Assembly (NCBI RefSeq): GCF_012396365.1
Contig: NZ_JAAXPG010000002.1
Span: 248,001-312,000 of the forward strand
Reading direction: 5' to 3'
Length of the DNA stretch: 64,000 nucleotides
Source of the DNA: Nocardiopsis alborubida
Lineage (GTDB): Bacteria > Actinomycetota > Actinomycetes > Streptosporangiales > Streptosporangiaceae
In this document: positions 1 through 64,000 of the stretch, piece by piece
Position numbering within the stretch: position 1 is the stretch's first letter
Layout: every line of letters starts with the position of its first letter
Translations under genes and position numbers: made by a program
The notes under the pieces: generated by a model
Seen by the model: the letters and a program-made list of their open reading frames with translations, nothing else
Database searches by the model: none
What the model was told of the DNA's origin: nothing

Positions 1-123
1 TTCGCCTCGCTCTACAGCATGGGTTACGTCCGGTTCAGCCCAAAACCACACGGGGATGCATGCGCACGCTGAAACCGAGGCCTGGTGTGGGCGACCACAG
101 TTGGCGCAGCTGGCCGTCCCCAT
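1..123 (-). CDS. Zinc-knuckle HTH regulator, copy 1 (partial, cut by window edge)
   Basis: Only the first 41 codons are inside the window. The start is the ATG read from position 123, with GGAGGAG 8 nt upstream. The N-terminus carries four cysteines (C6, C9, C20, C22; spacing CX2CX10CXC) followed by a Trp/Phe-rich stretch and EPDV. It is nearly the same as the N-termini of the regulators at 1005-2243, 3332-4699 and 5811-7304. By analogy it should continue leftwards into a helix-turn-helix and a repeat-rich region, so it is taken as the fourth member of this family. DNA binding and zinc binding are inferences. The rest of the gene is not visible, so intactness is unknown. Confidence 0.7.
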   Translation of the reverse strand, partial: MGTASCANCGRPHQASVSACACIPVWFWAEPDVTHAVERGE

Positions 124-198
124 GTGGGTGACTCCTCCATATGCAGGGTGAACCCTGTTCGGGTTGTGCCAGCGTAACCAGTTGCCTCCGGCCAGGCT

Positions 199-214
199 CG
201 GGACTTTGGTCCTG
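199..214. promoter_or_regulatory. Inverted repeat upstream of regulator copy 1
   Basis: CGGGACTTTGGTCCTG is an imperfect palindrome. It lies in a stretch (about 166-220) that closely matches the region upstream of the regulator at 1005-2243, where the palindrome is perfect (2320-2335). Its place about 75 bp upstream of the start at 123 suggests an operator. Which protein binds is an inference; the adjacent regulator is the obvious candidate. Confidence 0.4.
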
Positions 215-281
215 AGGATCTTCAGCCGCAGTGTCGAGGCCATGGTGTGTGGCACGCCAGCACGTGGTGCTGCGTCGCGTT

Positions 282-989
282 TCACTGAGCTTGGAGGTAC
301 GGGTGCAGTGCCGGGATGGTCGTCTTCTGTTCGGTGCTCAACGCCTCGGCGAAGATGCCCTGGGGTCGGCGTCGGGGTGGGCAGGTGATGGTGCGTGTCG
401 GTGTCACGATGAGGTCGACGCTGGCGTCATGGGGCCCTTCGGGCAGGTCTTCGTCGAGGACTTGAAGGTCGTGCACGGTGGTGACGATCAACGTCTCAGG
501 TCCCATGAGCCCAGCGTCGGCGAGCAGGCCCATCTCGATGTCGCTGTAGCCGGCGCCCTTGCCGAGGCGGATTCCGGCGGAGTTGACGGCGACGCTTCCG
601 CACACGACCACATCCACGGGGCGCATCTGGGGCACCGTCACCCGCGGGGCGTGTTCAGCGGCCCACGCCTTCGTCGCAGAAACACGCCCTGGCACTCCCA
701 GGGCAAGGTCCAGGGAGTAGAAGGGCTGGAGGCTGGCCAGGCGGGGCACGGCCATGTACACCTGCTTGCCCGCGTCGATCGCGGCCTCTCGTACTTCGGC
801 CTGGGCTTTGTCGGGGTTGGACTTGACCACGTGCGCGGCGCGCCACCGTTCATGCTCGCTCAGGCGTTGAGCGGCATCCGGTGCGCCGTGGAAGTCGGGG
901 ATCTTGCCTTGGACGCTACCGGTCCGGCCGGCACCTGCGGTGTCCATGCGTTCCCAGACGCGCTGGCGCACCTGCTCCTTGGTGTTCAT
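282..989 (-). CDS. 5-formyltetrahydrofolate cyclo-ligase family protein
   Basis: This 235-residue protein resembles the MTHFSD-like branch of the 5-formyl-THF cyclo-ligase fold. That fold uses ATP to convert 5-formyltetrahydrofolate to 5,10-methenyltetrahydrofolate. The diagnostic glycine-rich segment IRLGKGAGYSDIE is near residue 140, and the N-terminal half has the branch's VRERVW-like start and VVKSNPD / YMAVPRL segments. It starts at the ATG read from 989, 15 nt after the stop of the regulator at 1005-2243, so the two are probably cotranscribed. The branch is often of uncertain substrate in bacteria, so a true folate role is not assured. Confidence 0.75.
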   Translation of the reverse strand: MNTKEQVRQRVWERMDTAGAGRTGSVQGKIPDFHGAPDAAQRLSEHERWRAAHVVKSNPDKAQAEVREAAIDAGKQVYMAVPRLASLQPFYSLDLALGVPGRVSATKAWAAEHAPRVTVPQMRPVDVVVCGSVAVNSAGIRLGKGAGYSDIEMGLLADAGLMGPETLIVTTVHDLQVLDEDLPEGPHDASVDLIVTPTRTITCPPRRRPQGIFAEALSTEQKTTIPALHPYLQAQ

Positions 990-1004
990 GTGCTGCTTTC
1001 GGTG

Positions 1005-2243
1005 TCAGGAAGCGAGGAAGGTGAACAGCCGGTCGTGGATGTCAGCGACCCAGGGCTCGCGGCGCCACGGTCGCAGTTCGCGTGAGGCTGTGGCGACCAG
1101 GGGGAGGGCACCGCCAGCCCAGGTGGTTTCGACCATGCCCAAGGCCTGTTGGAGGGACTGTACTGCGTGATCGGGGCGGCGTTGGCGTATGTGGGCCAAG
1201 GCGAGGTTGGCGACCACGATGGCTTGGGATTTGACACGCCCATGCAGTAGAGGAACGGCCTGCTCCAGAAGGGTTTGAGCCCGGTCAGGACAGTTCAGGG
1301 CGAGGTAGATGGAGCCGGCCATGCGCAGACGGCGCCCCGACCATTCGTCGGTGTCGAGGTCGGCTTGTTGCGCGTAGGTGTCGGCGGCGTCCAAGTGGTG
1401 TTCGGCCTCGGCGCGGTTGCCCATGCGGGCGTGGGCTTCGCTGATGTGCAGGGCCACCGAGGCTTGGGTCGCGGGGTGGCCCTCGGCGGCGTGGGAGGCG
1501 CGTTGCGCGCTGGCCAGGGCTTCGTGAAGGTCTCCGCCGCTGCTGTAGAGAGGGATGAACGCGCGTCGCAGGAGCGCTTTCGCGGCAACCGTGCGGTCCC
1601 TGCTCTCTTGGGCGGCCAGGACCGCTTCGTTCAGGTACATGGCTGCGGTGGAGCCGTCCTTGCGGTGGGAAGCATCCCAGACGAGTTGTCCCATGAGCAG
1701 GGCTGACCTGCCTCTGAGGCCCAGCAGCATGTGAAGTTGGGATGCAGACCTGGTGCTGGTCCTGATGAGGGCGCCGTGGAGCTGTCCGGCCTCGGCGAGC
1801 ACGGAGGCTGAAGGCAGCACGTCGTAGTCGCGTTCCAGGCGTTGGAGTTCGCTACTGAGCCAGCCCACAGTGTCGGTATCGGCAGAGGCCAGAGGCTTCC
1901 ACACAGGGTCGCGCTGCTGAGATGGAGGCGACTGCGGGGAAAGCGGAGCGTGGTCCCAGGCGCCGAGGCCTTCGAGCGCGGTATGGGCGAGGTTACGGTC
2001 GAGCGGGCGACCGCGCTCCACACGGCTGATGGTGCTCTGATGGACGCCGCACATCCGCGCGAGGGCCCACTGCTTCAATCCGGGTACGCGTCGCCGTAGC
2101 TGACGGATCACCTCGGCGGCGTCTGTCTCAGCCACAGCACGCGCTACCTGAGGTTCCGTCCAGAACCAGGCGGGGACGCATTCGCACCCCGACACCGAGG
2201 CCTGGCGTGGGCGACCACAGTTGCCACAGATGGCCGTCCCCAT
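1005..2243 (-). CDS. Zinc-knuckle HTH regulator, copy 2
   Basis: A predicted DNA-binding regulator of 412 residues. The ATG read from 2243 is preceded by GGAGGAG at 8 nt; longer upstream starts are less likely because the paralogues begin at the same place. Cysteines C6, C9, C20 and C22 form a CX2CX10CXC knuckle. Residues about 40-80 are a classic HTH (LKQWALARMCGVHQSTISR). The remaining 300 residues are Ala/Leu-rich helical pairs resembling TPRs, as in many actinobacterial XRE regulators that sense peptides or partner proteins. It is divergent from the kinase-like gene at 2430 and precedes the cyclo-ligase gene. The ligand and targets are unknown. Confidence 0.8.
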   Translation of the reverse strand: MGTAICGNCGRPRQASVSGCECVPAWFWTEPQVARAVAETDAAEVIRQLRRRVPGLKQWALARMCGVHQSTISRVERGRPLDRNLAHTALEGLGAWDHAPLSPQSPPSQQRDPVWKPLASADTDTVGWLSSELQRLERDYDVLPSASVLAEAGQLHGALIRTSTRSASQLHMLLGLRGRSALLMGQLVWDASHRKDGSTAAMYLNEAVLAAQESRDRTVAAKALLRRAFIPLYSSGGDLHEALASAQRASHAAEGHPATQASVALHISEAHARMGNRAEAEHHLDAADTYAQQADLDTDEWSGRRLRMAGSIYLALNCPDRAQTLLEQAVPLLHGRVKSQAIVVANLALAHIRQRRPDHAVQSLQQALGMVETTWAGGALPLVATASRELRPWRREPWVADIHDRLFTFLAS

Positions 2244-2319
2244 GCGGATGACTCCTCCATACGTCAGATCCAACGGTGTGGATGTGGTGCCAGCGTAGCC
2301 AGTGCCCACAGGCCAAGAT

Positions 2320-2335
2320 CGGGACCTTGGTCCCG
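2320..2335. promoter_or_regulatory. Perfect palindrome in the divergent promoter region
   Basis: CGGGACCTTGGTCCCG is a perfect 7-bp inverted repeat with a 2-nt centre. It lies between the regulator starting at 2243 (minus) and the phosphotransferase starting at 2430 (plus). The same block with a slightly decayed palindrome occurs upstream of regulator copy 1 (199-214). Autoregulation and control of the kinase-like gene are inferences from position. Confidence 0.5.
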
Positions 2336-2429
2336 AGGTCACCGCGATCCTTGCGTTGCGGCTACTTCGACCTGAGTTCAGGGTTTTACAGAAGGCCGGT
2401 GTCCGTGACCTCACTCGAGGTGCGAAACA

Positions 2430-3335
2430 ATGAGCGCGATGGACACCGAGACCTTCGACGTAGCCAGCAGCCTCAAAACCCTTCGCCTCGCATGCACTGC
2501 GGTCGGCCTTTCGATGGCACAGGAGCCTGAACTCATCCGGTTGGGTGAGAACGCGGTCTGGCGCCTGCCGGAGCACCGTCTGGTCGCTCGTGTGGCACGC
2601 TCCATTGATCGTTTCCCCCTCGCGGAACGCGGCGTTCAGCTCGCCCGGTGGATGCACAGCCACCACGTTCCCGCTGTGCTACCCTCCGACGAGGTGGCCA
2701 ACCCCGTGCGTACCGACGATGATCGTGTGGTCACCTGGTGGACCGAGGTCCGCCACCACAGGCCCGCCACCCCCGCGCAACTGGGAGCCGCGCTCCGTGC
2801 CCTGCACGACATGCCACTCCCCACCCCCGACCTCGTCAGCCTTCCGGAGGCATCGACCGTCGACAAGGTCGACCAGCGCCTCGCCGCGGTGAGCTTGACC
2901 GAACCCGACCGGGACTTCTTGCAGAGCATGGCCGCCCGCCTGCACAGGGAGTACACCGATCTCACCTACGACCTGCCTTACGGGCTCGTCCATGGTGACG
3001 CCCACGCGGCGAACCTGCTGGTGACGTCGGACAGTCAACTGGGATGGGTGGACCTGGACGGTGTGGCGATGGGACAACCAGAGTGGGACCTGGTGCTCAC
3101 CCCCATCGAACACGAATGCGGCTGGGTCACCTCGGACGCCTACCAGGAGTTCGTCGATGCTTACGGGTACGACGTCACCACCAGCCCCGCTTACCCGGTG
3201 CTCCGGGAGGTCCGGCTGCTGAGGATGACGTCCTGGTTGGCCCAACTTCCCAGCGCACAGGCCCGTGACGAAGTGACGCGTCGCATCCGGGACCTACGCG
3301 AAGGCACTCCCATCCAAGGGTGGCAGGCGTTCTAA
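2430..3335 (+). CDS. Aminoglycoside/choline-kinase-like phosphotransferase, copy 1
   Basis: A 301-residue member of the APH/choline kinase superfamily, which transfers phosphate from ATP to a small hydroxylated substrate. The catalytic loop reads HGDAHAAN at residues 188-195, followed by the metal-binding WVDLDG about 15 residues later. The PEWDL segment after it is usual for these families. The length is typical. A second ATG (codon 4) could also start it. It is transcribed away from the regulator at 1005-2243 and its stop overlaps the convergent stop of the regulator at 3332-4699. Substrate unknown; antibiotic resistance cannot be inferred from sequence alone. Confidence 0.8.
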   Translation: MSAMDTETFDVASSLKTLRLACTAVGLSMAQEPELIRLGENAVWRLPEHRLVARVARSIDRFPLAERGVQLARWMHSHHVPAVLPSDEVANPVRTDDDRVVTWWTEVRHHRPATPAQLGAALRALHDMPLPTPDLVSLPEASTVDKVDQRLAAVSLTEPDRDFLQSMAARLHREYTDLTYDLPYGLVHGDAHAANLLVTSDSQLGWVDLDGVAMGQPEWDLVLTPIEHECGWVTSDAYQEFVDAYGYDVTTSPAYPVLREVRLLRMTSWLAQLPSAQARDEVTRRIRDLREGTPIQGWQAF

Positions 3336-4699
3336 CGGGGGAACTCCTGCAACGTCCGTTCCACGTTGTGGCGCATTCGGCTCGCGACCGGGTCGTTGCC
3401 GAACGCGATCGTGGCCGAACTCAACTCCAGCAGGTCTTGGCGTACACGTGCGGAGCGCACCGTGGTGACGGCGCTCAGCAGCGGTGCTGAGGCCTCGTCT
3501 GCGCTCTGGAGGTCTTCCATGGCCAGATGCAGGCGGGCGAGCTTGGCTCGGGACAGGGTCGAGGCGCGTGCGGCATCGGCGGTGTGTCCGTGTACGGCCT
3601 TGCCCAGAAGGTCCACGGTCTGTGCCCGGTCATGGCCGCCCATCGCGATCGGGTGTAGAGCCTGACCGGCGTCGCCGGCCAGTTGGGCCGTGTCGTAGAA
3701 ACTCATCCACTCCGGATCATCGCCTTGGTCGTGGTGTTCGAAGTAGTCGTGTGCTGCCTCGATGTGGCTCAGGCATTCGCGCCGGTGGCCGAGCGCGCCG
3801 TGAGCGCGTGCGGTGACGACTGCGGCGGCCGTGCGCAGAAGGTGGCTGGATTCTCGGGCTGAGCCGGACGCCATGCCCAGCATGTCCAAGGCGTCCTTGG
3901 GAGCTCCGTTGTGGATGGCGGCCCGTGCCATATCGGTGAGCAGGCTTGTCAGGACGAGGGGATCTTGCGCTTCGGTCGCCATGGACAAGCCCAGCAGCCA
4001 GCAACGGCGGGCCGTGGTGAGGTCATGATCATCGAAGGCCATCCACCCGGCGACTTTGCTGATGCGAGCCAGGGCCACACGCAGGAGGTTACGCACCTGG
4101 GGGCCACACGAGGCGTGGCGGTACACCTCGCTCACATGGTGGAGTTGGCCGAGCACAGCGCTGCGTGATAGTCCGCCCCCGTGCAGGAAGTCCCAGCGCT
4201 CCATGAGGTTCGTGGTCTGTTCGAGGTACGCCACGTCCTGGGCGGACACACGTGTGGGGATCGTGGTCGTGGGGCGAATGCCGTCCATCAAAGCCGAGAC
4301 CGGTATGGGTGTGCCGCCGAAAACCGTCGTCCCGGCGTAGCTGACGAACGACCCGGCCAATGCAGCGTCGCCTGGAAGTACCGCGGCTGAGGACCGCGAA
4401 GGCAAGGGTGTCTCTGGGGTTGGCGCACCGAGGCCTTCGAGAGCTGCCTGGGCGAGGTTGCGATCGAGCGGGCGACCGCGCTCCACACGGCTGATGGTGC
4501 TCTGGTGGACGCCGCACATCCGTGCGATCGCCCACTGTTTCAGTCCGGGCACTCGCCGTCGTAGTTGACGGATGACCTCGGCGGCGTCTGTCGCGGCCAC
4601 AGCACGCGACACCTGAGGCTCATTCCAGAACCAGTCAGGGATGCAGATACAACCGGTGACCGTGGTGCCGCGGCTGCGGCCACAGTTAGCGCACGTCAT
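3332..4699 (-). CDS. Zinc-knuckle HTH regulator, copy 3
   Basis: A 455-residue paralogue of the regulator at 1005-2243. The ATG read from 4699 has GCGGAG 9 nt upstream. The knuckle cysteines are C3, C6, C17 and C19. The HTH (LKQWAIARMCGVHQSTISR) is almost identical to copy 2, suggesting similar DNA recognition, while the C-terminal repeat region has diverged and is about 40 residues longer. It is transcribed away from the second phosphotransferase gene and converges on the first, overlapping it by a few bases. A DNA-binding role is inferred from the HTH; what the C-terminal region senses is unknown. Confidence 0.8.
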   Translation of the reverse strand: MTCANCGRSRGTTVTGCICIPDWFWNEPQVSRAVAATDAAEVIRQLRRRVPGLKQWAIARMCGVHQSTISRVERGRPLDRNLAQAALEGLGAPTPETPLPSRSSAAVLPGDAALAGSFVSYAGTTVFGGTPIPVSALMDGIRPTTTIPTRVSAQDVAYLEQTTNLMERWDFLHGGGLSRSAVLGQLHHVSEVYRHASCGPQVRNLLRVALARISKVAGWMAFDDHDLTTARRCWLLGLSMATEAQDPLVLTSLLTDMARAAIHNGAPKDALDMLGMASGSARESSHLLRTAAAVVTARAHGALGHRRECLSHIEAAHDYFEHHDQGDDPEWMSFYDTAQLAGDAGQALHPIAMGGHDRAQTVDLLGKAVHGHTADAARASTLSRAKLARLHLAMEDLQSADEASAPLLSAVTTVRSARVRQDLLELSSATIAFGNDPVASRMRHNVERTLQEFPR

Positions 4700-4724
4700 T
4701 CGATCAGACTCCGCAGGGTGATTC

Positions 4725-4741
4725 GGCGACGCAACGTCGCC
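4725..4741. promoter_or_regulatory. Perfect palindrome upstream of regulator copy 3
   Basis: GGCGACGCAACGTCGCC is a perfect 7-bp inverted repeat with a 3-nt centre. It is flanked by GATT and AATC, which extend the symmetry apart from one base. It begins 26 bp upstream of the start at 4699, in the divergent region with the phosphotransferase at 4913. It is unlike the CGGGACC palindrome of copies 1 and 2. An operator function is inferred. Confidence 0.45.
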
Positions 4742-4900
4742 AATCAGAATGAAAGTGGGACAAACAAGACAAGCGCAAACTCCCTCTGGTGAAGGGATGA
4801 GCGAAAGACGTTGATATCACGTCTGGTGTTCCCTTCTGATGCGGAATCCCATAAACGGATCAACGGCGCGGATCACCCTTCCCGGATACGGCAGCGGCCC

Positions 4901-4915
4901 TACAGTGACAGGGTG
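4901..4915 (+). promoter_or_regulatory. Possible leaderless promoter -10 and start
   Basis: TACAGT (4901-4906) fits an actinobacterial -10 box. The GTG start at 4913 follows 6 nt later, leaving almost no 5' leader. No convincing Shine-Dalgarno precedes this GTG. Together these suggest leaderless initiation. The -35 region is poorly conserved. Confidence 0.35.
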
Positions 4916-5809
4916 GACGCTCCTTCTTCGCCCGACCTCACAGCCGGCTTCGCTCTCAGCCTCGCCGCGCGGGCAGCCGAGATGCTGGGATGTTCCTCCC
5001 AAGGTGCAACAGTGCTCGGCCCGGTGGGAGACAACGCCACCGTGCTCCTGCCCCAGGAACGGACGGTGTTGCGCATCAGCGCCGCCTCCCAGTACGACCG
5101 TGCGCGTCAGGAGCTGCGTCTGGCGCGATGGCTGACCGAATCCGGCATCCCCGTCACCCAGCCCATCAGCGGTGCTGGCCCACTGCGGTGTGAGGGGTGG
5201 GTGGTGACCGCTTGGCGGGAGATCACCGGGCTGCGTCCGGCGAGCACCGAGGTGATTGGTGCGGTCTTGGGCCGATTGCACCAACTGCAGGAGCCGCAGT
5301 TCGGATTGCCCGAGCTCGATCCGCTGGAAGGAGTGGAGGGTTACCTACATGTCAGCGACCTACCCCAGAGCGACCTGTGCTTTCTTCGACAGACACTGGT
5401 GGAGCTGCGCCAGGCATGGGGAAGGCTGGAGTCCGCACTGCCGGTGGGGCCGGTGCACGGTGACGCCCACCGCAAGAACATCGTCCAAGACAGTGCCGGG
5501 CATCCGGTAGTGCTGGACCTGGAACGGTTCAGCATGGGCATGCGCGAGTGGGATCTGGTGATCGCTGCGGTGTACGAGCGCCTGGGCTGGTTCAGCCCAG
5601 GCGAGTATGCCCGGTTCATCGACGCCTACGGGTGGGACGTACGCACCTGGGAAGGGTTCGAGACCTTGGTTGCGGTGCGGGAGCTGCGGATGACAGCGTG
5701 GTTGTGCGCCCGCACCCGGCGCGAACCGCGCCTGTTGCCCGAGGCCCGGCGTCGGGTGGCTTCGCTCCGCGCCCCTGAGGGCTCACGCGATTGGCGTCCT
5801 GGGGTGTGA
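4913..5809 (+). CDS. Aminoglycoside/choline-kinase-like phosphotransferase, copy 2
   Basis: A 298-residue phosphotransferase with the APH-type catalytic loop HGDAHRKN (from residue 182) and the downstream VVLDLERF metal-binding segment, then REWDL. It is clearly related to the enzyme at 2430-3335 but quite diverged, so the two probably act on different substrates or arose long ago. The GTG at 4913 is chosen because homology begins there and a -10-like box lies just upstream; the frame is open further upstream. It is divergent from regulator copy 3 and ends 1 nt from the convergent stop of regulator copy 4. Substrate unknown. Confidence 0.75.
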   Translation: MDAPSSPDLTAGFALSLAARAAEMLGCSSQGATVLGPVGDNATVLLPQERTVLRISAASQYDRARQELRLARWLTESGIPVTQPISGAGPLRCEGWVVTAWREITGLRPASTEVIGAVLGRLHQLQEPQFGLPELDPLEGVEGYLHVSDLPQSDLCFLRQTLVELRQAWGRLESALPVGPVHGDAHRKNIVQDSAGHPVVLDLERFSMGMREWDLVIAAVYERLGWFSPGEYARFIDAYGWDVRTWEGFETLVAVRELRMTAWLCARTRREPRLLPEARRRVASLRAPEGSRDWRPGV

Positions 5810-5810
5810 A

Positions 5811-7304
5811 TCAGGAGCTGAGAGCGCGCTCGGTGACATGGTCGCGGAACTCGCGAACCGCCGGCGTTCGGGCGTAGGGCTCCAGTTGCTTCTGGAACCG
5901 GTCGAGGTAGGCCTTGACCCGTGCGGACCGCAACCGTCCGGCCTCGTTGAGGACGCGGGTGGCGGTGGCACAGGCCGTTTCTAGGTCGGGGCCGCCCGGG
6001 CGCATCAGGTGGGCACCAGCGTGGATGAGGCCGGCGAAGGTACGGCTGCGGCGGAAGGCGGCGGGCGCGAGGTCCACGGATTGGCAGGCGTGCTCGGCCG
6101 CTAGAGCTCCGTGGCCCAGGTCGTGGAAGCAGTGGGCGAGTTCGTCGGAAAGTTCGGAGGCGTCGAAGTAGGACATCCACGGCGGCTCTTCGTCTTGGTG
6201 GATGCGGGAGAAGGCGGTCTCCATCTCCTGTAGAGCGCGCGAGCAGGCGCGCTCTTCGCCGAGAGAAGCGAGGGCTCGGGCTTCCATGGCGGCGAGCATG
6301 GCCTGGATGGCGGGGGTGCTGTGCCCTTGGGTGCCGGTTTTGGCAGTGCGGGCGAAGTCGACCGCGGTTCGGTATTCGCCGAGGAAGTTGGCCTGATGGC
6401 TCAACAGGGCCAGAGCCTTGGCTCCCAGGAGCCGGTTCGAGGCCAGATGTGCCAGGTTCAGTGATTGCAGAAAGTAGCGCCGTCCCAGGGCGTGCAGTCC
6501 GGCGTCGTAGGCCATGGCACCGACCTTGGCAGCGAATCTGGCCGCCGCGCTGAACAGGGAGCGGCCGATTTCGGGGGTGAAGTTACCGTGCAGGAGAGGT
6601 GTGACCTCGCTGTTGAGGTACTGGACCGCGGCCGTGCGCGCGTGCCCCCCTCCGAACTCGTGGTCCAGGGCTTCGAACAGGTCACAAGCACGGGTGATCG
6701 CTAGGACGTCGTCGGCTCCCACACTCAACGGCGCCTGGTCGTTGGCCTCGAGTAGGGCGGGAGGGGCCACGATCCAGCGCAGCACAGGGGCGCTGAGGTG
6801 GTCGGCGGGGGTCAGAGCCCAGGTGAGGGGGTCTTCGTGGTGCAGGTCGGCGCGCCAGAGCCGGTGTGCACTGGTCACAGCGCTGCGGCTGGACTCGGTG
6901 AAGAGCTCAACATCCACCAGGGTTGCTGTGTCGGGGCTCTGCGCGGACGGGGTTGGCTCCTGTACCGCGGACAGGGCTGCCTGGCCGGGGGTGGGGGCTC
7001 CCAATCCATGCAGTACACCGTGGACCACGTCGGGATCGGTGAGAGGGCGGCCCTGGCCAGCGCGGCTGATGGTGCTCTGGTGAACACCGCACATCCGAGC
7101 GATCGCCCACTGTGTCAGGCTCGGTATGCGGCGCCGCAGCTGGCGGATCACCTCCCCAGCGTCGGCACTCTCCACCGCACGGGCCACTGCGGGCTCGTCC
7201 CAAAACCACACGGGAACGCATGCGCATCCTCGTGTGCCCTCACCACGGGACCGTCCGCAGTTGCCGCAGATCATCACCCGGTTCACCTGGGCTTTCGTGC
7301 TCAT
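5811..7304 (-). CDS. Zinc-knuckle HTH regulator, copy 4
   Basis: The most divergent paralogue, 497 residues from the ATG read at 7304. A shorter form from the ATG at 7274 would line up better with the other copies; neither has a strong ribosome-binding site. Counting from 7304, the knuckle cysteines are C13, C16, C27 and C29. The HTH (LTQWAIARMCGVHQSTISR) is followed by a changed wing (AGQGRP instead of VERGRP). The C-terminal 350 residues are helical and TPR-like. It faces the roadblock gene across a promoter region full of TATGCA/TGCATA repeats, so it is the likely regulator of the polyketide-type operon. That role is an inference. Confidence 0.75.
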   Translation of the reverse strand: MSTKAQVNRVMICGNCGRSRGEGTRGCACVPVWFWDEPAVARAVESADAGEVIRQLRRRIPSLTQWAIARMCGVHQSTISRAGQGRPLTDPDVVHGVLHGLGAPTPGQAALSAVQEPTPSAQSPDTATLVDVELFTESSRSAVTSAHRLWRADLHHEDPLTWALTPADHLSAPVLRWIVAPPALLEANDQAPLSVGADDVLAITRACDLFEALDHEFGGGHARTAAVQYLNSEVTPLLHGNFTPEIGRSLFSAAARFAAKVGAMAYDAGLHALGRRYFLQSLNLAHLASNRLLGAKALALLSHQANFLGEYRTAVDFARTAKTGTQGHSTPAIQAMLAAMEARALASLGEERACSRALQEMETAFSRIHQDEEPPWMSYFDASELSDELAHCFHDLGHGALAAEHACQSVDLAPAAFRRSRTFAGLIHAGAHLMRPGGPDLETACATATRVLNEAGRLRSARVKAYLDRFQKQLEPYARTPAVREFRDHVTERALSS

Positions 7305-7334
7305 AAAGGGGGTGGTATGACGGAAGCTCCCGCG

Positions 7335-7407
7335 TGCATACTCGTTTATGCACAGGGCATCTCAGAATATGCACAGATGCATAGACCTGGGCATAGATTT
7401 ATGCACA
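7335..7407. promoter_or_regulatory. Array of TATGCA/TGCATA inverted repeats
   Basis: TATGCACA occurs at 7347-7354, 7368-7375 and 7400-7407, spaced 21 and 32 bp apart, close to two and three helical turns. Each copy sits in an inverted repeat: TGCATA-6nt-TATGCA (7335-7352), TATGCACAGATGCATA (7368-7383) and GCATA-4nt-TATGC (7391-7404). The cluster lies between regulator copy 4 and the start of the roadblock operon, as expected of a cooperative operator. Confidence 0.55.
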
Positions 7408-7428
7408 TGCGCGCGCAACAGTGGCCTC

Positions 7429-7887
7429 ATGACGCCTCGGAACAGCCCCTCTACCCAAGGGGATGACACCGGCAGCGACCCCCTGCCCGAGCTGTTGTCC
7501 TCGTTTGTCCACCACCATCCCGGTGTGGAAGGTGCTCTGGTTTTCACGCGCGATGGCCTTATTCGTGCCTTTTCGTCCACCATGCCGTTGGAGGACGCGG
7601 AGCGGTGGTCGGCGATCGCCAGCCAGCTGTTCTCCATGGCGGGCAGTTTCGCCCGCTACGCACAGCGCGGCACGGTGGAACAGCTGCTGCTGCGTATGAG
7701 CGACGCGTTCCTGCTGGTAATGGAAGCAACACCTGCCAGCGGCCTGGTCCTACTCGCCAGCCGCGACACCCAGTTGAAGCAGGCCGCCTTCGACGCGACC
7801 CGGCTCGTGGAGAACCTGCAGGATGCTCTGCCCCAGGAACTGTCGTCGAAGGTGGGGGCACCGTTGCTCACCGGAGTGGCCGCATGA
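7429..7887 (+). CDS. Roadblock/LC7-domain protein (conservon CvnB-like)
   Basis: A 152-residue protein with a single roadblock/LC7 fold (about residues 20-130), as in MglB and in CvnB of actinobacterial conservons, where it partners a small Ras-like GTPase. The segment GVEGALVFTRDGLIRAFSS and the following AERWSAIASQLFSMAGSFAR match the family's first strand and helix. The ATG at 7429 is chosen; upstream in-frame codons run through the operator array. It overlaps the next gene by 4 nt (ATGA), so translation is coupled. No sensor kinase gene (CvnA) is adjacent, unlike a standard conservon. Confidence 0.8.
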   Translation: MTPRNSPSTQGDDTGSDPLPELLSSFVHHHPGVEGALVFTRDGLIRAFSSTMPLEDAERWSAIASQLFSMAGSFARYAQRGTVEQLLLRMSDAFLLVMEATPASGLVLLASRDTQLKQAAFDATRLVENLQDALPQELSSKVGAPLLTGVAA

Positions 7888-8738
7888 ACTCTCTTCTCCA
7901 AGCGCCTGAAGTTCCGCGCCAGAGCGTGCAGATCCGCTGCCCCCAGGTGCAGGTGATGGTGCACTCGATCGTTGCTCGCATGCCCCGCTCGACGCCGCCT
8001 GGTCCGGGCAGCGCCGAGTTGGTCCGCCGTGTCTACGACGCCTGCGCCCAGATCGGTCGCCCGCTCTCAGTCGGAGAACTCGCCGAGCAACTCGCCTGCC
8101 CGCCCGCGGTGGTCGGGGTCGCGGTCAGCGACCTGATCCACCAGCACCGCCTGTGCCTGTACACCGGATCCCACCAGCGTCGCACGGGCCCTGGCCGGTA
8201 CGTGCTGGAGCGGTTGCGCGACCGGCTGCGTGAGCGCGCCCCCTACAGCGCCGACACCGTCAAGTTCGTCGTGGTTGGTGAGGACGACCGCGACGTCACC
8301 ACCTTTCTCACCCACATCAGCGGTGAGCACCCCTTTCCTGTGAGTTCCCAGGAAGGACGCACCGAGGTCGAGGGCGTGGTGAGCCGCGTCGACGCCGACC
8401 TGTACCTGGCCGTGCTGGGTGTGCACCAGGTGCAGGTGTTGCGCGAGCAATGGCCCGACCTGATGCGCGAAGCCGATGGCGCCCTGCTACTCACCCGCTC
8501 TGATGAGCTGACCCGGTCACGCTCAGCGGCCCGGCTGCTGGCCAACCAGGCGTCGGTCCCCTACATCACCGTCGTGCACCTGGCCGACGAGGACGACCTC
8601 GACTCTCCCCGGGTGCACGAGGAACTGCAGTTGGAGGAGATGGTGCCCGTGGTCATGGTCGACATCCACTCCCCCGCCTCAGCGACCACCGCGCTGGCCG
8701 ACCTGTGCACCTGGGCCCTGGACGAAGGAGAGCGCTGA
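7884..8738 (+). CDS. DUF742-GTPase fusion with degraded P-loop (CvnC/CvnD-like)
   Basis: A 284-residue protein that joins two usually separate conservon parts. Residues about 40-105 form a winged-helix DUF742 domain (CvnC-like). Residues from 127 on form a small-GTPase-like domain (CvnD-like). The GTPase Walker A should read GXXXXGK(S/T), but here G132-EDDRDV-T139 has Asp and Val where the Gly-Lys pair belongs. Nucleotide binding is therefore doubtful, although the domain is otherwise full length, ending with a VPYITVVHLAD strand and a VVMVDIHS strand. It is flanked by 4-nt and 1-nt overlaps with its neighbours. A structural partner of the roadblock protein is a plausible role. Confidence 0.7.
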   Translation: MNSLLQAPEVPRQSVQIRCPQVQVMVHSIVARMPRSTPPGPGSAELVRRVYDACAQIGRPLSVGELAEQLACPPAVVGVAVSDLIHQHRLCLYTGSHQRRTGPGRYVLERLRDRLRERAPYSADTVKFVVVGEDDRDVTTFLTHISGEHPFPVSSQEGRTEVEGVVSRVDADLYLAVLGVHQVQVLREQWPDLMREADGALLLTRSDELTRSRSAARLLANQASVPYITVVHLADEDDLDSPRVHEELQLEEMVPVVMVDIHSPASATTALADLCTWALDEGER

Positions 8739-9976
8739 TGACCCGCATCATGGTCGCCGGCTCCGGCCACGCCGGGTTGGGCGTGGCCACCGGCCTACTC
8801 GCCGCCGGGGTGGACGTGGACGTGTTCACCACCCACACCACCGAGGAACTCCTGGGCGGCCACCCGCGGCTGACCCAGCTGACCTTCCCCACCGTGCACG
8901 CGGCGGAGAAGAAGGCGGGCCTGGACCTGTGGGAGCAGATCTCCCCGGTCTTTTCCACCATCGGCTTCACCGTGGCTCCTGGGCAGGGCGAGACGCAGTC
9001 ATTCGTGGGCCACCAGCGCCAGTTGGGCACGGCCGTGGACCACCGGGCCAAGACCGCATACTGGCTGCAGGAGGTCGAGCGCCGCAAGGGCCGCATCCAC
9101 GTCAAGACCGTCACCCGCGAGGACCTGTTCTGGTTCGCCAACAGCGGCATGTATGACCTGGCCATCGTCGCCACCGGCGACAGCGACCCGCACCTGGCAC
9201 CGCTGTTTCCCGCCCAGCCTCAAGAGCGCCCGGCCACCGTGCGCGCCGTTATCCAGGCCCACTTCGAGGGTTCTCCGCCGGGCCCGGACGTGCAGGTGAC
9301 CACCACCCCGGGCGGGGAAATCTTCTGCTACCAGGTGCTGACCGCCAACGGATCGGCCACCTACCCGGAGGTCTACCCGGGCACCGCGGTGCAGATCTAC
9401 GCGCGCGCTGGCGGCCCGCTGGACCCGGCCACCGAGAACATCGAACCGGGACAACGCCCGGAGAACCTGCAGCGGATCGGGGACTTCGCCCACCAGGTCC
9501 TGGCCACCTACACCCCCGAACTGGCCGAATGGTGTGCCGGGGCCGACCTGGTCCCGCGCTCCCAGCTGCTGCGGTACGTGCACCCGGTGGTGCGTCAGCC
9601 CGTCGTCACCGTAGGCACCACCCCCGTGCTCGGGGTCGGTGACGCGGTGCTGACGGTGGACCCGACCTCGGGTCAGGGTGCCAACGCCTCCACGCTCGCG
9701 GCCACCACCGTGGTCGACAAGATCACCGAACGCCTGGCTCAGGGCGGTGCGCTCGCCGACACGCACTTCCTCACCTCGGCCTACGGCGCCTACTACGCCG
9801 CCCACGGCCGCTACACCAGCGTGTTCAACAGCCTGGTCACCGACTTCTGGAGCGGTACGCTCCCGCCCCACATGGGCGAGAGGTTCGGCCGCAACTTCTC
9901 CGACCAGGCGCAGGCCGACCGCATGGTCGTGGGCTGGGACGACCCCTCCACCCTGGGGTGGCTGCTCAACCCCTAA
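8738..9976 (+). CDS. Styrene/indole monooxygenase-like flavoprotein (StyA family)
   Basis: A 412-residue single-component FAD-binding oxygenase-like protein. The dinucleotide-binding motif GSGHAG is at residues 8-13, and the second FAD contact VLGVGDAVLTVDPTSGQGAN lies in the last third. The middle resembles StyA-type enzymes (alpha/beta Rossmann plus substrate domain), which need a separate flavin reductase; none is seen nearby. The start ATG overlaps the previous stop by 1 nt and follows GAAGGAG. In this operon it probably tailors or primes the polyketide-like product by epoxidation or hydroxylation. Substrate unknown. Confidence 0.75.
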   Translation: MTRIMVAGSGHAGLGVATGLLAAGVDVDVFTTHTTEELLGGHPRLTQLTFPTVHAAEKKAGLDLWEQISPVFSTIGFTVAPGQGETQSFVGHQRQLGTAVDHRAKTAYWLQEVERRKGRIHVKTVTREDLFWFANSGMYDLAIVATGDSDPHLAPLFPAQPQERPATVRAVIQAHFEGSPPGPDVQVTTTPGGEIFCYQVLTANGSATYPEVYPGTAVQIYARAGGPLDPATENIEPGQRPENLQRIGDFAHQVLATYTPELAEWCAGADLVPRSQLLRYVHPVVRQPVVTVGTTPVLGVGDAVLTVDPTSGQGANASTLAATTVVDKITERLAQGGALADTHFLTSAYGAYYAAHGRYTSVFNSLVTDFWSGTLPPHMGERFGRNFSDQAQADRMVVGWDDPSTLGWLLNP

Positions 9977-10036
9977 CCCCCGCCATCACCCTTTTCCATC
10001 CCTAGAGCGGCCGAGCCGCCGATTCGAGGTACCCCC

Positions 10037-10723
10037 ATGCCCAAAACACCCCCCGCCACCACCAACGAGGCCAACCCCAGCGTCTACAACCGCCTGGTCA
10101 TGCGGCTCGTCTACACCGTCTGGGTCCACGGGATCTGCCACCCCCTGGCCTGGGGGATCTCCAACCGGTGGATCCGCAACGCCTACCGCGTCTGGTCCGG
10201 CCCGGTGCACCTGACCATCGGCCCCGGCAACGGCCGCTTCCTGCGCCACCTGCCCGCGCGAGTGCGGGTGCTGCACCTGATGGACCTCAACCCGCAGTGC
10301 CTGACCATGGGGGCGCGCGTGGCCCGCCGTCGCAGCCGGGTTCTGCACGCCCACTTGCAGGACCTGCTCGCGCGGTGGAAGGACCTGCCCGACAACAGCG
10401 TGAACAGCATCGACATCATGATGGTGCTGCACTGCCTGCGCGGGGCGTCCTTCGCCGACAAGGCCGCGTTCATCGCCGAGGCCCATCGTGTGCTTGAGGA
10501 CGGCGGGGTGCTGTTCGGCGCCACCATCGTCGCCTCCGGCACCGGGGTGCGGGTCAACCGCTTCGCCCGCCTGCTCATGGGCGTCTACAACGGTGCCAAG
10601 AACGTCTTCTGCAACGCCGGGGACACCTCCGACGAGCTCTTGGCCCAGCTGCGGATCCACTTCCCCGACGTGGACTTCCAGGTGCAGGGCTGCACCGCGA
10701 CCTTCGTGGCGGTGAAGCGATGA
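10037..10723 (+). CDS. SAM-dependent class I methyltransferase
   Basis: A 228-residue methyltransferase with the SAM-binding motif LTIGPGNGRF near residue 57, an acidic residue after the second strand (LMDLNPQ) and the post-motif ADKAAFIAEAHRVLEDGG. The N-terminal YNRLVMRLVYTVWVHGICHPLAWG helix pair resembles membrane- or carrier-associated methyltransferases found beside polyketide synthases. It overlaps the KS-AT-ACP gene by 4 nt (ATGA). It probably methylates the polyketide product or an intermediate. Regiochemistry cannot be inferred. Confidence 0.75.
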   Translation: MPKTPPATTNEANPSVYNRLVMRLVYTVWVHGICHPLAWGISNRWIRNAYRVWSGPVHLTIGPGNGRFLRHLPARVRVLHLMDLNPQCLTMGARVARRRSRVLHAHLQDLLARWKDLPDNSVNSIDIMMVLHCLRGASFADKAAFIAEAHRVLEDGGVLFGATIVASGTGVRVNRFARLLMGVYNGAKNVFCNAGDTSDELLAQLRIHFPDVDFQVQGCTATFVAVKR

Positions 10724-13638
10724 GCACTCCCACACACCCCGAGGTGCCTGAGTCGGCGGTGGCCGTGGTCGGCATGTCCTGCCGCCTGCCCGGCCACATC
10801 CGCTCCCCGCACGCCCTTTGGGACGCGCTGCTCGATGGCCGGGACCTGGTCACCGACCGCACCGAGGACCACCCGCGCGCCGACATCCTGCCCGCGGCCG
10901 TCCTCACCGACGACGAGCAGGGCTTCGACGCCACCCATTTCGGCCTCTCGCCTACTGAGGTGGCGGCGATGGATCCCCAGCAGAAGATGCTGCTGGAGCT
11001 GGTGGATGAGGCCTTCCAGGACGCGGGCATGGCCTTGGCCGACTGGCGCGGGAAGCGGGTGGGGTTGTGGGTGGGTTCCTCCTGCCTGGACCAGGCCCTG
11101 CTGCGGCTGGGCCCAGGCCAGGGCGGCACCATGGTCGACACCGCCGGTGCCCTGCCCTCCATGCTCGCCAACCGCATCTGCCGCCACCCCCACTTCGACT
11201 GGACGGGCCCGTCCGAGGTCATCGACACCGCCTGCTCGGCGTCGCTGGTCGCCGCGCACCGCGCCCGTCAGGCGCTGGTGTGCGGCGAGGTGGACCTGGC
11301 CGTGGTGGGCACTGCCAACACCCTGAGGTTGGACACCCACACGCGGATGTTCGCCCGCTCCGGGGTGCTCTCCGACGACGGGCGCGTGCACCCCTTCGAC
11401 CGGCGCGGCACGGGGTTCGTGCGCGGTGAGGGTGCCGGGGCGGTGGTGCTGCAGCGAGCCGCCGACACCTTCGCCACCGGGACGCGCCCGCGCGCGCTGG
11501 TGGTGGGCAGCCTGACCAACTGCGATGGTGCCGGGTCTCCGATCGGCACCCCTAACGTCGCTGGGCAGGTGGACCTGCTCACCCGCGCTTACGCCCAGGC
11601 CGGGCTGGACCCACGAGACGTGGACTACGTCGAGGCCCACGCCACCGGCACCGCGGTCGGCGACGCGGCCGAGTCCCGCGCTCTGGGCAAGGTGCTGGGC
11701 CGGGCCCGTGATGAGGACGATCCGCTGCTGGTGGGCGCGGTCAAGCCGAACGTGGGCCACCTGGAAGGTGGCGCGGGCCTCATCGCACTGATCAAGGTCG
11801 TCCTGTGTCTGGAACACCAGGTCATCCCACCCGCCATCCACCACACCACCCCGTTGCCGGTGCTGCGCCGGATGGGAGTGGCCGTGCCCACCACCGCCCG
11901 CCCCTGGCCCCGCCGCGGTCACACCCCGACCGCGGGGGTGTCGGCGTTCGGGTTCGGCGGCACCAACGCCCACCTGATCCTCCAGCGAGCCCTGGCCGCG
12001 GTCGACCCGCCGGCTGGTCGCACCGACGGGGCCGACCGCTCGCACGTCGTGCCGGTCTCGGCCAGCAGCCCTGCGGCGCTGCGCCGGACCGCGGCCACCT
12101 GGTCGGCGGCCGTGCAGGACGAGGTGGCGGTGCGGGAGGTGGCCTCGACCGCCGCGCACCGGCGCGACCACCACACCGGGGCGCGCGCGGCCGTGGTCGC
12201 CTCCATCCCGCCCCTGGTGCGCTCCGGACTGGACGCCCTGGCCCAGGGCCACACCCACCTGTCCCTGGCCGGACCCCGCCAGCCGGTGCACAAGCCGTTG
12301 GTGGTGTTCGTCTACCCCGGCCACGGCGCCCACCCCAGCACCCCGGCCGGCCCCCACGGCATGAGGGCGGAGCCGGTGTTCACCGACGCTCTGCTGCAGG
12401 CGCGCACGGCCTTGCTCGTCGAGCGGCTGGAGATCGATCCCGCACCCGGACTGGCGCGGATACAGCCCTCCCAGTGGGCATGGCAGGTGGCCGCCACCGC
12501 CCTGCTGGGGTCGTGGGGCATCACCCCGGACGTGGTGGTGGGCCACTCCCTGGGTGAGATCGCCGCCGCCCACACCGCCGGGGTGCTGAGCCTGCAGGAC
12601 GCCGCCCTGGTGGTGGCCCAGCGCAGCCGCCTCCTGGAACAGACCGCTGAGCACGGGGAGCTGTTGGCCACCTCGTTGGACCCGGTGCGAGCGCACGAGC
12701 TGGTGCGGTCCTGGCCCCGGGTGGCGGTGGCCTCGATCAACGCGTCCCACGCCACCGTGTTGTCCGGTCCGGTCTCCGATCTGGCCGCGGTAGATCAGCA
12801 GCTGTCCCAGCAGGGGGTGTGGACGCGCCGCATCGCCGACGCCCCGCCCGCGCACAGCCCTCTGGTGGCCGAGCAAGCCCAGCAGCTGCCCGACCTGGTG
12901 AAGTCCATCCGGGCGCGCCCGGCCAGGACGGCGCTGTGGTCCACCGCCACCGCCGCCCGCGTACAGGGACAGGAGATGGACGCCGCCTACTGGGGACGCC
13001 AACTGCGCTCCCCGGTGCTGCTGCACCAGGTCATGCGCCACCTGGCCGGACAGGAGCGCCCCATCGTCGTGGTGGAGGTCGGTGCCCGGGCGGTGCTGGC
13101 CGGTGCGCTGGCCGCCACCCTGTCTCAGACCCAGCGGCGCTACGAGGTCGACCCGCCCCTGGTCACCACGTCCGGCCCCGCTGCTCCGCGCGAGAACTTC
13201 CTGACCGCGCTGGGGAACCTGTACACCTTCGGTCTCGACCCGATCTGGCCCACACCCCGCACCGCAACGGCGGTGTCCTTGCCGTTGCGGGCCTGGACCC
13301 ACCAGGACCCCAGTGCGCCCCCCGCAGCCGCTGAGGCGGTCCGGCTGGGTCCGCTGGATCCTGACCAGGCGCGCGCGGTCATCGCTGAACAGGTCATCTC
13401 CCTGGTCCACGGCTTGGCGCCCCAGGGCGGCCCGGATCTGTCCACAGGCACCGTGCTGGCCGAGGTGGGGCTGGAGTCCCTGGCGCGAGCACACCTGCAC
13501 ACCCAGCTCATCGCCCACCTGCCCGACCTGGCGGGGCTACCGGCCGCGGCCGTGCACCGGGCCACCACCACGGGCGAGCTCATCGACGCGGTGATCGAAC
13601 ACTGGTCGCCCTCCCACACCCACCTGTCCACCTCCTGA
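10720..13638 (+). CDS. Type I polyketide synthase, KS-AT-ACP, active sites intact
   Basis: A 972-residue single-module synthase. The ketosynthase (about 1-430) has catalytic C172 in DTACSAS, H307 in HATGTAVGD and H347 in KPNVGHLEG, and ends with GFGGTNAH. The acyltransferase (about 525-800) has S610 in GHSLGE. Its specificity region reads DAPPAHSP where YASH or HAFH are usual, so the extender unit is not predictable, and the N-terminal GQGXQ is changed to GHGAH. The carrier domain has S920 in the ESL motif. There are no KR, DH, ER or TE domains, so at most one condensation per turn and no reduction or release by this protein. It is followed 18 nt later by a dead relative. Confidence 0.85.
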   Translation: MSTPTHPEVPESAVAVVGMSCRLPGHIRSPHALWDALLDGRDLVTDRTEDHPRADILPAAVLTDDEQGFDATHFGLSPTEVAAMDPQQKMLLELVDEAFQDAGMALADWRGKRVGLWVGSSCLDQALLRLGPGQGGTMVDTAGALPSMLANRICRHPHFDWTGPSEVIDTACSASLVAAHRARQALVCGEVDLAVVGTANTLRLDTHTRMFARSGVLSDDGRVHPFDRRGTGFVRGEGAGAVVLQRAADTFATGTRPRALVVGSLTNCDGAGSPIGTPNVAGQVDLLTRAYAQAGLDPRDVDYVEAHATGTAVGDAAESRALGKVLGRARDEDDPLLVGAVKPNVGHLEGGAGLIALIKVVLCLEHQVIPPAIHHTTPLPVLRRMGVAVPTTARPWPRRGHTPTAGVSAFGFGGTNAHLILQRALAAVDPPAGRTDGADRSHVVPVSASSPAALRRTAATWSAAVQDEVAVREVASTAAHRRDHHTGARAAVVASIPPLVRSGLDALAQGHTHLSLAGPRQPVHKPLVVFVYPGHGAHPSTPAGPHGMRAEPVFTDALLQARTALLVERLEIDPAPGLARIQPSQWAWQVAATALLGSWGITPDVVVGHSLGEIAAAHTAGVLSLQDAALVVAQRSRLLEQTAEHGELLATSLDPVRAHELVRSWPRVAVASINASHATVLSGPVSDLAAVDQQLSQQGVWTRRIADAPPAHSPLVAEQAQQLPDLVKSIRARPARTALWSTATAARVQGQEMDAAYWGRQLRSPVLLHQVMRHLAGQERPIVVVEVGARAVLAGALAATLSQTQRRYEVDPPLVTTSGPAAPRENFLTALGNLYTFGLDPIWPTPRTATAVSLPLRAWTHQDPSAPPAAAEAVRLGPLDPDQARAVIAEQVISLVHGLAPQGGPDLSTGTVLAEVGLESLARAHLHTQLIAHLPDLAGLPAAAVHRATTTGELIDAVIEHWSPSHTHLSTS

Positions 13639-13656
13639 ACCGGAAGAACGCCTGAC

Positions 13657-16119
13657 ATGACATCCCGGGTCCAGCAGCAGACCGCCACCAACGCGGCGCT
13701 CATCGGTATGAGTACGCGTCTGCCCGGCGCGAGCACCCCGGCCCAGCTGTGGCGGCTGCTGCTGGACCCCACCCAGGCCCACCAACCGGGGGTGGCGCAC
13801 GGGCCCATCACCGCCGAGCTGCTGCGCCAGCTGGTCGCCGAAGCGCTCGCTGATGCCTCCCTGCCCACCCGCACACTGAAGGGCTCCCCCACCGGGGTGT
13901 ACGTGTGCACCCACCCCGACGCCTACGCCGACCCCGACCTGGCCGCATCCCTGAGCGACTACCTGGGCCTGGCCGGGCAGGCGCGCACCGTCTCCGAGGC
14001 CACCGCGGTGCCGTTGCTCCACCAGGCCCACTACGACCTGCGCGTCCACGCCGTGGACCGGGCCATCGTCGTCGCCTTTGACGAACGCGACGACCTCACC
14101 CGCGCGATCGCGCTGGTGTTCACCGCCACGCCCCTGGTCGCTCGGCACCGGGCCTACGCCCACATCACCGGTACCTGGACCACGGCCACCCCGCTCCAGG
14201 ACGGTGGGCACGTGCAGGTGATCAGCCACGCCCTGTACCAGGCCAGGTGCGGCTTCGACCGGGTGTGGTTCTGGCACTCCCCCACCGCCGACCCCGCGCT
14301 TCCCGGTTCGGTCGTCTTGGCATCCGACCAGCGCGGGCGCAGCCCCCAGCTGTGCGCCCTGCCCGAAGCGCTGTCCGCCCCCGGCAGCGTGTCCGGCCTG
14401 GTCTCGGTGACGGCCACAGCGCTGGCTCTGCACCACCGCGGTCTGCCCGTTCCCGACGGCGCGGTCGACGGTGCCGTGCCCCCTTTCGATCCCTGTGAGG
14501 TGCATGTGGCCGGGTCCTACGACAACTCTGCCCCGCGGCTGTCCGCGACCGTGCTCACCAGCGCACCCCGCCTGCCTCTGCCCACCCACCACGATCCGGT
14601 GTCTCTGCCTCAAATGTGTCCCGTCTCCGCGTCCTCCCTGACCGCCCTGACCCAGGCCGCCCGTGCGTGCGCCGAAACCACCCCAGCCGCCGGCAACATG
14701 GCCGCGCTGGCCGACACCGCTCTGGAGCACACCGACCACCACCCCCTGCGCGCGGCCGTGATCAGCGACAATCTCGGTGAGGCGATGCAGGGCTTCCGCT
14801 CGATCGAGGATGGCGCTCCCAACCACCACGTGATCGGCCCGCGTGCGGTACCTGCGGTGCCGCCGCGGCTGGTCTACGTCCTGACCGGACTGGCGGATGT
14901 GCATCCCAACGCTGGCACCGAGCTCATGCGGCTGAGCGAGTACGCCGAGGCGGTGGAGGAGGGGCGCGCGGCGCTGGCCGAGCACACCAACGCGCCGGTG
15001 TGGGGTCCAGGGGAACGGCTGCTGAGCGTGCAGCACCGCCACCAGGCCACCTTCCTCACCCAACTGGCGCTCACCGCGGCCTGGCAGGCGCGCGGTCTGG
15101 TTCCGGACGCGGTGGTGGGGTGCGGCGCCGGGGAACCGGCCGCCGCCGTGGTGGCCGGGGCGCTGTCGGTGCGCGATGCCGCCCGGGTCGTGGTGGCGCG
15201 CAGCACTGCCTTGGTCAGCCTGTCCGCAGCCTCGGTGCTGCTGGTGTACGCCTCGCGGGAAACGGTCGCGTCCCTGCTCGCTCCGGTGCGCGCGCGGGTC
15301 CATGTGGCGCTGCATCTGCACGCACGGGCCTGGTGCCTGGCCGGTCCCGCTACCGACCTGACCGCGCTGGCGCACACGCTCCAGAGCCGGGGCGATCACG
15401 CCCGGCTGCTGCGCGGGGACGCGGCCCACACCCCGGCGGCGGTCAAGCTCACCCCTCGGCTGCGGCAGGCACTGCGCGGGCTGCGCCCCCGCCCGGCCGA
15501 CCGCGCTCACCTGGTCACCGCGACCCCGCGCCCGGTCGGACGCCCCCTGTTGGACGCTGCCTACTGGGCCAGCCAGGTCGCCGCTCCCGCGCACCTGGGC
15601 GCGGCGCTGGGCCTGGCCACCGAGGCCGAGCGCCCCAGCCTGCTGGTGGAGGTCGCCGCCCGGCCCACCCTGTCCCGCGCCGTGCTGGACACCGTCGAGG
15701 CCCGTCACGACGTCGTGTCGCTGGCATGTGACCCGGGCCAGTTCGCCCACGCCCTCGGCGAGCTCTACACCCGCGGGCACACACCCCGGCCCGCGCACAG
15801 CCGCGCCAACGCCCACCTCGTCCTACCGCCCGTCGATGTCGCAGCCGAAAAAGACGCCCCGCTCCTTGGCGCGCCCGCCCCCGAGCACACGCAGGACCAC
15901 CTGCTGGACCTGGTCAGCCGCATCGCCGACGCCGACGGCACGGTCACCCCGGCCCGTACCTGGGCCGGGCTGGAGCTGGGCGAGTACGACCTGGTGCGGC
16001 TGGTCTGCGACCTGCGCCAGGTCTGGGCCTGGCGAGATCTGACCACCGCCGACCTGGACCCACACCAGCCGCTGGCGGTGTGGGCCAAGGGCCTGGCCAC
16101 CCGCCTGGAGGCAGCGTGA
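13657..16119 (+). CDS. Catalytically blank PKS-like protein (pseudo KS-AT-ACP)
   Basis: An uninterrupted 820-residue protein with the domain order of its upstream neighbour but no catalytic residues. The KS part starts normally (AALIGMSTRLPGASTPAQLW), yet the nucleophile segment reads SEATAV with no cysteine, and the HATGT, KPNVGH and GTNAH motifs are missing, so the domain is shortened to about 325 residues. In the AT the motif GHSXGE is GCGAGE (488-493), with the serine replaced by glycine. The C-terminal carrier-like segment has GEYDL instead of a GXDSL serine. It has no stops or frameshifts, which argues for selection as a structural partner, loosely like a chain-length factor. That function is an inference. 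Confidence 0.7.
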   Translation: MTSRVQQQTATNAALIGMSTRLPGASTPAQLWRLLLDPTQAHQPGVAHGPITAELLRQLVAEALADASLPTRTLKGSPTGVYVCTHPDAYADPDLAASLSDYLGLAGQARTVSEATAVPLLHQAHYDLRVHAVDRAIVVAFDERDDLTRAIALVFTATPLVARHRAYAHITGTWTTATPLQDGGHVQVISHALYQARCGFDRVWFWHSPTADPALPGSVVLASDQRGRSPQLCALPEALSAPGSVSGLVSVTATALALHHRGLPVPDGAVDGAVPPFDPCEVHVAGSYDNSAPRLSATVLTSAPRLPLPTHHDPVSLPQMCPVSASSLTALTQAARACAETTPAAGNMAALADTALEHTDHHPLRAAVISDNLGEAMQGFRSIEDGAPNHHVIGPRAVPAVPPRLVYVLTGLADVHPNAGTELMRLSEYAEAVEEGRAALAEHTNAPVWGPGERLLSVQHRHQATFLTQLALTAAWQARGLVPDAVVGCGAGEPAAAVVAGALSVRDAARVVVARSTALVSLSAASVLLVYASRETVASLLAPVRARVHVALHLHARAWCLAGPATDLTALAHTLQSRGDHARLLRGDAAHTPAAVKLTPRLRQALRGLRPRPADRAHLVTATPRPVGRPLLDAAYWASQVAAPAHLGAALGLATEAERPSLLVEVAARPTLSRAVLDTVEARHDVVSLACDPGQFAHALGELYTRGHTPRPAHSRANAHLVLPPVDVAAEKDAPLLGAPAPEHTQDHLLDLVSRIADADGTVTPARTWAGLELGEYDLVRLVCDLRQVWAWRDLTTADLDPHQPLAVWAKGLATRLEAA

Positions 16120-16205
16120 GAACGCCTACCCGCCCCGCTGCCGAGACCTGATGACCACACCCCTCAAGGCGCTGACCGTTCTCCCGTGACCCCGGACGGC
16201 GCCCC

Positions 16206-16248
16206 GGGTGTCCTCGCCCCGACGTGGGATCCCGGGGCGAGGACACCC
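16206..16248 (+). terminator. Perfect 15-bp hairpin between PKS-like and HAD-like genes
   Basis: GGGTGTCCTCGCCCC pairs exactly with GGGGCGAGGACACCC across a 13-nt loop. There is no U-tract, so it may be an attenuator, an mRNA-stabilising structure or a non-canonical terminator. A related stem starting GTCCTCGGCCCC is at 22548-22586. Confidence 0.5.
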
Positions 16249-16275
16249 ACCACCCACTCCCGCTGGAGGTAGACC

Positions 16276-16998
16276 ATGACCCGGCCCCTGGCCGTGACCA
16301 CGCTCGTGGTCGGCTACGACCGCATCCTGAGCGCAGAGACCGACCACGACTACCGACCACACGGCGGCCACCTGCGCGCGGTGCTGGCCGCGCACGACGT
16401 GGACCTGCCCGCCCAGGTGCTCTCCGACTACGACCAGCACCTGGTCATCTGGCAGCGCCTGGCCCACGCCACCGCGCTCACCGACCTGATCAGCATGGTG
16501 TTCACCCGCCACGGCATCGCCTGCCCCCTGCCGATCGCGGAGCTGGCGGTGCAGGTGTGGGAGCGGGCCGGGGACGCCCCGGTCACCCCGCAGGCCGCCT
16601 ACCTGCTCGCCCGGCTGGCCGAGCAGGGCTACCAGGTGCTGGTGGCGACCAACACCTGCCGCCCCCACACCCAGCGCGCCAAGTCGGTGGCTGACGCCGG
16701 GCTGGGTGACCTGCCCCTGATCACCTCCAGCCAGCTCGGCGTGGCCTCCCCCGACCCGGCGTTCTACGAGCACGTCCTGCGCCGCTGCTCCTCGGCGCCG
16801 TCGCGGGTGGCGTGGGTGGGCGCCGACCCCATGCACGACGTGGCCGGGCCCCGCGCCCACGGCATGCACGCCGTAGCCCTCCTGGCGGCGGACGCCACCG
16901 CCGAGCGCCAGCAGGCGCTGCGCTGCGGCGCCCACACGGTCCTGTCCGACCTGGCTGAGTTGCCCGACCTGCTCTTGCCGCTCCCGGCACGCCCCTAA
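16276..16998 (+). CDS. HAD-fold protein lacking catalytic residues
   Basis: A 240-residue protein with the layout of a HAD-family phosphatase: helical cap after motif I, QVLVATNT (motif II), PDPAFYEHVL (motif III region) and VGADPMHDVAGPRAHGM (motif IV). Motif I should begin DXD but reads LVVGYDRIL, so the nucleophilic aspartate is Gly13. The motif III lysine is replaced (ASPDP) and the first motif IV aspartate is Ala. Catalysis is therefore unlikely, though binding may remain. The start has GGAGG 7 nt upstream. It lies after the PKS pair and before whiB, and may be an accessory or regulatory protein of that pathway. Confidence 0.65.
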   Translation: MTRPLAVTTLVVGYDRILSAETDHDYRPHGGHLRAVLAAHDVDLPAQVLSDYDQHLVIWQRLAHATALTDLISMVFTRHGIACPLPIAELAVQVWERAGDAPVTPQAAYLLARLAEQGYQVLVATNTCRPHTQRAKSVADAGLGDLPLITSSQLGVASPDPAFYEHVLRRCSSAPSRVAWVGADPMHDVAGPRAHGMHAVALLAADATAERQQALRCGAHTVLSDLAELPDLLLPLPARP

Positions 16999-17034
16999 CC
17001 CCCGAGTCCCTTCTCCCCCAGGAGCTGGACAGCC

Positions 17035-17352
17035 ATGGACGCACCCTTCACCGCAGAGGCCAAGTGCCGTGATCTCGATCCCGACGCCCTGTTCGTGCGG
17101 GGAGCACGCCAACACGACCTCAAGCCCATGTGCCGCAGATGCCCCGTGCAGACCGATTGCCTGGCCGAGGCGCTGGACGGGCGGGTCGAGTTCGGCGTGT
17201 GGGGCGGCATGACCGAGCGCGAGCGCCGCGCCCTGCTGCGCCGCCGCCCCGAGGTGACCAGCTGGAAGGAGCTGCTGGAGAGGGCACGGACGGCCTACGA
17301 GCAGACCCACCCCACCCAGACCCGCAGTCCACTCTCCGCCACCGCTGTCTGA
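17035..17352 (+). CDS. WhiB-family iron-sulfur transcription regulator
   Basis: A 105-residue Wbl protein. Cysteines C11, C33, C36 and C42 are the four [4Fe-4S] ligands in the usual CXnCX2CX5C order, and the GVWGG turn and a basic ERERRALLRRR stretch follow. Wbl proteins bind sigma-A and act as redox- or NO-responsive regulators. AGGAG lies 9 nt before the ATG. It starts 36 nt after the HAD-like gene and precedes a chain of closely packed small genes, so it may control this region. Which Wbl subclass is not clear. Confidence 0.9.
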   Translation: MDAPFTAEAKCRDLDPDALFVRGARQHDLKPMCRRCPVQTDCLAEALDGRVEFGVWGGMTERERRALLRRRPEVTSWKELLERARTAYEQTHPTQTRSPLSATAV

Positions 17353-17665
17353 GAGGAGCCGAAGCCGTGACGCCGCGCCCTACCACCAGGACCGTTCCCT
17401 CCCGGGGGAGCGCACGCTCGATGCCGACCAGTACCACCACGCCAAAGCCCTGGATGCCGAGTACCCGCACTGGTGGATCCTGTGGGCTCCCTACCAGCGC
17501 GCCTATCTCGCCTTCTTCCTCGGCCCCCACCCCGTGGGCCCGGTGGACGCTGGCACGGTCGAGGAGCTGCGCGAGCAGTTGGCGCACGCTGAGCACCAAG
17601 CAGCCCTACCACCCGCGGCTGTGTGGCGGTCGGGCCCGCAAGCTCCGATCGTCGGCGGCAGGTGA
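17351..17665 (+). pseudogene. Small conserved protein, start lost or frameshifted
   Basis: From about 17405 a clear coding frame reads ERTLDADQYHHAKALDAEYP followed by HWWILWAPYQRAYLAFF, a pattern of small actinobacterial proteins that often sit next to regulatory genes. It ends with TGA at 17663-17665. In this frame there is no ATG, GTG or TTG between the whiB stop and the conserved part. The well-placed GTG at 17367, with GAGAGGAG upstream, is in another frame. Either a small indel separates start and body, or translation begins at CTG 17345. The function of the family is unknown. Confidence 0.5.
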
Positions 17666-17671
17666 GTGGTG

Positions 17672-17953
17672 ATGGCGGGCTTCAACCAACCCCAGCGGCA
17701 CATGCTGTCTGCACTGGTCGACGCTGCCTTCCAAGCTGGGCTGTCACCGCGCCAGCAGGGTGGTCAGCTGTTCCTGTCGCGGTTCGGGCATCGCGTGCAT
17801 GTCCGCCAGGACGCGGGCCAGTGGTGGGTCGATGCTCCGAACGGTGAGGCTGTTGGCCCGATCGAGGACGAGGACGCGCTCATGGTGGCCGCGGCCGAGG
17901 TGCTTGACACGGTCAGTGCCCGCTCACGCCAGACGCTGGTACAAGGCCGGTGA
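17672..17953 (+). CDS. Small protein of unknown function
   Basis: A 93-residue protein with no recognised family. Visible features are an N-terminal helix (RHMLSALVDAAFQAGL), a strand-rich middle (GQLFLSRFGHRVHVRQDAGQWWVDAP) and an acidic helix near the end. The ATG at 17672 is chosen because AGGTGAG lies 6 nt upstream; two GTG codons just before it are alternatives. It follows the small gene at 17351-17665 by 6 nt and precedes the next by 4 nt, so all are likely cotranscribed with whiB or the methyltransferase. Confidence 0.6.
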   Translation: MAGFNQPQRHMLSALVDAAFQAGLSPRQQGGQLFLSRFGHRVHVRQDAGQWWVDAPNGEAVGPIEDEDALMVAAAEVLDTVSARSRQTLVQGR

Positions 17954-17957
17954 CCCC

Positions 17958-18146
17958 ATGACCACGTCTTCTCCTCCCACATCCGGTACCGAGAGCGCCA
18001 ACGACCGCCGCGCGGCGGCCCACCAACCCCTTGCCGGGTTGCCGCGCGGCCTCCAACCTGCCCCGGCAGTCACCTGCCGAGCCTTCCTGGAGGATGCGCG
18101 CACGGTGTGGGGCCGCCCTGGCTACACCGAGGCGGCGCCCCGGTGA
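17958..18146 (+). CDS. Small protein, translationally coupled to methyltransferase
   Basis: A 62-residue Ala/Pro/Thr-rich protein of unknown function. Evidence that it is real is contextual: it starts 4 nt after the previous gene and its stop overlaps the GTG of the methyltransferase gene (GTGA). The only segment with a hint of structure is the C-terminal CRAFLEDARTVWGRPGYTEA, which could be a short helix. Confidence 0.45.
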   Translation: MTTSSPPTSGTESANDRRAAAHQPLAGLPRGLQPAPAVTCRAFLEDARTVWGRPGYTEAAPR

Positions 18147-18925
18147 ACGCGCACACAACCGCACCCGAGCCCTGCAGCGTCGCCGAGGTACAAGCGGCAC
18201 TGCTGGGCGTCTCCACCACACCACGCGCCGAGGCCTACGCCCGCATGATGCACCAGGTGGTGCCGCGGGCGTGGGGGTTGGCCCATGCCGGACGCGACTG
18301 GGTCGGCGCCCTCCTGACCCAGCTCCGCCCCTGGGGCCTGACCCAAGTCGCTGATCTGGGATGCGGGATGCCCCGCCGCACTCCGGCGACCGCGTCGCAC
18401 CCGGTCGACACCCACGAGTACGCGCTCGCAGTCCGGATGCGCCGGTGCGCCTACCTGGACATCGACCCGGCCGTGGTCGAACACCGCCGCGCAGGGCTCG
18501 CCCCCTACCAGGGCGGCGCCGCACTGGCCGACCTCACCGACCTCGCCCAGGTGCGGGCCGGGCTGGCCGCCTGCGATATCGACCCGCATCAGCCGACCGT
18601 GCTCATCCTCGGATGGGTGCTAGCCCTGCTCGACGACGACCAGGCGCTCAGTGTGCTGGCGTCTCTGCCGAATCTGGTGGCCCCTGACAGCTACGTGGCC
18701 GTGTCCCACCCCACCGGGCGAGGGCCGTGGTCGGCGCTGATGACCCGCACCACCGGCGCGCTCGTGCAGTTCCGCTCCGCCCCGCACCTGCTCGACCTGA
18801 TGACGCAGAGCGGGATGGTGCCCCACCAGGGGCCCACCCCGGTGACGGCCTGGCCGACGCCCGCCTGCCCCACCCCGGGTACCGACGTGCTGTGCGCCTT
18901 GGCCCGGATCGGAGGCCAGCGGTGA
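18143..18925 (+). CDS. DUF574-type SAM-dependent methyltransferase
   Basis: A 260-residue protein of the actinobacterial S-adenosylmethionine methyltransferase family (Methyltransf_19/DUF574). It shows the family pattern: DLGCGMPRRTPATASHPVDT, then CAYLDIDPAVVEHRRAGL, and a later VLILGWVLALL strand. These genes typically sit beside XRE/DUF5753 regulators, as here, and their substrates are mostly unknown. The GTG start overlaps the preceding stop, and its own stop overlaps the GTG of the regulator downstream, so the three are one translational unit. Confidence 0.8.
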   Translation: MNAHTTAPEPCSVAEVQAALLGVSTTPRAEAYARMMHQVVPRAWGLAHAGRDWVGALLTQLRPWGLTQVADLGCGMPRRTPATASHPVDTHEYALAVRMRRCAYLDIDPAVVEHRRAGLAPYQGGAALADLTDLAQVRAGLAACDIDPHQPTVLILGWVLALLDDDQALSVLASLPNLVAPDSYVAVSHPTGRGPWSALMTRTTGALVQFRSAPHLLDLMTQSGMVPHQGPTPVTAWPTPACPTPGTDVLCALARIGGQR

Positions 18926-20049
18926 TCGACGAACGAAAGCTCGGCCAGGCCTTGGCCGGGTTACACCGCAACAGCACCGCCCAGGAGTTGCGACTCGTCT
19001 ACGAACAGGGCGCCACCACAATCCAGGTGGCCGCTGCCACGGGCCGCTCCCTGGGGTGGGTGCACAGGCGGCTGCACGCGGCGAAAACACGGATGCGTCC
19101 GAGCGGGCCGCAGGGACAGAAGCGCCCGCTCCCCAACTTCGCCCCCACGCCTGCGGAGCAGGAGCACACCGATTCCCTCGCCGGGCCCTCGGCCACGGTG
19201 CAGCACCATGTGCTCACCCACCGGCTGCGTGAGCTGCGCACTCAGGCCGATCTGACCCAGGTCCACACCGCTCGCGCTGTGGGCGTCTCGCACGCCACCC
19301 TCATGCGGGCCGAGAACCCGCAGGCGTCCGTGACCTTGGACGTGCTGCGCTCGCTGTGCGCCTGCTACGAGGCGTCGCAGCAGGTGCGCGAGGAGCTCAT
19401 CCGGCTCTGGTGGGGTAGTCGTGCCCCCCAATGGTGGGAGGTGCAGCGCCTGCACGTGCCCGAGGGTGAGCGCGCCGCGGTGGGGTTGCGGGGCGATGCC
19501 CGCCAGGTCTACGGCTGGGCCGACCTGCTCATTCCCGAGCTGATGCAGACCGAAGGGTATGCGCGCGCCATCGAGCGCTTCTTCCACGACGACCCAGCGC
19601 ACCTGGAGATGGCGGTGTCGGTGCGCCTGGCCCTGCAGCGGCGCGTGCGCCGACGCGGAATCGACCAGCGCTACGTCGTCGACGAGACGATCCTGCGTAA
19701 GTGGTGCGGCGGCACCCAGGCGATGGCCGAACAACTTACCGCCCTGCGCGCGCTAGCCGCTCGTGGACGGCTGCGGGTGCTCTCCCACGCCAGCGGCCAC
19801 TTCTTCGACTCACCGTTCGAGCTGTGCTCAATCCCCGGACTCGCCGATGAGGCCCTCTACTTCCCCGGGATCAGGGAAATCCACATCGGTGATCCACCAC
19901 CTCCCACCTACTCACTGCGGTTCCTGCGCAACGCTCTGGAACGGCTGTGGGGGTGGGCCGAAGACACCTCCGGCAGCGTGGCCCTCATCGACGACGCCCA
20001 CGCCCGCCTGCTCGCTGCAGGCCCCGTGCCCGCGACCGCTACGACCTGA
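18922..20049 (+). CDS. XRE-family regulator with DUF5753 (Scr1-like)
   Basis: A 375-residue regulator in three parts. Residues about 8-60 hold an extra HTH-like unit (AQELRLVYEQGATTIQVAA), residues 90-150 an XRE-type HTH (LTQVHTARAVGVSHATLMRAEN), and the rest is a DUF5753 ligand-sensing domain with its marker LIPELMQTEGYARAIE. Such proteins control nearby small DUF397 or methyltransferase genes in Streptomyces-like genera. The GTG start is set by the 4-nt overlap with the methyltransferase stop; longer upstream starts would run inside that gene. The first HTH is unusual for the family. Confidence 0.8.
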   Translation: MIDERKLGQALAGLHRNSTAQELRLVYEQGATTIQVAAATGRSLGWVHRRLHAAKTRMRPSGPQGQKRPLPNFAPTPAEQEHTDSLAGPSATVQHHVLTHRLRELRTQADLTQVHTARAVGVSHATLMRAENPQASVTLDVLRSLCACYEASQQVREELIRLWWGSRAPQWWEVQRLHVPEGERAAVGLRGDARQVYGWADLLIPELMQTEGYARAIERFFHDDPAHLEMAVSVRLALQRRVRRRGIDQRYVVDETILRKWCGGTQAMAEQLTALRALAARGRLRVLSHASGHFFDSPFELCSIPGLADEALYFPGIREIHIGDPPPPTYSLRFLRNALERLWGWAEDTSGSVALIDDAHARLLAAGPVPATATT

Positions 20050-20057
20050 AAAGAACC

Positions 20058-20441
20058 ATGCCCCACTTCTCCCAGCACCGCACCTTTGCCCCCGCGACCG
20101 AGTCCCCCGCCGACATCGCCGCGTACACGCACACCACCCTGACCCGGTGGGGCCTGCCCGCACCGCAGGTCGAACTCCTCACCGCGCGGGTGCGCACCCT
20201 GGCCACCCTCCTGATCGCGTGCTCGGCCACCGAGGTGCGCCTGCACCTGCTCTGGGCCGACGACCGCGTTCGCGTCGAGATCGCCACCCCCGCCATGGTG
20301 CTCTGCCACCGGCTGCCCGCCTGGCAGGGACGCCCTGGTCAGGCGCACACACGCTACGCCACCCAGGTGGACTCCCAGGCGCGAACCAGCGAGGACACCG
20401 AGCCCGCTCCCCCACTCGCCCAAGACCTCAGGAGCGCGTGA
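20058..20441 (+). CDS. RsbW-like anti-sigma ATPase fold with lost N-box
   Basis: A 127-residue protein. Residues 7-85 follow the pattern of actinobacterial HATPase_c_2 proteins (FXAT...V...TL..WGL....VELL...L), a small anti-sigma/kinase fold. The N-box that normally reads ELVTNAVRH and binds Mg-ATP is TLATLLIAC here, so the conserved Glu, Asn and His are gone. The later part (RVRVEIATP) fits the D-box strand without its aspartate-glycine turn. It is therefore probably not an ATPase. It starts 8 nt after the XRE regulator and may bind a partner. Family assignment rests on pattern only. Confidence 0.5.
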   Translation: MPHFSQHRTFAPATESPADIAAYTHTTLTRWGLPAPQVELLTARVRTLATLLIACSATEVRLHLLWADDRVRVEIATPAMVLCHRLPAWQGRPGQAHTRYATQVDSQARTSEDTEPAPPLAQDLRSA

Positions 20442-20510
20442 ACCACCGCGACGACGCCCGAGACGCAGATCCCGCCAGGCGCCCGAGCGCCCCGTACCAA
20501 GGACTCCACC

Positions 20511-21824
20511 ATGACCCAACCGCCACCCGCGCCGGACGCCGACAGCGCGGCCCGCCTCATCCGCCACCTGGTCACCACCGACCGTGACGCGGCCGTGCTG
20601 CTCACCGCACACCCGGGCCCGCACTGGACCCTCGACCTGGCCGCCGCCGTGTGGTCCCTGCCCGTTCCCGAGACCCGGGCCCGGCTCGACCGGCTGGTCC
20701 ACTCCGGCGTGCTCACCCGCCATGACGACGGCCACCACACCATGGCTATCGAAGTGCGCGCCGCCCTGGAGCGCACCGCATCAACGGTGCTGTTGCCCGG
20801 GTGCCGCCGCGCTCGCGCCCGTGTGGTGAGCCACTACGCCGAGCACGCCATCGCCGCCGACCTAGCCCTGGACCCGGGCCGGTGGCGGTGGCACCCGCCC
20901 ATGGTCGAACAGGTCCGCCTCACCACACGCGACCAGCTCAGCTCCCGCGCCCAAGCCCACGCCTGGTTCCACGATGAACTGGACAACCTCCGTGAGGTGG
21001 CTGGCATGGCGCACCGCACCTCCCACCACCAACAAGCTGTGCTGATCGCCGAGGCGATCGGGGTCTGGGACGAGCTGCAAAGGCCCAGCGGCACGCGAGG
21101 CATCATCGATCTGGGGCTGGCCTCAGCAGAGTCCCTGGGCGACGACGGAGCCCACGCGCTGATGCACCACGCCATCGCCTTGTGGCACCTGCGCCGCAGG
21201 GAACACGATCTGGCCTTGGCCTCGATCAACTACGCGCTCGCCTTGTGGATGAGCAGTGAGCAACCCCGACGCTCCCACCACTACCACAAGCGCGGATTGA
21301 CCCACTTCTACCTCGCGGTGAGCTATGCCTACGGCCAGGCCAGCCACCACCTCATGGCAGCCCACTACGCGCAGTTGGCCCTGCACTCCGGTGAAGAACT
21401 CGGCTGGCGCCGCGACATCGCTGTGGCCCGCTACCGCCAAGCGCTCCCCTTGTACATCGACGAGCACTGGACCCAGACCGCAGCGCTGCTGCAGTCGGCC
21501 CTACCGCCCCTGGTCGAAAACAACGAAGAGCTCATGGCGGCGTGGGTGCACCGGGACCTGTGCGAAGTGCTCATGGACCTGGGCCGCTACGACAGCGCCC
21601 ACGAGCACGGCCAGGCCGCCCTCGCCCTAGCCCCGCAGGAACAGGCGCCGCTGCTGTGCGGACAGGTCCATGAGTCGCTGGCCTGGGTGGCCCGCAAACA
21701 AGGCGACCACGACCTGGCCCGCGACCACTTCGAGCGCGCCTGGTCCTGTTACGCGCCACTGGATTCCCCCCTGGCGGTGCAGATGCTCGTGTCCAGTCTC
21801 GACTTCACCAACCCGAGCACATGA
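20511..21824 (+). CDS. AfsR-like winged-helix/TPR protein without NB-ARC
   Basis: A 437-residue protein resembling the C-terminal half of AfsR/SARP-type STAND regulators. Residues 15-90 form the winged-helix unit (AAVWSLPVPETRARLDRLVHSG then HHTMAIEVRAA), followed by the linker RARVVSHYAEHAIAADLALDP and six or so TPR-like repeats. The DNA-binding SARP domain and the NB-ARC ATPase that normally precede are absent, and the start is an ATG with no coding sequence of that kind upstream. It could titrate or scaffold other regulators. No frameshift is seen, so it looks like a stable, shortened protein. Confidence 0.65.
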   Translation: MTQPPPAPDADSAARLIRHLVTTDRDAAVLLTAHPGPHWTLDLAAAVWSLPVPETRARLDRLVHSGVLTRHDDGHHTMAIEVRAALERTASTVLLPGCRRARARVVSHYAEHAIAADLALDPGRWRWHPPMVEQVRLTTRDQLSSRAQAHAWFHDELDNLREVAGMAHRTSHHQQAVLIAEAIGVWDELQRPSGTRGIIDLGLASAESLGDDGAHALMHHAIALWHLRRREHDLALASINYALALWMSSEQPRRSHHYHKRGLTHFYLAVSYAYGQASHHLMAAHYAQLALHSGEELGWRRDIAVARYRQALPLYIDEHWTQTAALLQSALPPLVENNEELMAAWVHRDLCEVLMDLGRYDSAHEHGQAALALAPQEQAPLLCGQVHESLAWVARKQGDHDLARDHFERAWSCYAPLDSPLAVQMLVSSLDFTNPST

Positions 21825-21899
21825 CCCTCTCGTCCCACGACCCTGACCCACTCCACCGCACCACTCTGTCCTGCACCACGACAACGAGAAAGACACATC

Positions 21900-22436
21900 A
21901 TGACCACGAGGTTCGTCACGACGGTCTTCGACGGCGGCCAGGCAGCCCTGAAGACCGAGGAGTCCGCCCATGCGACCTGGCAGTACGCGCCCGGGGCCAT
22001 GCCGGGTCTGCTCCAGACCCCCGACTACGCGACCGCTCTGGCCGACGCCCTACCCCACCTCGACGAGGGCCGAGAAGACCACTTCCGGCTGCGGATGGAA
22101 CGCGGCCAGCAGATGCGCGAACTGACCCATCTGCGCCACTGCTTCCTGCTCAGCGGCGCCGTGCACGACCACGCCCCGCACACCGAGCTGATGGAAGACC
22201 AGCGCGCCCATCTGGCCGACCTGGACCGCCTCGACCACATCGAGATCCGAGTGCGCCCGGCTGCCCCGGTCCTTACCGACCCGACCGGGTTCACCATCCG
22301 AGGCCAGAGCGCCTGGGTCGAGTGCGGCGACCTCTACTTCGCCGCCCCCGGCGACGTCCAGACCTGGATCGCGGAGTGGGAGCGCCTGTGGTCCTGCGCG
22401 GTCCCCCTGGCCACCTACCAGCGCGGCAACCGATAA
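21900..22436 (+). CDS. Stand-alone DUF5753 (Scr1-like sensor) protein
   Basis: A 178-residue protein that is essentially only a DUF5753 domain. It carries the family marker GAMPGLLQTPDYATALADAL near residue 33 and the C-terminal AWVECGDLYFAAPGDVQ segment. The N-terminal XRE helix-turn-helix normally fused to this domain is missing. A regulator with both parts is 2 kb upstream (18922-20049), so this protein may dimerise with it or compete for its ligand. GAAAG precedes the ATG. Confidence 0.75.
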   Translation: MTTRFVTTVFDGGQAALKTEESAHATWQYAPGAMPGLLQTPDYATALADALPHLDEGREDHFRLRMERGQQMRELTHLRHCFLLSGAVHDHAPHTELMEDQRAHLADLDRLDHIEIRVRPAAPVLTDPTGFTIRGQSAWVECGDLYFAAPGDVQTWIAEWERLWSCAVPLATYQRGNR

Positions 22437-22547
22437 CACCCGCTGACTGAACATCGAGCCAGGCTCTCGACCGGCCTGCGCACAGACCCCTCCCTCCGCG
22501 GGAGCCGACCGTCCTCCCCTGCTCCTGGAACGGCTCCCTGCCCCGGT

Positions 22548-22586
22548 GTCCTCGGCCCCGCGCAGATGGGGCGCGGGGCCGAGGAC
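22548..22586 (+). terminator. Perfect 16-bp hairpin before the CPBP gene
   Basis: GTCCTCGGCCCCGCGC pairs exactly with GCGCGGGGCCGAGGAC across a 7-nt loop. No U-tract follows. It lies in the 200-nt gap between the DUF5753 gene and the CPBP gene and is similar in sequence to the stem at 16206-16248. Confidence 0.5.
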
Positions 22587-22639
22587 CCACCCGCTTCTTC
22601 CTTGCCCACCCGATACGACTCTCCAAGGACAACCCACCG

Positions 22640-23488
22640 ATGAACGCTCCCAGCACCACCGACGCCCCGCCAGCCAGCTCGCGGCGCCGGCGGTGGCCGA
22701 TCCCGGCTCCAACCCCGGCCGAACTGCTGCTCCAGCCCCGGCAGGTCTCAGCGTGGGCCGCCTACCCGGTGCTGGCCGTGGTCTACCTGCTCGTGTTCGG
22801 CTACCCCCTGGCCGGAATCGTCACGGCCACGCTCACCGACCAAGCCGCTCCCCGCTTCCCGGCGCCCAACGCCGACACCTTCTGGGCCCTGGCCTTGTCG
22901 CAGTGGATCATGCACGCCGTGCTGCTGGGGTTGACGTTCGTCTGCCTGTGGCTGGTGTGCCGCTGGCTGCTGCGCATGCCCATCGCGGCGGTGTTCAACC
23001 GCACCAGCCAGCAGGAAGCGACGCCGCACCGGAGCTGGGGCCAGGGGTGGCGGGTGTTCGTCTGCGCCTTCGCCGCCATCGTGACCTGGATGGTCGGCAT
23101 GGACCTGCTGAGCGCCCTCATGCCCGAGGCCGCGGTGGGCGGGCCGGTGATCGAGGACCGCGCCGACGCCGTCTGGACCGTGTTGATGCTCGGCCCCGCC
23201 CAGCTCACCACCGCGCTCGTGGAGGAGCCCATCGTGGTCGGGCTCCTGGTCGTGCTGCTCACCGCCGCCCGACGTCCGGCGTGGGAGATCTACACCCTCG
23301 CGATCCTGGCCAAGATCGCCTACCACCTCACCTACGGGCTGCCCGTGCTTGCCCTGGTCCCGGCGGCGCTGGTCATCGTGTGGCTCTACCGCCGCACCGG
23401 TCGGCTGTGGCCGGTGATCCTCGCCCACGCCGCCTACAACCTGTGCTTCTCCGCGCTGGTCATCGCCTGGCCCGCGACCTTCGGCTGA
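22640..23488 (+). CDS. CPBP-family intramembrane metalloprotease
   Basis: A 282-residue membrane protein with about seven hydrophobic segments (about residues 38-60, 76-98, 128-150, 172-200, 210-235, 238-255, 262-280). The Abi/CPBP catalytic motifs are mostly kept: EE in LVEEPIVVG (the usual EEXXXR lacks the Arg), a histidine in KIAYHLTYG and HXXXN in HAAYNL. Bacterial CPBP proteins act in prenyl-protein-like processing, bacteriocin self-immunity or peptide maturation. It is followed by a MerR-like protein and a paralogue without these residues, which suggests a membrane complex. Confidence 0.75.
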   Translation: MNAPSTTDAPPASSRRRRWPIPAPTPAELLLQPRQVSAWAAYPVLAVVYLLVFGYPLAGIVTATLTDQAAPRFPAPNADTFWALALSQWIMHAVLLGLTFVCLWLVCRWLLRMPIAAVFNRTSQQEATPHRSWGQGWRVFVCAFAAIVTWMVGMDLLSALMPEAAVGGPVIEDRADAVWTVLMLGPAQLTTALVEEPIVVGLLVVLLTAARRPAWEIYTLAILAKIAYHLTYGLPVLALVPAALVIVWLYRRTGRLWPVILAHAAYNLCFSALVIAWPATFG

Positions 23489-23497
23489 CCCCTAGCT

Positions 23498-23571
23498 GCG
23501 GGTCTTCTTTGTCCTCCTCTCCTCAGAGGAAGACCCGCGTCACGGTCCCGCCTCGCACCGAGGCGGGACCG
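23498..23571 (+). terminator. Two tandem hairpins after the CPBP gene
   Basis: The first stem pairs GCGGGTCTTC (23498-23507) with GAAGACCCGC (23529-23538). The second pairs CGGTCCCGCCTCG (23543-23555) with CGAGGCGGGACCG (23559-23571) over a 3-nt loop. They start 10 nt after the CPBP stop. The first is followed by no U-run, but the tandem arrangement resembles a transcription barrier. Confidence 0.5.
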
Positions 23572-23621
23572 CGCCCCTCGTCCCTGCTCCTGTGCTTGCA
23601 CCAACAACCCGAGGACCGACC

Positions 23622-24464
23622 ATGTACGACGTCCCCTCCCCGTACTCGATCCTGCTGGCCCGCGCCCGGCTCCTGCTCACCCCGGCCGGGGAGTATCTGA
23701 CCCCGGGAGCAGCCGAACTGCTGACCGGCCGGGCCTCCGGAAGCCTGATCAACGCGGCCAAGCGGGGCGATCTCCTCGCCGAGCAGAGGCGCCCCGGGGC
23801 GCACCGGCGCTACCCCACCAAGGAGATCTTGGCCTACATGGCCGACCGGGGCATCCCCGCGACCGCGCTGGACGCCGTCCACTACGCCGCCGCCTCCGGC
23901 CGGGGCCAGCGGTTGGACGAGCAGGAGTTCCTGGTGGACGAGGCCTACACACGCCAGCGCTCCCCGGGGGTGTGCTGGCACCTGGAAGCGCGTAAGCGCC
24001 TGTCGGACCCCGACGACCTGGCGCTGTCCACCTGGCACCGAGGCGACCGGATGCGCGCGGTCAACTGCTTGGTCGAAGAAGGCGACCGCCTCACGGCCCA
24101 ACGCCAGGCCCACCTCTCCCAGGGCGTGGACGTGCGCACCGTGTGGGCCACCCACATCCCCCTGGACCACCACCGTGCCTACCTCGCGCACGCCTTTCGT
24201 GTGCGGGAACGGGCCGGATTCTCGGTGCGGGTGGTGGACCTGACCAGCGACGGCCGCCCCGTCCTGGAGCACGCCCACCCGGTGCCGTCCCTGATCGCCT
24301 ACCCCGGGCGTGTGCTCTACCTGCTGCGCCACACCGAGCAGGGCCGCCCCGCCGGGGCCATTCGCCTGGACGATGCGCACCTGGCGACCGCCGTGGGCGA
24401 CCTGCTCACCCACCTGTCCGCCCACGGCCAGAGCGCGGACGGCTTCGCCCGCCTGCGCCTGTGA
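23622..24464 (+). CDS. MerR/excisionase-type HTH protein with C-terminal sensor-like domain
   Basis: A 280-residue protein. Residues about 22-70 form a MerR-like winged HTH (LTPGAAELLTGRASGSLINA then RRYPTKEILAYM). The C-terminal 120 residues (VRTVWATHIPLDHHRAYLAHAFRVRERAGFSVRVVDL) resemble the DUF6879-type domain found beside actinobacterial XRE genes; that match is by eye and tentative. It sits between two CPBP-type membrane proteins, so it may regulate them. The ATG follows GAGG at 7 nt. Confidence 0.6.
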   Translation: MYDVPSPYSILLARARLLLTPAGEYLTPGAAELLTGRASGSLINAAKRGDLLAEQRRPGAHRRYPTKEILAYMADRGIPATALDAVHYAAASGRGQRLDEQEFLVDEAYTRQRSPGVCWHLEARKRLSDPDDLALSTWHRGDRMRAVNCLVEEGDRLTAQRQAHLSQGVDVRTVWATHIPLDHHRAYLAHAFRVRERAGFSVRVVDLTSDGRPVLEHAHPVPSLIAYPGRVLYLLRHTEQGRPAGAIRLDDAHLATAVGDLLTHLSAHGQSADGFARLRL

Positions 24465-24495
24465 CCAGCCCATCCAACAACGAAAGACCCCGCCG

Positions 24496-25197
24496 ATGCC
24501 CAGCCGGTCCTGGTTGCCCCGCCCCGCACCCGAGCACATCCGCACGCCCGCCCTGCACCTGGCCCCGTGGAAGGCCTACGCCCTCCTCGCGATCATGTGG
24601 GCGATGAGCGGCGGCTTCGCCCTGGCCCAGCAGGTAGCGAGCATCACGGGGATGCCCGTCTTCGTCTCCTTCGCGGGCACCGTCCTCGCACTCATGCTCC
24701 TGTTCCTGGCGGCCCGCGGGGACGGTACCAGCGCCGACATGGTCGGGATCCTGCCCGCCTGGCCTACCGCTCACCGGCCGCGCCGACGCTGGGTGGCCCA
24801 GTGGTGGGCCACCTGCGCCTACGCCGTGCTGGCCCTGCTGCTGGGAATCGGGGCCTACACCGCCCTGCACCTGGCCCTGCCCGCGGGGTGGACCGGCCCC
24901 GGCATCCACCCGTTCGCGGCCCGCGAGCCGTTCCTGCACGTGGTCACCGTCGGCGCGCCCGTGGTCCTGCTCGGCGCCGCACACCGACCGACGTGGGAGG
25001 TGTACGCCGTCTCCGCCATGGCGACCGTCGTCGTGTTCGTCGTGCCTTTCGGGGTCGGCAGCCTCGCCGCCGCCCTGCCCGTGCTGGTCCTGGTCTGGCT
25101 CTACCGGCGCACCCGGCGCCTGACCGCGCTCATCGCCGCCGAGGCCATCCTCGCCCTCACCACCGTAGGCATCGACCACGCCCTCGCCCAGTGGTGA
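24496..25197 (+). CDS. Membrane protein, inactive relative of the CPBP protease
   Basis: A 233-residue protein with about six hydrophobic segments. Its C-terminal half aligns by eye with the CPBP protein at 22640-23488: RPTWEVYAVSAMATVVVF against RPAWEIYTLAILAKIAYH, and LVLVWLYRRTRRLTALIAA against LVIVWLYRRTGRLWPVILA. The catalytic positions are lost: EE becomes VG-AP, the first His becomes Phe or Val, and HXXXN becomes AXXXI. It therefore looks like a duplicated, non-catalytic partner. It begins 31 nt after the MerR-like gene. Confidence 0.6.
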   Translation: MPSRSWLPRPAPEHIRTPALHLAPWKAYALLAIMWAMSGGFALAQQVASITGMPVFVSFAGTVLALMLLFLAARGDGTSADMVGILPAWPTAHRPRRRWVAQWWATCAYAVLALLLGIGAYTALHLALPAGWTGPGIHPFAAREPFLHVVTVGAPVVLLGAAHRPTWEVYAVSAMATVVVFVVPFGVGSLAAALPVLVLVWLYRRTRRLTALIAAEAILALTTVGIDHALAQW

Positions 25198-25228
25198 CCC
25201 CCCGGTTCGTCTTCCATCAAGGAGCCCT

Positions 25229-26158
25229 ATGACCTCCGCGCCCCTGCGAATCGCCACCATCAACATCCAGGACGGCGGCACCCGCTGTCCGGAAGGGATC
25301 GAGCACGTCCTGACCGAACTGTTCGCACCCGTGAAGAATCCGCCGGGGCTGATCATCGTCAACGAGGCCAAATACTGGCAACGGGACAGCCACCGAGTGG
25401 GGTTCAAGGTAACCGGGCTCCTGACGGACATGTTCGGGCCGCGCTACCAAATCCGTGTCGGCCACATGAGCCGGGCCCCGGCGCCGCCCGCGGTCATCTG
25501 GGATCCGGCTCTGCTGGCCCTCACCCAGTGGGACAGCCCGGAAACCGCACCCGACAACGCGGACGCATGGAACAGAGCGACCTTCCAGACCCCGTGGTGG
25601 GAAGAACCGCTCGTGGTCATGCCGATCCACTGGCACCCCTGGGACCGCGCCGACCGGATGCGGGCAGCTCGCGTCTTGTCCGGACTCCTGGGCGGGCAAA
25701 AGCGGGTCATCGCCGCAGGGGACGCGAACTGCCAAGCTTCCGGTCCCTGGTACCCCACCCCGGACTTCACACGCCTGCCCGTCCACCGCCGCCACCACAA
25801 GGCATGGCAACCCCAGGGACCGAACGGCCCCTGGGTCGCAGACACCGCCCCGCTGGACCACCTGCTCGGCGTCGCCGACCCGGTCACCGGGGAGCGCACC
25901 GGCGGCATCGGGTGGGAAAGCGCCATCGAGGCCGCATGGCGGCTCCAAGGCCGCCCCGCGGGGACGGTGTTCCCCCCGACCGTCAACGACGGCGTCGACA
26001 ACGGTGCGGAGCTGACCATCGACAAGATCCTCCTGTCCAAGCTGCTGGCCGACGCGGTGGTACCCGCAGAAACCGAGATCCTCGTGCCCCGCCGCCGCCC
26101 GGTCTCCGACCACAGGGTGGTCATCACCGCTCTGGACACCGGGGCCGCCGCGTCATGA
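25229..26158 (+). CDS. Endonuclease/exonuclease/phosphatase (EEP) family enzyme, 1
   Basis: A 309-residue EEP-superfamily hydrolase (DNase I, ExoIII and sphingomyelinase-like fold). All active-site motifs are present: TINIQDGG (Asn), IVNEAKYW (Glu), MPIHWHP (His), AAGDANCQ (GDXN), ELTIDKILL (Asp) and SDHRVV (SDH). The DHLLGVAD and TVFPPTVNDGVDNG segments are typical inserts. Its stop overlaps the start of the helicase gene by 4 nt (ATGA), which strongly suggests that the two work together on nucleic acid. A phosphatase or lipid substrate cannot be excluded. Confidence 0.8.
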   Translation: MTSAPLRIATINIQDGGTRCPEGIEHVLTELFAPVKNPPGLIIVNEAKYWQRDSHRVGFKVTGLLTDMFGPRYQIRVGHMSRAPAPPAVIWDPALLALTQWDSPETAPDNADAWNRATFQTPWWEEPLVVMPIHWHPWDRADRMRAARVLSGLLGGQKRVIAAGDANCQASGPWYPTPDFTRLPVHRRHHKAWQPQGPNGPWVADTAPLDHLLGVADPVTGERTGGIGWESAIEAAWRLQGRPAGTVFPPTVNDGVDNGAELTIDKILLSKLLADAVVPAETEILVPRRRPVSDHRVVITALDTGAAAS

Positions 26159-29100
26159 CCACCCCCACGCACCCGATCGCGGTCGGGGTCGCCGTCGCTG
26201 CGCATGTGTCCGGCACCTGGACGTGGAGCGTGCACACCAACACCGCCCGCTGGCGCGGCACCCACCCCGACGCACGACAGGTCAGCGACCTCGCGCCCCA
26301 CATCCTGGACCAGATCCACGACCGCTTCGGCGAACAAGTGTGCGTCGTCTGCCCGCCCGAGCTGGGTCTGGCGCTGCCGACCGGGCGGGAGGAGACCTTG
26401 CGCCGAGCCGCCGAGCACGCCCGCCGTGCCGCCCGGGATCTGACCACCGGGCACCTGCGCACCCTGGCGATACGCCGCCTGCCCGCAGAGCACCACCTCC
26501 TGCCCGGCCAGGAGTGGACGGTGAGCGTGCACGCCGTGGTGGACGATGACGGTTCGGACTGGGTTTGGGTCACCGGCGGCGGCTGGTACGCCACCGGCCA
26601 GTCCACCTCCCCCGACCTGACGCAGGTGGCGTTCGAGGCCATCGACGCCGCGGCCACCGCCTCTCCCCTCGGTGGGCGGGTGCGCGTGGAGTGCGACGAA
26701 CCCGTCGCGGTCAAACGCGCCCAGAGCCTGGCCGAGGCCCTGCGCCAGGTCCAGCCCAGCTCCACCACCGGCGTCGTGCCCGACCAGGTCGACATCACCC
26801 ACGTCGAGACCGGCTCGACCCCGCACCACCGGGCCGCGGTCACAGTGTGCTCCGACCTGCCCGATGAGGATGAACGCCGTGCTCCGGGCGCCCTGTACCC
26901 CTACCAGGAGCGTGGGATCTCCGCGCTGGTCACGCTGTGGGACACCCACGACCGGGGCCAGCTTCACTGGGCGTGTGGGACCGGTAAGACCGTCGCCTAC
27001 GCCGAGAGCGCCCGCCGTATCGGTGCCCGCCGCACCCTCGTGCTGGTGCCCTCCCTGGACCTGGTGCCCCAGATCGCCCAGGAGTGGATCGCCCGTGCCG
27101 GAGCCCATCTGCGCCTGGTGGTCGGGGTGTGCTCTGAGCGTGAGACGCTCTCGGCCGCCGCGGACGAGCCGCTGGCCCGGATGCAGCACCTGCACGCCAC
27201 CGTTGTCCAAGACGCCTCCGCCCTGGCCGCCCTGGCGGCCCTGATCAGCCCCGTCCTGGTCGTGGGCACCTATCAGAGCCTGGGCGTGCTGGTCCACGCG
27301 CACGCCGACCACGGCCTGGACCCGTGGGACGTGGTCTTCGCCGACGAGGCCCACCACACCGCTGGAGGCTGGGACAACACCTGGAGCGTGGTCCACGACA
27401 ACACCCGTCTGCCCGCCCGCCTGCGCTGCTATGGCACGGCCACCCCCCGCATCGTGGTCGACCGCACCGGCAACGGGGTGGCCTCCATGGACGACGAGCA
27501 GGTCTTCGGGCCCATCGCCCACACCATGACCTTCGGCGCGGCCATCAGCGTCGGCACCCTGGCCGACTACCAACTCATCGGCGCCCTGGTCCACGCCGAC
27601 CAGGTCGCCCGCGCCATCACCCATCGCTCCCGCATCGCGGTGGACGGACATCAGCTCCCCGCGGACCTGGTCGCCGCCCAGATCGCTCTGCTCAGGTCGG
27701 TGCGCACCCACGATTTACGCAGCCTCATCTGCTTTGCCCCCAATCTGGCCTGGGCCCGCGTCTTCACCGACACCCTGCAGGCCACCGCCGACCTGTTGGG
27801 CCCAGACGGCCCCGAGCGTCCCGTGAGCGCCCTGCACATCCACGGCTACTCCACCGGCCAACAGCGCCAACACGCCAAGGACGCGCTCGCCCGCCCGGGT
27901 CGTGGCGTGAGCGTGGTGACCGTGGTGGGCTGCTTCGTCGAAGGCGTGGACGTGCCCGCGGTGGATGCGGTAGGCCTGTTCAGCTCCAACCAGGTGCGCG
28001 GACGCCTGATCCAAAGCATCGGGCGGGCCCTGCGCACCGGCGGCAGGAAGAACAAGGTCGCCAAGCTCATCGCTCCGCTGTACGTACCGGCCGACAGCAC
28101 CCCCGAGGAGGTGCTGGAGCACTCTCGCCACGCCGCGTTCGTTCGAATCGTGCACGGGTTGAGCTCGGTCGACGAACGCTTCGCCCACGCCCTGACCACC
28201 CAGCAGACCACCAGCCGCGGCCCTGGGCGCGCTCTGCCATCCGACCTGGAGCGGTGGGTGCACATCACCGACACCGGCACGGGCCTGGCCGCCGACTTCA
28301 TCGAGCAGGTCACCACCGTCGTACTGGGCGAAGGCACCTCGCACTGGTGGCACAACTACCGCATCGCCGAAGAGTGGTACAAGGCGCACGGGCACCTGAA
28401 CGTGGACGCCTCGATCACCACCACCAGCGGCAGGTTCACCCTGCGCCAGTGGCTGGTCAGACAGCGCTCCCTGCACGCCCGCAACCTCCTGCCCTCCCGT
28501 TACGTCGACGCCCTGTCCCGCATCGGTATGGACTTCACGCCCCAGACCGGTGGCCCCTTTTGGCCCCGGGCGCAGACAGCGATCACCCAGTGGCTCACCA
28601 CCCACGACGACCTCGTGCCCTCCCCGACCGATGCCCTGTACGCCCAGCTCAGACACCTGCGCAACCTCTACAAAAAGGGCAAGCTCACCCCAGACCAGAT
28701 CGCGTGGCTGGACGAGCACCACATGATCTGGGACATGTTCCACTACCGGCGCACCCGCTCCATCCACGAACTGGGCCGCTTCATCATCGGCAACAACCGC
28801 TTCCCCGACCGGACCCACCCGGAAGAAAAACGCCTGTTCTTCTACCACCGGTCGCTGCGCATGCTCCACCACCGAGGCCAACTCCACCCCGAACACCAGC
28901 GTCTCTGTCATGACCTGCGCATTCCGCTGTCCAGGGACGACGTGCATGCCCTGCCCCCGCCCCCGTTGGGCCCGCGCACGTTCACCCTGCACGCCCGTAC
29001 GGCACAAGAGGTGATCCGGGCCATCAACGAGGGGGCCTCCCAGGAGGAGATCGCGCGCGCCGCCGATCGCACCGTGGAGTTCATCAGCGTGCTGCTGCGC

Positions 29101-29283
29101 GAAAGTGGCCAGCCCACATTCAGTGTCCTGCGCCAACAGGCCATCCTCACCCGCATCCACAACGGGGAGTCCTACCTTTCGATCGCACGCAGGTTCCAGA
29201 TCCCTGAGCTGTCCGTGGGCAACGTCGGTTCGCGCTCGGCGCTCGTGGTCGGCACCGGACGCTCCACCGGCGCCTGGCTGTGA
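26155..29283 (+). CDS. SF2 DEAD/DEAH helicase with helicase-associated repeats
   Basis: A 1042-residue SF2 helicase. An N-terminal region of about 240 residues without a recognised fold precedes the helicase core: Walker A ACGTGKT (about 283), DEAH motif FADEAHHT (about 398), motif III GTATPR, and the RecA2 motifs QSIGRALR. The C-terminal region has HA (helicase-associated) repeats (WWHNYRIAEEWYKAHGHLN, RFTLRQWLVRQRS and similar) and an HTH at the end (SYLSIARRFQIPELSVGNV). A TTA leucine codon is at 27715-27717. The start overlaps the nuclease gene by 4 nt. An RM-like, repair or transfer role is possible; the nuclease pairing favours nucleic-acid processing. Confidence 0.85.
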   Translation: MTTPTHPIAVGVAVAAHVSGTWTWSVHTNTARWRGTHPDARQVSDLAPHILDQIHDRFGEQVCVVCPPELGLALPTGREETLRRAAEHARRAARDLTTGHLRTLAIRRLPAEHHLLPGQEWTVSVHAVVDDDGSDWVWVTGGGWYATGQSTSPDLTQVAFEAIDAAATASPLGGRVRVECDEPVAVKRAQSLAEALRQVQPSSTTGVVPDQVDITHVETGSTPHHRAAVTVCSDLPDEDERRAPGALYPYQERGISALVTLWDTHDRGQLHWACGTGKTVAYAESARRIGARRTLVLVPSLDLVPQIAQEWIARAGAHLRLVVGVCSERETLSAAADEPLARMQHLHATVVQDASALAALAALISPVLVVGTYQSLGVLVHAHADHGLDPWDVVFADEAHHTAGGWDNTWSVVHDNTRLPARLRCYGTATPRIVVDRTGNGVASMDDEQVFGPIAHTMTFGAAISVGTLADYQLIGALVHADQVARAITHRSRIAVDGHQLPADLVAAQIALLRSVRTHDLRSLICFAPNLAWARVFTDTLQATADLLGPDGPERPVSALHIHGYSTGQQRQHAKDALARPGRGVSVVTVVGCFVEGVDVPAVDAVGLFSSNQVRGRLIQSIGRALRTGGRKNKVAKLIAPLYVPADSTPEEVLEHSRHAAFVRIVHGLSSVDERFAHALTTQQTTSRGPGRALPSDLERWVHITDTGTGLAADFIEQVTTVVLGEGTSHWWHNYRIAEEWYKAHGHLNVDASITTTSGRFTLRQWLVRQRSLHARNLLPSRYVDALSRIGMDFTPQTGGPFWPRAQTAITQWLTTHDDLVPSPTDALYAQLRHLRNLYKKGKLTPDQIAWLDEHHMIWDMFHYRRTRSIHELGRFIIGNNRFPDRTHPEEKRLFFYHRSLRMLHHRGQLHPEHQRLCHDLRIPLSRDDVHALPPPPLGPRTFTLHARTAQEVIRAINEGASQEEIARAADRTVEFISVLLRESGQPTFSVLRQQAILTRIHNGESYLSIARRFQIPELSVGNVGSRSALVVGTGRSTGAWL

Positions 29284-29304
29284 CCACCACTGCCCCACCC
29301 AACC

Positions 29305-29347
29305 TGGTTCTCCCCATGCCGCGCCGCCGTCTTCCTGGGGAGAACCA
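29305..29347 (+). terminator. 12-bp hairpin between helicase and ABC exporter
   Basis: TGGTTCTCCCCA pairs exactly with TGGGGAGAACCA across a 19-nt loop. It starts 22 nt after the helicase stop. A U-tract is absent. It may separate the nuclease-helicase unit from the exporter. Confidence 0.5.
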
Positions 29348-29399
29348 CAACGCAACCGTGGCCTGACTTCACCGCACCGACACCGCTTGGAGCACACCC

Positions 29400-31325
29400 A
29401 TGGCACCACCCCCCACTCCTGAGGGCGGATCCGACGTCTCCGACACCGGGCTGGAGGAGGAACTCACCGCCCACCGATGGAGGCATTTCGACGGCGACCT
29501 GGCCCGTACCGGCTTGTGGACCAAGCTCGTCCGTATGCCCGCGCTCACCGCTTCCGCCCTGAGCTGGGCCTGGCGGGCCAATCCCCGCGACCTGATCCTG
29601 GCCCTGACAGCGAGCACGCTGGCCGCCATCCTGGGCGCTCTGAGCCTGGCCTCAGTCACCTGGGTGCTCGACGCCCTGCTCACCGAGGGGCCCCTGCCTG
29701 AGCGGGTGCGCGCTGCCCTGCCCGCGGTGGCGGTTGTCGCCGCTGTGGCCGCCGTGTCCGGGTCCATCCGCCTGGTCTCGGACTGGGCTCTGGCCCGCCT
29801 GGGCACTCAGACCGAGCGGATCGTCGAGCTGGAATTGTTCGACCTGACCACGCAAGTACGCCTGGCGGCTTTCGACGACGAGCCCTGGGCCGATGCGATG
29901 TATCGCAGCCGCGACCGGGGTGTGGTCGAGGTGCCTCGCCTGGTCACCGCCTGTTTGGAAGTCCTCTCCGGTGTGGTGGGGTTGCTGTCCCTGGCCGGAA
30001 TCTTGGCCGTGCTCCACCCCCTACTGCTCCCCCTGCTGCTGGTCAGCGTCGTCCCCGCCGGGTGGGCGGCCACGCGCGCCGCACGCTCCGAATACGACGC
30101 CCAACGCCGCCTGAGCACCAGCAGGCGCCGACGGTGGATCCTGGGCGACCGCATGGCCTCCCGAGACTCGGCCGCCGAACTACGGGCCTACACCATGCGC
30201 CAGTCTCTCCTGGCCGACTACACCGCTCTGGCCGACCGCGAGCGCAACGCCATGCTGAGGGTGGCCTGGTACCAGACCCGGATCCGCGCCCTGGGCGGGG
30301 CCATCGGTGGAGCGGCCACCGCCCTGACCTACGTGACCCTGGGCGCGCTACTGATGGTGGGGTGGATGCCGCTGGCGGCCGTGGGCACCGCCGTGCTGGC
30401 CCTGCAACGCGCCCAAGGGCAGATGCACAATTCGTTGCACTCCCTCAACCGGGTCTACGAATCCGGGTTGTACTACGGCGACTTCCTGGACTTTTGCGAC
30501 CAGGCCCGCGCCCAGCTGCCTCCAGCCGCCGTCGCACCGCCCCCGGAACAGCTGGAACGGGCGCAGGTGCACCAGGCGACCTTCACCTACCCCACCGCAA
30601 AAAAGCCCTCACTGGCAGCAGTGTCGGTGCACGTGGACGCAGGCGAGACGATCGCTTTGGTGGGTGAGAACGGCTCAGGAAAATCCACCCTGGCCCGCCT
30701 GCTGGGCGGGCTCTACCAACCTCAGCACGGCGAGGTGACGTGGAACGGGGTCGACTACACCGACCTCGGGTCCAGGGTGTGTGAGCGCATCAGCGTCATC
30801 ATCCAGGACCACACCCGCTGGCCGATGACCGCACGCCGCAACGTCACCATGACCCAAGGCTATGACCCAGCCAAGTTGGAGGAAGCGGCCCAGTTGAGCG
30901 GCACCGACGAGGTCATCACTTCCTTGGACCGTGGCTGGGACACCCTGCTCGACTCCACGTTCGCCTCCGGAGTCAACCTGTCGGGGGGCCAGTGGCAGCG
31001 CATCGCCGGCGCCCGCGGCTTCTACCGGAAAGCGGACCTGCTCATCGCTGATGAGCCCACCTCCGCCCTGGACGCCCGCGCCGAGCACACCTTCTTCTCC
31101 ACCATCCACGACCACGCCCGCCGCACCGGCTCAGCCGTCGTGCTCATCACCCACCGCATGGCCTCGGTCCGTATGGCCGACCGCATCTACGTTCTGGATC
31201 AGGGACAGGTCATCGAACGCGGCACCCACACCGAACTCATGGCAGCTCAGGGGCGCTATTACGAGCTGTTCACGCTCCAGGCCAGTGCCTACCACGACGA
31301 TCCCGACCCCACCCCCACGCCCTGA
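29400..31325 (+). CDS. ABC exporter, fused permease-ATPase
   Basis: A 641-residue half-transporter. An N-terminal membrane domain with six hydrophobic helices (about residues 60-360) is joined to an ATPase with Walker A GENGSGKST (about 421), signature LSGGQ (about 528), Walker B LLIADEP and the H-loop ITHRMA. It should act as a homodimer or with a partner at the membrane, exporting a lipid, peptide or small molecule. As the only exporter near the polyketide-like genes it may handle their product. It starts after the hairpin at 29305 and is followed by the second EEP gene. Confidence 0.85.
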   Translation: MAPPPTPEGGSDVSDTGLEEELTAHRWRHFDGDLARTGLWTKLVRMPALTASALSWAWRANPRDLILALTASTLAAILGALSLASVTWVLDALLTEGPLPERVRAALPAVAVVAAVAAVSGSIRLVSDWALARLGTQTERIVELELFDLTTQVRLAAFDDEPWADAMYRSRDRGVVEVPRLVTACLEVLSGVVGLLSLAGILAVLHPLLLPLLLVSVVPAGWAATRAARSEYDAQRRLSTSRRRRWILGDRMASRDSAAELRAYTMRQSLLADYTALADRERNAMLRVAWYQTRIRALGGAIGGAATALTYVTLGALLMVGWMPLAAVGTAVLALQRAQGQMHNSLHSLNRVYESGLYYGDFLDFCDQARAQLPPAAVAPPPEQLERAQVHQATFTYPTAKKPSLAAVSVHVDAGETIALVGENGSGKSTLARLLGGLYQPQHGEVTWNGVDYTDLGSRVCERISVIIQDHTRWPMTARRNVTMTQGYDPAKLEEAAQLSGTDEVITSLDRGWDTLLDSTFASGVNLSGGQWQRIAGARGFYRKADLLIADEPTSALDARAEHTFFSTIHDHARRTGSAVVLITHRMASVRMADRIYVLDQGQVIERGTHTELMAAQGRYYELFTLQASAYHDDPDPTPTP

Positions 31326-31378
31326 CACACGAACCATGCCTCACAACTCCTCTCGGCTCTTCGAACAGGAACAACCGC

Positions 31379-32284
31379 GTGCCCAACACGAACCTGCGCT
31401 GCATGTCCGTCAACGCCTGGCGCTCCGGAATCCACAACCCGGACGGCACCTACAACAACCGGATCCCTGCCCTGTGCGAGGCGATCGCCGCCCACTCCCC
31501 TGCCCTAATCGGGTTCCAAGAGGTCAACGAATGGGCCAAGAACGACCGCACGCTGCTGCGCGAGGTCGAAGAACGACTCGGCCTCACCGCGGTTCACGAC
31601 TCGTTCGTGCCCGGCCGCTCGACCGGCCTGCTCTATGACCCCAACGCCATGGAGCTGGTGGAGTGGGAACCGGTCACGGGCAGCGAACACACGTGGCAGG
31701 GCTTCGGCGGAACCGCGCGTTTCGACATCGGCCTGCCCTTCTCGCTGTCGGTCGTGGTGGTGCACCTGTCCCACCAAAGCGCCCCGCTCGCTCTGCACCA
31801 GGCGTCCTTGGTCAACGATCGAGCCCGCCGGGTCGCGGACCGCGCCCAACCCCCCGGCGCCATCAGGGCCGAGGCCGCCGTAGTGTTCGGCGACGTCAAC
31901 CAGCCCCGATTGCACCACCCCGCCGCTCCTCCAGAACCTCGTCCGCAGGAGTTGCCCGCGGCCAACCTCGCCTACCGGTACATCGGAGCGCCTGGCCACG
32001 AGGTCGTCAACCGGGACGTTGCGGAGCTGTTCGCCCGCTGCCGGTGGACCGACCTGGCGCTGCACCTCGCGGACCTGACTGAGGACCCCCGAGAACAGGC
32101 CGATCTCCTCGCGCCGACTGGACGCGGAGGATTCGCGGTCGACCGGGTCTACGTCACCGAGTCCGTGGTGCCCGCTTCTCGCGGACTGCACCAGATATCG
32201 GTTCCTAGCGACCACAAAGCCCTGGTCTGGGAGCTTATCCCGGCTCTGATCGACTCGACGCTGACCACCCAGCTGCACAGATAG
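31379..32284 (+). CDS. Endonuclease/exonuclease/phosphatase (EEP) family enzyme, 2
   Basis: A 301-residue EEP protein, distinct from the one at 25229-26158 but with complete active-site motifs: SVNAWRSG (Asn), IGFQEVNEW (Glu), VVVHLSH (His), VVFGDVNQP (GDXN), GGFAVDRVY (Asp) and VPSDHKALV (SDH). The GTG at 31379 follows AGGAAC; an ATG eight codons later is an alternative. It lies 50 nt behind the ABC exporter, ending the long plus-strand run. Two EEP enzymes in one cargo block suggest separate substrates. Which substrate (DNA, nucleotide, phospholipid) cannot be told. Confidence 0.8.
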   Translation: MPNTNLRCMSVNAWRSGIHNPDGTYNNRIPALCEAIAAHSPALIGFQEVNEWAKNDRTLLREVEERLGLTAVHDSFVPGRSTGLLYDPNAMELVEWEPVTGSEHTWQGFGGTARFDIGLPFSLSVVVVHLSHQSAPLALHQASLVNDRARRVADRAQPPGAIRAEAAVVFGDVNQPRLHHPAAPPEPRPQELPAANLAYRYIGAPGHEVVNRDVAELFARCRWTDLALHLADLTEDPREQADLLAPTGRGGFAVDRVYVTESVVPASRGLHQISVPSDHKALVWELIPALIDSTLTTQLHR

Positions 32285-32524
32285 TGCCACCGGAACGCAG
32301 ACCGACAACATCCAGGCCCGGTGCTGGTGGCATCCGGCCGATATCGCGGTCAGCGCCGAACCGGTCTACCCACTCGGGCTCGCCGACCTCGTCCAGTCCT
32401 ACCTGCGAAAGGGAGCGCCCCGCCTCCCCCATGCAGCTGTAAACCTCCGTGCCCGGACTTGGCCCATCCCGTCCGGGTACGGAATCCAGCGCCGTCTTCG
32501 TCAGGGGATGGAAGACGGCCCCGG

Positions 32525-32553
32525 GGCCCGCCCGGCTCCACGCCGGGCGGGCC
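32525..32553. terminator. GC-rich hairpin between convergent units
   Basis: GGCCCGCCCGGC pairs exactly with GCCGGGCGGGCC over a 5-nt loop. It sits between the plus-strand EEP gene (ending 32284) and the minus-strand gene ending at 32571, so it may act for either strand. The 240 nt between 32285 and the stem hold no convincing gene. Confidence 0.5.
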
Positions 32554-32570
32554 ACCGGCGGGCCACCGCG

Positions 32571-33149
32571 TCAGGTCGTCCCCTCCACTGGGGGAAGAGC
32601 GAGCATGAGGGGCTCACCGGCCACGCGCCCGTCCAGGGACCGCCAGGCCGTCACCCAACGCCGGAAGTACTCCTGGTCTCCCCCAAGGGAGACCACGAAT
32701 GCGTTGAGCAGGGTGAACGACGGGAGTCTGTCGCGGTCGCGGGAGAGCGCCTCACAAAACCCCGCGGCCGAGCAGGTGCCCACCCGACGTGCCATCACCC
32801 GGTAGGAGGGGGAACCGGCCCAGCGCCGGTAGCGGCGCATCATCTCCACGAACTCTTCGACGGTGCGGGCCTCCAGGGGGTCGGGCCTGAGCTGGTAGCC
32901 GGGGACGTCGTCGGGCGCGTGCGGCTCGGGCTCCCGAGGAGCCGGGGCGGTGCGGGCCGCCGCGCGGGTGGAGCGCACACCTGTGTTCAAGAGCACGGGA
33001 TCCAGGGTGACCTCCCGGAAAGGCACCACCGGGACTTCCCCCCAGAGTCGGCCGTCATCGTCCACCCGGATGTTCTGGGGGTGGGTGCCGGGCTGGATCA
33101 TGAAGCGGATGTCGCCGCGTGCGCGGTGGTGGTGGGGTTGGGCGATCAT
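32571..33149 (-). CDS. HTH-domain protein, actinobacterial regulator type
   Basis: A 192-residue protein. The C-terminal 90 residues (VEEFVEMMRRYRRWAGSPSY, then TLLNAFVVSLGG...FRRWVTAW) match a helix-turn-helix type common in Streptomyces-like genomes, usually as the N-terminus of larger sensors. The N-terminal half is a short His/Arg and Pro-rich region with a strand-like VDDDGRLWGEVPVVPF. Start: the ATG read from 33149, overlapping the stop of the small membrane gene upstream (ATGA). It probably binds DNA or another regulator; ligand unknown. Confidence 0.55.
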   Translation of the reverse strand: MIAQPHHHRARGDIRFMIQPGTHPQNIRVDDDGRLWGEVPVVPFREVTLDPVLLNTGVRSTRAAARTAPAPREPEPHAPDDVPGYQLRPDPLEARTVEEFVEMMRRYRRWAGSPSYRVMARRVGTCSAAGFCEALSRDRDRLPSFTLLNAFVVSLGGDQEYFRRWVTAWRSLDGRVAGEPLMLALPPVEGTT

Positions 33150-33331
33150 CGCGTGTCCCGGGGCAGGGCGCGGCGGGCGACCTGGCCGGCGATACCGAGC
33201 GCAGCCGCGGCCAGGAGCAGGGCGGTGGCCACGTCGTAGCCCTGCCGGTGCAGGAAGAGGGCCAGGGCGATCACGGTGCACATGAGCACGATGCGCCCCG
33301 TCGCCGTGTCGATGACAAAGTGAGCGGTCAT
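33146..33331 (-). CDS. Small two-helix membrane protein
   Basis: A 61-residue protein with two hydrophobic helices (about residues 13-28 and 34-50) separated by a short polar turn, and a basic C-terminus. It overlaps the HTH gene at 32571-33149 by 4 nt, so the two are translationally coupled, which suggests a membrane partner for the HTH protein. No family recognised. Confidence 0.5.
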   Translation of the reverse strand: MTAHFVIDTATGRIVLMCTVIALALFLHRQGYDVATALLLAAAALGIAGQVARRALPRDTR

Positions 33332-33979
33332 GAAGTTCTTTCGTGAGTGGCTTTCAGATTCGGCTGGATGGCCGCACCGAGCCCCGAAGCACGCGAGGGT
33401 GACGAGAAATGGAAGATGCCACGCGCGAGCAGGTACGGGCAGGGATACGGCTGAAAGGCCGATGGGGGAAAATTACCTCACGAGGGACCAGAGGACTACG
33501 GTCTTGCTAGAGGTATGTCCGCCTCTGGCGGTGCTGCTGCCGCAAATCACCTTCGTGCTGTTTGTCGCCTCGGTGGCACCTTACTGACCAGTACTGTTCG
33601 GCGGTGTTCGAGAACGTTCAGAAAAAGGGCCGTGCTGTTCTCGTGGCGTTCTGGAGCTTTGAAACGCGCACGGACGGGTAAGCAAAAGCGTGGGACAGGC
33701 CGGAAGGAATTTCCCAGTTTCGGCCATCCGTATTCCCGGTTTAGGGAATAATGGAACCCCGGTGAGAGGCTCGGCTGGATGACGGGGAGCGCGAGCCGGA
33801 AGATCTCGCGCTGACCGGTGACGGGCCTCAGGGGCCGGTCCCTGCTCCCCTCCATGAGCAGGGACCGGCCCGCCACCTCTCCCACACGCTGCCCCCAGGG
33901 CTTGCGTCGCGCGCACCAACACCGCGGTCCGCCCGGCGTGGAGCCGAGCGGGCCGCGAGGGACGAGGCGTTCACTCCTG
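33332..33979. other. 648-nt gap with inverted repeats, no confident gene
   Basis: No convincing coding sequence is seen. This stretch is less GC-rich than its neighbours. It contains TATTCCC (33731-33737) facing GGGAATA (33744-33750), which may be an operator, and a perfect 16-bp stem (GGGCCGGTCCCTGCTC at 33832-33847 with GAGCAGGGACCGGCCC at 33856-33871) that could terminate transcription from either side. Promoters for the minus-strand pair ending at 33331 must lie here. Confidence 0.5.
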
Positions 33980-34118
33980 CTAGCGAGCCTCCAGAGCGCG
34001 GATACTCTCCCGTACCTGGTCGATCCGCAGCTCGTACCCCATCGCCTCATACGCCGCCAGCGCCTGCGAGCGCTCCCCACGCGCGGCGTGCACCGGCAGC
34101 GTCCGGCAGTGCCGGGGG

Positions 34119-35027
34119 GTGAAGTCGGCGATCGCGGGCATGGGGCCGCTGCGCGGCAGCGCTTCTTTCCACCCCCAGGGGCGCACCCTGTTCGAGACGC
34201 TGGTCCTGGGCATGCCGTACGTGGCCCTGACCGGGCAGGATGAGGCCCCGTGGGAAGCGCCGCTGCCCGACCCGCTGGATCCGGTGCCCGCCCCTACCGG
34301 GATCGCCACCCTGGTCCTGGGCGGCTTTCGCCACGCTCTTTTGCTGGAGCCCTCCCCCGGCGAGGAGGAGGTGGTGCGCTGCTGGATCACCTGGGGCGCC
34401 CAGGACGCCCGCGAGCCGGTGAGTGACCCGTGGCTGATGCACTACCACGCCCAGGGGACCGAGCACGTGCCGCTGGCGCGCGCCGAGCGGGCCGCGTGGC
34501 GGTCGGTGCCCGACCTGTGCGATCCCCAGAGCCAGCCGCCGGTGTGGGAGCGCCTGTTCGCCGACCTGGAGATGCTGGGCAGCCCGCCGGTGGGGGCGAC
34601 CATGTGCGGGATCGACCAGGAGCGCGGCAAGGCTCAGGACCGCCAGCTCGTCCACGACCGTACCGGCACGCTCGGAGAGGCCGCCGAACTCGTCCAGCGC
34701 GTGCGCTGGGTTCTGGCGGCGTTGGCGCAGGGGAAGTGGCTGGAGAGGGCGGTGCAGGAGTTGGCTCAGGGCATGGGCATCGGCAAAGCGTCCCGGGGGC
34801 CCGAAGTGGTGGCCGCGTACTGGGACCGGGGCGGCCGGGCCTGGCAGGCGCGCGAGCTGGTGGGCGTGCAGCGGCTCTCACTCCAGGTGTGGGAGGAGAT
34901 GGTGAGTCCGGCGGTGCCGCCGCAGCCCCGCTTCGTCCGCCTGGCCGAGCGCGCCCGCACGTCGCTGTTGTGGGTGCTCGCGCCGCCCTCCCGTGTCCGT
35001 GGCGGGGCCGGGCGGGGTGCGCGCTGA
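34119..35027 (+). pseudogene. CasA/Cse1-like remnant (type I-E Cascade large subunit)
   Basis: An open frame of about 300 codons resembling the middle and C-terminal part of Cse1/CasA: GRTLFETLVLGMP, WEAPLPDP...PTGIATLVL, SDPWLMHYHAQG, RAERAAWRSVPDL, a WERLFADLEMLG segment and the helical VHDRTGTLGEAAELVQRVRW. Intact Cse1 is around 500 residues or more; the N-terminal 200 or so residues are missing and no plausible start precedes the homology. No other cas gene and no repeat-spacer array is visible. The match is by eye, so Cse1 identity is likely but not certain. Confidence 0.5.
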
Positions 35028-35045
35028 GATGGAGGCGGCGCTGCA

Positions 35046-35245
35046 CCGCCGACCCCACGGTGCGCGTCTCGGAGGAGGGCGACACGGTCAGCCTGTGGGT
35101 CCGCATCTCCCAGCACGATCGGTGGTGCGGGCAGGAGCCGGATGGTTTCCTGGAACACACCGTGGACTTGGAGCAGGCGCTGGGCGAGCGCCGCGTGGTC
35201 GACACCGCGGGCTCGGGCGTGCGCCTGTGCCGCGAGGGGTGCTGA
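35046..35245 (+). pseudogene. Fragment of a C-terminal domain
   Basis: In a frame different from the CasA-like remnant, PTVRVSEEGDTVSLWVRISQ followed by EHTVDLEQALGERRVVDTAG looks like a real beta-rich C-terminus, ending with TGA at 35243-35245. Nothing coherent precedes it, so it is read as the tail of a lost gene. A second fragment, on the minus strand from 33980 to about 34118 (ALAAYEAMGYELRIDQVRES), shows the same decay. No function assigned. Confidence 0.4.
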
Positions 35246-35523
35246 AAGGCCCAGGCCGCGCTCAACTCACCCCCTGGCACCGCCCCGGAACGGCGTCGAC
35301 CAGGAACCTGGTCCTGTTGGCTGACGCGCCGGTCGGAGTTGCCCAGGCGCTTCGCGGTGTGTGAAGATCTGGCTACGGTGTCCGAGGGCGCCGCGGCTCC
35401 CCCACAGCACCCGGCGCGCGGGGCGCGAGCCCGAACCGGCGGAACCGCCGCCCCTCACTCCTTGTTCAGCGACGAGTCCGACCGGACCTGACCTTCACGC
35501 GCAGCCGGGGCGCTGGAGCGACC

Positions 35524-36774
35524 ATGTCCCGGACCACGGCACTGACCAAGCTGCGCACCACCGCCACCGGCGAAGGCCGCCAGACCGCCGCCAAGGCCCT
35601 CAGGGCGCTGCCCCCGCACCTGCCGCCCATCCCTGAGGCCAGCGACGGCCAGGCCCGGCTGGAGAGCCTGTTCCTGGCCAACCTCAACCGCCTGCCCGTG
35701 GTGTCCCACCCCACCGACCCGCCGTTCGCGATCCGCCGGTGCACGCCTGGTGTCACCGACATCGTCATCGAGATCGCCCGACCGCACCTGAGCGCGGTAC
35801 TCAACGAGACCCTGCCCCGCGCCGTCCCCGATCAGGACCTGGACGGCATCCCCGGGATCCGGGCGCACCACCACCGCGGCCACCTGGTTCTGGAGCACCT
35901 GCGCCTGGCCGGGCGCATCCGCATCCCCCTCACCAGCACACAGTGGCACCGGACGCGGTCCTGGATGCTCACCGGCCTGCCCGCCGGAACGGTGGCGCCC
36001 TGGGCGACCCGTCCGCACGAGATGCTGCCCTTGGAAGAGGAAGAGCTCCTCTTCCAAGCGGAGTCCGAGCCCGGACCCGGAGCCGCCGAGAGCGCTCGGA
36101 TGTCCTCCGCGCTGCTGCGCCGCCTGCGGCTGCTGCACGGCGCCCCCATCCCCCGGTGCTGGCCCTTCTACAACGTGTGGCCCAACCCCGTCCCCCGCAA
36201 CTCCTCCGGGGCCCGCCTGCTCAACCTGGAATGGGGCAGCCGCCCCACCGCCCTGGAACTCGCCGAGCTGCTGACCGATGCACGCTCACCGATCGCACTG
36301 CCCGCACCGCTGCGCACCCGCACCCACGTCCACGCCGGTGACACCCCCTGGGTGCGGTTGCACGCCGAACACGACAGCCAACTTCTCCTTCGGCACAATC
36401 CCTTGCCCTCGCAGTCGCCACGCCCCTGGTCTTCTGAGCACGGCCCCCAGCGGCCGCCGTGGCGGATGACCGCGCGCGCCGACGAGCTGAGCGCACTGGA
36501 CCTGGTGATGGAGGCGTTGACCGGAGCGCACCCCCTCGTGGACCGCAGTGACCTGCGCGTGGCACGGCGCCGCGAGGGAGGCTGGGACCTGTTCGCGCCC
36601 CAACTGCACTTTGGGCTGCTGGAGCATCTGCGTCAGGTCGCGCACTCACCCGCCTGCCCGCATCTGTGGCCTGCCGACATCGAGGACATGCTGAGCCCCT
36701 ACGGCGAGTTCAGCATCGTGCGCGTCCGCGGCGTCGACATCGTCTTCCACGACCCCACGCAGGGGCAAGGTTGA
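35524..36774 (+). CDS. Protein of unknown function, 416 residues
   Basis: No family is recognised. The protein is Pro/Arg/Leu-rich, soluble and without obvious membrane helices or a signal peptide. Features: a basic helical N-terminus (to about 35), a beta-rich segment around 70-150, a run of glutamates near 185 and a C-terminus ending in hydrophobic strands (SIVRVRGVDIVFHD). The ATG follows GGAG at 6 nt. It is separated by 270 nt without a gene from the remnants upstream, and by a 180-nt non-coding gap from the next gene. Confidence 0.6.
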   Translation: MSRTTALTKLRTTATGEGRQTAAKALRALPPHLPPIPEASDGQARLESLFLANLNRLPVVSHPTDPPFAIRRCTPGVTDIVIEIARPHLSAVLNETLPRAVPDQDLDGIPGIRAHHHRGHLVLEHLRLAGRIRIPLTSTQWHRTRSWMLTGLPAGTVAPWATRPHEMLPLEEEELLFQAESEPGPGAAESARMSSALLRRLRLLHGAPIPRCWPFYNVWPNPVPRNSSGARLLNLEWGSRPTALELAELLTDARSPIALPAPLRTRTHVHAGDTPWVRLHAEHDSQLLLRHNPLPSQSPRPWSSEHGPQRPPWRMTARADELSALDLVMEALTGAHPLVDRSDLRVARRREGGWDLFAPQLHFGLLEHLRQVAHSPACPHLWPADIEDMLSPYGEFSIVRVRGVDIVFHDPTQGQG

Positions 36775-36954
36775 GCGGGTGGCGTGGCTGCCGCGTGCGG
36801 GTGCACGCTGGCGGACTCCCCGTGACCCGCCATGGACCGGTGGACCCAACAGTCACCCGGATGAGCTGATTCCGTTGCCGGAAAACACTGGCCTACCAGG
36901 GCAAACGCCAGGCATACTCACATACCCGGCCCTCATCTGACACGGAGCATCACC

Positions 36955-37755
36955 ATGGCCCCATCCCGCGACGTCGCCGAGTTCGCCCAGCGCCTGCACG
37001 CCGCCATCACCGCCCTGGACCCGGACACGGCACCGCCGCTGTCGGAGGACCCCAGCCCGGAGGAAGCCACCACCTTGATGGGCCTTCTTCTTGCGCACAC
37101 CGACAACATGCTGCACGGCCTGTCGCCGGACAGGACACCTCTGGCTGCGGCCGTCTACAACCAGGTGTTGGGCAACCGACGCGAGGAGGGGCCGAACGCG
37201 CTGGTCTACGAGCGTTTCGCCGCACGGCTGCGGTTCACCGGAGTGGCGCTGATGTCCACTACCGGCCGAGGCCCGGCCACCATGATGAGCGGCTGCTTGC
37301 TGGCCGCCTATGAGGGCGCCCAGGCGGGTGCGGCAGCTGTCGAGTACTACGCCCGGCCTGATTTCGACAAGAACCAGCAGCTCAGCCTGGAGGACCGCGA
37401 GCGGCTGAACAAACACCTGGTCGAGGCCCAGAACCATCTGGCCACAGCCCGCAACGGCATCGCCATCATGGCCGGATACCCCGATGGTGAGCCCAACCCC
37501 GAGGACATCGGCACAACGTTGGAGTCGAAGGACCCACGGGTCACCAAGATCATCGACATGGGCGGCAGCGCCTACATCGAATACGAGTTCGCTACCCCGG
37601 ACGGGCCCCGGCGTACGGCCGCGAACCTGCCGCTGGACGGCGCGGTCGAGTTGGTCGGGCTGGACACCGAGGAGCGCCACGCCAAGGTAGTGAGCATGGT
37701 CGAGGCCAGCGTGGACATGGTCGAGGCGGAAGGTTTCCAGGCCCCGCCCGGCTGA
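36955..37755 (+). CDS. Protein of unknown function, 266 residues
   Basis: No family is recognised. The N-terminal half is helical and Ala/Leu-rich (VAEFAQRLHAAITALDPDTA; MMSGCLLAAYEGAQAGAAAV). Residues from about 200 form a short beta region (ITKI-type, AYIEYEFATPDG, AVELVGLDTEE). No signal peptide or membrane helix. The ATG has ACGGAG at 7 nt. It converges on the minus-strand genes beyond the terminator at 37769. In mobile elements such proteins often bind DNA or segregate it, but nothing here shows that. Confidence 0.6.
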   Translation: MAPSRDVAEFAQRLHAAITALDPDTAPPLSEDPSPEEATTLMGLLLAHTDNMLHGLSPDRTPLAAAVYNQVLGNRREEGPNALVYERFAARLRFTGVALMSTTGRGPATMMSGCLLAAYEGAQAGAAAVEYYARPDFDKNQQLSLEDRERLNKHLVEAQNHLATARNGIAIMAGYPDGEPNPEDIGTTLESKDPRVTKIIDMGGSAYIEYEFATPDGPRRTAANLPLDGAVELVGLDTEERHAKVVSMVEASVDMVEAEGFQAPPG

Positions 37756-37768
37756 CCACGTCGTACAA

Positions 37769-37799
37769 CGGCCCGGAACCCCTGGCGGGTTCCGGGCCG
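37769..37799. terminator. 13-bp hairpin between convergent genes
   Basis: CGGCCCGGAACCC pairs exactly with GGGTTCCGGGCCG over a 5-nt loop, between the gene ending at 37755 and the minus-strand gene ending at 37820. No T-tract is present on either side. It may serve both strands. Confidence 0.6.
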
Positions 37800-37819
37800 T
37801 GTCACGTTCCCTGAGGCCG

Positions 37820-38008
37820 CTACCGGGCCACTGGCGGGCAGCCCGGTCGAGGCCGCGAGCGCCAGGCCCGGCGGGCCACGAACGCGCTCACGCCCGCCGC
37901 GAGGAGCGCCACGGATCCCCACGGGGCGCCCATGAGGGCCAGGCCCGCCACCAGCGCCGCGCCCATCCCGACGTCGGCGCCGGTCTGCACCCACCACCGC
38001 CGAGGCAC
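37820..38008 (-). CDS. Small membrane protein
   Basis: A 62-residue protein with two hydrophobic helices (GADVGMGAALVAGLALMGAP and GSVALLAAGVSAFVA) and an Arg-rich C-terminus. It is read from a GTG at 38008; the only other frame here gives low-quality sequence. No family recognised. It is a likely partner of other membrane proteins of the element. Confidence 0.4.
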   Translation of the reverse strand: MPRRWWVQTGADVGMGAALVAGLALMGAPWGSVALLAAGVSAFVARRAWRSRPRPGCPPVAR

Positions 38009-38131
38009 CGGTTCTCGGTCGGCGGGAGGCCGAGCAATGGCGGGGGCTGGGGTGTGTCGGTCATGGCATCCATTCTGCGCTGGAAACGGGGATCTGGTAC
38101 AGGAAACCGGCAGACGGGCACGAAGGCGCGT

Positions 38132-39046
38132 TCACACGGCCTGGTCGGTGCCGGTGGCCGCGGCCCCCGGCGGGAGCCCGTCCGCGCACACCGAACGCGG
38201 GAGTATGTCCACCAGCACGGACAGCGTGCCCGACAGCGCCCGCGGCACCGCTCGCCGGTACGCGGCCGTGAGCGGAACCCCGAAATAGGCCGGGCCCGGC
38301 TGGGCCCAGGTCGGATCCAGCGCCGCCCCGTCCGACAGCCGCCCAACCCAGGCGTGCGGCACCGCCCAGGTGCAGCCCGGGAACAGAATGGCGTAGCCCT
38401 CCACGTACACCAGCCCCGGCACGGCGTCGGCCATCCGCGCGGCGAACTCGAAGCAGTGCCCCGGTTCACCCCGGTAGTCCTCCAGGTCGGCGTCGAGCGG
38501 GGTCGGCGTCCACGCCCGCCCCTGCTCCAGGACCAGAGCCTGCGCCGAACCGTACCGCTCCCCCTCCTCGGGCGGGATCGAGGCGAGTCCGGCGAGTGTG
38601 GCAACCAGCGCCCGACGGGCGTGGACGGCACCCTCATCCAGCCAGGGTGCCCTCTTCTCCGTCTCCGGTGTGGGGGTGAACCCGATCTCGTCGGGAGCGA
38701 CCCCGGCCCGGCCGTGGACCCACTGGTGGACCGCCACCTGGTGGTCGGCGCGTGAGCACACCGCCGCCCCTACCGGCGCGCGCCGGTAGGGGCGCCCTGC
38801 CGGGTAGGTCCAGGCGCCGATGAGGTCGTCCTCACCGCAGCCGCAGGAGGAGGCCAGGTACAGGCCCATTCCGCTTCCCGGGCACGGTTCCCCACGCGCG
38901 GGGTGTTTGGTCGCGGTGCCGTTCGCGCGCACTCGGGGTTTGCGCGAGCACGAGCGGCACACTGGTTCCACCCGCCGGGTCACAGCGGCGAGCGCGGCCG
39001 CAGCCGCGTCCGCGGGCGCATGGTCCTGTGCTGGGGTCGCTGTCAC
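38132..39046 (-). CDS. Conserved protein with cysteine clusters
   Basis: A 304-residue protein. The N-terminal half has cysteine-rich stretches (CRSCSRKPR, then ASSCGCGEDD) that may bind metal. The C-terminal half matches a family seen in phage and actinobacterial elements with a core FEFAARMADAVPGLVYVEGY ... HAWVGRLSDGAALDPTW ... YFGVPL, which resembles papain- or transglutaminase-like folds but lacks a clear catalytic triad. The GTG read from 39046 overlaps the stop of the next gene upstream (GTGA), so the two are translationally coupled. Function unknown. Confidence 0.6.
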   Translation of the reverse strand: MTATPAQDHAPADAAAAALAAVTRRVEPVCRSCSRKPRVRANGTATKHPARGEPCPGSGMGLYLASSCGCGEDDLIGAWTYPAGRPYRRAPVGAAVCSRADHQVAVHQWVHGRAGVAPDEIGFTPTPETEKRAPWLDEGAVHARRALVATLAGLASIPPEEGERYGSAQALVLEQGRAWTPTPLDADLEDYRGEPGHCFEFAARMADAVPGLVYVEGYAILFPGCTWAVPHAWVGRLSDGAALDPTWAQPGPAYFGVPLTAAYRRAVPRALSGTLSVLVDILPRSVCADGLPPGAAATGTDQAV

Positions 39047-39561
39047 GCGGTCCACCCCCGCCCGGGGACGTAGGAGGCGCCCGCGGGCACGCCCAGGTGT
39101 TCGCGCTGGTAGCGGCCGATTCGCCACAGCTCCGCGATCCACTCGGGCACCTCGCTCCAGTTCTGGCCGGGCTCGGGTAGGCGCGGCAGTGCCGGGAGGT
39201 CCTCGGTGAAGCGGGCGGAGTCGTGCTCGGGCTCGTAGGGGCGCCACTCCACCGCGCACTCGTCCACGGCCTCCACGGTGTCGTGCAGGCGGCACCGCTG
39301 TTCCAGCCACACCCGCTGGATCTCGTCGGAGGCCTCCACGCGGTAGACGCGCAGCAGCCCCGCGTGGGACCAGTACCGGACCGGGTGGGCGTACAGGCTG
39401 GTGCTGTGCGAGCGCAGCACCGTGTTGGCGCAGCGCCTTCCCTTGGTGGTGCGGGCGGTGCACTGCGGATCGTCGGTGGCCGCGATCACCCAGCGCGCCG
39501 GGCCGTGGTCCACCGGGTCGAGTTCGAACAGGTAGGGGCCCCTGTCGGGGTCGAGCATCAT
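39043..39561 (-). CDS. Unknown protein with short zinc-finger-like segment
   Basis: A 172-residue protein from the ATG read at 39561 (a second ATG follows directly). The segment QCTARTTKGRRCANTV has a CX8-9C pattern, and CRLH lies about 50 residues later, together a possible zinc site. The C-terminal part is a polar helix region (WSEVPEWIAELWRIGRYQRE). It is coupled by 4-nt overlap to the gene at 38132-39046, so both likely act together. No family name can be given. Confidence 0.5.
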   Translation of the reverse strand: MMLDPDRGPYLFELDPVDHGPARWVIAATDDPQCTARTTKGRRCANTVLRSHSTSLYAHPVRYWSHAGLLRVYRVEASDEIQRVWLEQRCRLHDTVEAVDECAVEWRPYEPEHDSARFTEDLPALPRLPEPGQNWSEVPEWIAELWRIGRYQREHLGVPAGASYVPGRGWTA

Positions 39562-39625
39562 GAGGGGTTGTCCTTCGTGGTCTGGCTCAGGGCCGGGAAC
39601 TCTCCGGCCCTGGGGACGTGCGGGG

Positions 39626-39847
39626 TCAGGCGGATGCAGCGGTGGTCGGGGCCTGGTCGACAGGGACAGCAAGCAGCCGCTGCACGGCCGTGGGCGGCGG
39701 TGACCGCGCCCACCACCAGTTCGCGTGGGGCAGCGTGGTGTCCAGCAGGATGCCTTTGCAGGCCACTGCGTGGGTCCGATCGGTGAGGTCGTTCGGTCTG
39801 CGGCCCGTAGAGGTCGGCCGGGTGTTGGGGTGCGCGTCGGTGGTCAT
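39626..39847 (-). CDS. Small protein, coupled to membrane protein gene
   Basis: A 73-residue protein with no recognised family. The support is positional: its ATG overlaps the stop of the membrane protein gene upstream (TGA within ATGA). It has one hydrophobic patch near residue 33 (GILLDTTLP) and is otherwise polar. Confidence 0.35.
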   Translation of the reverse strand: MTTDAHPNTRPTSTGRRPNDLTDRTHAVACKGILLDTTLPHANWWWARSPPPTAVQRLLAVPVDQAPTTAASA

Positions 39848-40203
39848 TGCGGCGCGGAGAGTTCACGGTCATCCTGTCCCGGCCAGAGCCCGGCGGCGTC
39901 GGGCAGGGTCAAGAGGACGTTCGTCGCCACGACGTAGCCGATGACCGCCACGCCGCCTGCCCCAGAGGCGAGCAGGTTCAACAGCACCCCGGTGATCGCG
40001 GATGCGAGCCACACCAGCCCGGCTAGGCGGGGGTTGGGCGCTCGGTGGGGGTTCGTGCGCACGGCCGCCACCAGGTCGCCCACCATCGCCACGACGGCCA
40101 GGCCCCAGACCCACGCATCGGCACGATCGGGATCGGTGATCACCAACCAGATCAGGGCGACGAACGCCGCCAGGCCGGCCGCGATCGCCGTCACGGTGAG
40201 CAC
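39844..40203 (-). CDS. Small integral membrane protein
   Basis: A 119-residue protein with four hydrophobic stretches (AIAAGLAAFVALIWLVI, WGLAVVAMVGDLVAAV, LAGLVWLASAITGVLLNLLA and AVIGYVVATNVLLTLP). The GTG at 40203 is the first usable start; the frame continues 15 codons upstream with membrane-friendly sequence to the stop of the preceding gene, and a CTG start inside that gap is possible. Its stop overlaps the small gene at 39626. Function unknown. Confidence 0.5.
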   Translation of the reverse strand: MLTVTAIAAGLAAFVALIWLVITDPDRADAWVWGLAVVAMVGDLVAAVRTNPHRAPNPRLAGLVWLASAITGVLLNLLASGAGGVAVIGYVVATNVLLTLPDAAGLWPGQDDRELSAPQ

Positions 40204-40248
40204 GAGTTTCCAGGTCTCCCATAGCGCATGGCGCAGCTTCGTGTGTCC

Positions 40249-42146
40249 TCACTGGTCGTGGTAGGCGGAACGCAGACCGCGCAGCACGTCGGCCAGGCGC
40301 GGGTGCTTGGTGAGCGGTGCTCGGGAGGGGTTGAGGGCGAGCACGCCCTCCAGCGCCGTGCCGATGGTGGACCGGTTGCCCGCCACCACCACCGCGCGCA
40401 GGTGGTCGAGCGCCTCATGCGTCTTGCCCGCGCCCAGCTTCCTCGAGCCCAGGAGCGGGGCGGCCACGGCCAGCAGCCGCGCCACCGCTGTGGTCAGGGC
40501 GGGGTGGTCCAGGATGACGGCGCCCGCCCGCCCTTCCCAGTCGTCCTCGTCGCGCTGGACTTGGTCGACCGCAGCCTGGGACAGCCCGGCCTTCTCCAGG
40601 GCGGCGGTGTAGCCGGTGGGCCGGGGCCGCTCGGGTTTCCCCGGCTGGTGATCGGCTTCGCGTCCCCGGTCGCTGGCTGGGTGGACCTGCTGCCACAACC
40701 GCTCTCCCGCCGTGCTCCAGGCACGGGCGCGCGCGTCAGGGTCCAGGTCGGCCACGGCCGCCATCGCGGCGTTGAGCCGTGCGGGGGTTTCCTGGCCGAT
40801 GGCGTCAGCGAAGGCGCGCAGGACCTGGCGCACCGCAAGGTCGGTGTCCGGGGCCAGGTGGTCGCTGATGAGGGTGTCCAGTGCCGCCAGGTCGGCGGCC
40901 CCGTCCAGGTCCCCGCCCAGCGCGTTGAGATCGAGGTCGTCGCCGGGCGTGTCCAGGGCTTCCTTGGTGGCGGCACGCCTGAGGATCTCGGTCACCGGCT
41001 CCCTCAGCGTGGACGGCCACTCGTCCGCGGCAGGCAGTCCGGCGGCCGCTACGGCCGCGTCCACGTCCTCGGTGCCCGCGTCCTGCGCCCACCGGGGCAG
41101 GTCCGGGTCGTCGTCGGCCGCCGAGTCGGCCGGAGTAGGAGGCAGCGCTTCCAGTGCCCGTTTCCCCGCCTGGCCCAGCAGCGGCGCGCGCAGCGCCTCG
41201 GGATGCTCGCGCAGTCGCGCCACCGCGCGGATCAGCGCCGTGCCGTCGGCGGCGGCCACGGCCTCCACCAGGGCGCGGGCCGGGCCGCTGCGGTACTGGG
41301 GCAGGTGCAGGAGCAGGCGCACCGCGGACACGATCGTGGACACGTGCGCGGCCGCTTCGAAGGGCCAGTCCGCGGCCGCCACGGCGGCGGCCACGTCGCC
41401 GTCGCCGGGGGCGGGCAGGCCGTGCGGCGGCGCGGCGGGGCCGCCCCCGGCCCACGCCGTGGTGCGCACCGCCGCGCGCATGATGTCGACCAGGTCGGCG
41501 CGGGTGCCGCGCCGGTCCCGGGCGTGCTCGGTCAGCACCCGGTAGGCCGGTTCGGCGCCGGGGTGGTGGGCGGCGGCCGACGCCGCTGCGGTCAGGGTGT
41601 CCTGCTCCAGCCACACGCCGACCATGCTCGGCGTCTCGCGCAGGGTCGCGGTGAGCAACACCGCGCCCAGGCGGGTGGCGGCGGTGCTGGCGGTGTGCGC
41701 CGACATCTGTTCGTCCAGGGCCTCGATGAGCCGTGCGGCGTGGGCGCGGTGCGCGGCCAGGGTGGGCGCCAGCGGCGCGGTGTAGTCGGGGTGGCGCTCG
41801 GCGGCGCGGTGTAGTCGGGGTGGCGCTCGGCGGCGCGGTCGAAGCGGTCGCGGGCGCCGTCGGCGCTCAGGCCGAGCGCGGTGCCGATGCGCGGCCAGGG
41901 CAGGCCCCGCCCGCGGGCGGCGCCGAGCAGGCCCAGCACCGCGCGGTCCAGGGCGCGTTCGGCCGGGGCCACGCAGTGCAGGTGCTCCAGCAGGGTCGTG
42001 TTGCTCATCGCGTCGGGGGCGCGGCCGCCGTAGGCGTCGATGTCCGCGGCGGCGCCGAGCAGGTCCAGGACGGGGAATTGCTCCGCCAGAGGCGCAGCGG
42101 AGGAAATCCCGCCCACGTCGTGGGCGGGGGTGTGCTCTGTGGCCAT
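40249..42146 (-). pseudogene. Large Ala-rich helical protein split by a 29-bp duplication
   Basis: Two fragments in different frames. The 5' part begins at the ATG read from 42146 and carries a sigma-factor- or HTH-like unit (ALDRAVLGLLGAARGRGLPW then GLSADGARDRFDRAA). After DYTAP it shifts frame at an exact 29-bp tandem repeat (41779-41836), runs on as junk and stops at 41592. Removing one repeat unit restores a continuous frame: DYTAPLAPTLAAHRAHAARL, then MSAHTAST and onward to the stop at 40249. The 3' part, if started at the ATG at 41706, is still 485 residues. The restored protein would have about 620 residues, all helical and Ala/Asp-rich, family unknown. It may be a true mutation or a sequencing or assembly artefact. 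Confidence 0.7.
41779..41836. repeat. Exact 29-bp tandem duplication
   Basis: Unit 41779-41807 is repeated without change at 41808-41836. Because 29 is not a multiple of 3, it shifts the frame of the minus-strand gene. The unit carries internal GGCGGCGC runs, which favour slippage. Confidence 0.9.
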
Positions 42147-42355
42147 GGGGGCGAAGCTACACCCCCGACATGCCTACGCGGAGGTTTTCGCCATTTCCCG
42201 GAGGTGTCACCGGTGTGCCACATGCCGGAGCAAACCCCGGTGTCGCGAAGGCGGCGACGGTGTGCTGCACGAGGTTCAGGTGTTGTGCCTTCGGGGGTGT
42301 CGATGAGCATGAGCACTGGATGGCGCGCAGCCGATAAGCCACGCCGGACGTGGCG

Positions 42356-42406
42356 GGTGGAGAAGAAGAGCCCCGGGGCAGACCCGCTCTGGGGCTCTTC
42401 TCCACC
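42356..42406. terminator. Imperfect hairpin left of the transfer module
   Basis: GGTGGAGAAG-AAGAGCCCC pairs with GGGGCTCTTCTCCACC, with a 3-nt bulge and a loop of about 15 nt. The downstream side continues in an AT-richer stretch (CTCATTCATT). It separates the split minus-strand gene from the topoisomerase and marks the composition change. Confidence 0.5.
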
Positions 42407-42504
42407 TTCACTCATTCATTGAATCGTCTTCCTAATCATCATTTACAGTCATCCATCAGATAGGCTTCACTGGCGAACGAGTCATCTATTCGACAGGAGG
42501 CAGC

Positions 42505-44730
42505 ATGACTGTCGGGATTCTGATGGAGAAGCCGTCCGCGGCACGCAACGGGAGCAGGGCGTGGGGCGGGCCGAAGGGCACTTTCGACGGCGAGCGGTAC
42601 GTCATCACCCACGCCAGGGGGCACCTCTACGAGTTCGTCGCCCCGGACAAGATGGTCCATCCGTCGCTGGCCGACAAGTACAAGAACTGGGACATGGCTA
42701 ACCTCCCTTGGGATCTCCGCGACTTTTCTTGGGCCAACGAACCGATCCAGGACACCGCCCAGGTCCGCAATAACGTCAAGCAGGCCCTGTCGGGCTGCGA
42801 CGAGATCGCCATCGCCACGGACTGGGACGAGTCGGGCGAGGGCGACGCCATCGCCATCAACGCGCTCGTTGAGCTGGGGCTGACCGGTAAGAAGATCTCG
42901 CGGCTGCACTTCACCGACGAGTCGGAGAAGTCCCTGCAGCAGGCGTTCAAGGACCGCCAGCCGGTGCAGTCGGTGCACGACCACCCGGCGTTCAAGAAGG
43001 CCCGCTTCCGCTCAATGTTCGACTTCGCCTCGATGCAGTGGTCGCGGGCAGCGACGAACATAGCCCGACAGTCCGGCCAGGACGCGGTCCTGCGCCAGGG
43101 ACGGCTGAAGTCGGCGATGGTCAAGCTCGTCGGCGACCAGCTCAAGGCCTACAACGACTACGTGAAGCGGCCGTTCTTCCAGAACCGCTTCCTCGACGAG
43201 AACGCCGTTGTCTACACCAACCCGAACGAGCCGCGCTTCGACAGGGCCGACCAAGTGCCGCAGAAGTACACCGCCTCGTCGGTGGTCAGGGACAGCGCGG
43301 AGATGAGACGGACCACTCCCCCGAAGCTGCTCGACCTCGCGGCGCTGTCGTCGATGCTCGTGAGCAAGGGTGTGAAGGCCCAGCTCACGCTCAAGACCTA
43401 CCAGGCGATGTACGAGCAGCAGGTCGTGTCCTACCCGCGCACCGAGGACAAGACGATCACCCCGCAGCAGCACGCCGAGCTCGCGCCGCTGGCCGACCGG
43501 ATCGCCGCGGTGGCGGGCGTGGACACCAAGCACCTGACCCATCGCGAGCCGAGGAAGACCCACGTGAAGCCGGTCGGCGCGCACGGCGCGAACCGCCCCG
43601 GCCCGAACGTGCCGTCCTCCCTCGAGGACGTCGAGCAGCGTTTCGGTACCGCCGGCCGCCTCATCTATCAGACGCTGGCGAAGAACTACCTGGCCATACT
43701 CGCCGCCGACTACGAGTACGAACAGCAGAAGGGCCACCTCGAGAAGTACCCCGACTTCAAGGGCATCGCCAACGTGCCGAAGAAGATGGGTTGGAAGTCG
43801 GTCTTCGATCCCGACGCCGGGGACGAGGATACGGCTGGCGACAAGGACGAGTCCGCTCATGGCCTGGGCACCAGCGCCGAGCCGTACGTGCACGAGGGCG
43901 CGAACAAGCGTCCGGAGCACCCGAGCATGAAGTGGCTGATGAAGCAGCTCGAGAAGAGGGACGTCGGCACCGGCGCGACGCGGACGAGCACGTACTCCGA
44001 GATCACCAGCGCCAAGGCGAAGAACCCACTGCTCGTCGAGAAGGGCAAGAAGCTCACCCTGGCCTCGGTCGGCGAGATGAGCTGGCTGCTGCTGCCGGAC
44101 ACCCGCATCGGCGACCTGTCGCTGACCGAGGAGGTCTACGCCGGCATGCGCGCCGTCGCCGAGGGCAGCGCTGATCCCGATCAACTGCTGGCCCGGGTCG
44201 CCGATTGGGTCCGCGAGGACATCAAGGTGATGACGAGGAACGCTGACGCCATGCGCGCGACGCTCGGCCTGGCCAAGACCGAAGTGGCCGCCCGTGCCGA
44301 GGGCGTTTGGGCGGCCGCGCCCGACGGCCCGAAGAAGGTCTCGTTCAAGAAGGTCTGGGCTGGCCACGAGTTCACCGATGACGAGATCGACCGCCTGTTG
44401 GCCGGTGAGGAGATCTCCTTCGAGGCGACGTCCAAGGCCGGTAAGTCCTTCTCGGCCAGGGGCAGGCTCGGGCTCGGCGAGTTCAGGGGCCGACGCTACG
44501 TCGGCTTCCAGCTCGAGGTCTCTGACCGCCCCGAGGCGTGGTGCAAACGCTCGTTCTCCGAGGACGAGAAGCAGGCCTTGGAGGCCGGCGAGACCCTCGA
44601 GCTCGACGGCTTCGTCTCCAAGAACGACAAGATCTTCTCCGCGAAGGTGAGCTGGGATGCGAAGGCGAAGCGGATCGTCCCCCACTTCGACGACAAGAAG
44701 TCCACGCCGCGGGCGAGGGCGCGTGCCTGA
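42505..44730 (+). CDS. Type IA DNA topoisomerase (TopB-like) of the transfer module
   Basis: A 741-residue topoisomerase of the type III/TraE-like kind found on conjugative elements. The TOPRIM domain begins with GILMEKPSAARN (Glu8 is the catalytic acid) and continues to TDWDESGEGDAI. The active-site tyrosine lies in VVSYPRTEDKTITP. The C-terminal 130 residues hold two repeats of a DUF3945-like unit (HEFTDDEIDRLLAGEEISFE and SFSEDEKQALEAGETLELDG), a feature of topoisomerases on mobile elements. It would relax or decatenate DNA during transfer. AGGAGGC precedes the ATG. The base composition is less GC-extreme than in the cargo genes to the left. Confidence 0.85.
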   Translation: MTVGILMEKPSAARNGSRAWGGPKGTFDGERYVITHARGHLYEFVAPDKMVHPSLADKYKNWDMANLPWDLRDFSWANEPIQDTAQVRNNVKQALSGCDEIAIATDWDESGEGDAIAINALVELGLTGKKISRLHFTDESEKSLQQAFKDRQPVQSVHDHPAFKKARFRSMFDFASMQWSRAATNIARQSGQDAVLRQGRLKSAMVKLVGDQLKAYNDYVKRPFFQNRFLDENAVVYTNPNEPRFDRADQVPQKYTASSVVRDSAEMRRTTPPKLLDLAALSSMLVSKGVKAQLTLKTYQAMYEQQVVSYPRTEDKTITPQQHAELAPLADRIAAVAGVDTKHLTHREPRKTHVKPVGAHGANRPGPNVPSSLEDVEQRFGTAGRLIYQTLAKNYLAILAADYEYEQQKGHLEKYPDFKGIANVPKKMGWKSVFDPDAGDEDTAGDKDESAHGLGTSAEPYVHEGANKRPEHPSMKWLMKQLEKRDVGTGATRTSTYSEITSAKAKNPLLVEKGKKLTLASVGEMSWLLLPDTRIGDLSLTEEVYAGMRAVAEGSADPDQLLARVADWVREDIKVMTRNADAMRATLGLAKTEVAARAEGVWAAAPDGPKKVSFKKVWAGHEFTDDEIDRLLAGEEISFEATSKAGKSFSARGRLGLGEFRGRRYVGFQLEVSDRPEAWCKRSFSEDEKQALEAGETLELDGFVSKNDKIFSAKVSWDAKAKRIVPHFDDKKSTPRARARA

Positions 44731-44753
44731 TCCACCGACCGCTCGAGGCCGCT

Positions 44754-44782
44754 GGCCACCCGGACGAGTCGTCCGGGTGGCC
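44754..44782 (+). terminator. 14-bp palindromic stem after the topoisomerase gene
   Basis: GGCCACCCGGACGA meets TCGTCCGGGTGGCC around a single base, so about 13 bp can pair with a 3-nt loop. TTTAAA follows 10 nt later. It lies 24 nt after the stop at 44730. Confidence 0.6.
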
Positions 44783-44793
44783 GGACTCCTTTA

Positions 44794-44817
44794 AATGGTC
44801 AATGAATGACCATTCAT
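44794..44817. promoter_or_regulatory. Nested inverted repeats, probable operator of the transfer operon
   Basis: AATGGTCA (44794-44801) faces TGACCATT (44807-44814), and inside this ATGAATG (44802-44808) faces CATTCAT (44811-44817). A related element, ATTCATTGAAT, lies at 42414-42424 upstream of the topoisomerase gene. The site is about 140 nt before the next start. One regulator could bind both; none is identified. Confidence 0.45.
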
Positions 44818-44954
44818 AAGCGACCCATCCGATAGAGTGTCCCCATACAGTCTTCATCCATGAATCCATTGCAATCATATAGTGATGGGTGAGGGAGAGG
44901 TGAGCGGGCGGATGCGAACGATCGCTGAGCCGACGGCGGGAGTGGGTGCGCGGC

Positions 44955-45851
44955 ATGCCTGAAGTCAAGAGCGCGTACAAGGTCCCGGTCAGCCTGGCCA
45001 GGGGCCTGCCAGACCACGAGATCGGTCTCGGCGGCAAGAGCTGGCAGATGCGGCCGATGCCGATCAAGCAGATCGGCTTCTTCCTCGGCGGGATCATCGT
45101 CGTCGCCTGGTGCGCGACTTCAACCTTCATCGCCGACTCCGGCGCTAAGTTCATCGCGCTCTTCGTCCTGTGGTCGCTGGTCTTCGTCCTCTACATGGGC
45201 CAACTAACCAAGACCAAGGAGCTGCGGATCATGACGGTGCCGCCGCTGCTGGCCTACCTGCCGAAGTCGGCGCGCCAGGTCTTCACCAGGCGGAACTCGA
45301 ACCCATCAGGCTTCTACTCGATTGTCGGCATCGAGTGGATCGACGTGGACGGGCGGATCCACTACTCCGACGGTGGACAGGGGCAGGTCTACCTCGTCGT
45401 CGGGTCGGCGAGCTACCTGCTCTTCGACGAGGACCGGGTCGGGATCCTCAAGCGCAACGACGACTTCTGGAAGAAGGTTGAGACGACCTGCGAGCACGTC
45501 TTCATCACGACGAAGGAACCGCAGCGGATCTACCACCAGATGGCGAATCTCGAGCGGCGCAACCAGGCATTGGAGGTCCGGGACCCCGATCTCATCGAGC
45601 TGCAAAACGAGCAGTACGACATCCTCACCCAGCACGTCGGTGGCAAGTTCGCATCGATTCACCAGTACCTGCTGCTCAAGGGCAAGAGCGAAGACGCGCT
45701 GCGCCGTGGACACACGATCCTTCAGGCCGAGGTCGAGAACAGCGATCTGATGATCAAGGAAGCCACGATGCTCGACCGCGAAGAGGCCCAGTCGATGCTG
45801 CGGGTCTTCTACTCCGGCATCGATGACCAGCTCGCCCCCGCCGCAACTTGA
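44955..45851 (+). CDS. PrgI-like type IV secretion membrane protein
   Basis: A 298-residue protein whose N-terminus follows the PrgI pattern of Gram-positive type IV secretion systems: a short VP..L...LPDHEIGLGGKSWQM stretch, then two adjacent transmembrane helices (IGFFLGGIIVVAWCATSTFI and FIALFVLWSLVFVLYMGQL), then a cytoplasmic domain. In PrgI proteins that domain docks to VirB4. The ATG at 44955 is chosen; a GTG three codons upstream is possible. It is followed 45 nt later by the VirB4-like gene, as in known transfer operons. Confidence 0.65.
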   Translation: MPEVKSAYKVPVSLARGLPDHEIGLGGKSWQMRPMPIKQIGFFLGGIIVVAWCATSTFIADSGAKFIALFVLWSLVFVLYMGQLTKTKELRIMTVPPLLAYLPKSARQVFTRRNSNPSGFYSIVGIEWIDVDGRIHYSDGGQGQVYLVVGSASYLLFDEDRVGILKRNDDFWKKVETTCEHVFITTKEPQRIYHQMANLERRNQALEVRDPDLIELQNEQYDILTQHVGGKFASIHQYLLLKGKSEDALRRGHTILQAEVENSDLMIKEATMLDREEAQSMLRVFYSGIDDQLAPAAT

Positions 45852-45896
45852 GCGACATCCCCCAACGAGACGACGAAGTAAGGACGCGGACGAACC

Positions 45897-48143
45897 ATGG
45901 CGCTGATGAGGAAGAGCCGGAAGCAGCTGGGTATCCCGGCCGAGGCTGAGCCGGAGACCGGGTCGAGCCAACCGATCGACGGGCCCGAGCCCCAGATGAC
46001 GACCGCCGCTAGGCGCGGCCTGCTCGGCTGGTGGGCCCGACGTCAGGAGGAGCGGCAACTGGCCGGATCCTACTTTTTCTACCCGCACCTCATGGCGCTC
46101 AAGCCCAAGGAGCGCTACCTCTTTCGATCGGACTACTTCGAGGTCGACTCTTCGGTCGCCTGCGTCCTTGGCTACTTCCACGACGACGCCTCACACGACG
46201 CCTTCGCCCCGTTCTGGGGCATCGACAGGATCCCCTCGGGGCTCGACGAACGTGTCACGGCGGTCGTGCTCGAGCAGGTTGTGCGCAAGGACGACAAGTG
46301 GGTCGACCAGTACACCAAGCAGTCGGAGAAGCTCGACTCCCTCGAAAGCAGCGAGCAGGAAGCCTCAGGCACGACCTCGTCGAAGCGCAAGGCCGCCAAG
46401 GCCTCAGCCGACCGCGAGGCGATCATCGGTGAGCTCCAAGACGGAGCGACCTACCTGCACGTGCACAACCGCCTCTTCCTCAAGGCACCGGACCTGGAGA
46501 TCCTCGAGGACACCATTGAGCGGGTCACGCGTCTCTACATCGACCGCTTCGGCACACTCAAGGCCGCAGCCTACGTCGGCGAGCAGCGCCAGGAGCTGTC
46601 AGGCCTGTTCAAGAACAACGACAAGAAGCGCGGCAAGGGCTTCCACTACACCTCGACCGAGTTCGCCGGCTCCTACTCGCTGGTGACCAACGGGCTCAAC
46701 GACAAGAACGGAGAGTACGTCGGGTTCATGGTCGGAGACGTCAATTCCTCGGCTGTGCTCATGGGTGTCAATGACTACGCCCACCACGTCGTCATCGCCG
46801 ACCCGACGCTGTCGGAGTACCTCGGCCGCGAGCGGGTGTCGAACATGTGGTGCTCGAAGCTGTCTCAGGCGACGATGCTCGACAACGGCCGCGTTGTCCA
46901 CCTCGTCCTCGACGGGGCCAAGATGGACAAGCTCGGGCCGACGTTCGACCGCCTGACCGCCCGCGTCGACCTCAACTCCGGCGACGTGAACATGTTCGAG
47001 ATGTTCGGCGAGGAGAAGGACGAGCTGGCGATCTTCTCCACGCACATGGAGAAGCTCAAGCTCATGTTCGAGCAGCTCTATGAGTCCTCGGACGGGGCAG
47101 TGGCCTCGATTATCAGGGGCAACCTCGAGCGGATCGCCACGGACTTCTACATCGACCAGGGAATGTGGCGCGAGAACGCTCAGCACATGCGCAAAAAGCT
47201 GCGTGTGGTCGGCATCGACCACGCGCATGTGCCGAAGCTACAGCTGTTCGTGTCCTACCTCGACATGGCGCACAAGCGTCTGCTGGCCTCGGACAAGAAC
47301 GACCCCGACCAGCTCCGGGCGCTCAACCTGCTCCAGACCATCGGCCAGACGATGCTCTCAACCAACGGCGACCTGTTCAACAACACCACGGCCGCCGCGA
47401 TCGACGGGGTCCGCGACGCCCGCCGGGTGCTCTACGACTTCTCACGGCTGATGACGCGCGGGCGCGGCGTGGCCATGGCCCAATTGGTCAACATCGTCGG
47501 CTTCGCCGTAGCAGAGCTCGGTGTGGGCGACACTGTGATCATCCACGGGGCCGACCTCATCGACGACCGGGTGAAGACGTACATCACCGAGCAGTTCGAG
47601 CACCTCTTCGACCGGGGAGGGCGCGTCGTCTACAGCTACAACGACGTCGACAAGATGCTCTCAGACTCGAAGTTCAACAAGTTCGACGCCGCCGACTACA
47701 CCGTGCTCGGGCCGATGCGCGACTCGACGGTGCTCGAGTACCAAAGGCAGCTGGCCCAGCAGATCCCCCGCGACCTCGCCAACCTCATCACGACCCGCGG
47801 CGAGAGCCTGTCGTACCTACGCCGCGGTGTGACGAATGTTGTCTTCCACCTCGACCTGGCACTGGGGATCAACCCCTACCGCGAGGCCCAGCGACGCAAG
47901 GTCCGCCTCGAAGCGGCCAGGGCCGAGGAGGCCGAGCGGATGGCCCAGATCCTCGACGACGACCCGACGCCGGGTGCGAACCTCACGTCATTGGGGAGCA
48001 GCATGAATGATGATTCAGACGATGAATTGACTGATGACCCGCCCGGGGCACGGAAGACGAAGCCGACCGCGGGGCCCACCAAAAAGGCCTCGCGCCGCGG
48101 CACGGCGACGAGGGGCAAGCGGACGAAACTGGCCAAGTCGTGA
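45897..48143 (+). CDS. VirB4-like type IV secretion protein without a recognisable P-loop
   Basis: A 748-residue protein placed where the VirB4/TrbE ATPase belongs. The N-terminal half (about residues 50-270) looks like the VirB4 N-terminal region. In the C-terminal half, segments such as NGRVVHLVLDGAKMDKLGPT and VDLNSGDVNMFEMFGEE correspond to the viDpkgE and iNpfd stretches after Walker A, but the GXXGXGKS loop that should precede them is replaced by GVNDYAHHVVIADP and has no Gly-Lys-Ser/Thr. Towards the end RVVYSYNDVDKML parallels the usual motor-domain strand. The C-terminus is a basic tail. It may need a partner ATPase not seen here. Its stop overlaps the next start (GTGA). Confidence 0.65.
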   Translation: MALMRKSRKQLGIPAEAEPETGSSQPIDGPEPQMTTAARRGLLGWWARRQEERQLAGSYFFYPHLMALKPKERYLFRSDYFEVDSSVACVLGYFHDDASHDAFAPFWGIDRIPSGLDERVTAVVLEQVVRKDDKWVDQYTKQSEKLDSLESSEQEASGTTSSKRKAAKASADREAIIGELQDGATYLHVHNRLFLKAPDLEILEDTIERVTRLYIDRFGTLKAAAYVGEQRQELSGLFKNNDKKRGKGFHYTSTEFAGSYSLVTNGLNDKNGEYVGFMVGDVNSSAVLMGVNDYAHHVVIADPTLSEYLGRERVSNMWCSKLSQATMLDNGRVVHLVLDGAKMDKLGPTFDRLTARVDLNSGDVNMFEMFGEEKDELAIFSTHMEKLKLMFEQLYESSDGAVASIIRGNLERIATDFYIDQGMWRENAQHMRKKLRVVGIDHAHVPKLQLFVSYLDMAHKRLLASDKNDPDQLRALNLLQTIGQTMLSTNGDLFNNTTAAAIDGVRDARRVLYDFSRLMTRGRGVAMAQLVNIVGFAVAELGVGDTVIIHGADLIDDRVKTYITEQFEHLFDRGGRVVYSYNDVDKMLSDSKFNKFDAADYTVLGPMRDSTVLEYQRQLAQQIPRDLANLITTRGESLSYLRRGVTNVVFHLDLALGINPYREAQRRKVRLEAARAEEAERMAQILDDDPTPGANLTSLGSSMNDDSDDELTDDPPGARKTKPTAGPTKKASRRGTATRGKRTKLAKS

Positions 48144-51100
48144 GCAGAGGGGACGCGATGGAGCGCGAGGGCGCGATCACGCGCGTGCGAGACGGCTTCG
48201 GCGGCGCCCTGGCCAGGCTGGGGTGGAGCAAGAGCGTCGTCGGCGTGTTCCTCGTCGTGCTCGTGGCCCCGCTCCTGATCGGGCTCCTGGGAGGCTCCAC
48301 GGCCTTCGCCGACGACAACGCCTCGGAGGATGAGGACAACTACAGCCTGTACAAGCTCGCGTCCAACGGCGCGGGCTACTTCTCTGACTCCAACGAGCCC
48401 GGCGAGAGCCTCGGCGGGGCGTGGGAGAACATCGCCGAGTCCGAACCGGGGGCTGCGGGCTCCTTGCTCGGCTACGGCGACCCAACGGTCTCGCAGTTCA
48501 AGCGCTGGCTCTCGGCCGGGTTGTCGGGCTCGACGCAGACGATCACGCACGAGACCCTGAGCCAGGGGGGCGACGCCTTCCTCGCCTACGGCCAGTTCGG
48601 GGCGGCCAACAAGGACCTGGGCTTCGACTCAATGTCGAGCGGGGTCATCGGCGACATCATCGGTGGCTTCGCGGGCTCGGTGGTCTGGGCCTGCTACGGC
48701 GTGGCCCTGCTCATATCAGGGCTCTTCTTCGCCTTCATCGAGCTGCTCAAGTTCCTCAACCCCTTCGCGTGGTTCTACACAGCCGTCGCCGACGTGACCA
48801 CCGCAGCAGGGACGAGCGGTGGCTACCAGCAGGGCTTGGCCGACGGGATGCTCAACAACTGTGAGGGCGAGGACTGCGGGCCCCCGGGGCCCCTGTTGGG
48901 CGTGGCGAACTTCATTGGCGAGTGGTACGGCATGCTCGTCAACCTGTCGTGGACCGTCCTCGTCCCGCTCTTCCTCGGTTTCCTCCTCATCGGCCTCGTG
49001 CTGTTCAAGAAGATGGACCGCGGCTCGGCGATCAAGAAGTTCGCCGTACGCCTGCTCTTTCTCGGCTTCGGCCTGCCGATCTTCGGATCGATGTACACCG
49101 CCGTCCTCGACAGCTTCTCCGAATCCGGGGTCGACGCCTCGGCCGGCGCCACCCAGGTCGTCCTGTCCAACTACGTCGACTTCAACGCCTGGGCGATGAA
49201 CTCCCGCCTGCTCGTCCCCGAGGACGCGACCATCGGCTGGAACGAGGGCAGAGGTCAGGCCGATCCGAAGTCGACGATGTCGGCCCGGACCTCGGCGCTG
49301 GCGATCAACATCGTCTCCCACTCGGCCTACCGCGACGCCGGCTGGGACGCCGGCGGTGTGTCCGCTGATGCGGAGGACGCATGGAGGAACGCTTCGAACG
49401 TCGACCTCACCCAGGAGGAGCCGGGCTCGTGGCAGCAGGTCGGCACGACACTGGACATCCTCAACCGCTACATCAGCGGGCAGGAGACGCCGGCCTCGGA
49501 CTTCGAGTCGGGCGTGAAGGGCTGGCTGTCAGAGAACGCCGACGAAGACGTCAAGGAGGACTGGTTCAACAACACGGGCAGCTACGGCGACGTCGAGCAG
49601 TTCGGCGACGAGGACGACCCGAAGGCCTCCGAGGCCCCGATGATCTCGACCCAGGACGAGGGCCTGCAGTCGGAGGTCTCCGACGGCGTGCGGACGTTCA
49701 CGACGAAGAACCAGGAGGACTCGGCCAAGACCTGCGGCTTCATGGTCACGACCGACAACGGCGCCCCGGCCAAGTGCAGCATGTCGCCCCTGTCGATGTA
49801 CAACTACCTCAACAGCTCGTTCTCCTCCGATAGTCTCACTTCGTTCAGCTCAGAAAACGCGATGTCGGGCCTCGTACGCGAGAACCACGCCTCGGTGAGC
49901 CAGGTCGGCTCGGGACCGGCGTCGTTCATGTACTGGGCCAACACCGTCACGCTGCTGGGCAGCGTTTGCCTACTGGGCATCTGGTACGCCTTCGGCATGG
50001 TCATCGGCGCACTCAAGCGGACCTTCTCGCTGATCGCGGCGATCCCGTTCGCCACCCTGGGTGCGATCGCGGCGATCAGCAAGGTGATCATCTACTCGGT
50101 GGCGATGATCCTCGAGGTCATCCTCACGATCTTCCTGTATCAGTTCGTCTCACGATTGATCATCGGCGTGCCCTCGATCGCCTCTGGGCCGCTGACCAAC
50201 CTCGTGAGCGAGAACGGGCTCCTGTCCACGCTCGGCCTAGGCCCGGTGGCGGTGGTCGTCCTCACCTTCCTGTCCACACTGCTCATCATCGCCGTGACGT
50301 TCATCCTTCTGCGCGTGCGCAAGACTGTGCTCCAGGCCCTGGACGAGGTCGTGACGAAGCTCGTCGACAAGTTCCTCGAGACCGACACCGCGCCGAAGGC
50401 GAAACAGGGCGGGCTCATGCAGGCTGCGGCCGGGGGTCTTGGTGCTGGCGCGGGCATGGCGGCGGGCAACAAGCTCGCCCAGGCCACCGGCGGCAAGCTC
50501 AGCGGACTGAAGAAGCCCAACGGCAACGGTCAGCCTGGCCCCGGCGGAGGGGACACGAACAAGCCCAACGCCAGCGGGATCCCGAGCAACGCCCAACTCG
50601 AGGGCGGTAAGGCCAATGTCCTCGAGTCAGGCCAGTCCGGCTCCAGGCAGCAGGGCCCCGGGGGCAATGGATTGCCTCAGGGCGGTCCGGGCACCTTCAA
50701 CGGGTCGAGGCCGTCGTCGAGCGAGCGCGGCTCGACCGGTCAGCTGGAGCAGTCGGAGCAGGACAGGAAGGGGGGACCGCTGCAGTTGGCCGGCTCGCGT
50801 CCGGGATCGACACAGGAGGACAAGGCCGCGGCCGAAGATGTTGCTCGGCAGGGAGGCCTGTCAAGGCTGGGCTTCGACGCGAAGGACCAGAAGAAGGCCG
50901 AGATCCCCGGCGGCGGTGTGACGACCGGCGACGTCGCGAGCTCTGCTCCGGGAGCTGGCCAGGGGCATGGCGACAGCAACCGGGTCCTCGAAGGCAAGGT
51001 CCTTCCCAGCCCGCCTGGGGGCCGCAGGTCGAAGGGCGTCGAGTTCGGAGCAGACCAGACGAACTACTCCGGCTCGAACCCCGGCGACCAGCAGGCCCGA

Positions 51101-51607
51101 TCGACGCCCCGTCCGGGCAGCAGGACCGGCGGTACCTCGGTCCCGACGCGGTTCGGCCCGCAGGCCGACCCCGGCGGCCAGGCGGGGACCCCGAGCATGA
51201 AGCCCGTGCTGCAGAGCTCGCAGGCCGCACGCCCCAGCGGGGCGATCCCGCTGCCGGCCGGTCCGACCCCCGCTGCGTCGAGTGGGCCCGCAACCGCGGC
51301 ACCGAAGGCACCGGCGAGCACCGGTCCCACGGCGGTCGGCGGACCGAGCACCGTCGGCGACGCTCCTAGCGGTAACGGGTTCTCGCATCGATACCAGAGG
51401 TCGGGGAGCCAGGCGCCCCACGTCCAGGGTCAGCAGGCCCCGTCTGCGACCACGCCTTCCGGCGGGGCGGGGCAGCCCGCCCCGCAGGGCTCGTCGGCAA
51501 TCAAGGATTCGAAGTTCAAGGCGGGTCCCCGCCAAGGGGCCAAGCAGCCCAGGGCCCGTGAGAACGCGGAGCGTCCGAGTCCGGTCAACCGGCCGGACGG
51601 CTCGTAG
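48140..51607 (+). CDS. Large VirB6/TrbL-like membrane protein with Pro/Gly-rich tail
   Basis: A 1155-residue polytopic protein. It has a signal-like N-terminal helix (VVGVFLVVLVAPLLIGLLGG, cleavage-like AFADD), then about eight hydrophobic segments in two groups (residues 175-310 and 590-730) around a 280-residue polar extracellular region. This matches the VirB6/TrbL core of Gram-positive transfer systems, which forms the membrane channel. The last 400 residues are a low-complexity, Gly/Pro/Ser/Gln-rich tail, much longer than usual. Translation is coupled to the VirB4-like gene by a 4-nt overlap. Confidence 0.75.
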   Translation: MSRGDAMEREGAITRVRDGFGGALARLGWSKSVVGVFLVVLVAPLLIGLLGGSTAFADDNASEDEDNYSLYKLASNGAGYFSDSNEPGESLGGAWENIAESEPGAAGSLLGYGDPTVSQFKRWLSAGLSGSTQTITHETLSQGGDAFLAYGQFGAANKDLGFDSMSSGVIGDIIGGFAGSVVWACYGVALLISGLFFAFIELLKFLNPFAWFYTAVADVTTAAGTSGGYQQGLADGMLNNCEGEDCGPPGPLLGVANFIGEWYGMLVNLSWTVLVPLFLGFLLIGLVLFKKMDRGSAIKKFAVRLLFLGFGLPIFGSMYTAVLDSFSESGVDASAGATQVVLSNYVDFNAWAMNSRLLVPEDATIGWNEGRGQADPKSTMSARTSALAINIVSHSAYRDAGWDAGGVSADAEDAWRNASNVDLTQEEPGSWQQVGTTLDILNRYISGQETPASDFESGVKGWLSENADEDVKEDWFNNTGSYGDVEQFGDEDDPKASEAPMISTQDEGLQSEVSDGVRTFTTKNQEDSAKTCGFMVTTDNGAPAKCSMSPLSMYNYLNSSFSSDSLTSFSSENAMSGLVRENHASVSQVGSGPASFMYWANTVTLLGSVCLLGIWYAFGMVIGALKRTFSLIAAIPFATLGAIAAISKVIIYSVAMILEVILTIFLYQFVSRLIIGVPSIASGPLTNLVSENGLLSTLGLGPVAVVVLTFLSTLLIIAVTFILLRVRKTVLQALDEVVTKLVDKFLETDTAPKAKQGGLMQAAAGGLGAGAGMAAGNKLAQATGGKLSGLKKPNGNGQPGPGGGDTNKPNASGIPSNAQLEGGKANVLESGQSGSRQQGPGGNGLPQGGPGTFNGSRPSSSERGSTGQLEQSEQDRKGGPLQLAGSRPGSTQEDKAAAEDVARQGGLSRLGFDAKDQKKAEIPGGGVTTGDVASSAPGAGQGHGDSNRVLEGKVLPSPPGGRRSKGVEFGADQTNYSGSNPGDQQARSTPRPGSRTGGTSVPTRFGPQADPGGQAGTPSMKPVLQSSQAARPSGAIPLPAGPTPAASSGPATAAPKAPASTGPTAVGGPSTVGDAPSGNGFSHRYQRSGSQAPHVQGQQAPSATTPSGGAGQPAPQGSSAIKDSKFKAGPRQGAKQPRARENAERPSPVNRPDGS

Positions 51608-51632
51608 GAACCGATAGATGAGATCTGGCCCC

Positions 51633-51667
51633 GCAGGGGAGGCGGTCGATACGACCACCTCCCCTGC
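51633..51667 (+). terminator. Hairpin after the transfer operon
   Basis: GCAGGGGAGG-C-GGTCG pairs with CGACC-A-CCTCCCCTGC over a 3-nt loop, with one mismatch pair. It begins 26 nt after the stop at 51607. No clear U-tract follows. Confidence 0.65.
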
Positions 51668-52284
51668 CTGCTGTGGGGAGGTGCGATGGGCCTGAGGACG
51701 GGACTGACGGCCGTGCGCCTGGCTGGGGGTTCAAGCGGGCCCAATTGATCTGCCCATCGCAGGTCACCTCTCGTCGGGATCATTCACCGCAGCACGCCTC
51801 GGCGACGAACGCATGCAGCTGCACCGTGCCGGGACCCGACCACCTGCGGTCGGAGTCCACGACGACAGCGCGCACATACCCGTGCGGCGGTCCCGGTGAT
51901 CATCATGAACTTCGTCCTTGCCTGTCGGGGTGGCGGGAGTCAGCTCTGATGCAATCGCACCAGGACTCGCACCCACGCCCGGAAGCTAAAGCTGGACCAA
52001 AGGCTATACACATGACCATCTGATCCGCCCCCGCTTCCATCGACACAGGCAGTACCTGCTGCTCGAATCGACTCAGAGATCGTGTACCACTTGTACCACT
52101 TGAGCATTGATTGACGAGAATCCTCGACTGAACTGGGGGTTCATCGAGCTTCGCACTGTGTCTGATCTGCGGTAGGTCAAGCACTCACAGCCTCAGACGA
52201 GAGTTGATGGAGTACTGGATGCAGGTCATCGTGCTGGCCCTCCCCTTGGCGGACACAGCGACGAGCGTCGACCCGGCATGCGGA
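51668..52284. other. 617-nt gap, no confident gene
   Basis: Short open frames on both strands lack start signals, family resemblance or coupling. The stretch has mixed composition and probably contains decayed sequence. It may hold recombination sites or small RNAs, but nothing specific can be supported. Confidence 0.5.
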
Positions 52285-52315
52285 AAGCCCCCGGCCGCTC
52301 TGGCTCCGGGGGCTT
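52285..52315 (-). terminator. Terminator of the excisionase gene
   Basis: AAGCCCCCGG pairs with CCGGGGGCTT over an 11-nt loop. On the minus strand a TTTCC run follows the stem, and it starts 26 nt after the stop of the excisionase-like gene at 52341. Confidence 0.7.
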
Positions 52316-52340
52316 CGTCAGTGTCGTGGGCGAGGTGTTG

Positions 52341-52586
52341 TTAGGCGACGCGGTGCTCGCGCAACCACGTGTCGAGATCGTCGATGAGATAGACGACGCG
52401 CGATCCGATGCGGACATAGGCCGGGCCGTCACCGGTCACGCGCCACTTCTTCAGCGTTCCATACGAGAGCCCGGTGTAGTGTGCGGCTTCTTCGGTAGGC
52501 AGGGCAGCACGGTCGGTTCTCACGGAGGTCGTACGTCGGCTCGTGGTGGACCGACCCGTGGTGGACCGACCCGCTGCAGTGGGCAT
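52341..52586 (-). CDS. xis: Excisionase-like HTH protein
   Basis: An 81-residue protein. Residues about 30-78 (LPTEEAAHYTGLSYGTLKKW then GPAYVRIGSRVVYLIDDLDT) form the MerR-like excisionase/AlpA-type winged HTH used by recombination directionality factors. The N-terminus is a short repeat of RSTTG/RRTTS units encoded by repeated ACCGACCCGTGG-like DNA. The ATG is read from 52586 with GAGAG upstream. It is divergent from the integrase gene and separated by a strong palindrome, which is the classic module of actinobacterial integrative elements. The symbol reflects function by position and fold, not a close match. Confidence 0.75.
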   Translation of the reverse strand: MPTAAGRSTTGRSTTSRRTTSVRTDRAALPTEEAAHYTGLSYGTLKKWRVTGDGPAYVRIGSRVVYLIDDLDTWLREHRVA

Positions 52587-52642
52587 CGTAGGTTCTCTCT
52601 TTCGTCTTTGACACCGATCCACTCCGGTGCACGTGGCGGACA

Positions 52643-52668
52643 GTCTATCCAAATCATGATTGATAGAC
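52643..52668. promoter_or_regulatory. Palindrome between xis-like and int genes
   Basis: GTCTATC (52643-52649) faces GATAGAC (52662-52668) and encloses AATCATGATT (52652-52661), itself a palindrome. The stretch is AT-rich and lies between the two divergent starts. It is a likely operator or integrase/excisionase-binding site. Confidence 0.55.
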
Positions 52669-52774
52669 CACCCATGCAGTGAGTCATACACGATTCGAAT
52701 AAGCGCCCATTGGTGATTATGAGTCATGCGTGGCCCATGCAGAGGCGGCAGTAGTCGATGTTTACACTGGCCCA

Positions 52775-54040
52775 ATGACACGCGCGACGACAAGCAAGCT
52801 GGCTCCGGGGGAGCACACTGCCGAACGCTCGACCCCGAGACAGCTGGCCGACGGTACGTATCGGATGACCTGGACGCTGGTCCATCGCGATGGACGCAAG
52901 GTGCGGAAGGATTCCTACGGCGCGACCAAGGGCGAGACCCGGCGCAAGGCGAAGCGTAAGGCCGAGGAGCTGTTGCGCACGGGGGGCGGTGCCTGGCGTC
53001 TGTCAGACCAGCTGTCGGACTACATCGACAAGGTGACCCGGCCGGCACTCCAGAAGGCCAAGCTCGCGGACCTGAGCCGGGAGAAATACGAGGAGGGGTT
53101 GCGGTTCCTCCTCGGAGACTGCGCGAAGTGCAAGAGCAAGGGCAAGCGCCACCAGCATGGATTCAACCGGCACACCATCGGGTCGGGCACGGCCCCTCGA
53201 GCCCTCGAGGAGACCTTCACAGAGATCGCCCAGCTGCACAGCCTGTCCACGGCGAAGTCGTGCCGCACGGTGTGGAACAAGTACATCGCTAAGCGCCTCG
53301 TCCTCGACGGGATGATGGACTTCAACCCCGTGAAGGATGCGCGCCTGACCGACCTGACCGGCGTCGAGAGGCCGCAGAGAAAGCGCGGGGGTCGGGCTCT
53401 CATGCGCCAGGAGTACGAGCTCACGCTGCAGTGGCTCCTCGATGCCGATCCGACCGACTGGCCGGTCTCGCACAAGACGAACGGGTGGATATGGCGTCCT
53501 GAACTCCAGGTCTCCACCTTCCTCACCAGCATCGACATGACCCTGCTTCAGGCGACCACCGGGCTACGGCAGAGCGAAGGTCGTCTGGTCGACTGGTCCA
53601 TGGCGCACGTTTCCGGCAACGGGGTCCTGAGCATCGACGTACCGGAGCACGTGGCCAAGGGCGGCCACCCGCGTGTCGTCCTGGTCCTTGATCAACGGGT
53701 GGCCGAGCGACTTCTCAAGCGCCGTGATGAGCAGGGTGGCGAAGGGTTCATCGTCGGTGCGCCGATGGATCCTCTGAAACCCTGGCATCGACAGAGGTGC
53801 GGTCAGGAGTGCCGGGAGCTCTACATGCGCATGGCCAAGGCGACCGGGATCGCACTGTTTGAAGAGCAGCGCTCGCACTTGTGGCGCACGACGTTGCGCT
53901 CGTTCTTCGTGGGCCAGGTATCTGAGGCGGTACTCAACTCCCAGTTCGGCCACTCGACCGAAGTCGCTAACCTCTACTACACCGATGCCTCCGACCTCAA
54001 CGGCCTCGCCCAGGCAGCCAAGCTGGTCGACGATGAGTAG
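52775..54040 (+). CDS. int: Tyrosine-family site-specific recombinase (integrase)
   Basis: A 421-residue integrase with an N-terminal arm-binding/core-binding region and a C-terminal catalytic domain. Visible catalytic residues are Arg in TTGLRQSEGR, His and Arg in SHLWRTTLRSFF, His in QFGHSTEVANLYY and the tyrosine nucleophile in LYYTDAS. An insert with CAKCKSKGKRHQHGFNRH (Cys and His) may be a small zinc-binding loop, which is unusual. The ATG at 52775 is chosen because homology starts shortly after; an in-frame GTG at 52730 is less likely. It would insert the element into a chromosomal site to its right, near the suf operon. Confidence 0.85.
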   Translation: MTRATTSKLAPGEHTAERSTPRQLADGTYRMTWTLVHRDGRKVRKDSYGATKGETRRKAKRKAEELLRTGGGAWRLSDQLSDYIDKVTRPALQKAKLADLSREKYEEGLRFLLGDCAKCKSKGKRHQHGFNRHTIGSGTAPRALEETFTEIAQLHSLSTAKSCRTVWNKYIAKRLVLDGMMDFNPVKDARLTDLTGVERPQRKRGGRALMRQEYELTLQWLLDADPTDWPVSHKTNGWIWRPELQVSTFLTSIDMTLLQATTGLRQSEGRLVDWSMAHVSGNGVLSIDVPEHVAKGGHPRVVLVLDQRVAERLLKRRDEQGGEGFIVGAPMDPLKPWHRQRCGQECRELYMRMAKATGIALFEEQRSHLWRTTLRSFFVGQVSEAVLNSQFGHSTEVANLYYTDASDLNGLAQAAKLVDDE

Positions 54041-54059
54041 CGGCGGCCGCTGGAGAGTC

Positions 54060-54109
54060 CCGCACAGTACCGCACAATATCCCGCACAGTGTGGGTAACG
54101 TGCACCCAC
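54060..54109. other. Candidate integrase arm sites / attachment region
   Basis: CCGCACA occurs three times (54060-54066, 54070-54076, 54082-54088) at 10-12 bp spacing, followed by GTGGGT (54091-54096) facing ACCCAC (54104-54109). Arrays of short direct repeats right behind an integrase gene are typical of arm-type binding sites, so the right attachment site probably lies between here and about 54240. The core site itself cannot be identified without the left end. Confidence 0.4.
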
Positions 54110-54240
54110 CCGGAGCACCCCCGGTCACCCTAAAATCACATGATGACCGAATCACCATGCGGGGATCACATCACCAGGACCGAGCCGAGGCATGCTCGAT
54201 AGCAATCCAAACTGCGTCCAGACGAGGCGTTTTGATGCAG

Positions 54241-54280
54241 AAAAAAGCTCTCTGACCTGCGAATATGCAGGCCAGAGAGC
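54241..54280 (-). terminator. Intrinsic terminator of the suf operon
   Basis: Read on the minus strand, GCTCTCTG and CCTGC arms pair with GCAGG and CAGAGAGC around a 6-nt loop with one mismatch, and a run of six T residues follows directly (54246-54241). It starts 13 nt after the stop of the sufT-like gene. This is the best intrinsic terminator of the window. Confidence 0.85.
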
Positions 54281-54292
54281 GTGCGGCGCGTG

Positions 54293-54661
54293 TCAGACGT
54301 TGAAGCCCAGCATGCGCAGCTGGTCGCGCCCGTCGTCGGTGATCTTGTCCGGACCCCACGGCGGCATCCAGACCCAGTTGATCTTGACCTCGCGGCCGAA
54401 CTCGTCCAGGGCAGAGACGGCCTGGTCCTCGATCACGTCGGTCAGGGGGCACGCCGCGCTGGTCAGGGTCATGTCCAGCGTGATCACCTGCTCCTCGGCG
54501 TTCACCCCGTACAGCAGGCCCAGGTCGACGACGTTCACGCCCAGCTCGGGGTCGATCACGTCCTTGAGCGCCTCGCTGATCTCCTCGACCAGCGCCTCCG
54601 CCTCCGGGGAGAGGGGAGCGCCCTCGGCGGCCTCGGTCGTTGTCGTCTCGTTCTCGCTCAT
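54293..54661 (-). CDS. sufT: SufT/PaaD-like MIP18-family protein
   Basis: A 122-residue MIP18/DUF59 protein that helps deliver iron-sulfur clusters to target proteins. The core VEEISEALKDVIDPELGVNV, then VDLGLLYGV and SAACPLTDVIEDQ with the family's cysteine, is complete. The N-terminal 20 residues are Glu/Thr-rich. It is the last gene of the suf operon, starting by 1-nt overlap with the sufU stop, and ends at the terminator near 54280. Confidence 0.9.
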   Translation of the reverse strand: MSENETTTTEAAEGAPLSPEAEALVEEISEALKDVIDPELGVNVVDLGLLYGVNAEEQVITLDMTLTSAACPLTDVIEDQAVSALDEFGREVKINWVWMPPWGPDKITDDGRDQLRMLGFNV

Positions 54662-55137
54662 CAGGCGGCTTCCTTCTCCAGGGACTGCGACACGGCGTCC
54701 TTCCAGGCCATCCACCCCAGCAGGGCGCACTTGATCCGTGCGGGGTACTTGGACACGCCGACGAACGCCACGGCGTCCTCCAGCACGTCCTCGTCGGGCT
54801 CGCCCTTGCCCTTGGACTGCATCAGCTCGGTGAAGGCGTCCAGGGTGGTCATGCCCTCGGCGACGGTGCGGCCGATGAGCAGGTCGGTCAGCACCGAGGT
54901 ACTGGCCTGGCTGATCGAGCAGCCCATCCCGTCGTAGGAGACGTCGCTGACGACGGCCTCGCCGTCGAGCGCGTCGGACCCCGCGGCGGGGGTGAGCGCC
55001 ACCCGGAGCGTCACCTCGTCCCCGCAGGTGGGGTTGATGTGGTGCGCCTCCGCGTTGTGCGGATCGCGCAGGCCCTTGTGGTGCGGGTTGCGGTAGTGGT
55101 CCAGGATGATCTCCTGGTACATCGCGTCCAACTGCAT
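54661..55137 (-). CDS. sufU: SufU-type sulfur relay / scaffold protein
   Basis: A 158-residue SufU. Conserved segments are MYQEIILDHYRNPHHKGL, NPTCGDEVTL, DGMGCSISQAS and IKCALLGW; the three cysteines with the Asp bind zinc in SufU, which takes sulfur from SufS. It follows sufS by 19 nt. Confidence 0.93.
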   Translation of the reverse strand: MQLDAMYQEIILDHYRNPHHKGLRDPHNAEAHHINPTCGDEVTLRVALTPAAGSDALDGEAVVSDVSYDGMGCSISQASTSVLTDLLIGRTVAEGMTTLDAFTELMQSKGKGEPDEDVLEDAVAFVGVSKYPARIKCALLGWMAWKDAVSQSLEKEAA

Positions 55138-55156
55138 GGTCAGGCTGTTCCTCGTT

Positions 55157-57223
<2,067 letters not shown>

Positions 57224-57230
57224 TTCAGCC

Positions 57231-57566
57231 TCAGGAATTCTTCTCATCCAGCGAGACGAGCACGTCGTCGCCGTCGATCTTCACGTCGTAGGTGGGGACC
57301 GCCTGGGTCGCGGGCGGATTGATCGGCGCCCCCGAACGCAGGTCGAAGCAGGAGCCGTGCAGCCAGCACTCGATGGTGCCGTCCTCGACCTCGCCCTCGG
57401 ACAGACGGACCTCGGCGTGCGAGCACACGTCCCGCACTGCGTACACCTCGCCCTCGCTGCGGACCAGGGCGATGGGCGTCTCGTCGTCGGTCTCGATCCC
57501 GAGGACCCCCTCCTCGGGGATCTCCGCGAGCTCGGCGACCTTCACCCAGCGTCCGGCCTCACTCAT
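57231..57566 (-). CDS. Rieske-type ferredoxin in the suf operon
   Basis: A 111-residue non-haem ferredoxin with the Rieske ligands CSH and CWLHGSC (CXH...CXXH) that hold a [2Fe-2S] cluster. Such a protein is common between sufD and sufC in actinobacteria and may act in electron transfer for cluster repair or for oxygenases. It starts 8 nt inside the sufD end. Confidence 0.9.
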   Translation of the reverse strand: MSEAGRWVKVAELAEIPEEGVLGIETDDETPIALVRSEGEVYAVRDVCSHAEVRLSEGEVEDGTIECWLHGSCFDLRSGAPINPPATQAVPTYDVKIDGDDVLVSLDEKNS

Positions 57567-58719
57567 GGGCGGCCAGCTTGCGCTCGACCTTGGCCATGAT
57601 CTCCTCACGCAGCTCCTCGACCGGGATCCGGTTGATGAGCTCCAGGAAGTAGCCGCGGATGACCAGGCGCCGGGCCTCGTCCTCCGGGATGCCCCGGGAG
57701 CGCAGGTAGAACAGGTGGATGTCGTCGAGGCGACCGCTGGCGGCGGCGTGCCCGGCGCCCTCCACCTCACCGGTGAAGATCTCCAGGTTGGGCACCGAGT
57801 CCACGCGGGTGTCGTCGGTGAGCTGGAGGTTGCGGTTGTGCTCGTAGGAGTCGGTGCCGGTGGTGCCCTCGCCGATGATCACGTCGCCGATCCACACACC
57901 GTGGGCGTCCTTGCCGCTCAGCGCGCCCTTGTACTCCACCCGCGAGCGGGTGTTGGACATGTTGTGGTCGATGAGCGAGCGGTGCTCGTGGTGCTGGCCG
58001 TCGCCGGTGAAGTACAGCCCGTGGAGCTCGGCGTTGGCGCCGCGCCCCTTGTAGGCCACCTTCGGGGAGAGCCGGACCAGGTCGCCGCCCAGGGTGATCA
58101 CGATCGACTTGAACGTGGCGTCCTTGGCCACCTGCGCGTTGTGCTGCGAGACGTCGACGGCGTCGCCGTCCCAGTCCTGGACGCTGACCAGCGTCAGGCG
58201 CGCGCCCTCGCCGACGTGGATGTCCACGCTGCCCGCGCGCACGCCCGTGCCGGTCTGGTTGAGGACCACGACCGCCTCGGCCAGCGGCTTGACGTCCAGG
58301 ACGAACTGGTCGTAGCGCGTGCCGCCCTGGGCCTGGCGGTTGACGACGACCGGCCGCTCCAGGGCCGCGCCCTGCGCGACCGTGATGACCGTGGCCTCCT
58401 CGAAGGAGGTGTAGGCCTGGGCGGTGACGCGGTCGGCGGGGAACCCGGCGGTGCCGAGCCGCGCGTCGCCGCGGCCGACCGTCTCGACGGTGGCGCCCTC
58501 GGGGGCGTCCACGTCGAGCTTGTCGGTGCCGTCGGCGACGGCGCTGCCGTCGTGCAGGCCCTTGAGGCGGCGGATCGGAGTGAAGCGCCACTCCTCCTCG
58601 CGGCCGCCCGGGACGGGGAAGTCGTTCACGTCGAAGGACCCGTGGGTGGCCAACTTGGAGAACGGGATCTCCCCGAGGCCGTGGCTGTGGGCCTTGGGTT
58701 CGGTGCTGGGGCTGGTCAA
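57559..58719 (-). CDS. sufD: Fe-S assembly protein SufD
   Basis: A 386-residue SufD (beta-helix protein). Its C-terminal third has RGIPEDEARRLVIRGYFLEL and the helix after it, as in SufB and SufD. No ATG is near the N-terminus. The candidates are TTG at 58719, two bases past the sufB stop and 12 nt after AAGGAG, or TTG at 58728, which overlaps sufB by 8 nt with 3-nt spacing. Both spacings are unusual; 58719 is used here. It forms the SufBCD complex with its neighbours. Confidence 0.9.
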   Translation of the reverse strand: MTSPSTEPKAHSHGLGEIPFSKLATHGSFDVNDFPVPGGREEEWRFTPIRRLKGLHDGSAVADGTDKLDVDAPEGATVETVGRGDARLGTAGFPADRVTAQAYTSFEEATVITVAQGAALERPVVVNRQAQGGTRYDQFVLDVKPLAEAVVVLNQTGTGVRAGSVDIHVGEGARLTLVSVQDWDGDAVDVSQHNAQVAKDATFKSIVITLGGDLVRLSPKVAYKGRGANAELHGLYFTGDGQHHEHRSLIDHNMSNTRSRVEYKGALSGKDAHGVWIGDVIIGEGTTGTDSYEHNRNLQLTDDTRVDSVPNLEIFTGEVEGAGHAAASGRLDDIHLFYLRSRGIPEDEARRLVIRGYFLELINRIPVEELREEIMAKVERKLAAHE

Positions 58720-58720
58720 C

Positions 58721-60133
58721 TTAACCAACCGCTCCTTCCATCTGAAGCTCGATCAGCCGGTTCAGTTCCAGCGCGTACTCCATGGGCAGCTCGCGCGCGA
58801 TGGGCTCGACGAACCCGCGCACGATCATGGCCATGGCCTCGTCCTCGTCCATACCCCGGCTCATCAGGTAGAAGAGCTGGTCCTCGCTGACCTTGGAGAC
58901 GGTCGCCTCGTGCGCGAGTTCGGCGTCGTCCTCGCGCAGGTCGTTGTAGGGGTAGGTGTCGGAACGGCTGATGGTGTCGATCAGCAGCGCGTCGCACTTG
59001 ACCGAGGACTTGGCGTGGTCGGCACCCTCCTGCACCTGCACCAGTCCCCGGTAGGAGGCGCGGCCCCCGCCGCGTGCCACCGACTTGGAGACGATGGTGG
59101 AGGAGGTGTTGGGCGCGCAGTGCACCATCTTGGACCCGGTGTCCTGGTGCTGGCCCTCGCCCGCGAAGGCGATGGACAGGGTCTCGCCCTTGGCGTGCTC
59201 GCCCATCAGGTAGACGGCCGGGTACTTCATGGTGACCTGGGAGCCGATGTTGCCGTCGATCCACTCCATGGTCGCGCCCTCTTCGGCCACGGCGCGCTTG
59301 GTGACCAGGTTGAAGACGTTGTTCGACCAGTTCTGGATGGTCGTGTAACGGCAGCGGGCGTTCTTCTTGACGATGATCTCCACGACCGCGGAGTGCAGCG
59401 AGTCCGACTTGTAGATCGGCGCGGTGCAGCCCTCGACGTAGTGGACGTAGGCGCCCTCGTCGACGATGATCAGGGTCCGCTCGAACTGGCCCATGTTCTC
59501 GGTGTTGATCCGGAAGTAGGCCTGGAGCGGGATCTCCACGTGCACGTTCTTGGGCACATAGATGAACGACCCGCCGCTCCACACGGCGGTGTTGAGCGCG
59601 GCGAACTTGTTGTCGCCGGCCGGGATCACGGAGCCGAAGTACTCCTCGAAGATCTCCGGGTGCTCCTTGAGGGCGGTGTCGGTGTCCAGGAAGATGACAC
59701 CCTGCTCCTCCAGGTCCTCGCGGATCTGGTGGTAGACGACCTCGGACTCGTACTGCGCGGCGACACCGGCGACCAGGCGCTGCTTCTCCGCCTCGGGGAT
59801 GCCCAGCCTGTCGTAGGTGTTCTTGATGTCCTCGGGCAGTTCCTCCCAGGAGGTGGCCTGCTTCTCCGTGGACCGCACGAAGTACTTGATGTTGTCGAAG
59901 TCGATCTTGGACAGGTCCGCGCCCCAGTTGGGCATGGGCTTCTTGTCGAAGAGCCGAAGGGACTTGAGGCGGAGCTTGGTCATCCACTCCGGCTCGTCCT
60001 TCTTGGCGGAGATGTCGCGGACGACCTCTTCGTTCAGACCGCGGCGGGCCGAAGACCCGGCCGCGTCGGAGTCGGCCCAGCCGTACTCGTATGTTCCGAT
60101 CCCCTCAAGCTCGGGATGCGCGATAGACGTCAT
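58721..60133 (-). CDS. sufB: Fe-S assembly scaffold SufB
   Basis: A 470-residue SufB, the scaffold of the SUF pathway. It begins with the usual [23 protein letters not shown] N-terminus and ends in the [19 protein letters not shown] helix. The beta-helix core includes [19 protein letters not shown] and [10 protein letters not shown], with the conserved cysteine region. The ATG is read from 60133, 19 nt after sufR. Confidence 0.95.
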
Positions 60134-60152
60134 GCGCGGACTCCTCCTGGAC

Positions 60153-60929
60153 TCAGACGTCCTTGTGGTGAACTGAGCCGCCCGCCGCCTGGCGGATGGC
60201 CTTGGACGCGGGGGTGCCGTCCTCCCCGCTCGCCGCGTCGCCCCGGGGGGTGACGTGGGTGGTGCACACACCGTCGCCGTGGGCGATGGTGGCCAGCCTG
60301 CGCACCGGGGTGCCCAGCAGCCGCGCGAAGGCCTCGATCTCGGCCTCGCAGAGTTGCGGGAACTCGGCGGCCACGTGCGCGACGGGACAGTGGTGCTGGC
60401 ACAGCTGATCGCCGCCGCCGGGTGCGGGCGCCTGGCCCGCGGTGGCGGCGTAGCCGTCGTTGGAGAGGGCCTCGGCCAGCAACCGGACGCGTTGTTTCGC
60501 GGGAACAGCGTCCAGCAGGGGCTTGTAGCGCCGCTCCAGGTCGGCGACCTGACTGCGGGCGAACTCGCCGACGGCTCCGGGACCGGCCGTGTCGGCCAGG
60601 AAGCGGAGCGCACTGGTGGCGAGGTCGTCGTAGGCGTGGACGAAGGCGTCGCGTCCGGCCTCGGTGATGGCGAAGACGCGCGCCGGACGGCCCCGGCGGC
60701 GTCGCCCGCCGTGGGGCCGGGCGTCGCGGGCCTCGACCATGCCCTCGCTGGTCAGGTTGTCGAGATGGCGGCGGATGGCCGCCGGGGTGAGCCCGAGCCG
60801 CTCTCCCAGTGCGGAGGCGGTGATCGGGCCCTTCTCCAGGATCAGCCGCGCGACCCGTGCACGGGTACCGGTCTCGGCCCCGCGCTCCGGTCCGGCCAGG
60901 GGGCGGGACACACTGGACGCCTCGGACAC
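60153..60929 (-). CDS. sufR: SufR-like Fe-S repressor of the suf operon
   Basis: A 258-residue ArsR/DeoR-type winged-helix regulator. The HTH ([20 protein letters not shown]) is followed by a wing rich in Arg/Gly, a helical dimerisation region, and a C-terminal cysteine cluster (LCQHHC, LCEAE, VCTTH) that can hold a [4Fe-4S] cluster. In mycobacteria SufR senses cluster status and represses suf genes. The GTG read from 60929 is chosen. It is the first gene of the operon. Confidence 0.9.
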
Positions 60930-60959
60930 AGTCTTCCCCTCCCTCTCTCTGACGCTGCT

Positions 60960-61000
60960 CCTGGTTTTGACAACATCAGTGTGGCGTAAATAAGTCCGTC
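60960..61000 (-). promoter_or_regulatory. Probable suf promoter/operator
   Basis: Upstream of sufR the minus strand has an AT-richer stretch with CTTATTTACG and, closer in, ACACTGATGTTGTC, which recalls the ACACT-N5-TGT type site reported for mycobacterial SufR. The exact box is not defined, and the promoter elements cannot be placed firmly. Confidence 0.35.
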
Positions 61001-61237
61001 GAGGCAAACCCGACCCCATGGACTTGGTCACGAAGGGCAGGCTTGCCTAACAGGGGGTTCACGCACCGGCAACCCTCCGGACACGAACAAGGACGGGCCC
61101 GCGATCCTTCCCGACGACCACATGGTGAGACCGCCGTACCGCGATGCGGACAGGGGTGTTCGGGTCCCCGGCGGGCCGCCGGCGCCCCGGCCGGGGCGGT
61201 GAAGCCCTCCGCCGGGCCGCACGTAGACTCAGGGCCC

Positions 61238-62179
61238 ATGGACACAGCCGCGGTCGAGGTCGTCGACCTGGTCAAGCGCTACGGCGCCACCACCGCAGTC
61301 ACCGGCCTCACCTTCAGCGCGCGCCGGGGCGCGGTGACGGCGCTGCTCGGTCCCAACGGAGCGGGCAAGACCAGCACCATCGAGATCTGCGAGGGCTTCC
61401 GCCGCGCCGACGGCGGGCGGGTGCGGGTACTGGGGCTGGACCCCGTGGCCGACTCCGGCGCGCTCAAGCCCCGCGTCGGGGTGATGCCCCAGTCCGGGGG
61501 CGTGCCCACCGGCGCCCGCGCCGCCGAGTGGCTGCGGCTGATGGCCTCCTTCCACGCCCGGCCGATCGAGCCCCGCCTGCTGCTGGAGCGGCTGGGCCTG
61601 ACCTCTGTGGCCACCACGCCCTTTCGCCGCCTGTCCGGCGGCCAGCAGCAGCGCCTGTCCCTGGCCTGCGCCGTGGTCGGCCGCCCCGAGCTGGTCTTCC
61701 TGGACGAGCCGACCGCGGGCCTGGACCCGCAGGCGCGCATGGCCACCTGGGACCTGGTGACGGCCCTGCGCGAGGCGGGCGTGGCGGTGATCCTGACCAC
61801 GCACTACATGGAGGAGGCCGAGCGGCTGGCCGACGACGTGGTCATCATCGACCGCGGCGCCGTGGTCGCCGAGGGCACCCCCGCCGAGCTGACCGGGGAG
61901 CGCCGCGAGGTCTGCTTCTCCACCGAGGTCCCGGTGGACACCGCCCTGCTGGAGGCCGCCCTGCCCGAGGGCAGCCGGGTGGAGGCCCAGGGCCCCGCCG
62001 AAGGCCGCCGCGAGTACGCGGTCGTCCCCGGCGGCGCGGGCGCGCCCGGGCCGGAGTTCCTGGCCACGGTCACCGCCTGGTGCGCCTCGGCCGGAGTCCT
62101 GGCCGAGGACCTGCGCGTGCGGCGGCGTACCCTCGAAGACGTCTTCCTCGAACTCACCGGCAGGGAACTGCGCGACTGA
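61238..62179 (+). CDS. ABC transporter ATP-binding protein
   Basis: A 313-residue ATPase of the ABC-2 (drug/lipid export) type: Walker A GPNGAGKTS, signature LSGGQQQR, Walker B LVFLDEPTAGLD and the H-loop TTHYMEEAERL. The C-terminal DRA-like extension (about 210-313) is typical of exporters of this group. The ATG is at 61238. It overlaps the permease gene (TGATG). Substrate unknown. Confidence 0.9.
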   Translation: MDTAAVEVVDLVKRYGATTAVTGLTFSARRGAVTALLGPNGAGKTSTIEICEGFRRADGGRVRVLGLDPVADSGALKPRVGVMPQSGGVPTGARAAEWLRLMASFHARPIEPRLLLERLGLTSVATTPFRRLSGGQQQRLSLACAVVGRPELVFLDEPTAGLDPQARMATWDLVTALREAGVAVILTTHYMEEAERLADDVVIIDRGAVVAEGTPAELTGERREVCFSTEVPVDTALLEAALPEGSRVEAQGPAEGRREYAVVPGGAGAPGPEFLATVTAWCASAGVLAEDLRVRRRTLEDVFLELTGRELRD

Positions 62180-63018
62180 TGCACGAGCACACATCCACCG
62201 CCTCCGCACGGGTGGGCGCCGGCGCGCCCGCGTCCGGAGGCGACGACGCCTCGCTGTTCACCCCCGCGCCCGGGGCCGCGCCGATGTGGCGGATGGTCGC
62301 CGCGCAGGCCGGGATGGAGCTGCGGGTCATGCTGCGCCACGGCGAGCAGTTCCTGCTCACCATGGTGATCCCCGTGCTGCTGCTGGTGGGCTTCAGCCTC
62401 ACCTCGGTACTGGACGTGGGCGAGGGGGCGCGGGTGGACGCGCTCACGCCCGGCGTGCTGGCGCTGGCGGTGATGTCCACGTCGTTCACGGGCCTGGCCA
62501 TCGGCACCGGATTCGAGCGCCGCTACGGGGTGCTCAAGCGGCTGGGGGCGACCCCGCTGTCGCGCTTCGGCCTGCTCGCCGCCAAGACCCTGGCCGTACT
62601 GGGCGTGCAGGCGATCCAGGCGGTGGTGCTGTGCTCGATGGCGCTGGTGCTGGGCTGGTCCCCCGCGGTGAGCCCGGCGGGCGTGCTGGCGGCCGTGGCA
62701 CTGGTGCTGATGGCCACCGCCGCGTTCAGTTCACTGGCCCTGCTGATGGCGGGCACGCTGCGGGCCGAGGCGACCCTGGCCGGGGCCAACCTGGTCTACG
62801 TGCTGCTGCTGGGCCTGGGCGGGGTGCTCTTCCCGACCAGCAGCTTCCCCGGTCCGCTGGAGCAGGCGGCGTCGGCGCTGCCGATCACCGCGCTCAGCTC
62901 GGGGCTGCGGACGGTCCTGGCCGACGGCTCCCTGCCGGGCCCGGGCGCCTTCTCCGTGCTGGCCGTGTGGGCGCTGGTCTGCGGCGTCCTGGCCAGCCGC
63001 CTCTTCCGCTGGGAGTGA
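62179..63018 (+). CDS. ABC-2 type permease
   Basis: A 279-residue membrane protein with six hydrophobic helices typical of ABC-2 permeases, including GTGFERRYGVLKRLGATPLS before the third helix and the ALPITALSSGLR segment before the last. It pairs with the ATPase upstream to export an unknown compound. The N-terminal 35 residues are cytoplasmic and Ser/Ala-rich. Confidence 0.9.
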   Translation: MHEHTSTASARVGAGAPASGGDDASLFTPAPGAAPMWRMVAAQAGMELRVMLRHGEQFLLTMVIPVLLLVGFSLTSVLDVGEGARVDALTPGVLALAVMSTSFTGLAIGTGFERRYGVLKRLGATPLSRFGLLAAKTLAVLGVQAIQAVVLCSMALVLGWSPAVSPAGVLAAVALVLMATAAFSSLALLMAGTLRAEATLAGANLVYVLLLGLGGVLFPTSSFPGPLEQAASALPITALSSGLRTVLADGSLPGPGAFSVLAVWALVCGVLASRLFRWE

Positions 63019-63022
63019 CATC

Positions 63023-63046
63023 CCCTCCCGCCTGGAAGAGGGAGGG
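63023..63046. terminator. Short hairpin between convergent genes
   Basis: CCCTCCC pairs with GGGAGGG over a 10-nt loop, directly after the permease stop and before the convergent lectin-type gene ending at 63092. It may act on both strands. Confidence 0.4.
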
Positions 63047-63091
63047 TCCGAGCGGGTTCCGCGGGGCGCGGGCGCTGGGCCCCGTCCGGGG

Positions 63092-63784
63092 TCAGCCCAC
63101 GGGCAGCAGGCGCCACTGCTGGTGGGCGTGGCCGCCGTCGGGCGCCTGGGCGATCGTGGTGCCGTTGTCGGGGGCACCTCCCTGCGCCTCCAGGGCCTGG
63201 CCGGTGGCCCGGTTGACCAGGCGGACCACGCCCGGCCCCACCTCGATGAGCGACCAGTGCTGGTTGGGCGAGCCGGTGCGGGTGAGCATCGCGGCGCCGG
63301 GCTGGGCGGCCGGGTCGGCGGGGATCTCCAGCAGCTTGCCGCTGCCCACGCCCTCGATCTCGTAGAAGCCCCCGTCCACGGGGATGAAGCGCCACTGCTG
63401 GTTGGTCTGGTCGTGGCGGTCCCACAGGTGGACGGGCGCGCCGTTGGCGGTGGAGGTGCCCGCGACGTCCATGACGCGGCCGCCGTGGACGTTCTGGAGC
63501 GCGTAGACGAGCGCGGGGTCCAGGCCCGCGGGGTGGACGACCTCCTCCTCCGACGGCTCCTCGGCGGGCTCCTCGGCCTCGGGGGCGCCGGGCGGCTGGA
63601 CCAGGATGCCCGATGCCGTGGTCATCTCCGACTCGTCGGGCTGGTCGCCGCCGGACACGAGCAGGCCCCCGGTGTAACCGCCGACGAGTGCCACCAAGAG
63701 CAGTGCCAGGGCTCCGGCAAGGAGCGGCCAGCGGGGGACGTACCGCTCGTGGGCGCGGGGGGAACGGGCACGGCGTCGGGACAT
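63092..63784 (-). CDS. Membrane-anchored ricin-type beta-trefoil lectin-domain protein
   Basis: A 230-residue protein. A basic N-terminus and one transmembrane helix (WPLLAGALALLLVALVGGYTGGLLV) are followed by a Pro/Glu-rich stalk and a C-terminal ricin-B/RICIN_2 domain (residues about 90-230) with the QXW marks NQQWRF, NQHWSL and HQQWRL in three repeats and LVNRATGQALEAQG-like units. It should bind carbohydrate outside the membrane. The ATG read from 63784 is chosen. It lies convergent to the exporter pair and may be unrelated. Confidence 0.8.
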   Translation of the reverse strand: MSRRRARSPRAHERYVPRWPLLAGALALLLVALVGGYTGGLLVSGGDQPDESEMTTASGILVQPPGAPEAEEPAEEPSEEEVVHPAGLDPALVYALQNVHGGRVMDVAGTSTANGAPVHLWDRHDQTNQQWRFIPVDGGFYEIEGVGSGKLLEIPADPAAQPGAAMLTRTGSPNQHWSLIEVGPGVVRLVNRATGQALEAQGGAPDNGTTIAQAPDGGHAHQQWRLLPVG

Positions 63785-63908
63785 CGAGGACACTCCAGCG
63801 GGCTGCGGGCGGGGGCCGCGTTGATCCGCGACCCGGACCATTTCACACCACTTTGCCGGTTTGGTGCACGTTCGCCCGCCACGGGCGCGCGCTCGATAGG
63901 GTCCGGTC

Positions 63909-64000
63909 ATGGAAGCGATCGGAGTCCCCTGGTTCATCGCGGTCCGCTACCTCGGTCCGCCGTTGTTCCTGCTCGTCGCGGGAGGCGCGCTGGTGGTGTG
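63909..64000 (+). CDS. N-terminal part of a membrane protein (cut by window end)
   Basis: The ATG at 63909 opens a frame of 30 codons (MEAIGVPWFIAVRYLGPPLF followed by LLVAGGALVV) that runs off the window. The hydrophobic run suggests a membrane protein. Nothing else can be said. Confidence 0.4.
   Translation, partial: MEAIGVPWFIAVRYLGPPLFLLVAGGALVV

Follow-up and report, generated by a model that had tools for sequence, protein, structure and literature searches.

A catalytically dead KS-AT-ACP paralogue under purifying selection beside an active type I synthase in Nocardiopsis

What role can be left to a polyketide synthase that has lost catalytic residues in all three of its domains? A locus in Nocardiopsis alborubida raises this question: an active-looking type I KS-AT-ACP protein (P0001) is followed directly by a catalytically dead paralogue (P0002). 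We analyzed a stretch of 64,000 nucleotides around the pair (hereafter, the window) together with a Nocardiopsis genus set of 40 genomes, in which G000 is the genome of the window. The observation on P0002 is real, selected, and unusual; what we infer is the mechanism. Our preferred reading, to which we assign a probability of roughly one half, is that P0002 is a non-catalytic accessory subunit of P0001 centered on its dead AT and carrier.

The Locus and Its Genes

The genes of interest lie in the order roadblock, DUF742, flavoprotein, methyltransferase, P0001, P0002, HAD-fold protein, and WhiB (Table 1). The methyltransferase gene overlaps the start of P0001 with its 3' end, and P0001 and P0002 are separated by 18 bp, with a GGAAG-like site ahead of the P0002 ATG. 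The nucleotide-binding motif of the flavoprotein is intact in a motif alignment. A promoter and terminator scan of positions 7000 to 18000 gave nothing above chance.

Table 1. Features of the synthase locus (window coordinates)
Feature	Position	Strand	Evidence or remark
Roadblock/LC7 protein (conservon CvnB-like)	7348..7887	+	PF03259 E 1.8e-7 on 7582-7884; start codon uncertain
DUF742/HTH protein (conservon CvnC-like)	7926..8738	+	PF05331 E 3.9e-6 on longer frame 7605-8735
Flavoprotein monooxygenase, styrene-monooxygenase-like	8738..9976	+	NF045732 StyA E 4.2e-22, under curated cut-off
SAM methyltransferase	10037..10723	+	PF08241 E 9.2e-10; IGPG motif intact (alignment)
Active-looking KS-AT-ACP P0001, clade A, 972 aa	10720..13638	+	Catalytic residues intact in alignments
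Catalytically dead KS-AT-ACP paralogue P0002, 820 aa	13657..16119	+	Alignments, omega, AlphaFold2
Former AT nucleophile elbow GCGAGE, P0002 residues 488-493	15118..15135	+	His slot Cys, Ser slot Gly in 7/7
Glu776 at carrier serine site of P0002	15982..15984	+	Glu in 6/6 family members with ACP and in reduced G022 form
HAD-fold protein	16276..16998	+	PF00702 E 6.5e-10; alignment; AlphaFold2; HAD matches
WhiB-type regulator	17035..17352	+	PF02467 E 1.8e-22
Methyltransf_19 protein, syntenic right flank	18245..18925	+	
XRE/DUF5753 regulator, syntenic right flank	18922..20049	+	

How much of this arrangement is peculiar to the window? The flavoprotein-methyltransferase-KS-AT-ACP cassette is common in Nocardiopsis, its flavoprotein and methyltransferase genes both being present in 25 fetched loci. 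A P0002-type gene follows 4 of 27 KS-AT-ACP genes in the fetched loci, which were chosen for matching P0001 or P0002 (L039 is left out of the counts as a copy of L025). The preliminary description had suggested a new biosynthetic architecture; that was too wide, and what this locus adds to the common cassette is the dead KS-AT-ACP together with a dead HAD protein. It had also placed a conservon core beside the synthases. Roadblock and DUF742 genes do open the operon, identified by Pfam in the window and through the L033 copy in the compared loci. However, a conservon is defined by cvnA-D standing together (according to the passages available from PMC8510531), and neither a CvnA kinase nor a CvnD GTPase was detected among the neighboring genes scanned (5811-10720), which leaves B- and C-like genes only.

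Lost and Kept Residues

How dead is the second synthase? P0001 retains the full set of type I KS-AT-ACP catalytic residues in alignments—KS C172, H307, and H347, AT S610 and H712, and ACP S920—in agreement with the five that had been reported for it, and the same Cys, His, His, Ser, His, and Ser are kept in 20/20 KS-AT-ACP proteins (4 from clade A, 4 from clade B, and 12 from clade C, with P0001 counted). At the columns of C172, H307, H347, S610, and S920, P0002 has a gap, a gap, Ala241, Gly490, and Glu776. These losses extend to the whole family of P0002 and six relatives: the KS Cys and first His are gapped and the second His is replaced in 7/7, and the AT Ser has become Gly, within GCGAGEPAAAV, in 7/7. 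One relative, P0008, stops short of the ACP in the alignment. The alignments thus confirm the reported 820-residue KS-AT-ACP-like protein lacking the KS Cys and His residues, the AT Ser, and the carrier Ser. To call it devoid of catalytic residues was nevertheless too strong, as AT His591, the sole survivor of the type I set, and the AT-pocket Arg515 are kept in all seven members.

Could the surviving residues support a new catalytic activity, for instance through Cys489, next to the former Ser site, acting with His591? Cys489, like His591 and Arg515, is invariant in 7/7. However, Cys489 occupies the slot of the His that precedes the nucleophile, so its geometry would probably be wrong for an AT elbow, and the reduced form of the protein in genome G022 has Ala in that slot. 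We give new catalysis very little credence.

P0002 and P0001 share only 26% identity. Its pseudo-KS comprises ~300 residues compared with ~430 in P0001; the ~130 residues that are gone from the alignment take in the loops that surround the catalytic residues and bear the active-site motifs, and the best Pfam match on the pseudo-KS spans residues 14-41 only. The structure prediction that had been proposed as a check, run on P0002 alone, gave an AlphaFold2 model (pLDDT 85.9, pTM 0.87) with a KS-AT fold over residues 2-732. P0002 is predicted to keep the whole KS-AT-ACP fold, in a model that is biased toward the active fold because its input alignment consisted mostly of active relatives.

Selection on the Dead Synthase

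Is P0002 under selection, and which of its parts are constrained? GY94 omegas for the gene in three species are 0.173 (window-G015), 0.122 (window-G007), and 0.149 (G015-G007), with 2dlnL of 235 to 278 against omega = 1. P0002 is under purifying selection, and the value near 1 that would have spoken against a function is excluded. The same codon-model range, 0.12-0.17 in three species, led us to reject P0002 as a pseudogene. As controls, the clade A partner gave 0.139 (two pairs), the clade B partner 0.143 (one usable pair), the methyltransferase 0.150, the flavoprotein 0.083, and clade C 0.075 to 0.095; by these GY94 omegas, constraint on the dead gene is similar to that on its live partner and weaker than that on clade C. 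The NG86 values—0.44-0.52 for P0002, 0.41-0.42 for the clade A partner, and 0.56-0.58 for the methyltransferase and flavoprotein (window vs. G015 or G007)—are inflated by codon bias. By domain, the GY94 omega of P0002 is 0.13 to 0.145 for the AT, 0.07 to 0.22 for the linker plus ACP, and 0.264 (one usable pair) for the pseudo-KS, its least constrained part. Five pairs were left out because their synonymous sites are saturated, making the omegas meaningless (pseudo-KS window-G007 and G015-G007; KSA G015-G024; KSB G007-G021 and G011-G021).

Selection had been deduced earlier from a reading frame free of stops. The conclusion is borne out by the codon models, but the argument itself is weak. The three P0002 orthologues can be aligned end to end in a single frame; the DNA, however, is 74% GC, the antisense strands of the P0002 and P0001 genes are open for 759 and 977 codons, and neutral simulation produced a mean of only 2.6 to 8.0 stops at divergences of 0.1 to 0.5, with 14/800 runs stop-free.

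Conservation among five diverse family members points to the AT. Blocks lining the AT pocket are 0.956 identical vs. 0.820 for random AT blocks (0/5000 as high), for blocks that were picked by hand, which makes this test partly circular; the strict neighborhoods of the Ser, Arg, and His are 0.90 identical, a borderline value that 273/5000 random sets reached. The former KS sites, by comparison, are 0.67 to 0.73 identical vs. a pseudo-KS mean of 0.726. The pattern leans toward a role of the AT half of P0002, which a chain-length-factor reading does not foresee.

The preliminary description had itself proposed that reading, likening P0002 to a chain-length factor in type I form. In type II PKSs the chain-length factor (KS-beta), like the CLF domain of PfaC, has a KS fold without the catalytic cysteine and is encoded directly after the active KS; it is of full KS length, forms an obligate pair with its own KS, and has neither AT nor ACP. 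In a strict analogue, the pseudo-KS would heterodimerize with the active KS and line the KS tunnel. P0002 resembles a chain-length factor in its predicted KS fold without an active-site cysteine; although the KS residues are lost, the prediction retains the thiolase core, and the genes are adjacent and co-directed. The predicted core includes strand 109-113, which aligns with a strand that we take to lie at the KS dimer axis. However, the P0002 pseudo-KS is not a full-length stand-alone KS: it is ~300 residues long, has lost its active-site loops, and continues into an AT and ACP. Around the lost Cys, conservation does not exceed that of the remaining pseudo-KS (0.708 vs. 0.726), two relatives have a 2-residue gap, and it is the dead AT that is better conserved. 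Nor is the pairing obligate: KS-AT-ACP proteins of both partner clades, A in G024 and B in G021 and G011, occur in genomes without a P0002-type gene, so P0002 is not required by the partner lineage. In N. metallicus, moreover, an intact partner is followed by a copy truncated to 15 codons. Furthermore, PfaB, with a similarly short pseudo-KS, is described as a monomer in the available part of PMC12895367. We consider a strict chain-length-factor analogue quite unlikely.

P0002 could instead form mixed dimers with P0001 that reduce synthase output in a dominant-negative manner. The fold predicted for P0002 is the same as that of the partner family, and the neighboring, co-directed genes would suit such a throttle. 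Yet conservation within the P0002 family is poor along the KS dimer axis, identity to P0001 is low, and P0002 is sister to a clade other than that of its partner; we regard mixed dimers as very unlikely.

Comparison with Known Systems and Proposed Role

What is the nearest precedent? Non-catalytic KS-like partners help to set chain length or product in type II PKSs and PUFA synthases, either as single KS proteins or with at least one live domain. The KSQ and KS0 domains of modular PKSs also have no condensing activity, keep most KS motifs, and act within the assembly line; P0002 likewise has a KS without condensing residues, but it lacks all three KS catalytic residues and the loops, whereas KSQ has Cys replaced by Gln with the rest intact.

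The nearest known case to P0002 is PfaB of the bacterial PUFA synthases, a non-catalytic KS-like partner that keeps a live domain: a short pseudo-KS without Cys-His-His, monomeric, with an active AT, that determines the final PUFA (PMC12895367, in the passages available). P0002 shares the stand-alone, shortened pseudo-KS without Cys-His-His followed by an AT, beside an active synthase; it differs from PfaB, described there as KS' plus AT, in having also an ACP, which is dead. The two differ further in that the PfaB AT is active (GxSxG), whereas P0002 has GCGAG in 7/7. No PfaB-named family was among the NCBIfam matches up to E 10 for the 7 members, in a library that presumably holds the model. 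Among open-license PubMed Central titles and abstract starts, we found no dead full-length type I PKS module, type I chain-length factor, or roadblock/DUF742/PKS cassette described before.

How might an accessory subunit work? P0002 would dock on its partner through AT, linker, and carrier surfaces. Its pocket, unable to form an acyl-enzyme, might then hold or exclude either the carrier protein of the partner or an acyl thioester. Without catalyzing a step, P0002 would thereby alter which starter or extender is chosen, how long the chain grows, or how it is released. The logic would be like that of PfaB, but with the AT dead too. If so, a module with all three domains dead, about as constrained as its live neighbor, would mean that a type I scaffold alone can be worth keeping, and it would be a natural part for altering the output of small iterative synthases.

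The active partner may make a short iterative polyketide, which the flavoprotein would oxidize and the methyltransferase methylate; a short pyrone-like product is no more than a fair guess by analogy. The ncpA-D cluster of Nocardiopsis alba, a small type I PKS cluster with a methyltransferase, has been assigned to pyrones (nocapyrones), and the text and passages available from the two papers on it mention no dead synthase (PMC4110758, PMC8155685). The likeness to the window cassette considered here is one of description: a small Nocardiopsis type I PKS with a methyltransferase. The nocapyrone passages of PMC4113818 and PMC8706298, as far as available, contain no gene data.

A Second Pseudoenzyme

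The HAD-fold protein encoded after P0002 also appears to be dead. In alignment it has Gly for the motif I nucleophile Asp, the residue by which a HAD hydrolase is recognized, and Ser for the motif III Lys; the Asp is lost in 8 of 9 distinct HAD proteins (it is kept in G022) and the Lys in 6 of 9. AlphaFold2 predicts a HAD fold (best pLDDT 81; five models spanning 40-81), and omega is 0.10 to 0.26. The HAD gene is present in 4/4 genomes with a P0002-type gene and in 1/36 without (Fisher p 5.5e-5), the exception being G024, in which it lies behind a clade A synthase. A WhiB gene comes directly after the HAD gene in the 3 loci with a full-length dead synthase, as seen from synteny, and WhiB also follows active cassettes that have no P0002 (L050 and L055).

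Could the two proteins sense rather than build? The dead AT might bind an acyl-CoA or the product and, with the dead HAD protein and WhiB, regulate expression of the cluster or protect the cell. The conserved AT pocket with its His and Arg would suit such a ligand sensor or sink, as would the co-occurrence with the dead HAD protein and the adjoining WhiB and regulator genes. However, the WhiB genes behind active cassettes lacking P0002 loosen that tie, much of the pocket is missing in the G022 form, and there is no evident reason to retain a full KS-AT-ACP for sensing. We hold a sensor or sink to be unlikely.

Distribution, Origin, and Partner Changes

How widespread is the dead synthase, and where did it come from? 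A protein search that scored the best 7995 candidates gave 84 matches, of which P0003 to P0008 (62-93% identity) are of the P0002 type. A tree of AT sequences places all seven proteins of this type, together with the reduced G022 form, in one clade (98/97), sister to active clade C (100/99) and not to the neighboring synthases of clades A and B. The full-length gene is found in 3/40 genus genomes (G000, G015, and G007). The G022 homologue is a 414-codon frame without the KS and without the AT His; it sits on a long branch whose placement the tree tool flagged as unsure, and in local comparison with the other genomes it is closest to an active clade C protein (45% vs. 40% to P0002). Tree support, the Gly and Glu sites, and the neighboring HAD gene are our reasons for keeping it with the P0002 type. 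A search with the G022 form showed no second reduced form: the 14 other matches listed were active-size frames or the three full P0002 genes. The contig search returned one P0002-type locus (Nocardiopsis metallicus) and one distant Streptomyces AT. Homologous loci without the second gene, or with versions riddled with stops, had been named as evidence against a function; most loci do lack the gene and one holds a 15-codon stub, whereas none was seen to be riddled with stops.

P0002-type genes stand behind clade A synthases in the window and G015 and behind clade B synthases in G007 and G022. The G015 protein P0006 (partner A) groups as sister to the G007 protein P0007 (partner B) with support of 100/99, and the window protein (partner A) falls outside this pair. 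This topology suggests that at least one partner change, or an exchange between two loci, was needed, and two if the placement of G022 is right. It is possible, and we put it forward tentatively, that the wholly dead type I PKS module works as a pair with the dead HAD protein: an accessory unit made of two pseudoenzymes, which moves between different active KS-AT-ACP synthases and changes what they make purely by binding.

When G015 (Nocardiopsis exhalans) is compared with G007 (N. metallicus), the dead genes themselves are 75% identical; identity is 96% in the stretch holding HAD and WhiB, 77% over the 2.3 kb after it, and 94% over a further 5.6 kb. G007 also carries a clade A cassette (L049), whose DNA matches the G015 cassette at ~96% identity across 9.8 kb and at 99.4% across 3.3 kb further upstream. 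Its clade A synthase has intact catalytic residues. The dead gene in L049, however, ends after 45 bp (15 codons), which match the first 45 bp of the G015 gene exactly, and is followed by two ORFs that, judged by eye, resemble an IS3-type transposase pair; the next 7 kb held no convincing stretch of the remainder.

Is the dead gene, then, what remains of a second synthase that the cluster once had and that has been decaying slowly since reassortment? The reduced G022 form, the cut N. metallicus copy, the missing ACP of P0008, and the presence of the type in only 4/40 genomes would all agree with decay. Against this stand omegas that are low gene-wide and near those of active neighbors, dead motifs that are fixed, and three orthologues in one frame from end to end. 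For the full-length form a relic was already disfavored, and we think it very improbable. Some of the same features sit uneasily with an accessory subunit: the reduced G022 frame and the 15-codon cut in N. metallicus could mean decay, P0008 has no ACP, the pseudo-KS is the loosest part of the protein, and the strict pocket signal is borderline. N. exhalans and N. metallicus can readily be compared in this respect: their clade A cassettes are near-identical, with the dead partner next in the one and only a stub of it in the other.

Truncated and Reduced Forms of the Dead Synthase

Only the first 15 codons of the catalytically dead KS-AT-ACP synthase gene are left in the clade A cassette locus of Nocardiopsis metallicus (L049), where the active synthase upstream is intact. 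Two transposase-like ORFs, recognized by eye, lie after the cut gene. In another genome of the genus (G022, locus L058), the homologue is reduced to a 414-codon frame comprising the KS-AT linker, part of the AT, and the ACP, without the KS; its carrier site is Glu, and the adjoining HAD retains its Asp. The HAD-like protein of the window, which co-occurs with the dead synthase, lacks both the nucleophile Asp and the motif III Lys. L058 also holds a lantibiotic-dehydratase-like ORF (by eye). Both synthase genes in the window are open on the antisense strand because of GC content.

Surroundings of the Synthase Genes

The APH-like protein and its neighbor match the flank of L058, and the shared neighborhood therefore extends beyond the cassette. 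The large helicase is shared in part with the right flank of the N. exhalans locus. Farther along, an ORF covering part of the Cse1 model may be a remnant of a type I-E CRISPR system. Pfam searches gave no match for the large ORFs beside the topoisomerase or for the integrase-like ORF, identified by eye, that follows them. GC is lower across the topoisomerase, the large ORFs and the integrase-like ORF, and this region is possibly an integrated element. It lies ahead of a suf-like operon (by eye).

Features of the window and of loci L049 and L058 (bare positions refer to the window)
Feature	Position	Strand	Detail
APH-like protein and neighbor	2652-3335 and 3332-4249		65-68% identical to L058 flank
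Antisense frame, first synthase gene	10585-13518	-	977 codons
Antisense frame, second synthase gene	13537-15816	-	759 codons
HAD-like protein	16276-16998
Large helicase	26155-29283		ResIII and helicase-associated domains
Cse1-matching ORF	34119-35027		PF09481, E 2.9e-11
Topoisomerase and large ORFs, then integrase-like ORF	42505-44730 and 45897-54040		Topoisomerase PF01131, E 2.7e-31
Cut dead synthase gene	L049:12983-13027
Transposase-like ORFs	L049:13097-14295
Lantibiotic-dehydratase-like ORF	L058:345-2390
Reduced homologue	L058:7408-8652
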